Notes under the pieces: generated by a model
Told to the model about the DNA's origin: nothing
The model's database searches: none
The model's input: only the letters and a program-made list of their open reading frames with translations
Translations under genes and position numbers: made by a program
IMG/VR virus record: IMGVR_UViG_3300023235_000087
Span: 1-31,142 of that record
From: a virus
Strand: one strand, 5' to 3'
Length of the DNA stretch: 31,142 nt
Part shown: in pieces, positions 1 through 31,142 of the stretch
How positions within the stretch are numbered: position 1 is the first letter of the stretch
How the letters are laid out: each line of letters opens with the position of its first letter

Positions 1-198
1 TGCTTCTCTATTACCTTTGAAAAGTGGTACTTCTTCTACTAAGTTAATCTCTACTTCAAAGTCCTCTACTAATTGTCTTACAATACTGTCTGTATACTCA
101 AACTCTCTATCGCACCAGTCATCATGGTGGATTCCGTCTTCTGTCATGTTCTCGCTTGCTAGTGTTTGTATGGCTTCGTGAATTTGTTTTATTGTCAT
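1..198 (-). CDS. Hypothetical protein, cut by left edge
   Basis: Reads leftward from an ATG at 198 for 66 codons without a stop and leaves the window, so the C-terminus is missing. The visible part is acidic, with DGIHHDDWCDREFEY in the middle, and no family is recognised. Its start overlaps the stop of the 38-aa gene to its right in an ATGA arrangement (195-198), which points to translational coupling and supports the start choice. There is no Shine-Dalgarno sequence. It is the most distal visible member of the small operon driven from the promoter at 632-660. Confidence 0.6.
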   Translation of the reverse strand, partial: MTIKQIHEAIQTLASENMTEDGIHHDDWCDREFEYTDSIVRQLVEDFEVEINLVEEVPLFKGNREA

Positions 199-311
199 TT
201 GTTTTTGTTATCTTCTGCTTCTATGAATAAATCTTTGTTTGACTTGTGGGCTCGCCACTTTGCCCAGTCCCCCGGAGTTGCTACCAATGTTTCTTCTAGG
301 ATATTTGTCAT
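195..311 (-). CDS. Small hypothetical protein (38 aa)
   Basis: A 38-aa polar protein containing ATPGDWAKWRAHKSNKDLF; function unknown. An in-frame upstream ATG at 386 exists but would lie deep inside the preceding gene. The ATG at 311 is preferred because it follows the upstream stop by one T (stop-T-ATG), a junction seen repeatedly in this genome. Its TGA stop overlaps the next ATG. Both junctions suggest it is translated as the middle cistron of a coupled group of three. Confidence 0.5.
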   Translation of the reverse strand: MTNILEETLVATPGDWAKWRAHKSNKDLFIEAEDNKNK

Positions 312-312
312 A

Positions 313-603
313 TTACTTATTAGCTGTAAATGTAACGCTGCTAGATTCTGTAAATGTGGCAGTTCCATCTTCTCTCTCATCTTCAATTTGTAACTTCAAC
401 TTAGTATCAAGATCCTGAGCTTCTTTAGAGTATGTCCATTTCTTTCGAGGGACCATAACAAATGTACCTAGCTCATTCTTTTCAAGCTTTTTACCTTCTT
501 CTTCCATCAATTGCTCAACAAGCTTTTTCTTTGCATCAACCTGTTTCTTAATTTCCTTCTCTTGCATCTTTAGTTCTGCGTATTCTGTATATATATTTTC
601 CAT
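313..603 (-). CDS. Coiled-coil hypothetical phage protein (96 aa)
   Basis: Residues 1-45 are a lysine/glutamate-rich heptad region (KEIKKQVDAKKKLVEQLMEE), predicted by eye to be a coiled coil. It is followed by GTFVMVPRKKWTYSKE and an acidic, beta-prone tail. The pattern of a coiled coil, then a short Trp-Tyr-Ser-Lys segment, resembles small early proteins encoded next to recombination genes in many phages, but I cannot name the family. It is the first gene after the promoter at 632-660, with a leader of about 25 nt and no clear ribosome-binding site. It lies downstream of the nuclease gene but is separated from it by a terminator. Confidence 0.7.
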   Translation of the reverse strand: MENIYTEYAELKMQEKEIKKQVDAKKKLVEQLMEEEGKKLEKNELGTFVMVPRKKWTYSKEAQDLDTKLKLQIEDEREDGTATFTESSSVTFTANK

Positions 604-631
604 TTTATTTATTGTTAGTTGTAACTTCTTT

Positions 632-660
632 AGTATACAAAAAAATAGTGCTTACCGCAA
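632..660 (-). promoter_or_regulatory. Sigma-70-like promoter, leftward
   Basis: On the minus strand TTGCGG (655-660), exactly 17 bp, then TATACT (632-637). The -35 box continues as TTGCGGTAAGCA, shared with other leftward early promoters. It should drive the 96-, 38- and 66+-aa genes to the left. Its -35 lies inside the loop and arm of the terminator hairpin at 644-668. Confidence 0.65.
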
Positions 661-668
661 GCACTATT
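638..668 (-). terminator. Intrinsic terminator, leftward
   Basis: A perfect 10-bp stem (AATAGTGCTT / AAGCACTATT, 644-653 with 659-668) with a 5-nt loop. On the minus strand it is followed by a run of Ts made by 639-645. It overlaps the stop codon of the 45-aa gene and should end transcription coming from the nuclease gene. Confidence 0.75.
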
Positions 669-801
669 CATTATCTTTTCCCCATCTCTTTTTAGCCATG
701 TTTTGATAGAACTCTTTACCTCTAGGGTTCTTTTCGTGGCTCTTCTTAGCAAGCATACTCATGTACATGCTTATTGCTTTGTCGTTGTCTGATTTTGCCA
801 T
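664..801 (-). CDS. Small basic hypothetical protein (45 aa)
   Basis: ATG at 801, TAG at 664-666. The product is a 45-aa lysine-rich protein with several Met residues (KAISMYMSMLAKKSHEKN) ending in KKRWGKDNE. It overlaps the end of the nuclease gene by 31 bp in another frame and ends inside the terminator stem, so it looks like the last cistron of the nuclease transcript. No family recognised. It could be spurious, but position and composition support it. Confidence 0.5.
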   Translation of the reverse strand: MAKSDNDKAISMYMSMLAKKSHEKNPRGKEFYQNMAKKRWGKDNE

Positions 802-1418
802 TCTGTGTAATCGTTAGAAATCTCCTCTGCTACTAATAGTATATCTTCTTTTAATTTGTCTAATTCCCAATCGCGCATTTCCCTATCGAATGATTCTATT
901 TTGCCTGTCAGCCCAAGTTCTCGTGTAGTAGCTTCTAATGTGTGACCATCGAACTCAACACTCTTCTTCTTGAATTCAGTCTCAAGCCACTGCAGCGTAA
1001 CTATAGGGTTGTATGATCCGTACTCTAGTTTAACCATAAGTGTGTACCATACTAATTGTTTGTGCTTCCGGACTTTTACAGCGTCCCATGGACACTTACC
1101 TTGCTTAGATAGATGACCAGTTTTGATCTCCACGATCTTTAATGTGTCTTCAGTGAAGCCATCAAGATACCCTAATAACGGTAATCCTTCCGTTAGTACC
1201 ACCTTTAGTCTTTTCTCTGCTGTTTCGTACTTCTCGACACCCTCAATAACCTCCTCTCCATTCTCAAGTTTTTCTGCAATCTCTTTACCAAAGATTGTCT
1301 CCGCTGTTTCAAAGTGAAAGTCTTTCTCATAGTATTTTTGTCTAAAGTTTTTCTTGCTAGACTTCCACATTGTGTAAGCACTGTATGAAATGTAGCCACT
1401 TGGTAAGTTGTATTGCAT
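771..1418 (-). CDS. RecB/Cas4-like PD-(D/E)XK nuclease
   Basis: A 215-aa exonuclease-type protein of the RecB/Cas4 branch of PD-(D/E)XK nucleases, likely acting in phage recombination or end processing. Visible motifs are an N-terminal SYSAYTMW segment (residues 11-18), D86 in GYLDGF, E97-I-K99 in VEIKTG, and the QxxxY helix at 121-125 (QLVWY). There is no terminal cysteine cluster, so it is unlikely to be an iron-sulfur Cas4. The open frame extends upstream to 1691, but that part is antisense to the SSB gene. The ATG at 1418 is chosen because the -10 box TACTAT lies only 6 nt upstream, implying a leaderless mRNA. Neighbours (SSB, resolvase candidate, helicase) fit a recombination module. Confidence 0.8.
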   Translation of the reverse strand: MQYNLPSGYISYSAYTMWKSSKKNFRQKYYEKDFHFETAETIFGKEIAEKLENGEEVIEGVEKYETAEKRLKVVLTEGLPLLGYLDGFTEDTLKIVEIKTGHLSKQGKCPWDAVKVRKHKQLVWYTLMVKLEYGSYNPIVTLQWLETEFKKKSVEFDGHTLEATTRELGLTGKIESFDREMRDWELDKLKEDILLVAEEISNDYTEWQNQTTTKQ

Positions 1419-1424
1419 GTAGTT

Positions 1425-1453
1425 ATAGTAGCACTTGCATGTGCTCACCGCAA
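1425..1453 (-). promoter_or_regulatory. Leaderless leftward promoter of nuclease gene
   Basis: Minus strand: TTGCGG (1448-1453), 17 bp, TACTAT (1425-1430), then 6 nt to the ATG at 1418. The start point would coincide with the initiation codon. The site is interleaved with a rightward promoter using the same DNA. Confidence 0.6.
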
Positions 1454-1463
1454 GTAGTATACT
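1435..1463 (+). promoter_or_regulatory. Rightward promoter of SSB gene
   Basis: TTGCAT (1435-1440), 17 bp, TATACT (1458-1463). It is followed by AGGGGAG, a Shine-Dalgarno-like stretch, at about 10 nt from the ATG at 1481. Its -35 lies within the spacer of the leftward promoter and vice versa, so the two sites cannot be filled by polymerase together. Confidence 0.65.
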
Positions 1464-1480
1464 AGGGGAGCTATGGAAAC

Positions 1481-2026
1481 ATGGCATTAGTAAATAATAA
1501 TAAATATATGTCAGAGAAAAATGACTTCGTAAATTACAAAGAGCAAACACTAACACGTCCACGAGACGCAGCGTGGGGAAACTGGAAAAGCTGGACAGAT
1601 AAAGTAGGGGAAAATGTACAAGGGTACGTTGCCGATGCTTTCTTCCGACCAGAAGAACATCGAGCAGATGGAACATTGTCCTTCCGATCACAACGAGGAC
1701 TTACTATCAAACAAGTTGATGGAGTACTTATTAACGTAGGAGTAAAAGATTTGGCTTTCGTTCTAGCAGCTACAGATAATCTACGAGTAGGAGATCCACT
1801 TACAATTGAACTTACAGAAATCAAAGCACCGGCAGAAAAAGGAATGAATGGAGCAAAGATTTACAGTTACTTCGGTAAGAACCTAGACGAAAACAAAGAT
1901 GCTAAAACTGTTAAAGAATTAACAGATGAAGATCGAGCAGATGGAGGGTCTTCAGCACCGGAAGAAGACACGCTAGAAGCAGTTGCAGAAGATATTAATG
2001 TTGTTGTAGACAATCAAGCGTTCTAA
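1481..2026 (+). CDS. Single-stranded DNA-binding protein (SSB-like)
   Basis: A 181-aa protein with a beta-rich core (about residues 40-130: GENVQGYVADAFF, then SQRGLTIKQVDGVLINVGVK) compatible with an OB fold. An acidic low-complexity C-tail ends in DNQAF, echoing the acidic tail with terminal Phe that lets SSB proteins recruit partners. It probably coats ssDNA during replication and recombination. The gene is monocistronic, with its own promoter (1435-1463) and a terminator (2057-2088), and lies between genes of the opposite strand. Seven of its eight Arg codons are CGA, unlike the small genes to the left, which suggests high expression. The assignment rests on the tail, size and context rather than a diagnostic motif. 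Confidence 0.6.
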   Translation: MALVNNNKYMSEKNDFVNYKEQTLTRPRDAAWGNWKSWTDKVGENVQGYVADAFFRPEEHRADGTLSFRSQRGLTIKQVDGVLINVGVKDLAFVLAATDNLRVGDPLTIELTEIKAPAEKGMNGAKIYSYFGKNLDENKDAKTVKELTDEDRADGGSSAPEEDTLEAVAEDINVVVDNQAF

Positions 2027-2412
2027 CTCAACTTAACTTTCCTAATAGAGATTTCTAAAGCCTCGCTTTCAGTGAGGCTTTTTCTTTTAGAAACATCGTC
2101 TCTGTGAAAGATAAAGTTGTTAATAGGAATTAAATAAAAAGTTTTAGATCCATTATATAGGATCACCACGAAGGCCGGTGCATTGCTGAAACAGAAACAG
2201 TCAAAAGGTTTGTGGCCTGATGATTCGTCACTGATCTTATACACTAATGTTCCATTGGTTGCTGCAAGGAGTGCATGTTCCTGATGCTCAGGTAAGTTCC
2301 TGTATGGGAATGGTCCGGTAGTTTGCTTCAGTTCATAGGCGCCTGTTTTCTTATAGATGTTGCGACACCATGAGTTGAACCTTGCATTGAATTTAGCTTC
2401 TTTCTTCTGCAT
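2023..2412 (-). CDS. RecU-like Holliday junction resolvase / PD-(D/E)XK endonuclease candidate
   Basis: 129 aa. An early GAYELK (E in a beta strand followed by K), HQEHALLAA, YKISDESSGHKPFDCF and a core strand AFVVILYNG resemble small phage RecU/Hjc-type nucleases. In these a glutamate, an aspartate before a hydrophobic strand and a following lysine coordinate metal. The likely role is resolving branched recombination or packaging intermediates. It starts 32 nt after the helicase stop and ends convergently with the SSB gene (4-bp overlap of stops). A TTGCAGTAAACA element resembling the early -35 motif lies upstream, but no well-placed -10 is visible. It could be another type of restriction-fold nuclease. 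Confidence 0.5.
   Translation of the reverse strand: MQKKEAKFNARFNSWCRNIYKKTGAYELKQTTGPFPYRNLPEHQEHALLAATNGTLVYKISDESSGHKPFDCFCFSNAPAFVVILYNGSKTFYLIPINNFIFHRDDVSKRKSLTESEALEISIRKVKLS
2057..2088 (+). terminator. Rightward intrinsic terminator after SSB gene
   Basis: AAAGCCTC (2057-2064) pairs with GAGGCTTT (2074-2081) and is followed by TTTTCTTTT. It lies inside the 3' coding part of the convergent resolvase gene and stops transcription from the SSB gene. In the other direction it lacks a useful U tract. Confidence 0.75.
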
Positions 2413-2443
2413 ATATTGTATATTTATTGTTTACTGCAAAGAT

Positions 2444-3673
2444 TTATACAGAATCACTATATATCCGTTCGCTAAAGTCTTCTTTATTTTTAATAGATTT
2501 GTATACCGCAACGTCAATCTCCCCTGCTAGTAAGTGAATGTATAGATTCTTCTTAATAGCATTAGCTCTCTGTATTCTCCCAATTGCCTGTGTGTAGTTC
2601 ACAATAGAGTAATCTAATGAAGCAAACACCATTACAGGGAAGCTTGGTAGCTCATACCCTGCGCTTACTTGAGACTGCACTACAATTATACAATTATCTG
2701 ATTCTTCTGCATCTTTGATCACTTGCTCTCTGTTCTTAGTAGAACCCTGTAGTGTTAGCACCTTGTAATCTGAAAGCTCTTTTTTGATGTCTGCAATCTG
2801 CTGTGTGAACTTAGCAAAGATAACCATTTTAGGAAACTCTGAAGCAAGTTCTTTTATTATGTCAGTTTTATTGCATTTAAATGCTTCGGTCGCAGAGAAT
2901 TCGTCCCCCTTCAAAACTCCATTCTCTATTTGGTGCCTCTTGCCAGTAAGAACTAATGGATCCGGGAATTCTATTGCAATCTCTCGTAGCCGTTTTTTCT
3001 GTACGTCTGTTGTTCCGACACTGTAGTCCTTGTATATCTGCTCAGGCACATCAAAATAGTCCTCTAGTCTCCCTGTGTATCCTAAAGTTTGTACAGCTTG
3101 CCCTAGTCTTTCTTTCAGTGCGTCCTTCACGATGAAGAATGACCTGTATCCTTTCTTTACTTCAAAATAGAATGTGTCCCTGAACTCATAGAAATTCCAT
3201 TTGACACCCAATAGTTTAGCTAGGCCATATACACACATGGGGTTTCTTATAGGTGTAGCAGTTAGCATATACACGTTCTCAGGCTTCCTTTCAGCAATGT
3301 ATTGTTCCAGCTTCTCATAGATGGCACTAGTCTTTGGTATTGGTCGTTTGTTCTTCCACTTAACGTCAGGCATCACGCCTGCAAGTTGGTGGGCCTCATC
3401 TCCTATAATAGTTTCGTAATATTTACTAGTGTTAAATTTCTTTAGCCGGAAATCCTCTTTAGATATTACATCTACATCTCTATCAATACCACACTTCTCG
3501 AGGTTCTTCTCCCACACACGATCATCTCGTACAGTCTTTGGGCAGATTACAAGTGTCGGTCCTGATGCAAGGTGCAATGCTGTGATTGTCTTACCTGATC
3601 CAGTGCCAAGAAAAAGGCCAGCTCGATGCTTGCCCTCGTCTACGATGTCTTGTTGATGCTTATAGAGTTTCAT
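2444..3673 (-). CDS. SF2 (DEAH) DNA helicase
   Basis: 409 aa, a complete superfamily 2 helicase. Residues 4-8 (YKHQQ) form a Q-like motif. Walker A is GTGSGKT (23-29), motif II DEAH (92-95) and motif III TATP (138-141). The second RecA-like domain has VIFAKFT (284-290) and motif VI QAIGRIQRA (362-370). The family unwinds or remodels DNA using ATP; in phages of this size such helicases usually serve replication-fork or recombination steps. The start at 3673 overlaps the upstream TGA in an ATGA arrangement, supporting coupling. It is transcribed leftward from the promoter at 3920-3948 together with the 80-aa gene and probably the resolvase candidate. No truncation is seen. Confidence 0.9.
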   Translation of the reverse strand: MKLYKHQQDIVDEGKHRAGLFLGTGSGKTITALHLASGPTLVICPKTVRDDRVWEKNLEKCGIDRDVDVISKEDFRLKKFNTSKYYETIIGDEAHQLAGVMPDVKWKNKRPIPKTSAIYEKLEQYIAERKPENVYMLTATPIRNPMCVYGLAKLLGVKWNFYEFRDTFYFEVKKGYRSFFIVKDALKERLGQAVQTLGYTGRLEDYFDVPEQIYKDYSVGTTDVQKKRLREIAIEFPDPLVLTGKRHQIENGVLKGDEFSATEAFKCNKTDIIKELASEFPKMVIFAKFTQQIADIKKELSDYKVLTLQGSTKNREQVIKDAEESDNCIIVVQSQVSAGYELPSFPVMVFASLDYSIVNYTQAIGRIQRANAIKKNLYIHLLAGEIDVAVYKSIKNKEDFSERIYSDSV

Positions 3674-3912
3674 ATTTTTTTATTAGAGAACACCCTGTAA
3701 CTCTTTCCATAATATATAATAAAAAACCAATCGTCTTTTATACGATCTGTTGCCTTTCTCGTTTCATACACAAACCCTAGTACCCAAATGTTCCTAATGT
3801 TTATAGGACACTTTCTCCATCTTAAGTTGTACTTCTTACCGTTGATTTTAATAGTTTCGGTTAGTCCTGCTGGGTGTCTGAATTCGTTGTCGATTGTCCA
3901 GTTTAGTTTCAT
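3670..3912 (-). CDS. Hypothetical protein (80 aa), probably leaderless
   Basis: A basic, aromatic-rich 80-aa protein (RKATDRIKDDWFFIIYYGKSY) that looks beta-rich; no family recognised. It is the first gene of the helicase transcript. The -10 box TATACT ends only 7 nt before its ATG, so the mRNA should start at or within about two nucleotides of the codon. The TGA overlaps the helicase ATG. Possibly a small DNA-binding or helicase-associated factor, by position only. Confidence 0.65.
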   Translation of the reverse strand: MKLNWTIDNEFRHPAGLTETIKINGKKYNLRWRKCPINIRNIWVLGFVYETRKATDRIKDDWFFIIYYGKSYRVFSNKKI

Positions 3913-3919
3913 GTTTAGT

Positions 3920-3948
3920 AGTATAGCAACTAGGTATACTTACGGCAA
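3920..3948 (-). promoter_or_regulatory. Leaderless leftward promoter of helicase operon
   Basis: Minus strand: TTGCCG (3943-3948), 17 bp, TATACT (3920-3925), then 7 nt to the ATG at 3912. The -35 carries the extended form TTGCCGTAAGTA. It is back to back with the primase promoter. Confidence 0.7.
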
Positions 3949-3950
3949 GC

Positions 3951-3980
3951 TTGCACGATTCTGAGCAAACGTGATAGAAT
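3951..3980 (+). promoter_or_regulatory. Leaderless rightward promoter of primase
   Basis: TTGCAC (3951-3956), 18 bp, TAGAAT (3975-3980), then 6 nt to the ATG at 3987. The two opposed -35 boxes sit in the perfect 10-bp palindrome GCAAGCTTGC (3946-3955). Confidence 0.65.
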
Positions 3981-3986
3981 GTATTC

Positions 3987-4916
3987 ATGCAATTTAATAA
4001 AGTATTCGAAGATTGGTTATCAACCAATAAAATAACGGACGGTATTCAACAGGAATTTTCTTTATCTTTCAATGACAACATAGTCATCCCTGTACATGAT
4101 GCTGATGGTACTTTCGTTTTTAATAAGTACAGACGCTCTCCCCTGTCAGATGTAGGCCCTAAATACACTTACGATAAGGGGGGCAAGGTGACACTCTATG
4201 GGTGGTGGAAGGCCAAAACACATAATACAATACTAATTACAGAAGGTGAGAAGGACGCACTCGTGGCATGGTCTCATAACATACCTGCAGTTACTTCTAC
4301 TGGCGGAGCAATGAGCTTCCAAGAAGAATGGGCTGATCTACTTAAAGATAAAGAAGTGATTATCTGTTTTGACAACGATGAAGCAGGAGCTAACGGAATT
4401 GTGAAGGCTCTCCAGTATCTACCAAACGCTAAAGTATTATTGCTTCCGGAAAAAGCAAACATGAAAGACATTTCTGACTATGTTGTATCAGGTGGAGACT
4501 TACATGAACTAATAAAAACTGCGAGAAGTTACACTGGTATTTCTGATGTGTCTGATGATCGAGGGTCTCGTATTGCGCTATTCAAAAGTATTTTCTTTCA
4601 TGAAGCTTACATAAAAGCTCATACAAAAATCGCCCCCAAGAATGCACCATTTAAATCATTTGCCTCTGATGATGTTACTAGAGCCAAAGAGTACCCGATG
4701 ACAAACCTACTTGCTTTCAACAGAAATAAGATAATCTGCCCTTTCCACGCGGGAGGAAAAGAAAAAACACCCTCCTTCAATTATTACCCGGAAACAAATA
4801 CTGCCTACTGCTTCGGCATGTGTGGAAAAGTATTCGATAGTATTGAGGTTTATAAGTCTATGCACAGTTGCTCATTTAAAAAAGCGGTTGAAGAATTAAA
4901 CGATCTACAAATATGA
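3987..4916 (+). CDS. DNA primase with TOPRIM before C-terminal CHC2 zinc finger
   Basis: A 309-aa primase-like protein. Residues 31-70 (VIPVHDADGTFVFNKYRR, then GPKYTYDKGG) match the segment that precedes TOPRIM in DnaG-type primases. TOPRIM motifs follow: EGEKD (86-90), FDNDEAG (128-134) and MKDISDY (159-165). Near the C-terminus C251-P-F-H254, TPSFNYYP, C275 and C279 form a CHC2-type zinc-binding domain. In DnaG this zinc domain is N-terminal, so the order is inverted here. It should make RNA primers for phage replication together with the ATPase encoded next. The gene is expressed from a promoter whose -10 is 6 nt from the ATG. It overlaps the next gene by ATGA. Confidence 0.85.
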   Translation: MQFNKVFEDWLSTNKITDGIQQEFSLSFNDNIVIPVHDADGTFVFNKYRRSPLSDVGPKYTYDKGGKVTLYGWWKAKTHNTILITEGEKDALVAWSHNIPAVTSTGGAMSFQEEWADLLKDKEVIICFDNDEAGANGIVKALQYLPNAKVLLLPEKANMKDISDYVVSGGDLHELIKTARSYTGISDVSDDRGSRIALFKSIFFHEAYIKAHTKIAPKNAPFKSFASDDVTRAKEYPMTNLLAFNRNKIICPFHAGGKEKTPSFNYYPETNTAYCFGMCGKVFDSIEVYKSMHSCSFKKAVEELNDLQI

Positions 4917-6187
4917 AACTAGCAGAACTAAAAAAAGTGATCCAAGAGTATCAGTATTTTGATGACACTAATGTGATAGATGCAACGCTTTCTTCTATTA
5001 TTGCGAATAGATTAAAAATAGGTGATCCGGTATGGCTTATTGTTATAGGAGCTTCTTCTGGAGGAAAGTCACAAATTATTCGTCCCATTACACAATCAGA
5101 TAATGGTTTCATGCACCAAGTAGACGATATGACTGAAAATACTTTCTTGTCAGGAGCAAAGTTAAAAGGAGGAGCTGAAGCATCACTGCTTTTGCGAGAA
5201 GATGGTATCGGAAAGCATGGAATGATCTCTATTTCCGACCTCACAATACTTTTAAGTAAGTCTGGAGACGCAAGAGCTGTTATTATGTCGCAATTCAGAG
5301 CATTATTTGATGGAGAAATGACAAAACACTCCGGAAACATGGAAAAACCTTTACACTGGGAGGGTTATTTGGGAGTTATCGCAGGATCAACACCGTCTGT
5401 CTACACAAAATTTGAAGAGTTCTCTGATTTAGGAGAAAGATTTATTTATTACAGAATGAAAGAGTTCAGCGCAGAAAAAGCCACTAGCCTTGCATTATCT
5501 CGTACATTATATGGTTCAGAGCTTAATGACAAACTATCAGAAGCATATTTACAATACACAAAATCGGTTATACAGACATATAAGGGCAATGATATTGACT
5601 TGACTGTACCTGATGAAGTTAAAGAAAGACTTATAAACATATCAGTATTTGCTGAGACTGTTCGAACTGCTATACAAAAAGATTGGAAAGGGGAGCATAT
5701 TAATAGAATACCTGTTCCTGCGTACCCTATGCGTGTTGCCTTGCAGTTGATTGGTATTACTAAAGCATTTATGCTAATGCAGTTTCATGAGACAGGCTCA
5801 ACTACATTAAGCCAGGATCAATTAAATACACTGGATTGGATCGGCTACTCTCTAGCTAATGAAGAAAAAAGAGCTTGCCTCAAAATATTAGCAAGTGCTA
5901 CTTTTACCTCATCTCTGTCAACTCAAATTGTTGCTGATGAGATTGGACTAGAAACAGAAGTTGTCAACACTTTTTTACAAAATCTTACTGCGGTTGGTAT
6001 TTTAAGTAGAAGTGGTGCTAGCAATTCTCTCGGTTGGTCTTTCAAGAATGAAAATCACTATAACCTTGTTCGTAGAATTGAAACTATTGAAAAGGTTATA
6101 GAGTATGATGAAAGAGAACTTACAAATGAAGAGTCTAGTATGATTGAAATGGCATCTGAAGAATCTTTCCGTAAATTAGATTTTTAG
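4913..6187 (+). CDS. P-loop ATPase, probable replicative helicase/AAA+ partner of primase
   Basis: 424 aa. Walker A is GASSGGKS (46-53). A Walker B-like strand MISISD (104-109) lies near a conserved SQFRALFDGE. GVIAGSTP (154-161) could be sensor I, and LGERFIYYR (174-182) offers an arginine finger. Residues about 315-375 (ATFTSSLSTQIVADEIGLETEVVNTFLQNL) look like a winged helix. This layout fits a hexameric AAA+ ATPase loading or moving on DNA, and coupling to the primase by a 4-bp ATGA overlap suggests a primase-helicase pair. I cannot place it in DnaB, SF3 or an initiator family. It ends convergently with the HTH gene (12-bp overlap). Confidence 0.7.
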   Translation: MKLAELKKVIQEYQYFDDTNVIDATLSSIIANRLKIGDPVWLIVIGASSGGKSQIIRPITQSDNGFMHQVDDMTENTFLSGAKLKGGAEASLLLREDGIGKHGMISISDLTILLSKSGDARAVIMSQFRALFDGEMTKHSGNMEKPLHWEGYLGVIAGSTPSVYTKFEEFSDLGERFIYYRMKEFSAEKATSLALSRTLYGSELNDKLSEAYLQYTKSVIQTYKGNDIDLTVPDEVKERLINISVFAETVRTAIQKDWKGEHINRIPVPAYPMRVALQLIGITKAFMLMQFHETGSTTLSQDQLNTLDWIGYSLANEEKRACLKILASATFTSSLSTQIVADEIGLETEVVNTFLQNLTAVGILSRSGASNSLGWSFKNENHYNLVRRIETIEKVIEYDERELTNEESSMIEMASEESFRKLDF

Positions 6188-6373
6188 TCTCGGCCTTCCT
6201 CTGCCCTTGTGGAATTTTATTTCGTAACCTTTACTTCTTAGTATTTCTACCCAGCGCATTATCGTTGATCGTGATTTTCCTGTCATCTCTGCAACTTGCG
6301 AGGCCTCTAGCCCATGATCATTAATCAGTGGAATTATTTCACTGATTTTTTCTATTTCTATGTTTTTTAGCAT
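6176..6373 (-). CDS. Small HTH DNA-binding protein with AT-hook-like tail
   Basis: 65 aa. Residues about 20-48 (HGLEASQVAEMTGKSRSTIM, then RWVEIL) form a helix-turn-helix of the kind found in repressors, resolvases and terminase small subunits. The tail HKGRGRPRLKI contains GRGRPR, an AT-hook core that binds the minor groove. It is probably a transcriptional regulator acting on phage DNA. It is the last gene of the leftward accessory block. A 21-bp dyad at 6415-6435 lies about 40 nt before its start codon and is a candidate operator. No ribosome-binding site is seen. Confidence 0.7.
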   Translation of the reverse strand: MLKNIEIEKISEIIPLINDHGLEASQVAEMTGKSRSTIMRWVEILRSKGYEIKFHKGRGRPRLKI

Positions 6374-6388
6374 GTGTTTTTTGTTTAG

Positions 6389-6451
6389 TTGACAATTCTG
6401 TTCTTATTTGTTACCCTGTACCTATTAGGCACAGGTGATAACTAAAGTATA
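6389..6451. promoter_or_regulatory. 21-bp dyad between opposing promoter elements
   Basis: Plus strand: TTGACA (6389-6394), 17 bp, TACCCT (6412-6417). Overlapping it is the dyad CCTGTACCTATTAGGCACAGG (6415-6435 with one symmetrical mismatch pair). On the minus strand TATACT (6446-6451) lies just upstream, but no good -35 goes with it. A repressor bound here could block both directions. Rightward RNA would be antisense to the accessory genes. Confidence 0.4.
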
Positions 6452-6468
6452 TTTTTCTTTTATTGCAT

Positions 6469-6603
6469 TTATTTCTCTGCAATCTGCGCTTCGTTTATTC
6501 GTGTTTGATAAGCTCCCTGTGTTTTTTTCTTTTTATTTATACAAACGCATTTATCCAGTATGGTTAAGCGCTCGCAGTCCTTGCATTTTCGTACTTTTTC
6601 CAT
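6469..6603 (-). CDS. Small cysteine-rich zinc-binding-like protein (44 aa)
   Basis: ATG at 6603, TAA at 6469-6471. The sequence holds CKDC and then CVC (Cys 7, 10, 19, 21), a treble-clef-like or zinc-ribbon spacing, followed by a lysine stretch and a polar tail. It starts 5 nt after the stop of the upstream gene, so it belongs to the same leftward transcript. A hydrophobic frame on the opposite strand covers the same bases but looks like its mirror. Function unknown; small zinc proteins in this position in phages often target host factors, which is only a possibility here. Confidence 0.55.
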   Translation of the reverse strand: MEKVRKCKDCERLTILDKCVCINKKKKTQGAYQTRINEAQIAEK

Positions 6604-6608
6604 ATTAT

Positions 6609-6752
6609 TTATTCTCGTAGTGTTAGTTCTCGCTCGATCTCTAGTAATAACCCTAGTTTGTCTGTGATACGTCCATTTGTACCCTTCTCAATGTCCGCTG
6701 TAAGCTCCTCACGCTGTTGCAATAGCTGTTCGTCTGTTTGGTCTGTGTCCAT
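6609..6752 (-). CDS. Small helical hypothetical protein (47 aa)
   Basis: A 47-aa, Gln/Glu/Leu-rich, probably two-helix protein (DEQLLQQREELTADIEKG). Longer starts at 6803 or 6785 are possible in frame but overlap the upstream gene. The ATG at 6752 follows that gene's TAA by a single T, the standard junction in this genome. Function unknown. Confidence 0.5.
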   Translation of the reverse strand: MDTDQTDEQLLQQREELTADIEKGTNGRITDKLGLLLEIERELTLRE

Positions 6753-6753
6753 A

Positions 6754-6960
6754 TTAGTTACATTTACTATTAAGGTTTTCTTCAACATATTTCTCCACTT
6801 CATTCAATTCTTCAGGGCTAACAGGTTTTTCGCTCTCTATCTGTAGCAAGTTGCCGTTTATTGTGTCTACTTTGTAGCTGTAAATACTTGTATGTTCGTT
6901 GTTTTTTACAGTGATATTGTAGTAAAAGATTGTGTGGACTATTTCGTGGTTGATATTCAT
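6754..6960 (-). CDS. Hypothetical protein (68 aa)
   Basis: The N-terminal half alternates hydrophobic and polar residues (HTIFYYNITVKNN, then TSIYSYKVDTI), suggesting a small beta sheet. The C-terminal half (SPEELNEVEKYVEENLNS) is an acidic helix. It starts one T after the upstream TAA. No family recognised. Confidence 0.6.
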   Translation of the reverse strand: MNINHEIVHTIFYYNITVKNNEHTSIYSYKVDTINGNLLQIESEKPVSPEELNEVEKYVEENLNSKCN

Positions 6961-6961
6961 A

Positions 6962-7294
6962 TTAATATTTTTTAATTTGTTCTGCTATTAATTCAAACAC
7001 TTCATCTCGCATTGTCTCCAGCAATTCGTCATATTCTGCATCGTGTACATCAAAATATGTCTGTTGCTCTTTTGTAAGTAGTGTATAAATATCGTCATCA
7101 ATATTATTTCCGATAGTGTTCCAGAATTCCTCTATTGCGTACCCGTATAATTCTGTCGCTAGATTATTTAATTGCTCTTTTTTAAGTGGTATTTTTAACA
7201 TGTTCTTGGTGTTAGGTTCTGTTTGTAATTCTTTTTCTAGATCTTCAATTCGTTCTATAAGTTCACTTGTTCCCCCTGCGTTGTAATCTGTCAT
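6962..7294 (-). CDS. Acidic helical hypothetical protein (110 aa)
   Basis: A strongly acidic, mostly helical protein (IERIEDLEKELQ near the N-terminus; HDAEYDELLETMRDEVFELI at the end). A second in-frame ATG at 7201 would give 79 aa, and I cannot decide between them from a ribosome-binding site because neither has one. The negative charge and small size resemble phage early proteins that mimic DNA or bind host proteins, but no motif supports a function. Confidence 0.6.
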   Translation of the reverse strand: MTDYNAGGTSELIERIEDLEKELQTEPNTKNMLKIPLKKEQLNNLATELYGYAIEEFWNTIGNNIDDDIYTLLTKEQQTYFDVHDAEYDELLETMRDEVFELIAEQIKKY

Positions 7295-7322
7295 ATTTAG
7301 TATTTATGTTGGTTAGTGTCTA

Positions 7323-7913
7323 TTAACTAGTTAAATAATCGTGTAAATCTACGCCATCAAATTCTTTTGGTAAGCCGTCATACATATCTTCGATGCTAAA
7401 GAAGTTGCCTTGTTGTTCTTGTACTTCACCGTCTTCATCATATATGGTAATACCGTATGTTTCACCGTTTGCATATGCTGTATATGTTTCAAGTTCCGCA
7501 TCTATAGCACTGTCAAAATCTTTTGTTTCTGTTCCTGTTCGTTCTAGCGTTTTTTTTGTCACGATGTAAAAACCGCAGTTGCTTGAATCAAAACCGCCAG
7601 CAGTTCCACGAGAGTATTTTACGTTCCCATGTTCGTAACGGTATACAGGTTCAATATAAACAATGTCTTTATATTCTGCTTTGATTAGTTCCATGTGGTT
7701 CTGCGTGTCTGTAGCCTCTTCCGCTGTACGTTCCATGATGTTCTGTAGCTCCTCGTTTGTATCGGGACTTTCGTAGCTTTTTTCTTTTGTAATGAAGTAG
7801 CCTAAATTCCCATCTGTATATTCCTCGTCACGTGGTGAGAGTGCAAATTGATCGTGCCATACTTCGATTCGGTTCTTCTCTTCCGTTGTTGTTTTGGTGT
7901 ATGTAAGTTTCAT
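7323..7913 (-). CDS. Conserved-looking hypothetical phage protein (196 aa)
   Basis: An acidic 196-aa protein. Residues about 88-118 (YIEPVYRYEHGNVKYSRG, then GGFDSSNCGFYIVTKK) resemble a family common in phages and plasmids with a PVYxYxHSG...DSGQxGFIYV pattern, whose function I do not know. A later YANGETYGITIYDEDGE fits the same family. It lies two genes inside the accessory block and is followed by a 28-nt gap. The resemblance is from memory and unverified. Confidence 0.65.
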   Translation of the reverse strand: MKLTYTKTTTEEKNRIEVWHDQFALSPRDEEYTDGNLGYFITKEKSYESPDTNEELQNIMERTAEEATDTQNHMELIKAEYKDIVYIEPVYRYEHGNVKYSRGTAGGFDSSNCGFYIVTKKTLERTGTETKDFDSAIDAELETYTAYANGETYGITIYDEDGEVQEQQGNFFSIEDMYDGLPKEFDGVDLHDYLTS

Positions 7914-7915
7914 AG

Positions 7916-8110
7916 TTATTTTGTTATGTTGCTGAGCTCTCTTTTGTAATAGTCTTTACTTACTGTCGCAAATTTATGCTCTCCGTAGCCTATGCAGTAA
8001 AGTGTTTTTGTTGTTTTGGTATAAATACCGTATACGTTTGTATATTTCCACATCTTGTAGCCTTTGTTCGCTCCTTGCGTGATTAGTTTCATTGTTTTGC
8101 TGTAATCCAT
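7916..8110 (-). CDS. Small basic hypothetical protein (64 aa)
   Basis: A lysine- and tyrosine-rich 64-aa protein (GYKMWKYTNVYGIYTKTTKT; YYKRELSNITK), probably a small beta protein. It starts 2 nt after the stop of the 43-aa gene and ends 2 nt before the next ATG, so it is tightly packed in the leftward transcript. Basic charge contrasts with its acidic neighbours. Function unknown. Confidence 0.55.
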   Translation of the reverse strand: MDYSKTMKLITQGANKGYKMWKYTNVYGIYTKTTKTLYCIGYGEHKFATVSKDYYKRELSNITK

Positions 8111-8112
8111 AT

Positions 8113-8244
8113 TTAGCTTGTTACGTTTGCGTGAGTAATGTCGCCTTGCTTGCTACGTGTTCCGCATACCTTGCACGTGTGTGCGTGGTTTGAACACCAT
8201 GTGGACGCTTCGCACGTCCAGTAATGTTTTTTGCATGTAGTCAT
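8113..8244 (-). CDS. Small Cys/His-rich zinc-finger-like protein (43 aa)
   Basis: ATG at 8244, TAA at 8113-8115. In 43 aa it has five Cys and four His, including CKKH, TWCSNHAH and CKVCG, a likely zinc-binding site. The gene is packed between neighbours with 2-5 nt gaps. Function unknown; it is the second cysteine-rich mini-protein in this block. Confidence 0.5.
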   Translation of the reverse strand: MTTCKKHYWTCEASTWCSNHAHTCKVCGTRSKQGDITHANVTS

Positions 8245-8249
8245 ATTTT

Positions 8250-8402
8250 TTATTTATAAGTGATGTTGCTAAATTCTCCGGTTTTTAAATCTTCAATTTC
8301 CTGCTTTAGATCATCTTCAAATACTGTTGTTGTTATTTTTCTGCTTCCCTTGTTAGCTTTTACAATATAAAGCTTCCCTTTGTTTTGTTTTTCAAATGCC
8401 AT
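8250..8402 (-). CDS. Small hypothetical protein (50 aa)
   Basis: ATG at 8402, TAA at 8250-8252. A 50-aa mixed-charge protein (KGKLYIVKANKGSRKITTTV, then an acidic helix QEIEDLKTGEF). An out-of-frame ATG 4 nt upstream is followed almost at once by a stop. It is preceded by two hairpins (8427-8475), so its expression may be set separately from the upstream genes. Function unknown. Confidence 0.5.
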   Translation of the reverse strand: MAFEKQNKGKLYIVKANKGSRKITTTVFEDDLKQEIEDLKTGEFSNITYK

Positions 8403-8426
8403 ACATTTTATAATTATTTTATAAAA

Positions 8427-8475
8427 CTGTTATTTCTAACAGTATGCAGGGCTCAAAAATCACTTTTAAGCCCTG
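8427..8475 (-). promoter_or_regulatory. Two tandem hairpins between small genes
   Basis: On the minus strand, CAGGGCT pairs with AGCCCTG (8469-8475 with 8447-8453). Then CTGTTA-GAAA-TAACAG (8442-8427) is followed by TTTTAT. The second is a weak terminator-like hairpin with a GAAA tetraloop, and together they could attenuate or process the leftward mRNA. Confidence 0.4.
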
Positions 8476-8490
8476 TAACTGTTCAAATAC

Positions 8491-8598
8491 TTACTGTTTC
8501 GGTTCTAGTCGCTCTTTTGCTGTTGTTCTGTCTTTTATCAAGCTGATCTCTTTCAAAAAACTCTTTTTTGTTCCTCTAAATCCTTGTAATGTATTCAT
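8491..8598 (-). CDS. Small basic hypothetical protein (35 aa)
   Basis: ATG at 8598, TAA at 8491-8493. Product of 35 aa with FRGTKKSFLKEISLIKDRTT, basic and probably helical. It begins one T after the upstream TAA. Such a short frame could occur by chance; the stop-T-ATG junction is the main support. Confidence 0.4.
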   Translation of the reverse strand: MNTLQGFRGTKKSFLKEISLIKDRTTAKERLEPKQ

Positions 8599-8599
8599 A

Positions 8600-8938
8600 T
8601 TACTTATTTTTATTTATTAATTCTGATACTGCGTAATTGTCGTATATTTTGAACCGGTGCCGTTTCATTGCCTCCTTTATAACTACGTTTACACCTTGCC
8701 CTGCTCCATCAAATTCAAGCTCGTACTTTTTAGCTAGTGCATTGGCTAGTGCATGAGACTGCTTACAATAACCGCCACCGCCTGCACGTGCTAGTACAGT
8801 GTCGCTGTAGCCGTCAAATGCTGTTACATTCCCTGCTGTACTGTATTGCAGTGTAATGATGTCTGCGCCGTCCACGTATAGAGGATTAATAATGTAAAAA
8901 ATGCTGTAATTGCTGTTGTATTGTTTATTTTTTGTCAT
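8600..8938 (-). CDS. Hypothetical protein (112 aa)
   Basis: A 112-aa protein with a beta-rich N-terminus (YSIFYIINPLYVDGADIITL) and a central GGGGYCKQSHALANALAKK segment, then VNVVIKEAMKRHRFKIYDNY. The Gly run followed by Cys-Lys-Gln-Ser and an Ala-rich helix looks like a conserved site, but I do not recognise the family. It follows the large inverted repeat at 8974-9069 by about 35 nt. There is no ribosome-binding site. Confidence 0.6.
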   Translation of the reverse strand: MTKNKQYNSNYSIFYIINPLYVDGADIITLQYSTAGNVTAFDGYSDTVLARAGGGGYCKQSHALANALAKKYELEFDGAGQGVNVVIKEAMKRHRFKIYDNYAVSELINKNK

Positions 8939-8973
8939 GTTTATTTATTATTTCTTACCTGTCTTGTAATGGC

Positions 8974-9069
8974 TTACTCACCTGTTTCGTGCCACCCAGA
9001 CCACGGAATATTACTTTGGGTACGATACACCTTAGTGCCTCGTTTGAGTGGCAGAAAACAAGTGAGTAA
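8974..9069. repeat. 25-bp inverted repeat around a 46-nt centre; possible structured RNA
   Basis: Left arm 8974-8998 (TTACTCACCTGTTTCGTGCC and five more bases) and right arm 9045-9069 match in 21 of 25 positions when one is reverse-complemented. The 46-nt centre has no open frame. It lies between two leftward genes in an otherwise tightly packed block, so a long folded RNA, a processing site or a remnant mobile end are options. No tRNA-like fold was found. Confidence 0.6.
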
Positions 9070-9077
9070 TTTATTAT

Positions 9078-9299
9078 TTAGTTATTTAGCCATCTGTTAT
9101 AAATAATGTTGTAATTTGTATTAGTTAGTTCTGATAGTTTTTCAAATACTCGCTCTCGTATAACGCTATCATTTACTCCCAGTAGGAAATAAATGTATTG
9201 TTCTTGGTTTATTACTTCTTCAAATGTTAAATTTTCTGTAATTTCTTGCCCCATCTCGTCCGTTTTATATTCATTTGTGTACCAGTCTTTTATTTTCAT
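9078..9299 (-). CDS. Acidic hypothetical protein (73 aa), first gene of accessory block
   Basis: A 73-aa acidic protein (WYTNEYKTDEMGQEITENLT) with a helical C-terminal half (SVIRERVFEKLSELTNTNY). It is the first confident gene after the promoter at 9334-9362, with a leader of about 30 nt and no Shine-Dalgarno. Being first in an early-type operon suggests early expression. Function unknown. Confidence 0.6.
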   Translation of the reverse strand: MKIKDWYTNEYKTDEMGQEITENLTFEEVINQEQYIYFLLGVNDSVIRERVFEKLSELTNTNYNIIYNRWLNN

Positions 9300-9333
9300 G
9301 TTGCGTTTTGTTTGTTATTTGTTCTACCTCTAT

Positions 9334-9362
9334 ATAATATACTATTTAATGTATTAATGCAA
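9334..9362 (-). promoter_or_regulatory. Leftward promoter of accessory block
   Basis: Minus strand: TTGCAT (9357-9362), 17 bp, TATTAT (9334-9339). It shares the TTGC-type -35 with the other early promoters and should read through 9299 down to about 6176. Confidence 0.6.
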
Positions 9363-9614
9363 GCGCTTTTGTTGTTTATTACTTCATTTTGTGGATAACT
9401 TCTAGCATTGCGCCATGAATTATTCTTATCGTCAATCATGCTTATTTTGTGTTTTTTTTATTGTAGCGGGTGCTTTGTGCGATGTGATGGTTTCTATTAA
9501 TTACAATATTTTGTATTACTTCCCTCTTCATAGGATTTTGATTGCGTAACTTTGTGCTCTTGCGATTGGTGCGACGTTGGGCGATCTCTTGTTGCGATAC
9601 AGCACAAAGACTTG

Positions 9615-9658
9615 GTGCGTTGACTTTTTGTGATGTGCGTTGACTTTTGTGATGTGCG
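9615..9658 (+). repeat. Tandem 20/19-bp direct repeat plus partial third copy
   Basis: GTGCGTTGACTTTTTGTGAT (9615-9634) is repeated as GTGCGTTGACTTTTGTGAT (9635-9653), and GTGCG begins a third copy. Each unit contains TTGACT. The second TTGACT works as a -35 box (9640-9645) 18 bp from TACAAT (9664-9669), which ends about 10 nt before the small terminase ATG. Confidence 0.7.
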
Positions 9659-9679
9659 CATTGTACAATTGAAGTTATA

Positions 9680-10303
9680 ATGGAATTACCTAAGAAAAAA
9701 CAAATATACAAGAAGACATCGTCACACGCTAAGATTGGCCCTATAACGACTTTAGTGCGTGAAACTAGGCGCGAGTACCCTGATGAGCTGCAAAATGGCG
9801 AGTATGTGCGTGGTAAGGGTGGCTGGGGGGATGAGAACCCTGAAGACTTCACATTGACAACGTACGAGAATGGTTGCACGAGGTACGAGAACACTAAGAC
9901 AGGTCGCCTGGTGCTACGTACTCCGAAAGGCAAGATAATGAAAGGCTCTATCCTTAGCCCTGCTGGCAGGGGACCTAACACCAAGAACATGTCGACTATC
10001 CTGCGTGACGCTATCGCGCAAGTTAGTGAAGGAGACCCTATGAAGAGGCAAGAGAAGATAGTACAGAAGGTGTTGGATATGGCAGAGGCAGGAGACAAGG
10101 ACATGGTGAAGCTTATATGGGAGTACATGGATGGTAAGGCAGTGCAACGTGTGGACCACACCAGTGATGGTGATGCCATTAACCCTATGAGCAAGGAGCA
10201 GTTAGATAAGCTGGACAACATGTTCGATGAGACCAAGGTGAAGTCTAGAGAGGTGCATGTTGCTGAGACAGAGGAGAGTGGCACGACCTTGAGAAAAATT
10301 TAG
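9680..10303 (+). CDS. Putative terminase small subunit
   Basis: 207 aa. Residues about 90-155 (SILSPAGRGPNTKNM, STILRDAIAQVSEGDPM, KIVQKVLDMAEAGDKDM, KLIWEYMDGKAVQRV) match the helical pattern of phage small-terminase or terminase-associated proteins. These have a Gly-Arg-Gly-Pro-Asn start, then helices ending in MDGK-Q. Such proteins bind packaging-site DNA and hand it to the large subunit, encoded 640 bp downstream. The coding sequence is visibly richer in G and C than its neighbours (roughly half G+C by eye). A promoter TTGACT-18-TACAAT gives a leader of only a few nucleotides. It could instead be a DUF5681-type protein of unknown role. Confidence 0.55.
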   Translation: MELPKKKQIYKKTSSHAKIGPITTLVRETRREYPDELQNGEYVRGKGGWGDENPEDFTLTTYENGCTRYENTKTGRLVLRTPKGKIMKGSILSPAGRGPNTKNMSTILRDAIAQVSEGDPMKRQEKIVQKVLDMAEAGDKDMVKLIWEYMDGKAVQRVDHTSDGDAINPMSKEQLDKLDNMFDETKVKSREVHVAETEESGTTLRKI

Positions 10304-10350
10304 AGCGTAAGATTACGGAGATGAGCGTTGTGCGTGGGCGTTGACCACGT

Positions 10351-10428
10351 CTCGAGGGTTGCTGTGTGGGTGGGGGGGGGTGGCGTCTGACCCCTTGGGT
10401 TTCTCTGTGGGTGGGTGTGGGGGTGGCG
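10351..10428 (+). repeat. G-rich tandem repeat, potential G-quadruplexes
   Basis: Two copies of a roughly 40-bp unit: GGGTTGCTGTGTGGGTGGG with a run of nine Gs, then GTGGCG, and GGGTTTCTCTGTGGGTGGGT followed by GTGGGGGTGGCG. The second has four G-tracts with loops of 9, 1 and 3 nt. It lies between the small-terminase stop and the terminator, so it is transcribed, and stands out strongly in an AT-rich genome. Confidence 0.75.
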
Positions 10429-10449
10429 CCAAACATATCAATCAAAAAT

Positions 10450-10482
10450 TAGCTTTTAGTCCACAACTAAGGCTATTTTTTT
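10450..10482 (+). terminator. Intrinsic terminator after small terminase
   Basis: TAGC..TTAGT (10450-10460) pairs with ACTAAGGCTA (10466-10475) across CCACA with one internal irregularity, followed by seven Ts (10476-10482). It ends the small-terminase transcript, including the G-rich repeat. Confidence 0.7.
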
Positions 10483-10530
10483 ATATGTATTGACTAACAT
10501 CTCTGAGAATGGTGTATTACCTCCATTCCC

Positions 10531-10588
10531 TTGCATTTTCGGTTGGATATTAGTATAATTGCTCTATCAGTGCATATGCACGATAGAG
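10531..10588 (+). promoter_or_regulatory. Rightward promoter with dyad at transcription start
   Basis: TTGCAT (10531-10536), 17 bp, TATAAT (10554-10559). Directly after it CTCTATC-A-GTGC (10562-10573) pairs with GCAC-GATAGAG (10578-10588), a dyad spanning the expected +1. It may be an operator or a 5' stabilising hairpin. The transcript would run about 220 nt before the ribbon-helix-helix gene. Confidence 0.65.
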
Positions 10589-10663
10589 TGAACTAAACTA
10601 TCTTTTTTCTTTCTTTATTGTTTTTAGGGCTTAACAGAGCCATATTTTCCCTAAAAAAACCCC

Positions 10664-10785
10664 CTCAGAATACGTACGTACAGATATAGCGAAAGTCGGT
10701 GGCTCAACAGAGCCCTCAGAAAAGAGTACGTACAAATATGACCCCTAAATTGACTCTGTCCGTACAAGTTGATATAATGTACGTA
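10664..10785. promoter_or_regulatory. GTAC-core operator-like repeats
   Basis: TACGTACGTACAGATAT (10671-10687), TACGTACAAATAT (10727-10739), CCGTACA (10760-10766) and GTACGTA (10779-10785). The first two sit in a duplicated module that also includes GGCTNAACAGAGCC (10628-10641 and 10701-10714) and CTCAGAA. The last two lie between -35 and -10 and at the start codon of the downstream gene, as expected for an autorepressor. Confidence 0.6.
10750..10778 (+). promoter_or_regulatory. Strong leaderless promoter of RHH-terminase operon
   Basis: TTGACT (10750-10755), 17 bp, TATAAT (10773-10778) with an extended -10 (TGA before TATAAT). Six nt separate the -10 from the ATG at 10785, so the mRNA should be leaderless. 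GTAC-type repeats overlap it. Confidence 0.75.
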
Positions 10786-10943
10786 TGAATAAAGATAACA
10801 GGTTAGAAATGAGACTTTCTGAAGAAGATTTGCGGGAAATTAATGATTGTGTCAGCACAGCGGCAGCAACCTTCCTTATTAGCAAAAGAACCAAGACAGA
10901 TGCCATCATGGCAGCTGTAAGGTATTTTAATAAAGAAAACTAG
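10785..10943 (+). CDS. Ribbon-helix-helix transcriptional regulator (52 aa)
   Basis: A 52-aa protein with the Arc/CopG layout. A short strand RLEMRLSEED (6-15) is followed by a helix EDLREINDCVSTAAATFL, a basic turn SKRTK and a second helix TDAIMAAVRYFNKEN. Such proteins dimerise, insert the strand pair into the major groove and commonly repress their own promoter. Here GTAC-core repeats cover the promoter, fitting autoregulation. The TAG is followed by one T and then the large-terminase ATG, so terminase is likely translated by coupling and placed under the same control. The window gives no direct evidence of repression rather than activation. Confidence 0.7.
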   Translation: MNKDNRLEMRLSEEDLREINDCVSTAAATFLISKRTKTDAIMAAVRYFNKEN

Positions 10944-10944
10944 T

Positions 10945-12465
10945 ATGAATAAGATACAGGCTAAGAAGTTGAAGGAGATTAGCGACATGACGACACAGGA
11001 GCGGAAGTATTTGTTATCTAAACCGGATAACTTTGGGTATTTCTTTACGTATTATTTTGTTGATTATGTGAATTATCCTTTTGCTGATTTTCATTATGAT
11101 ATGTTTAGTGACGCATCGGACTTAATTACTGGTGATATTAGAGAGGTGGCATGGATTATGTTTAGAGAGAGTGCGAAAAGTTCTATTGCTAAAGGGCTGT
11201 GTACTTTCCTTGCTGCAACTGCATCTAGGAATTACGTGAATGTTGATAGTTATAGTAAGGAGAATGCGGAGCGTATTTTATTTGATGTTGTTTTAGAATT
11301 TCAGACAAACAAGAAACTGATCCAGGATTTTGGGCAACTGTACAACGCACAGAAGCAGAGGAATCAGGAGGTGACGCAGAAACGTATTAGTAACTTTATT
11401 ACTAATAATGGTGTTCGTGTTGAGGCTCATTCTACACAGGAACCAGTGCGTGGGCGATTATCACGTCAATATCGTCCGGATTTCGTTATCTTGGATGATT
11501 TTGAGACTGATAAGACTGTTGTTAGTGAGGCTGTTACGAAGAGTATTCGAAACCACATTCAGGAGTTTCAAGGAGGTCTAGCCTCTAATGCTAGTGTTCT
11601 CTATCTTGGTAACTATATCTCTGAGTATTGTAATATCCAATGGTTGATTGACAAGGCGAAGGTGGATGATGGTATGAGGGTGAGGAATATGCCCGTTATG
11701 ATGGATGGTAAACCTACATGGCCGGGGAAGTATGTTCTGTTGGATTCTGACGTAGATAAGAGCATCCTAAACCCTAAGGTTTCTATTGAGACAATACGCA
11801 AAAGGTTATCATCCCCAGATGAGGGGGATCGGAGGTTCCAGTCAGAGATGATGAATCAACCTGTGGATTACGCTAATCAGATTTTCCAGAGAGAGATGTT
11901 CCAGTCTATATCTTGGGAGGATGTGAAACGGATGTCTACTTCATGCTATGTGACTATTGATACTGCTGTATCTCAGGAGCAGAAGGCTGATTTTACTGGT
12001 ATTACTATTAATTGGGTTAATGAACAGGGGATGTGGCATTTTAAATCATACAAAGCGAAAATCACACCGACAGAGGTGGTGGATTTGATATTTGGATTAC
12101 AGCAACAGTATAAGCCTGAGAAGATCGGTATTGAGAAGGGTATGTATACAAGTGTTATTAAACCTTTCTTACAGGAGGAGATGAGGAAGAGAAATATCTA
12201 TCCTTATATAGTGGAGGTGGACCATCAGAACAAAAAGAAGGAATCCAGGATCGAATGGTTGCTACCAAGGTACGAAAGTAACAGTATTTGGCACATTGAA
12301 GGGGAATGTAGTGACTTAGAGTCTGAATTATTGCGTCATCCGGCAAATGTGCATGATGATGTGGCTGATTCTGCGTGTATGCAGACACAAATTGCACAAA
12401 GAAGGTACTCAGAGGGGCTTGAAGAGCTAGAAGAGGACCCAATGTATTCAGAAATCGGCATATAA
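10945..12465 (+). CDS. Terminase large subunit
   Basis: A 506-aa packaging motor. The N-terminal ATPase has an atypical Walker A, FRESAKSS (73-80), lacking the usual glycines but keeping the K-S pair, and Walker B VILDD (181-185). The C-terminal RNase H-like nuclease has D339 in TIDTA, E397 in GIEKG and the HDDVADS acidic cluster (470-476). It cuts concatemeric DNA and pumps it through the portal. Length and domain order are normal. It starts one T after the upstream TAG with no ribosome-binding site. Codons are more T-ending than those of the capsid gene. Confidence 0.92.
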   Translation: MNKIQAKKLKEISDMTTQERKYLLSKPDNFGYFFTYYFVDYVNYPFADFHYDMFSDASDLITGDIREVAWIMFRESAKSSIAKGLCTFLAATASRNYVNVDSYSKENAERILFDVVLEFQTNKKLIQDFGQLYNAQKQRNQEVTQKRISNFITNNGVRVEAHSTQEPVRGRLSRQYRPDFVILDDFETDKTVVSEAVTKSIRNHIQEFQGGLASNASVLYLGNYISEYCNIQWLIDKAKVDDGMRVRNMPVMMDGKPTWPGKYVLLDSDVDKSILNPKVSIETIRKRLSSPDEGDRRFQSEMMNQPVDYANQIFQREMFQSISWEDVKRMSTSCYVTIDTAVSQEQKADFTGITINWVNEQGMWHFKSYKAKITPTEVVDLIFGLQQQYKPEKIGIEKGMYTSVIKPFLQEEMRKRNIYPYIVEVDHQNKKKESRIEWLLPRYESNSIWHIEGECSDLESELLRHPANVHDDVADSACMQTQIAQRRYSEGLEELEEDPMYSEIGI

Positions 12466-12475
12466 GTTAAAAAAG

Positions 12476-12484
12476 TGGTATAAT
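12476..12484 (+). promoter_or_regulatory. Extended -10 promoter before basic head protein
   Basis: TGG-TATAAT (12476-12484) is a perfect extended -10; no matching -35 is seen at 17 bp. It would boost transcription of the head genes from 12514, with a leader of about 23 nt. Confidence 0.5.
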
Positions 12485-12513
12485 ATTCATATTAATAGTA
12501 AATTTTTATATAT

Positions 12514-12927
12514 ATGCCCACAGGAAAAGGAACATATGGATCTAAAAGTGGTAGACCAGCGAAGAAGAAAAAGTCTCTTTTAACAAAAGCAAAAGCAAAG
12601 GTTACTAATACAGCAGCAAATATTTTATCAGCACCAGCGCAATTAGTATCTCGGAGACAGATTAGACAGTCAGGAGAGGACGCAAAAGCGATTAAACTAG
12701 CTAGAGCATACGATGACTCTCCTTCTATTAAGGCAGCAAAGGCCAGAACAGCAGCAGAGTTCGCCAAGGACAGAACTAAGAAGAGATCAGAAAAATTACG
12801 TAAGGCACATGTTAGAAAGAACAAAATAGTAAATTACAGAAAACCTTCTAAACTTAAATTAGAAAACGAAGCTAGACGACGGGCATTAGATAAGCGGATA
12901 GCAGCAAGAAAGAAGAAAAACAAATAG
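12514..12927 (+). CDS. Highly basic putative head protein (137 aa)
   Basis: 137 aa, extremely rich in Lys, Arg and Ala. It begins MPTGKGTYGSKSGRPAKKKK and ends in RRRALDKRIAARKKKNK, with little hydrophobic content. The N-terminal GKGTYGSK-GRPAKKK pattern recurs in small basic proteins encoded next to portal genes in other phages. It may be a DNA-associated virion protein or terminase/portal accessory. It sits between terminase and portal with a 3-nt gap to the portal ATG, and no Shine-Dalgarno. The exact role is inferred from charge and place only. Confidence 0.6.
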   Translation: MPTGKGTYGSKSGRPAKKKKSLLTKAKAKVTNTAANILSAPAQLVSRRQIRQSGEDAKAIKLARAYDDSPSIKAAKARTAAEFAKDRTKKRSEKLRKAHVRKNKIVNYRKPSKLKLENEARRRALDKRIAARKKKNK

Positions 12928-12930
12928 ACT

Positions 12931-14913
12931 ATGATAAGTAAAACAACTAGAGATAAAATAAAAGCCCAAGCCCAGTTTGAAATCGACTTTTCCCGAAAAC
13001 ATAAGCAGGGGAAAATATTTACATGGCAGAAGAATGAAGACCAGTATTATGCTGTGAAGACTAAGAGTGATGGCTCAAGAGCCAATGTAGAACTTGCGCG
13101 TATGCAGGAGTTTGTTAATACTCTGCTATCTAAGATTGATGCGGCACTGAAATTTACCTTTACTAAGAGGAAGGACGCACAAAGACAGAGGGTGGACAGG
13201 TTGAACTCTTTAAGAGAGTTTGATGCGAACAGGGATAACTGGGATCTGAAGGATCTTGTTGGAAAGAAACAATGTATTCTTTATGGACGAGCTATCTATG
13301 CTTATTCTGCTGATTCACACATGGGATATACACCGCATCTAGACAATGTGGATGTTTATGATTTCTTGGTTGATCCTTCTGGGGGAGGAATTGATTTGGA
13401 GAACGCGATGTTCATGGGGCGATATGGCGTTGTAAAGACTAAGAAGGACCTACAGGACAACAAGAATATGTATATTGCATCTGAAGTTAATGATTTGCTA
13501 CGAGGTGACGGTAACTCAGGCGAGACTACACAGGAGGAGACTAATAAAGAGAATCGAACATCTCTACAGAGAGTTGGTGATTCTGATAAGGAGATTGGTG
13601 ATCCTCAGAAATATAAGTTCTGGGAGTGGTATACAACATATGAAGGGGAGCGATACTACTTACTTCTATGTGAGCAGGGATCTAAAGCTATTAAGGTGGA
13701 GAAGCTTAAGGATGTATTTGCAAATGACATGTGGCCGTTCTGGACATATGCAGCATTTATGGATCTTACAGAGTTCTGGACTCCTTCACACGCTGACTAT
13801 GTTAGAGAAATCTTCATGGCACAGTCTGTGAACATCAATCAAATGCTTGATAATGCAGAGCAAATTAATAAACCACAAAAGATTGTTGATGTTACAGCAT
13901 TAGAGAACCTGGCTGACGTTAAGTATAAAAGAGGTGGTGGTGTGATTAGAACTAAGGGTGGTGTGGATGCACAGAAGGCTATCCAGTTCGTTCAGACTCC
14001 TTCTATCAATACACCAATACAGGTGTTTGATGTACTGGAAGCTATCCAGGAGAAAGCACTTGGTGTTACAGCCGGTGATAAGGGAGTAGCGGATCCAGAT
14101 GGAAAAGCTACTATTTACGAAGGAAACCAGGCTAATACAGCAAATAGATATGGTCTATTGAATAAATCATACGCATTCGGATATAGAAGATTTTCTGCTC
14201 TGTACGAGAATGGTGCGCGAGAACACTTGGTTAAGGCAGTAGCTGTGGACATTCTTGGTCCGGATGGAGTTGATGTTGTTATGATTAAAGGGAGTGATAT
14301 CTTCAAGAAGAATGATAAGTTTGGGATTATCGTTGAGGCTACAGACGCAGAGGCTCAGTTAGATCTTGCCAAGAAACGACAGAAAAATAATTTTCTTCAA
14401 GCTCAGATTCAAAACCCTGCGATTAATCAGACAAAGCTAACAGAGATGTCAGGTTTGATTGCTGGATTTTCTGATGAACAAATGAGAGAATTACTAGATG
14501 TATCTGATTTTGGAGATGCTAAATTAATGTCAGATGCGGAGAGGGATATTGAGAGAATCCTTGAGGGAGAAGATTTCCTACCTAATATGCGCGCTAATGC
14601 AGCATATAAGCAAAGATTTGTGGATTACTTCATTGATCATGAGGAAGACTTCAAACCAGAAACATTCTCAAGATTTACTCAATATATTGAGAGTCTGAAC
14701 CCTATTATCATCGCAAACACTGTTCGAGACTTAGAAGCAGAACAGTTGAAGGTACAGGCTGAACAGATGGCACTTGCTACAGATCCTAATGGAATGGTGC
14801 GAGGAGGTGACAATCCTTTGGATGGGGGGAATGGGAGCGCTCCACGTCCAAGACGGCAGATAGAGGAAACTCCTAGAGAAATTACAAGTAATAATATAAA
14901 TGGGAATGGATAA
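12931..14913 (+). CDS. Portal protein
   Basis: 660 aa, the size of podovirus-type portals. The first 250 residues carry an alpha/beta wing with YSADSHMGYTPHLDNVDVYD and FLVDPSGGG. Residues about 290-330 (REIFMAQSVNINQMLDNAEQ, then INKPQKIVDV) look like the stem and clip. The last 70 residues are low-complexity Gly/Pro/Asn. It forms the dodecameric channel at one capsid vertex through which terminase loads DNA. Position directly after terminase supports the call. The end overlaps the next gene by a few bases. Confidence 0.85.
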   Translation: MISKTTRDKIKAQAQFEIDFSRKHKQGKIFTWQKNEDQYYAVKTKSDGSRANVELARMQEFVNTLLSKIDAALKFTFTKRKDAQRQRVDRLNSLREFDANRDNWDLKDLVGKKQCILYGRAIYAYSADSHMGYTPHLDNVDVYDFLVDPSGGGIDLENAMFMGRYGVVKTKKDLQDNKNMYIASEVNDLLRGDGNSGETTQEETNKENRTSLQRVGDSDKEIGDPQKYKFWEWYTTYEGERYYLLLCEQGSKAIKVEKLKDVFANDMWPFWTYAAFMDLTEFWTPSHADYVREIFMAQSVNINQMLDNAEQINKPQKIVDVTALENLADVKYKRGGGVIRTKGGVDAQKAIQFVQTPSINTPIQVFDVLEAIQEKALGVTAGDKGVADPDGKATIYEGNQANTANRYGLLNKSYAFGYRRFSALYENGAREHLVKAVAVDILGPDGVDVVMIKGSDIFKKNDKFGIIVEATDAEAQLDLAKKRQKNNFLQAQIQNPAINQTKLTEMSGLIAGFSDEQMRELLDVSDFGDAKLMSDAERDIERILEGEDFLPNMRANAAYKQRFVDYFIDHEEDFKPETFSRFTQYIESLNPIIIANTVRDLEAEQLKVQAEQMALATDPNGMVRGGDNPLDGGNGSAPRPRRQIEETPREITSNNINGNG

Positions 14914-15289
14914 AATATACACGTACGAAGTATCAAAGACACACAAAAAAGACCCGTCTTTGTCAATCGTTAGAAAAAGTGGAATTACTGCAGAATTTAC
15001 TTTGCAGCAATTGATTAGTGAGCGTCTTACTATGGACAAAAGAGTTACAGAACTCGAAGGTCAGAAGAAAATTAATGACGCTATTGTTAAAAATATTGAA
15101 CAACACCATCCTGAAGTTATGAAAATGAGCGAGGAGGCTCGTCATTATGCTGCGATATACAATAAAGCTGTAACCGACCAGGAAAAGGTTAATGGAGTAT
15201 TGAAAGCTTATAAGAAAGCTTTGAAGGAAGATGACGAAGAGAAGAAGGTAATCGCTGACGTTGTTGGCTACACAGAATATGCCAAATAG
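14906..15289 (+). CDS. Coiled-coil hypothetical head-region protein (127 aa)
   Basis: 127 aa, helical and highly charged (SERLTMDKRVTELEGQKKIN; VLKAYKKALKEDDEEKK), likely a coiled coil. The frame also opens at 14900 (129 aa), and neither ATG has a ribosome-binding site. The start at 14906 gives the smaller overlap (8 bp) with the portal gene. Located between portal and scaffold, it may be an assembly or minor head factor. No family recognised. Confidence 0.6.
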   Translation: MDKIYTYEVSKTHKKDPSLSIVRKSGITAEFTLQQLISERLTMDKRVTELEGQKKINDAIVKNIEQHHPEVMKMSEEARHYAAIYNKAVTDQEKVNGVLKAYKKALKEDDEEKKVIADVVGYTEYAK

Positions 15290-15560
15290 CGAAAACGAAG
15301 AGATTAAGGACGATATTGCTGGTTTTAAAGAGATTAATGCTGTGGCTTTGTCTAAAGGGGGTAGGAAAATCATCTCAGGATTAAGAGAGGATATACTTTC
15401 TACAACTCAATCCTTGACTCGTAACTATAAGATAGCAACACATATGGAGCTTGTTGCTCTTTGTGCTGATTTGGACGCTAAATTGAGCGTCTACAATGTA
15501 CTGACTAATACACAGAAGAATATAGCAGCACTTGAAGATATTCTTGAGCTAGAAGAATAA
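15279..15560 (+). CDS. Helical hypothetical head-region protein (93 aa)
   Basis: 93 aa starting MPNSENEEIKDDIAG, mostly helical, with VALCADLDAKLSVYNVL in the middle and a Leu/Glu end. The ATG at 15279 overlaps the previous gene by 11 bp; an in-frame TTG at 15261 is less likely. A long hairpin begins about 10 nt after its stop, probably ending or processing this transcript. Function unknown. Confidence 0.6.
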   Translation: MPNSENEEIKDDIAGFKEINAVALSKGGRKIISGLREDILSTTQSLTRNYKIATHMELVALCADLDAKLSVYNVLTNTQKNIAALEDILELEE

Positions 15561-15570
15561 CACATCGTTG

Positions 15571-15629
15571 GGTGTGTCTTCTTCTTTATTTGGGTCCCCC
15601 ATTCGCCTGATTAAAGAAGAAGACACACC
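15571..15629 (+). terminator. Long perfect hairpin after head accessory genes
   Basis: GGTGTGTCTTCTTCTTTA (15571-15588) is the exact reverse complement of 15612-15629, giving an 18-bp stem with a 23-nt loop. There is no following T run, so it may be an RNase III-type processing site, a 3'-end protector or a terminator of unusual type. Confidence 0.6.
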
Positions 15630-15638
15630 TAGTGAGAA

Positions 15639-15667
15639 TTGTCATTAGGTAAGTTGTAGGGTATAAT
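15639..15667 (+). promoter_or_regulatory. Promoter of scaffold-capsid unit
   Basis: TTGTCA (15639-15644), 17 bp, TATAAT (15662-15667). It restarts transcription right after the long hairpin and should drive scaffold and capsid genes. Confidence 0.75.
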
Positions 15668-15680
15668 TATTAACAACGAA

Positions 15681-15724
15681 GATAAACTCGGTCAAGTTTA
15701 TCAGAGAGGCACTTACCTCTCTTT
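15681..15724 (+). promoter_or_regulatory. Two hairpins in scaffold mRNA leader
   Basis: GATAAACT (15681-15688) pairs with AGTTTATC (15695-15702). AGAGAGG (15703-15709) pairs with CCTCTCT (15716-15722). The stems abut with no gap and end 18 nt before the scaffold ATG. They may stabilise the 5' end of an abundant mRNA. Confidence 0.6.
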
Positions 15725-15740
15725 AATCAAAAAGGATATT

Positions 15741-16481
15741 ATGTTAAAAGAAGAAATTACTCAATCGGAAGAGGAAACAAAAACTCCGGACATAGCGGAA
15801 CCAGTAGTGGAAGCTGAAGCTCCTGCTGAGGAACCAAAAGAAGAGGTTACTATTAAGGATGTTGTTGGTGAACAACCAGAAACACCTAAACATAACTCTA
15901 AACCTGAATCAGTTCCTATTGATGTTTTTATAGACATGAAGAAAGAATTAAAAGAAGAGATCAGAAGCCTTAAAAAAGATTTTGACTCTAAAGGTTCAGT
16001 TACATCTGATCTAAATATGAGAGATTTAGCATCTAAGCATGATGTTAGTGAAGACCTTGTTGCTGATCTTGCAAACGCAATTGAAAGCAAGACTGTTGGA
16101 GCTTTTGAAGAAAGATTCAAAAGCATCGAAGCTAAAGATAAACAAAAGGATGTTAAAGCAGCTCTTGATAAACATTTTGCGGAAGCAATTGAAGAGATGC
16201 CAGAATATAAAGATATTGTGGCTCCTGATGTTATCAAATCATTAGCACTAAAAGCCGAGAACCAAGATAAGACATTTTCTCAACTTATCGAGGAGACATA
16301 TAGCAGAGCGATTACAGGGAAACGCACTGTGGAAAGTACAACACCCAGAGGAGGACAAGATCCTCAGACAGTTGATATCAAAAAAGCTCAGACTGATCCT
16401 GCTTACTTTAAAGAGGTAATGGCTGACCCAGATCTAAAAGCCCAATATAATGACGGCATAGAGAACAGAATCAACTTCTAA
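15741..16481 (+). CDS. Capsid scaffolding protein
   Basis: 246 aa. The acidic, Pro/Glu-rich N-terminus (EEETKTPDIAEPVVEAEAPA) leads into a long coiled coil (DVFIDMKKELKEEIRSLKKD) and a helical centre, with a polar C-terminus. This charge pattern, the size and the place directly before the major capsid gene are typical of scaffolds, which guide procapsid assembly and leave before packaging. AAGGA lies a few nt before the ATG, one of the rare Shine-Dalgarno-like signals here. A capsid protease is not seen nearby. Confidence 0.8.
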   Translation: MLKEEITQSEEETKTPDIAEPVVEAEAPAEEPKEEVTIKDVVGEQPETPKHNSKPESVPIDVFIDMKKELKEEIRSLKKDFDSKGSVTSDLNMRDLASKHDVSEDLVADLANAIESKTVGAFEERFKSIEAKDKQKDVKAALDKHFAEAIEEMPEYKDIVAPDVIKSLALKAENQDKTFSQLIEETYSRAITGKRTVESTTPRGGQDPQTVDIKKAQTDPAYFKEVMADPDLKAQYNDGIENRINF

Positions 16482-16496
16482 ACTTGAGAATGGGGT

Positions 16497-16502
16497 TATA
16501 AT
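16497..16502 (+). promoter_or_regulatory. Candidate -10 box before capsid gene
   Basis: TATAAT at 16497-16502, 14 nt before the ATG, with no recognisable -35 at standard spacing. It may give extra capsid transcription on top of the scaffold promoter. Confidence 0.35.
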
Positions 16503-16516
16503 AACCTTACAATAAA

Positions 16517-17713
16517 ATGGCATTAAATGACTTCCAAGAGAAGTATGATAATTCATACCAAGAAATTTTTCAAAAAACTCTTGTTTCAAAACCAATTGCG
16601 AACTCACGTTTCATGTCTGACCTAACTTTCGGAGAATCTCTAGAGCGATTTGCTTTCGACATCGACGCAGTTAAAGTTAGAAGTGTTACACGAGGAGCAG
16701 CTTCAACAATTGATACAGTTACTGATTCAACAGAGTTGATTCAAGTAAATATCGAGGAAGAAGCAACATTCCACCTTTCAGACGGTGAAATGACACAAGC
16801 GGGACCACTTAGTCCTGGAGAAGTTATCGGAGGAAAAGTAGCTAAAAAAGTAGCTATTAGTCTTGACGGTAAATTCTTTGACGAAGTTACAAACGCAGAT
16901 TACACATTTGATAATGGTGATCTTACAACACTAACATCTACAGGAACTGGTATTACTCTAAGTAATACAACTGTTCCTCAGATGGTTGCTCGAATGAGCG
17001 CTAAGCTAAAATACAGGAATCAAGTTGATTCAAGTAACATGGCTTTGGTTGTTGATTCTTATGCAGCATCAGATATTGAAGAATATCTAATGAGCAAGAA
17101 CATTGACATCGCAGCAGCAACATTTAAAAACGGATATGCAGGACCTGTTAAGGGTGCTAAAATGTATGTTTCTGAAAACCTAAAGTCTACAGCAACTCTT
17201 ACATTCACAGATGTGAACGTAGCAACAAAAACTGTGACTATCAACGGTGTAGTTTTCCTATCAAAAGCAACTCCAGCAGTAGCAGGAGATGTGGATGTGC
17301 ATGCTTCAACTGAAGAGGGAGCAGCTACAAACTATGCAGCAGCTATCAACAACTCTGAAAACCTAGACGCTTCAGAAGTTGGAACACTTTACTGCGAACT
17401 ATCAACAGCTGATCGTGCTGTTCTAGATAACGCACGAGTAGTAGCAACAGTAGACGGTGCAGCAATTAATATCACAGCTTCAGGACGACTTATCGTTGCA
17501 GAAGATGAAACTAACGCTTCATGGTCAACACCTATCCTTCACGCTTACTTCGGAAAGCATGGAGCAATCGACATGGTTACACAAGACGTGTCACCAGTTG
17601 ACGTGAGAAAAACTGCAGATCGAAGAGGATCAAACATCTTCTCATCATATCTTGCAGGTATCAAATCATTTGCCGATGGTACAAAACAATTCTTAGACGT
17701 ACACATTGTTTAA
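16517..17713 (+). CDS. Major capsid protein
   Basis: 398 aa, located after the scaffold and in the expected size range for an HK97-fold coat protein. The N-terminal 225 residues and the last 60 (HAYFGKHGAIDMVTQDVSPV; YLAGIKSFADGTKQF) form the coat core. Between them residues about 226-335 (TATLTFTDVNVATKTVTING, ..., NITASGRLIVAEDE) are beta-rich and look like an inserted Ig-like or decoration-type domain. Arg codons are mainly CGA and Gly codons GGA, marking high expression. Start has no Shine-Dalgarno. It is followed by stable hairpins and a homing endonuclease gene. Confidence 0.85.
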   Translation: MALNDFQEKYDNSYQEIFQKTLVSKPIANSRFMSDLTFGESLERFAFDIDAVKVRSVTRGAASTIDTVTDSTELIQVNIEEEATFHLSDGEMTQAGPLSPGEVIGGKVAKKVAISLDGKFFDEVTNADYTFDNGDLTTLTSTGTGITLSNTTVPQMVARMSAKLKYRNQVDSSNMALVVDSYAASDIEEYLMSKNIDIAAATFKNGYAGPVKGAKMYVSENLKSTATLTFTDVNVATKTVTINGVVFLSKATPAVAGDVDVHASTEEGAATNYAAAINNSENLDASEVGTLYCELSTADRAVLDNARVVATVDGAAINITASGRLIVAEDETNASWSTPILHAYFGKHGAIDMVTQDVSPVDVRKTADRRGSNIFSSYLAGIKSFADGTKQFLDVHIV

Positions 17714-17719
17714 AGATTA

Positions 17720-17773
17720 CCCAATAACCCCTTGTGGGTTGGGTGGAGAGGATGGTTAAGTCATCCCCTCCAC
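17720..17773 (+). terminator. Hairpins after capsid gene
   Basis: A GC-rich stem CCCA..ACCC / GGGTTGGG (17720-17743) is followed by GTGGAG-A-GGATG / CATCC-C-CTCCAC (17743-17773, loop GTTAAGT). There is no T run, so these more likely protect the capsid mRNA 3' end or slow polymerase than act as a classical terminator. Confidence 0.5.
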
Positions 17774-17815
17774 TCAGCCTAAAATGGTTGAATTAATAAA
17801 CTTAACTTATTAAAT

Positions 17816-18553
17816 ATGCAAATTACAAAACAATGCTTCACTTGTGAGGTTGAACATACACCAGAACACACAGCACTTAAACGCAATAAAAACTTCTTTT
17901 GCTCTAAGGAGTGTTACTGGAAATCTATACGCGGAGTCAAATTATCGAAAGAACATGCACAAAAGATTTCTGATGGACAGAGGGGTCGGGTGTCACCTAT
18001 GAAAGGAAAACACTTTAATCATAAAGATGCGACGAAAAGAAAGATTAGTATTGCCAATAAGGGCAAGATTCGCGCTCGAGGTAAATATGCTAATAATTGG
18101 AGGGGAGGAGTTACTTCCCAGAAGGATATCTGCCTAAAGTGTGGTCTTGAATATATAGGAATTGTAAATCGGAAGTTTTGTTCTAAGAAGTGTGCATTGC
18201 AATCTTCCCAGAGAACTGAGTCGATTATTAAGACAGGAAAGATTAATGGTAATATTTATACCGACCCTATAGACAGGATTATAGCGACTAAGTTTAGTGA
18301 CTATAGGAATGGTGCGAATAAACGAAACAAATCATTCGATATCAGTAAAGAACAATTTTCGGTTTTAACAAAAAAAGATTGTACTTATTGTGGGGATGAA
18401 TGTGCTATGGGTGTCGATAGGCTAGATTCAAAGATTGGGTATACTGTCGAGAACTCTGTACCCTGTTGCAAGCGCTGTAATTATGCAAAACACATTATGG
18501 ACCTCGATGAATTTAAGGTTCATATTGCTAAAATTTTTAATCATTTAATATAA
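17816..18553 (+). CDS. Free-standing HNH-type homing endonuclease
   Basis: 245 aa with a modular layout. N-terminal Cys pairs (CFTC at 7-10, CSKEC) are followed by a NUMOD3-like DNA-binding stretch (KLSKEHAQKISDGQRGR; GKHFNHKDATKRKISIANKG). A second CxxC finger (CLKCG, CSKKC) precedes a C-terminal nuclease CTYCGDE...GVDRLDSKIGYTVENSV, ending PCCKRCNYAKH. This nuclease form, with D-R-x-D and GYT-x-EN, is common in phage HNH homing enzymes, which cut a genome lacking the gene so that repair copies it in. It has moved in between the capsid and adaptor genes and has no structural role. Codon use is more AT-rich and less CGA-biased than the capsid gene. Confidence 0.85.
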   Translation: MQITKQCFTCEVEHTPEHTALKRNKNFFCSKECYWKSIRGVKLSKEHAQKISDGQRGRVSPMKGKHFNHKDATKRKISIANKGKIRARGKYANNWRGGVTSQKDICLKCGLEYIGIVNRKFCSKKCALQSSQRTESIIKTGKINGNIYTDPIDRIIATKFSDYRNGANKRNKSFDISKEQFSVLTKKDCTYCGDECAMGVDRLDSKIGYTVENSVPCCKRCNYAKHIMDLDEFKVHIAKIFNHLI

Positions 18554-18561
18554 AAACTATT

Positions 18562-19167
18562 ATGATGGGTGCCTCAACAATCGCAGACTTTGAACTCTTT
18601 ATGGACGACGGTACAGAACTGTCTACTACTGAGGAGTATCGACTATATAATAAAATCTATCACGAGGTATGTGATTCAAAGGACTGGGAATTTTTAAGGA
18701 AGGAATTTACTGGAACTTTAACAAGTGATTACGTTTTATTACCAGACGACTTTTCTCATGTGTTGATGAATCATAATGATGATAGATATGCTAATACTCC
18801 TGTTGTATATGTTGGTGCAAATCGTCAGCCGTATAAAATAATTTCTAAAGCTGATCGGTCTAACTATACTGATCAAGATGGTTTTTGCTTCGTTGATTTA
18901 AAGAATAGTAAAATAATCTTTACAAAGACTCCCACATCAACTGCAGTAGTGTTTGATTATCAGTTTGTTCCAGATGATGTAACTGAATCTACCGAACCAG
19001 TTATTCCTTCAAGGTTTGTTCCTGTAATTTATCATGGCATGTGTGCGGATGACTTTATCATTCAGCAATCTGATAAGGCTAAGTCTTATAGGAATCAAAA
19101 TGTTGCTCGATATAAGGATTACCATGATTCCCTGACAATGTGGAATAGTAAATTCGCTTCACTCTAA
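18562..19167 (+). CDS. Head-tail adaptor protein
   Basis: 201 aa with an N-terminal helical bundle (TEEYRLYNKIYHEVCDSKDW), a central beta region with YVLLPDDF, and a C-terminal helical part (VPVIYHGMCADDFIIQQSDK). It resembles adaptor proteins of short-tailed phages (the T7 gp11 or P22 gp4 role) that bind the portal ring and hold the tail nozzle. Placement between the capsid gene and the nozzle gene supports this. Starts ATG-ATG; the exact first Met is undecided. It ends one T before the nozzle ATG. Confidence 0.65.
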   Translation: MMGASTIADFELFMDDGTELSTTEEYRLYNKIYHEVCDSKDWEFLRKEFTGTLTSDYVLLPDDFSHVLMNHNDDRYANTPVVYVGANRQPYKIISKADRSNYTDQDGFCFVDLKNSKIIFTKTPTSTAVVFDYQFVPDDVTESTEPVIPSRFVPVIYHGMCADDFIIQQSDKAKSYRNQNVARYKDYHDSLTMWNSKFASL

Positions 19168-19168
19168 T

Positions 19169-20998
19169 ATGACTAATAAAGAAATAAAAGCCTTCATAAG
19201 TGGAACTCACAACCTGATTCAGGATGACCTTATCCCTGATGATGCTGCTTCTGATTCTCTTGGTTGGTTAACTAAAGATGGAAGAATTTCTTTGATGTAT
19301 GGTCGTGCAACTGTCGGTGGTGACGGTGCTGCAGGAAAAAGTTACTTGGAACATGCTGGCTATAAAGTAGACGGTACTGCGGTTAGGTTTAAAAAGGTTG
19401 GTACTACTATTCAGACTCTAGTTGGTTCTACATGGACTAATGTTATTACAGGGCTTACAGAGACAGCAGATTACGTAGCTTCTAACTATCAATCGTTAGC
19501 TGGAGCTTTTGTATACTTCTATGGTGTTGATGGAATATATAAGGTTTGTACCGCAAATCCTACTTCATTTACTTCTTTATACGTAGAAGACACAAACTTT
19601 AAAGGATTTGGGTTTGTCGATCAGGCACGTACTATTTTATGGGGTAGAGAAAAAGACCCTACTGGTTTTTATGGTTCATACATTGACGGCCAAGACGGGG
19701 ATGTGTACACAACTATTACAGATGAAGCACTAGCAAATGTTGCGACAGGAACATTAGGGTTTAAAGCAGGAGGAGCAACACGAACAAGTTTTGGTCTTGT
19801 TTTAACTGTAACAACGTCAGGACAAGTTTTTACTGATGATTTTAATGGTGTTCTTTCAGGAGATTCAGGAGGAACAGGGACAATTAACTATACTACTGGC
19901 GAATTTATTACTGATGACACAGGTGCAGGTATCGTTACTTATCAATGGGAGGACAGCAACTCTAATGGGGTTACAGATTTTACAAAGTCATCACCGCGTC
20001 AGCCAGGAGAAGGATTTGTAATTCGACAAGATGCTGGTGGAGATAAGATTCAGACTGTGATTCCTTATGACGGATTTTACTTTTCTATGAAGGATAACTC
20101 TTGTTACAAGTTATCTATTGCTACTGCCGATGATACTATCAATAATGAAATTTTTAGAACAGATATTGGTGTGCCGACTTTGCGATCTGCGATTGGCACA
20201 GGTGTTGGGATTGTGTTTATGAATACAGCTAATCAATCTAAGCCTCGTTTGAATATTATTGAGAGAAATCCACTTGGAGACAACTTTGTGAATAAGGACT
20301 TATTTTCACATTTTAAGTTTGAAAACTACACATACGATGATGTTGCTTTAGAGAACTGGGATAGATATGTTGTGATTGCTTGTCGTGAAAATTCTAATGA
20401 TAATAACAGGATTCTTTTATGCAATGTTAAGGATAATACTGTTGATTCAGTAGGGTATACGGCCAGAACTTTTACAAAAGACAACGGTATTTTATATGCC
20501 GGTGATTCTGTGTCCACTGCCACTTATGAGCTATTTACTGGTTTTGATGATCTGGGCTCTACTATATCTAACTTCTGGGAGTCAAAAGAAGAAGATTATG
20601 GGCAAAATAGTTTGAAGAAGACAAAGAGGTATCGGTTCCGGGGGAGAATCGCTCCTGATCAGGTTATCAGTGTGTATATTGGACTAGACGGAGGGGGAAC
20701 ACAGTTAATTGGAACTATCCGAGGGGATGGTGGATATGTTGATGCTGGTTCTTCTCATGCAGTTGGTTCATACATGGTTGGAACCGAACAAGTTGGAGGG
20801 GATACAATAACCACTGTAGGTAACTATTACTTAGAAATAAAGATTAAAACTGCCAAGTTCCAGGGACGAAAACTTAGGTTTGTCGCTGATGGTCTTGGAT
20901 ATTTTGATATGGAGAGTATTGAGGATTTCGACATCTGGGAATATCAAGATAAAATCCCATCTAAGTACCGGCAAAAACAGAATGTCGCTCTTGACTGA
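19169..20998 (+). CDS. Tail nozzle protein
   Basis: 609 aa, beta-rich throughout, with repeated short strand motifs such as GAFVYFYGVDGIYKV, RTILWGREKD and DRYVVIACRENSND, consistent with a beta-propeller nozzle (the T7 gp12 or P22 gp10 role). An inserted domain near residues 190-260 contains GGTGTINYTTGEF, seen in many phage tail proteins. The C-terminal half ends with FDIWEYQDKIPSKYR. It probably forms the distal tail tube and docks fibres. It is joined to the adaptor gene by a stop-T-ATG. Confidence 0.65.
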   Translation: MTNKEIKAFISGTHNLIQDDLIPDDAASDSLGWLTKDGRISLMYGRATVGGDGAAGKSYLEHAGYKVDGTAVRFKKVGTTIQTLVGSTWTNVITGLTETADYVASNYQSLAGAFVYFYGVDGIYKVCTANPTSFTSLYVEDTNFKGFGFVDQARTILWGREKDPTGFYGSYIDGQDGDVYTTITDEALANVATGTLGFKAGGATRTSFGLVLTVTTSGQVFTDDFNGVLSGDSGGTGTINYTTGEFITDDTGAGIVTYQWEDSNSNGVTDFTKSSPRQPGEGFVIRQDAGGDKIQTVIPYDGFYFSMKDNSCYKLSIATADDTINNEIFRTDIGVPTLRSAIGTGVGIVFMNTANQSKPRLNIIERNPLGDNFVNKDLFSHFKFENYTYDDVALENWDRYVVIACRENSNDNNRILLCNVKDNTVDSVGYTARTFTKDNGILYAGDSVSTATYELFTGFDDLGSTISNFWESKEEDYGQNSLKKTKRYRFRGRIAPDQVISVYIGLDGGGTQLIGTIRGDGGYVDAGSSHAVGSYMVGTEQVGGDTITTVGNYYLEIKIKTAKFQGRKLRFVADGLGYFDMESIEDFDIWEYQDKIPSKYRQKQNVALD

Positions 20999-21010
20999 GA
21001 GTCAATTAAT

Positions 21011-21039
21011 TTGTCGAACCCAGAAGTTTAAGGTATAAT
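21011..21039 (+). promoter_or_regulatory. Promoter before fibre gene
   Basis: TTGTCG (21011-21016), 17 bp, TATAAT (21034-21039); leader of about 36 nt to the ATG at 21082. Its -35 is close to that of the scaffold promoter (TTGTCA), suggesting a shared late type. Confidence 0.75.
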
Positions 21040-21081
21040 TATATTAACAGAGAGAGTGGGACTTAATTTTAAAATAAATCA

Positions 21082-22524
21082 ATGTCAGAGCAAATAAGAA
21101 AAGTCGTCGCTGATTTCAACACCAGCCTGAGTACCAAAGTAGAGGTGGCAGGTACAACTTTCACACTATCTTCCGCAACGGACGACGATAGTGTTGTTTT
21201 GGCTGATGGCGACTACTGTTTCACAGTTAATAACGAATCTTCCAACAAAGAATACTTTGTGGGTACTTTAGATGGGTCAACTAAGATTGTTACAGCCGTC
21301 AAGACTATTACAAGACAAGGAGCTGAATCTTCTGGTGCAGCTCGCGAACACCGAGTAGGTTCTCCTGTTATCATCTCAGACTTTGCAGGTCTGCGAGACG
21401 TTGTGGAAACTTTAAGGGGTGCTAAGAATTTAGATGCTAGTAATCCGGTTTCTTATGACGCTACAGCTACTATTTCAGGAGCAAACATGCTTGCAACAAA
21501 AGCATACGTAGATTCAGTAGTAACCGGAGGAACAGTTACTTATGATGCACAAATCCTTAGAGCAAATGCAGGAGAAACTGTTACAGATGGAGCTTTAGTT
21601 TATCTTAAAGAATCAGATGGAGAATGGTATTTGGTTGATACTTCAACAAAAACTGATTGGGCGAATAAAAAAACTGGAATTGCACAAGGTGCAGGAACAG
21701 ATGGAGCTTCAATCGCAGGAGGAGGAGTATTACGTTCAGGAGTGGATGATACTATTTCATATACAGCCGGACAACTTTATTACGGAACAGATGTTGCAGG
21801 AGTTATTGGAACTTCAGCAGGAACTGAAGAACTTATCATTGGAGTTGGAGATGCAAATAATAAACTTGTATTCTTTAATGATCCATATCAACTAACTGAT
21901 GATGAGAAAGATGCTTTGGCGGGGGGTGGTGATATTGGAATACCTTCAACAACTAACAAGTATGTTACAGAAGACTACATAACTGCTGTAATTGAAGGAG
22001 ATATTTTAGATTTTAACAATACAACAGCTACACTTGGAAACGACGCTACAGAGACAACAGTGTATACAGAAACCATATCTTCTTCTTACTTAGGAGCTAA
22101 TGACGGTCTAGAATTAGAATTTGTGGGAACAGTAGAGTGTCATACTACAAGCAGTGGCCCAAACGTAAAAGTTAAGTTTGGTTCTACTACTATTGCAGAA
22201 TTTGACTTTGAAACTTCAACTAATGCTGGTAATAATAAAACTTTTAACTTTCATGCAAAAGTTTTTATTATGAACAATAACTCTGTTTCTTCTCAGGTGG
22301 TTCTAGGTAGTGCTACTGGTTCTATTGGAGGACTTAATGCAGCAGAGAATGATGGTGGTGATGATGTTACTGTAGGTACTTTGTTTAAAGCAATAAACAC
22401 AACGTCATCTTTTAACACATCTTCAGCAGACTTTGATTTAACTCTTACATATAAAAACGATGTTGCGGACAATAACCAAGTATGGTCACATAATTATGTG
22501 TATATTAAGAAGCTAACAAAATAG
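21082..22524 (+). CDS. Putative tail fibre or tail-associated protein
   Basis: 480 aa, beta-rich and Thr/Ser/Gly-rich. The N-terminal 110 residues (EVAGTTFTLSSATDDDSVVL; IVTAVKTITRQGAESSG) look like a tail-attachment domain. LATKAYVDSVV near residue 140 is a hallmark linker of tail fibres. The C-terminal 180 residues (TVYTETISSSYLGANDGLEL; VKFGSTTIAEFDF) form a beta-sandwich-like head. A role in binding the host surface is likely. It could instead be a head-decorating fibre. Confidence 0.6.
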   Translation: MSEQIRKVVADFNTSLSTKVEVAGTTFTLSSATDDDSVVLADGDYCFTVNNESSNKEYFVGTLDGSTKIVTAVKTITRQGAESSGAAREHRVGSPVIISDFAGLRDVVETLRGAKNLDASNPVSYDATATISGANMLATKAYVDSVVTGGTVTYDAQILRANAGETVTDGALVYLKESDGEWYLVDTSTKTDWANKKTGIAQGAGTDGASIAGGGVLRSGVDDTISYTAGQLYYGTDVAGVIGTSAGTEELIIGVGDANNKLVFFNDPYQLTDDEKDALAGGGDIGIPSTTNKYVTEDYITAVIEGDILDFNNTTATLGNDATETTVYTETISSSYLGANDGLELEFVGTVECHTTSSGPNVKVKFGSTTIAEFDFETSTNAGNNKTFNFHAKVFIMNNNSVSSQVVLGSATGSIGGLNAAENDGGDDVTVGTLFKAINTTSSFNTSSADFDLTLTYKNDVADNNQVWSHNYVYIKKLTK

Positions 22525-22525
22525 T

Positions 22526-22609
22526 ATGGCTAATATAATAGGCTCTAAAGACGCTAACAAAAGAAATACTATTGTTAATCCAGTTATGAAATGCAACTTA
22601 ACTCTTTAA
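22526..22609 (+). CDS. Possible 27-aa small protein
   Basis: ATG one T after the fibre gene's TAG, ending at TAA 22607-22609. The product MANIIGSKDANKRNTIVNPV... is polar. The stop-T-ATG junction is the only support, and it may be untranslated spacer. Confidence 0.25.
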   Translation: MANIIGSKDANKRNTIVNPVMKCNLTL

Positions 22610-22617
22610 TATAAAAT

Positions 22618-23847
22618 ATGTTAAACACTTACGGATACATAAAAAATGATGGAGAACGAGGACAAATACAAGCTCCTGACTCAAATACTGCTATTAACAC
22701 AGCCCCGAACCGAACACCACGTTCAGGTGTTATTAATGAAAATGTAACCCCGAATGAGATTAGTAATCATCCTGCTGCTGATCCAGATATTATGAAATTG
22801 TATAATGCTGGCATTTTTAATTCTAACTCTAATCAAAAGACCATCGGTGATCTTTTAGGTGGTTCTAATAGCTCAGACTTATATGACGCTTATAATCCGC
22901 CAGAAGTTGATGATAAACAAATCAGAAGAGATGTGATGAGTCAGTTTCAGGGTCAAATTGATGCTACAAACAGGCTGTACGATACAATGGTGAATGAAGC
23001 GAGAGTTGAAGGGCAAAGCCGTCTAGGGGGACAAAGGGCTATTTCAGCTCGTAGTGGAGCTTTGGGTTCTGACTTTGGTGCCGCTAATAAAGAAAATGTA
23101 CTAGGAGCTAACCGAGATATACATAGCGGGATACAAGCAGAAAGAGGTGCTAAGATACAGGCTATTATGGGTCTTGGTTCTTCTGCTGCTGTTGAAGAAA
23201 TTAGAGCTAAGAGACAGGCTCGTCAACAAGGTATAGAAAATTATACTAGTTATTTGGCTGCACAAACTGAACGAGACAATGGGAAACTTGCTGGTCTTAG
23301 TTCAGAGTTGATACGACTTGGGCTAGACCCTAACGACATGACTTCAGAGGAACTTGCTCAAGTTGCAGAACAATATGGATTAAATGAAAATCAGATCTCA
23401 AACCATTATTCAGAAACTATAGCTGCAGAAGAAGCGGCCGCATTAGAAGCAGAACGTGAAACAACTAAGTTTAATCAAGAAACAGGAAAGTACGATCTTG
23501 ATATTAGAAAAGGTGAAGCAACTATTGAAAGCACAAATGCTTTAACTGATTCAAGGAACCGAAGTAGCCAACCAAAACCTGGTGATGATGTTAATGTAAG
23601 AGCTTATAGTGATGGTCTGTCTGCTTCTGTGGGTGCAGATGGAAACATCGCTCCTAAAGATTACAATGAGGCAAAGCAAGAATGGATAGCAGACGGAGGT
23701 AAAGCTTCTGATTTTGATGAAAATTTCTTCGGTTTTATAAATAATTCACATTCTGCTGATTATGATATTAGTGCATCTTTTGAAAAGTTCGCTAAGGACC
23801 CAAACAATAAAGTGAATAGTGGAAGAGATACAGGAATCAAAGAGTAA
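22618..23847 (+). CDS. Putative internal virion (ejection) protein
   Basis: 409 aa. N-terminal 90 residues are polar and disordered-looking. Residues 100-240 are helical and Ala/Arg/Gln-rich (VMSQFQGQIDATNRLYDTMV; AVEEIRAKRQARQQG), and further helices carry EELAQVAEQYGLNENQ. Long amphipathic helices and location before the giant ejection-type protein suggest one of the proteins ejected with DNA to span the cell envelope. No catalytic motif and no signal peptide are seen. Confidence 0.45.
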   Translation: MLNTYGYIKNDGERGQIQAPDSNTAINTAPNRTPRSGVINENVTPNEISNHPAADPDIMKLYNAGIFNSNSNQKTIGDLLGGSNSSDLYDAYNPPEVDDKQIRRDVMSQFQGQIDATNRLYDTMVNEARVEGQSRLGGQRAISARSGALGSDFGAANKENVLGANRDIHSGIQAERGAKIQAIMGLGSSAAVEEIRAKRQARQQGIENYTSYLAAQTERDNGKLAGLSSELIRLGLDPNDMTSEELAQVAEQYGLNENQISNHYSETIAAEEAAALEAERETTKFNQETGKYDLDIRKGEATIESTNALTDSRNRSSQPKPGDDVNVRAYSDGLSASVGADGNIAPKDYNEAKQEWIADGGKASDFDENFFGFINNSHSADYDISASFEKFAKDPNNKVNSGRDTGIKE

Positions 23848-23856
23848 TAAAATAAT

Positions 23857-26800
23857 ATGTCAGCACTAGATCTTATTAAAAAAAATAAAGGTCTATCTGG
23901 GGGTACTACAAGCCAGTCTGGATCAGGTAGCGCTCTTGATAGAATAAAAGCGGCGAAAAGCGCTAGTTCTTTACATATTAAGGCTTCTGCCCCAACTAAA
24001 TCTATTCCGAAGAAGATACCTACTTTTACTCCCGCGTCTGTAGAGGAGAGTCCTAAACCTTTTTCTGGATTTCTGAGTAAGGGGTTAAATTTCATTGACC
24101 GTCTTACAGATAGACCTGAGCAGGATGAACTTTCAACTAATAGATTTAAAAATACATTAAAGTACTTTCCTTCAACTTTAACAGAAACAGTCTTACCTGG
24201 CGTTAGGGCTATTCGTGATGACGAGGCTACTGCTTCTCAAATTAAGATGAAAGATATTGCAAGAGAGACACCGGGGGCTGTTCTTGAGACTGCGAAAGCT
24301 ATTCCAAAAGCTTTGATTAAGGGAGCTGTTGAAATTCCTAACTTTGCTACCGCTGGAGCTTTTCAACCTGAGATTAAGTTTAATGTTCCATTACTTGGGG
24401 AGGTGACTAATAGTGATTACAATATTTCGCAACGTATTGCGCAGGGTGAAGACCCAACATCAACAGTGATTGGGGAAAAGAGTACGGCATTACTTGATAT
24501 GTTGTTTTTTGCTAGTCTTGCGAGTAGAACTGTAACCCCTAGACCAAAGACTATTGCCACTACACAAGCACAGTCTGGAGGATTGCCATCTGGAGCTAAA
24601 ATACCTGCAACGCATAAGAATTTTAGACTATCCGGGCCACCAAAAACTACAAGTAAAACAGTCCCACCTTCTGTTATGGAAAATTTAGTTAAAAGTGGAG
24701 CAAAGGTAAAGTCATACAATCCTAAGAATCCTATTGTCTTTCAGATGACAACTGTGAAAGGCGTACCTACAGCTAAGTTAATTGAGATTAGGCCTTCTTA
24801 TTTTAATCTCTTAAAAACGAAATTAGCTTCTGGTAAGCCTGTTCCTGAATCATATGGGAATGTCATCCACGAGAGTACAAGAAGTATTACACAAATTAAG
24901 AACACTGTTGCTCAACAGAAGCCTATTACTACAGCACCTGCTGTTTTGCCAAAATCATCTAAACCCGACTTAACTTTTGTTCAAAAGAGTGCAGCGGTTG
25001 ATGAATTTAATGCAACTGATGTTGCTCCAGAATTGACCCGGAGTCAGCAAATGAAACTAGATCTTTTGCAAGACACAAAAATTCCTGGACAAAATGCCCT
25101 TGATGAAGCGATTCGTGCTGAGGACGCTAAGGATGCTCCGCCTAACTTTACTTCCAAAAAACAACCTCTCAAGAAGGTGTTTCTCCCCACCAAAAGGCTT
25201 AGTCCTGAAGAACAGGCTAGTTATGCTGAATGGAAGGTTAATGAGAACCTTTCACGTTTAGATGCACAAGATATATTTGAACATTTTAAATCACCAACAT
25301 CTCCTGTTGTAGAGGATCTTTACGCGTACCAACGAGGAGTTCGTGATGGTAGAACAAATGCAATACAGAAGCAATTTGATGAACTATTTAAGACTGCCGC
25401 TGAAGATGGTCTTAATGTTGCATATAAGGAAAACTATCTGCCACAGATATATAAACAAACACCAGAGGCTGTTGTTGAGGCGGTTAAAAAATACCTAATA
25501 GAAAAAGGAACTGATCCTCAGTTGGTTGAGGAATATGTTGCAGGTAGAGCGAATTTGTCAGAGAAGGCTTCTGTTTCCTTGAGAATGTCGCCGAACTTCA
25601 CACAGTCTGCAGCATTCCCTAGTTATGCTGTTGCTAAGAAATATGGATTGGATCCTAAATATAATGATATTGCACAGTTGCTTGCATATTATAAAGGGGA
25701 GCTTGGGAAGACTCGTGGCAATAAGAAGTTCTTAGAGCAACTTATCCGACAAGGACGTGTTAAGACTTCAGATAATGCCCCCCAGGGTTGGAAGGAAATA
25801 AACATCTCTGCTCGTGGAGAAAGATTCTATGCTTCAAAGGACTTGGCACCGATTCTAAATGGTCAATTCAGAGATATGGCTGATCTTGGGCTAGGAGAAA
25901 AGATTGCTCATCGCGCAGCTCAGTTATCTAAGGGTGTGCAAGAGGTAAAACTATCTGCCGGACTTCCAGGTACTAGCTTTAACGTCTTCACCGTTGGTCA
26001 AATGATTAAGGGTATGACCTCTGGAGATCTCCGAGGACCCGTTGGTTCATTCATCCGTTCTAATAGTAATAAGGTTTCACGACAGTACTTCAAAGACCAT
26101 GCTGACGTTATTAGAGAGATGGCAGAGAACGGTATTGATTTAGGGAAAATGGTTGGTGGATATAAAGACACTTATCAAACACTTATACAATCTGCTAAAG
26201 ATGGGAAACGATTAGGTCTATTCTCAGAAGGTTTCGGTAAGGTTTTCAATGAGAAGACTTTCAACTCTTTCATGCCACAGATGATTATCGAATCATATAT
26301 GAAAACAAAGTCTGGTCTTGTGAAAGGGTCAATCCTTAAGGGACGTAAAAATGCCATGCATGAGAAAGAAGCACAGAAACTCGCCGCAGAGACTACTAAA
26401 ACTTTCATGGGGTTGATTAAAGACGTGGGACGATCTGGACTAACACATGACATCATGGCTGGTACTTTGTTTGCACCTCGATTCCGAGAGGGTATTGTGA
26501 ACACTGTTGTAAACGCTGTTAAAGGTTCTACCACAGAGTTTAAAAACCCTGCCTTCTCTAAATCTCGTAAGTTTATGTTTGGTGTGATTTTGACATACTT
26601 CCTTGCTAACCTTTTGAACAAGGAGCTGAACGGTCATTATATGTACGAGAACCCACAGTGGAAGAAGACCGCTGTACAAATTCCTAAACCTTCTGGCGAT
26701 GGCGCTGCGTTTGTTGCTTGGATGCCCACTTTCACAGGTTTCCCTAAGGCTATTCTGTCCGGTGTTGGTAATATCGCAGTAGGTAATGTGTCTGAAGGGC

Positions 26801-27903
26801 TTCAGAGCCTAAAGATGGCATTGTCTATGCCTGTATCAATCGCTGGTGAACTTTCAACCAATAAGAACTTCTTTGGAAATCCTATCTGGGATGAAGATGC
26901 TACAAAAGGTGAGAAGACAAAACAAATCCTGTTCTACCTGAATGATTCTGTTAATCATCCTTTTGCTGCAGAGCCTATCAGAATGTTGGATGAGCGTGAC
27001 AATACTACTTTAGATAACTCAATTGCTAAGATGCTTGAGCTTCCAGCTAGTTTCAAGACACAAAAGGCTCTTGATGACGCTGAATACTACAGACTCTTAG
27101 AAGAGAAGATGGATGAAAAAGTAAAGCAGGAATCAAAGATGAAGAAACTCTTCAAGAAGAACAAGAAGGGGACTTCTGAGGAGGCGCAAGCGAGCGTTGA
27201 TGATCTTACTGACGATCAGTATAAGATTTACAAGGAAACTGTGGCGGCTGACAATTTCCGAAAGGAAGATAAGCTTGTGCAAGAGATGTACTCTGTTCTT
27301 GTAAAGAACCAGAAGGGGAGCAGTGAGGATGCTCAGGAGGTGGTAGATGCTCTTTCTGATGAAGAATATACAGCTTACCAAGCTGCCATAAAGATTCAGA
27401 AGAGAGATGATTCTGCAAAGGAGGGGAAAATCATGGGATATGACTATGGTGAGATGGACTACGAGAAGAATGTTATCAAGCGTGTTTGGTTATACGCTCA
27501 TGCGTTTGGTATTGATCCAGAACAAGCATGGAAAGGAATGACCGGCAACGAGAACATCGAGAAAGTTGAAGGTAATATGGTGATGTTCTACCGAATGCCA
27601 AGATCTAGGTCAGAGCAAGAGGCTTATAGGCAACTTGAGGAAATGGGAACTGCTCCTTATTTCCGAAGTGAATACCGACTAGATCACACAATCTCAAGGG
27701 AATTGGGAGGAGATAACTCTCCAGAGAACCTTAGATTGGTACCAAAGCACGTTTGGGCTATGTACACAGCATTTGAGAATGCTTTGAGTGCGAAACTAAG
27801 AGCAGGTAAAGTAACACGTAAAAAAGCGGGTGTCTTGATTACTGCATTTAAGGATAGGGAGTACACAGCAGATGAATTCACTGACATCATTGACAACTTA
27901 TAG
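23857..27903 (+). CDS. Giant virion/ejection protein with C-terminal HNH domain
   Basis: 1348 aa. The first 250 residues are Lys/Pro/Ser-rich. The centre (about 460-760) has YKENYLPQIYKQTPEAV, FPSYAVAKKYGLDPKYNDIA and KLSAGLPGTSFNVFTVGQ, a pattern I associate with large polyvalent or internal virion proteins of short-tailed phages. A hydrophobic stretch FMFGVILTYFLANLL (around 908-922) could cross a membrane. A 49-residue tandem repeat follows (KNKKGTSEEAQ about 1102-1112 and KNQKGSSEDAQ about 1150-1160). The end holds D1276-H1277 with GGDN and SPEN-L, an HNH nuclease motif. It is likely packaged and ejected into the host. Confidence 0.6.
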   Translation: MSALDLIKKNKGLSGGTTSQSGSGSALDRIKAAKSASSLHIKASAPTKSIPKKIPTFTPASVEESPKPFSGFLSKGLNFIDRLTDRPEQDELSTNRFKNTLKYFPSTLTETVLPGVRAIRDDEATASQIKMKDIARETPGAVLETAKAIPKALIKGAVEIPNFATAGAFQPEIKFNVPLLGEVTNSDYNISQRIAQGEDPTSTVIGEKSTALLDMLFFASLASRTVTPRPKTIATTQAQSGGLPSGAKIPATHKNFRLSGPPKTTSKTVPPSVMENLVKSGAKVKSYNPKNPIVFQMTTVKGVPTAKLIEIRPSYFNLLKTKLASGKPVPESYGNVIHESTRSITQIKNTVAQQKPITTAPAVLPKSSKPDLTFVQKSAAVDEFNATDVAPELTRSQQMKLDLLQDTKIPGQNALDEAIRAEDAKDAPPNFTSKKQPLKKVFLPTKRLSPEEQASYAEWKVNENLSRLDAQDIFEHFKSPTSPVVEDLYAYQRGVRDGRTNAIQKQFDELFKTAAEDGLNVAYKENYLPQIYKQTPEAVVEAVKKYLIEKGTDPQLVEEYVAGRANLSEKASVSLRMSPNFTQSAAFPSYAVAKKYGLDPKYNDIAQLLAYYKGELGKTRGNKKFLEQLIRQGRVKTSDNAPQGWKEINISARGERFYASKDLAPILNGQFRDMADLGLGEKIAHRAAQLSKGVQEVKLSAGLPGTSFNVFTVGQMIKGMTSGDLRGPVGSFIRSNSNKVSRQYFKDHADVIREMAENGIDLGKMVGGYKDTYQTLIQSAKDGKRLGLFSEGFGKVFNEKTFNSFMPQMIIESYMKTKSGLVKGSILKGRKNAMHEKEAQKLAAETTKTFMGLIKDVGRSGLTHDIMAGTLFAPRFREGIVNTVVNAVKGSTTEFKNPAFSKSRKFMFGVILTYFLANLLNKELNGHYMYENPQWKKTAVQIPKPSGDGAAFVAWMPTFTGFPKAILSGVGNIAVGNVSEGLQSLKMALSMPVSIAGELSTNKNFFGNPIWDEDATKGEKTKQILFYLNDSVNHPFAAEPIRMLDERDNTTLDNSIAKMLELPASFKTQKALDDAEYYRLLEEKMDEKVKQESKMKKLFKKNKKGTSEEAQASVDDLTDDQYKIYKETVAADNFRKEDKLVQEMYSVLVKNQKGSSEDAQEVVDALSDEEYTAYQAAIKIQKRDDSAKEGKIMGYDYGEMDYEKNVIKRVWLYAHAFGIDPEQAWKGMTGNENIEKVEGNMVMFYRMPRSRSEQEAYRQLEEMGTAPYFRSEYRLDHTISRELGGDNSPENLRLVPKHVWAMYTAFENALSAKLRAGKVTRKKAGVLITAFKDREYTADEFTDIIDNL

Positions 27904-27909
27904 TATAAT
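27881..27909 (+). promoter_or_regulatory. Promoter before collagen-like fibre gene
   Basis: CTGACA (27881-27886), 17 bp, TATAAT (27904-27909); the ATG follows 9 nt later, so the leader is at most a few nucleotides. A perfect TTGACA at 27890 is too close to the -10 to serve. Confidence 0.6.
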
Positions 27910-27918
27910 TAGAATAAT

Positions 27919-29823
27919 ATGGACGACTTAATATTCCAATCTAGCGAAAAAAATAACAAAGAACTACAGAGTCTTGGTACTCAGATGGACATGCTGCTTC
28001 AGGCTATAACTAAAACTACAGATGGTAAAGATCTGGGTATAGAGTTAGTTAAAGGAAAGCCTGGTGAACCTGGAAAGGAAGCTGTTGTTGACTATGACAA
28101 GATCATTAAAGCTACTGTTAAGCAGATCCCTAAGCCTATTCCAGGAAAACCTGGTGACGATGCTGATGAGGTGGACTATGACAAGATAGCTAGATTTATC
28201 ACTAAAGAGGTTAAAAAGATCAAGATACCTGTACCAAAGCATGGTAAGGATGGTAAAAATGCCATTGTTGATTACAAAAATATTGTTATTGATTACAAGA
28301 AGATCATTAAAGGTGTTGTTGAAGAAATACCTGATGTTGTTATAGAAACCCCTAAAGAACTGAAGAAAAAAATTGAGAAGATTGGAATAGACTACGAATC
28401 TCTTGAAAACCTTCCAGACATTGACGAATGGATGAGTCAACTTGGTCGTAGAGTAGCATCAAAGACATATGATATTGAAGATATTCCAGGACTTCAGGAT
28501 GCTTTGGACAACGCAGGGGGTGGCTCTTCAAAATTTATAGACCTTACTGACACTCCAAGTGCGTATGTTTCTAACGCAATGAAGGCTTTACGTGTAAATG
28601 TAGGAGAGACAGACTTAGAGTTCTACACACCTACAGATGCTAATGATGCAGCAATTTGGGGGAATGTGACTGGAACACTATCAGCCCAAACTGATTTACA
28701 AAGTGAATTGGATGGTAAGGCTGACTCTTTAGGAGTAGATGATAACTACGTTACAGATGCAGAAAAAATTGTCATTGGGAACACTTCAGGAACAAACACA
28801 GGAGACCAAGACATCTCAAACTTTGAGACAACAACAGAGCTTAATGCACGAGATACTGATAACAGAGCAAGAGCCAACCATACAGGAACACAGGCAGCTT
28901 CAACTATTAGTGATTTTGATACAGAGGTAGCAAACAACACAGCGGTTACAGCTAACACAGCTAAAGTAACTAACGCTACACATACAGGACAGGTAACAGG
29001 CTCAGGGGCTTTGACAGTCGATGTAACAGCTATTTCAGACCAAACCCTAGTAACTGCGGTTGCAACAGATATGCTCCTTATAGAGGACGCTACAGACGGT
29101 GCATTAAAACGAGTAGATGCTTCTGACTTCTTAGCAGGAGCAGGAACAGTCACAAGTGTTGCTGTATCAGGAAACGATGGAATTGAAGTAGACAGTGGTT
29201 CACCAATTACATCAGCAGGAACAATTGAGCTTGGACTTAACAAAGTAAGTACACTTGCTTTTCTTAATGTAGAAGATGGAGCTGACGTTACAGACTCTAC
29301 TAATGTAACTGCTGCAGGGGCTTTGATGGATTCAGAGCTTGCGAGTATTGCAGATGTTAAGGCACTAAACCAAAGTGTTGTAACAACAGCATCTCCACAG
29401 TTTGCAGGAGTAAATGTAGGACACGCTACTGATACAACTATTTCACGTTCAGCAGCAGGAGTAATCGCAGTTGAGGGAGTAAGAATACTAACAACTACAC
29501 CAGTCACGCTTGCGGCAGCTTCATACACAACAGACACAGGTACATCTCTTAACATGGATAACCTTGATAATTTTGTAGTTACTGCACAAGCAGGAGCATT
29601 ATTGTTTAACGCTCCTGGAGGAACACTTGTACAAGGTCGAAAACTAACTGTAAGGATTAAAGATAACGGTACAGCACGAGCATTAACTTGGAACGCTATT
29701 TACAGAGCTATGGGAGTTGCATTACCTTCTACCACAGTAGAGTCTAAGACGTTATATCTTGGATTTATCTATAACAGTACTGATACTAAATGGGACTTAG
29801 TAGCTAGCGCCCAAGAGGCATAA
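27919..29823 (+). CDS. Collagen-like tail fibre
   Basis: 634 aa. After a short helical start, residues 45-145 contain three units of a collagen-like Gly-X-Y patch followed by VDYDKI or VDYKNI and a Lys-rich helix (GKPGEPGKEA; GKPGDDADEVDYDKI; GKDGKNAIVDYKNI). The middle is Thr/Ala/Asp-rich beta with fibre hallmarks (VTDAEKIVIGNTSGTNTGDQ; RANHTGTQ). The last 100 residues form a compact C-terminal domain (LTVRIKDNGTARALTWNAIY). It is likely a trimeric receptor-binding fibre. Its 3' half is rich in ACA, GCA and CGA codons. Confidence 0.75.
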   Translation: MDDLIFQSSEKNNKELQSLGTQMDMLLQAITKTTDGKDLGIELVKGKPGEPGKEAVVDYDKIIKATVKQIPKPIPGKPGDDADEVDYDKIARFITKEVKKIKIPVPKHGKDGKNAIVDYKNIVIDYKKIIKGVVEEIPDVVIETPKELKKKIEKIGIDYESLENLPDIDEWMSQLGRRVASKTYDIEDIPGLQDALDNAGGGSSKFIDLTDTPSAYVSNAMKALRVNVGETDLEFYTPTDANDAAIWGNVTGTLSAQTDLQSELDGKADSLGVDDNYVTDAEKIVIGNTSGTNTGDQDISNFETTTELNARDTDNRARANHTGTQAASTISDFDTEVANNTAVTANTAKVTNATHTGQVTGSGALTVDVTAISDQTLVTAVATDMLLIEDATDGALKRVDASDFLAGAGTVTSVAVSGNDGIEVDSGSPITSAGTIELGLNKVSTLAFLNVEDGADVTDSTNVTAAGALMDSELASIADVKALNQSVVTTASPQFAGVNVGHATDTTISRSAAGVIAVEGVRILTTTPVTLAAASYTTDTGTSLNMDNLDNFVVTAQAGALLFNAPGGTLVQGRKLTVRIKDNGTARALTWNAIYRAMGVALPSTTVESKTLYLGFIYNSTDTKWDLVASAQEA

Positions 29824-29827
29824 AATT

Positions 29828-30727
29828 ATGGCAACAATTAAAACATTAATAGTCGCAGGAGGAGGTTCAGGCGGAAATGTGTTCGGTGGTGGTGGTGGTG
29901 GTGGTGGTATTATCGACAAATCTGGTGAAGTTGTCACAGCAGGAGATTACACAATAGTAGTAGGATTAGGTGGGGCTAGTATAACGTCTAGCACGGAAAG
30001 AACACAGGGTAATACTGGGAGCAACAGTACAGCTTTTGGTAATACAGCTTTTGGTGGTGGAGGTGGTGGAAAGTTTCAATCTGTTGGAAATAATGGAGGT
30101 TCAGGTGGAGGTGGAGGAGGACGAAGTACTTCTGTTGGTGGTTCTGCAACACAAACTGGTGCTGATGGTTATGGATACGGGGGAGGTACAGCAAATAATG
30201 GAGGTAATGACGGTGGAGGAGGAGGAGGTGGTGCTGGAGCAGTAGGAGGTAATGCCGATTCTGTAAAAGGAGGTGATGGTGGTGTAGGTAGAAATGTTTC
30301 TGCTACTTATGGAACTGCTGTTGGAGATAGTGGTGTTTTTGGTGGAGGTGGAGGAGGAGGTGCAGATGAGAGAAAATCGACAGCTGTAGGTGGTACAGGA
30401 GGAGATGGTGGAGGAGGTGATGGTGCTGGTAGAGGTGCTGGGCAGAGTTCTGATGGACAGGCTGGAACAGCTAATACTGGAGGAGGTGGTGGTGGAACTT
30501 CTTTAGCAATTGATAACAGTGGAGCAGGAGGGTCAGGAGTAGTGATTGTGGCTTATGCAACAGATGGTAGTGATGGAGTTTCTACAGACTCGACTGGTGG
30601 AACAATAACGACATTCGGTGCAAACACAATTCACACTTTTACTTCTGATGGAACTTTTACAGCAGTGGAGTCAGATGTAGTGGAGTCAGATACTGCATCA
30701 ACATCAGACTTCTTTCAAATGTTCTAA
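29828..30727 (+). CDS. Glycine-rich tail adhesin
   Basis: 299 aa. The N-terminus TLIVAGGGSGGNVFGGGGGG leads into VVTAGDYTIVVGLGG. Then come long poly-Gly patches, and a C-terminal SGVVIVAYATDGSDG with GGTITTFGANTIHTFTSDGT. This is the architecture of phage glycine-rich proteins that pack polyglycine helices and expose loops for receptor binding at fibre tips. It is encoded 4 nt after the collagen-like fibre, so the two probably form one adsorption unit. Repetitive Gly codons (GGT, GGA) make the region prone to recombination, a route to host-range change. Confidence 0.7.
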   Translation: MATIKTLIVAGGGSGGNVFGGGGGGGGIIDKSGEVVTAGDYTIVVGLGGASITSSTERTQGNTGSNSTAFGNTAFGGGGGGKFQSVGNNGGSGGGGGGRSTSVGGSATQTGADGYGYGGGTANNGGNDGGGGGGGAGAVGGNADSVKGGDGGVGRNVSATYGTAVGDSGVFGGGGGGGADERKSTAVGGTGGDGGGGDGAGRGAGQSSDGQAGTANTGGGGGGTSLAIDNSGAGGSGVVIVAYATDGSDGVSTDSTGGTITTFGANTIHTFTSDGTFTAVESDVVESDTASTSDFFQMF

Positions 30728-30728
30728 A

Positions 30729-30737
30729 TGATATAAT
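30729..30737 (+). promoter_or_regulatory. Extended -10 promoter, leaderless geometry
   Basis: TGA-TATAAT (30729-30737) ends 6 nt before the ATG at 30744. No clear -35. It probably drives the small genes at the right edge. Confidence 0.5.
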
Positions 30738-30743
30738 ACTAAT

Positions 30744-30836
30744 ATGTTAGACAAGCAACTTAAAATAAAAATAGATGCACCAAAGCCAACTAAGGAAGAG
30801 TTGGAAGCTGTTATTCTATTAAAGACCAAGGAATGA
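30744..30836 (+). CDS. Small hypothetical protein (30 aa)
   Basis: MLDKQLKIKIDAPKPTKEEL... of 30 aa, basic and amphipathic. It is placed 6 nt after a -10 box and overlaps the next ATG by ATGA. Both signals support translation, but the function is unknown. Confidence 0.4.
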   Translation: MLDKQLKIKIDAPKPTKEELEAVILLKTKE

Positions 30837-30931
30837 TGAGAGATACAACAAACTGTAAGGGAGTAAAATTTGAATTCTCAACTGGAAATATTGCATCAGG
30901 AAATTTGGTGCTGTACGGAGTAATAAAATAA
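30833..30931 (+). CDS. Small hypothetical protein (32 aa)
   Basis: A 32-aa frame with FEFSTGNIASGNLVLYGVI, probably a small beta hairpin. It overlaps the previous gene by ATGA, begins ATG-ATG, and ends one T before the next ATG. Function unknown. Confidence 0.4.
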   Translation: MMRDTTNCKGVKFEFSTGNIASGNLVLYGVIK

Positions 30932-30932
30932 T

Positions 30933-31142
30933 ATGAAATTCAACGTACACTACGGTAAAGGAATAATCTCAAGACTAATACGCTTTTTCTCGCAAGGAGA
31001 GTTTAACCATACTTCCATAGAGATAGGAGGCAATGTATACGAAGCACGTGCACATCTTCCTTCATGGTTAGCTAGGTTCTTAAATAAGTTTCTAGCCTTT
31101 AAATGTTTCAAAGAGTACGGAGTTATCAAAACACCTGTACAT
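30933..31142 (+). CDS. Possible papain-like/NlpC-P60-like enzyme, cut by right edge
   Basis: Seventy codons are visible. GKGIISRLIRFFSQGEFNHT, IEIGGNVYEARAH and a later KTPVH resemble the permuted NlpC/P60 (YiiX/LRAT-like) fold. There a His in a strand after 'FNHTSIEI' and an E-A-R segment precede the catalytic Cys. Such proteins hydrolyse peptide or lipid bonds and in phages may act in lysis or entry. The catalytic Cys would lie beyond the window, so activity cannot be judged. It starts one T after the upstream TAA. Confidence 0.45.
   Translation, partial: MKFNVHYGKGIISRLIRFFSQGEFNHTSIEIGGNVYEARAHLPSWLARFLNKFLAFKCFKEYGVIKTPVH

Follow-up and report, generated by a model that had tools for sequence, protein, structure and literature searches.

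The described systems closest to the protein considered here are the phage-type polyvalent proteins (Iyer et al. 2017, PMC5512222), the LPD38-bearing members of which include the DarB-like virion protein of JC1/Bcep22; mass spectrometry has detected JC1 gp69, itself an LPD38 protein, in virions. The main text of PMC5512222 mentions HNH only for GmrSD. The MuF polymorphic toxins of temperate phages (PMC12226406) join a structural N-terminal part to a variable C-terminal effector on the phage particle, and the T7 gp16 and PhiM1 ejectosome proteins are thought to be ejected before the DNA, their known enzymatic domains cutting peptidoglycan (PMC11440229). None of the papers searched describes an HNH tail on ejection proteins. 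We describe here a 1348-aa phage protein that ends in such an HNH-type tail, together with relatives that carry the same tail on other bodies.

The stretch of DNA analysed (the window) is the linear virus record IMGVR_UViG_3300023235_000087, 31,142 bases in length. Its plus strand carries, in order, genes for the terminase large subunit (10945..12465; phrog_38, E 5.8e-58), an SU10-type portal (12931..14913; PF23899, E 1.7e-20), a likely capsid protein (start 16517, assigned by position only), a NUMOD3 and EndoVII/HNH-like protein (17816-18553) and an SU10-type adaptor (18562..19167; PF24175, E 2e-6). Downstream of the adaptor follow, on the same strand, 609-, 480- and 409-aa proteins, the 1348-aa protein, predicted from its open reading frame and full-length relative to be an ejection-type virion protein (whole ORF, 23857..27903), a 634-aa protein that is fibre-like by position and composition only and has no Pfam match (27919..29823), and a Gly-rich protein. 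This layout is that of a short-tailed, podovirus-like phage, and the 1348-aa gene occupies the usual place of very large ejection proteins, as in the gene orders of PhiM1, T7 and JC1. Copies of the portal gene that are 100% identical occur on two short IMG/VR contigs from other samples (3300025601, 3300025425), and the virus of the window therefore recurs. Elsewhere in the window, in a primase-like protein (3987-4916) the Toprim match (residues 80-165) comes first and the CHC2 zinc-ribbon match (250-306) second, opposite to what is usual in DnaG, and an ORF cut by the window end (30933-31142) has a start (HYGKGIISRLIRFFSQGEFNHTSIEIGG) that resembles a papain-like amidase by eye, with no Pfam match for its 70 aa.

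For the whole 1348-aa protein, searches against Pfam, PHROG, PDB sequences and phages (tblastn) returned nothing, and an AF2 model of the body (pLDDT 41) was too poor and was left unused. Relatives were more informative. A full-length homologue, L036, aligns with window residues 435-1343 over 941 columns at 35% identity (E 3e-160), and two further proteins, L043 and L044, share the window's body at 23% (E 1e-16) and lack the HNH tail; the body common to all of them comprises residues 435-1092 (25159..27132, plus strand). A profile of the window, L036 and L044 bodies matched a 12-protein LPD38-family profile at E 1.5e-5 over residues ~819-1033 (hhalign; 26311..26955, plus strand), a segment that includes a hydrophobic stretch at 906-924, and reversed and column-shuffled control profiles gave E 0.09 or higher. 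The LPD38 family model itself, PF18857, has no match in the window in a Pfam search; it is matched at 7e-19 in L012, a protein with the same tail as the window, directly upstream of that tail, and single-sequence hhalign found no LPD38 in the bodies of L035, L038 and L039. On these profile comparisons, the window body is distantly LPD38-like. SU10-type adaptors are encoded in the window and on the contigs of L035, L038, L039 and L044, and the LPD38-like body, the PF18857 match of L012 and these adaptors together make a virion-delivered protein likely by analogy.

Phage-type polyvalent proteins combine at least two disparate effector domains in a single polypeptide; within the 1348-aa protein the HNH tail is the only effector domain recognised. 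L036 additionally carries phrog_2579 ('ParB C-terminal domain') in its N-terminal part (residues 347-516, 2e-22), as expected for multi-effector proteins. By eye, this region of L036 has an ADP-ribosyltransferase-like look.

Between body and tail stands the 49-residue tandem repeat that the first-pass annotation had placed before the HNH motif, and it is indeed present, in two copies only. At the DNA level it appears as 67 nt at 72% identity with 147-nt spacing, and at the protein level as a period of 49 aa across residues 1094-1191, with 16/49 positions identical over the whole unit and the best stretch (1094-1129 against 1143-1178) reaching 15/36; its BLOSUM score is 82, and the maximum in 500 shuffles was 41. 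Both copies, residues 1094-1142 (27136..27282) and 1143-1191 (27283..27429) on the plus strand, are predicted to be helical, the AF2 model having helices here at low confidence, and L036 contains a comparable doubled unit with 53-aa spacing. We read the pair as a probable helical linker joining body to tail.

The motif letters and numbering of the same annotation (D1276, H1277, G1284, G1285, D1286, N1287, E1290, N1291) are right, and the domain exceeds the motif: it spans ~145 aa (residues 1198-1342; 27448..27882, plus strand), in which a conserved N-terminal helical/beta-hairpin part lies upstream of the HNH core (residues 1272-1315; 27670..27801, plus strand). Against single library models, the window sequence gave only scores short of the cut-off (Pfam HNH, E 0.08-0.15; phrog_333 HNH, E 0.026), and NCBIfam and PADLOC gave weak matches only (IscB, 0.0038; IetA, 0.012). 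When the ORFs of the window were searched with a leave-one-out profile built from the tails of five relatives, residues 1198-1342 matched at E 1e-33 and none of 2000 shuffles gave a match; HNH PHROG families were matched by five of six tail members (best 1.8e-5). The AF2 tail model, poor as a whole (mean pLDDT 60), places strands at 1273-1277 and 1292-1296 and a helix at 1297-1315 with pLDDT 74-92 (199-203, 218-222 and 223-241 in model numbering). In Foldseek against BFVD, phage HNHc proteins rank first (prob 0.99-1.00, E 3e-3 to 2e-2); against the PDB, TasH, Gme HNH and Cas9 HNH are among the first rows, none with E below 0.3. The leave-one-out profile, the strand-strand-helix order of the model, the Foldseek ranking and the HNH PHROG matches together identify the tail as an HNH-type domain. 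Several other matches were set aside: the best VIA-align rows (ribosomal proteins, designed helices) had Z 6.2 or less and were not taken as meaningful, a match in L007 was a chance occurrence of MGYDYGEM in a portal protein, and most matches of a 65-aa scan (L013-L019) were ordinary small HNH-like proteins with only GGDNSPEN in common.

The weak scores of single library models would also suit a chance motif or a mis-assembled fusion. An assembly accident is unlikely, since a second contig, IMGVR_UViG_3300005913_000106, assembled from another metagenome, agrees without a difference along 17,280 bases, and the leave-one-out match and 15 other natural fusions likewise speak against this explanation; we consider it refuted by the relatives, its remaining probability being negligible.

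The features of an HNH core are largely in place, with an Asp-His pair ending the first strand, an Asn just before the second, and two strands followed by a helix. Among 15 aligned tails, Asp1276, Asn1287, Asn1291, the GG pair and Arg1246 are invariant, His1277 at the catalytic position is kept in 14, and E1307, seven residues past W1300, is Glu or Asp in every one. The third HNH position, nine residues after the NL asparagine, is Trp in 13/15 (W1300 in the window), a count biased upward by the last scan, one of whose two patterns contained the Trp motif; L038 has His there and L012 Lys. Since the usual third residue, His or Asn, is thus replaced by W1300, we classify the tail, on alignment and model, as an HNH-type fold and not as a canonical HNH nuclease. 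The exception at His1277 is L056 (ORF 85-6861), whose tail (residues 2119-2258) has a natural D-Y for D-H with the remaining tail conserved. The first-pass annotation had proposed an ejection-type protein with an HNH nuclease; the HNH fold, the large ejection-type protein and its place in the structural module of a podovirus-like genome hold up, and the prevalent Trp and the Tyr-for-His member speak against a simple active nuclease.

These substitutions bring forward a serious rival, in which the fold has little or no catalytic activity and instead binds DNA or acts as a docking module, for instance to hold the genome end or the ejection machine in the virion. It would account for the Trp in place of the third ligand and for the natural H-to-Y member, and it fits a tail found on a structural-type protein with a fixed C-terminal position in 12/15. 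However, tails of about 30-50% overall identity still retain the D (15/15), the H (14/15) and the N (15/15), a DH pair is not obviously needed for pure docking, and L038 has retained a His at the third position. We judge this account somewhat unlikely. A working site without a third ligand may be possible, as the related Serratia nuclease has one direct protein metal ligand and a water-bridged Glu; we treat this precedent as a lead.

Stepwise searches of IMG/VR yielded L012 as the first relative (BLASTP E 5e-9), then L035 and L036, then L038 and L039, and then ten further contigs (L064 and L058 being L039 and L035 again). Counting the window, the tail is found on 16 proteins of 705-2467 aa, 15 of them on other IMG/VR contigs. 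It ends at most 15 residues from the C-terminus in 12 of 15 complete proteins; in L012, L038 and L062 it is followed by 180-290 further residues. In L062 these (residues 2176-2467) are about 290 basic, Gly/Ser/Lys-rich residues. The bodies sort into six or seven groups, between which BLASTP finds similarity in tail and linker only, and the tails of L035 and L039 are 52% identical over 169 residues, their bodies being without detectable similarity. The simplest account is a C-terminal module that has been gained, lost or exchanged repeatedly; alternatively, the bodies may have diverged past the reach of BLASTP and the tail been better conserved. From these comparisons we regard the tail as a mobile module on podovirus ejection-type proteins. 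Its bacterial relatives are 240-aa secreted-looking proteins from two actinobacterial MAGs (L032, L033) and a Deinococcus plasmid protein (L008), which have DHIISLELGGSN..NL and KDxLENxL in common with it; the helix pattern of the tail is therefore common to cellular HNH-like proteins.

The distribution of the tail bears on two other explanations. One is that a nuclease nicks or trims the phage's own DNA during packaging or entry, in the manner of the HNH proteins beside the terminase in some cos phages. Phage HNH proteins with packaging roles are known, and the 1348-aa protein would sit near the genome. However, the tail is on a large late protein and not on the terminase or portal, and L044, a podovirus relative with the same type of body, is without it, so that the tail is dispensable for the job of the body; we hold a role on the phage's own DNA to be improbable. 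The other is that a selfish, homing-type endonuclease has become fused to a structural gene. The window does contain a separate gene that is probably a homing endonuclease, the NUMOD3 and EndoVII/HNH-like gene between the likely capsid and adaptor genes, which is unrelated to the tail domain. In contrast to that gene, the tail has no NUMOD match, is an in-frame C-terminal part of the 1348-aa protein with no independent ORF, and retains, on many bodies, a conserved ~145-aa arrangement that includes a separate upstream subdomain; a homing origin for it seems very improbable.

Our preferred reading, which we hold at about even odds judging from sequence and by analogy, is that this is a polyvalent-type virion protein whose LPD38-like body delivers an HNH nuclease into the cell. 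In such a protein, the two helical repeat units would link the LPD38-like body to the ~145-aa HNH tail. At infection the protein would leave the particle before the genome or together with it, bringing the tail into the cytoplasm or to the inner face of the membrane, where the tail would cut DNA as a metal-dependent endonuclease. H1277 would act as general base and D1276 as metal ligand, N1291 would shape the active site, and water and/or E1307 may stand in for the missing third ligand. As target, non-phage DNA in the entered cell would be likeliest, whether host chromosome, plasmid or rival phage; a point against this reading is that the tested early genes of the window gave no methylase match that would account for the sparing of the phage's own DNA. 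The idea, proposed earlier, of a cargo delivered with phage DNA is supported by a modular tail on different bodies, an LPD38-like body and an LPD38 protein proven in virions elsewhere. We also put forward, as a tentative possibility, that the Trp-substituted tails form a distinct HNH-derived family (DHTIPLQLGGxN...NLxLVxxxxWxxYTxxEN), which a wide group of uncultivated podoviruses would share as the exchangeable C-terminal effector of their ejection proteins and would inject into the cell as a nuclease of a new type, its metal chemistry altered.

If the tail is active, a virion-delivered DNA-cutting domain would be common to many unrelated-looking ejection proteins, and one could then test whether podoviruses turn on host or rival DNA already at entry and not after early gene expression. 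If it is inactive, the ejection machine would have taken over a nuclease fold for handling DNA. In either case, the Trp conserved at the third HNH position raises a specific question of how the chemistry of this fold works.

Compared with described nucleases, the tail shares its DH(x)nGG(x)nNL core and beta-beta-alpha arrangement with the HNH domains of Cas9/IscB, with Gme HNH and with the bacterial proteins L008, L032 and L033, the last three also having its KDxLENxL helix pattern. In contrast, the carrier proteins differ, and the Cas9 HNH has Asn at NL+9 in the compared sequence where the tail has Trp. The T7 gp16 and PhiM1 ejectosome proteins (PMC11440229) resemble the 1348-aa protein as very large podovirus proteins encoded near the end of the structural module, but the recognisable domain in the window is nuclease-type, and no sequence similarity was found. 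The likeness to MuF toxins (PMC12226406) lies, by analogy, in a structural N-terminal part with a C-terminal effector; unlike the variable effectors there, the tail is conserved and not polymorphic, the Pfam search of the whole 1348-aa protein matched no MuF domain at the N-terminus, and an unsystematic search found no immunity gene beside the 1348-aa gene. The phage-type polyvalent proteins (PMC5512222) offer the nearest parallel. As in these, a large multidomain late protein, here of 1348 aa, is encoded with virion genes, in the terminase-portal-adaptor module, and has an LPD38-like segment, an enzyme-like extra domain and, by analogy, an expected injection. It differs from them in that its effector is an HNH tail and that PF18857 does not match its body. 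The protein is therefore of a known kind, that of polyvalent-type ejection proteins, and what is new is the recurrent Trp-substituted HNH tail that they carry.
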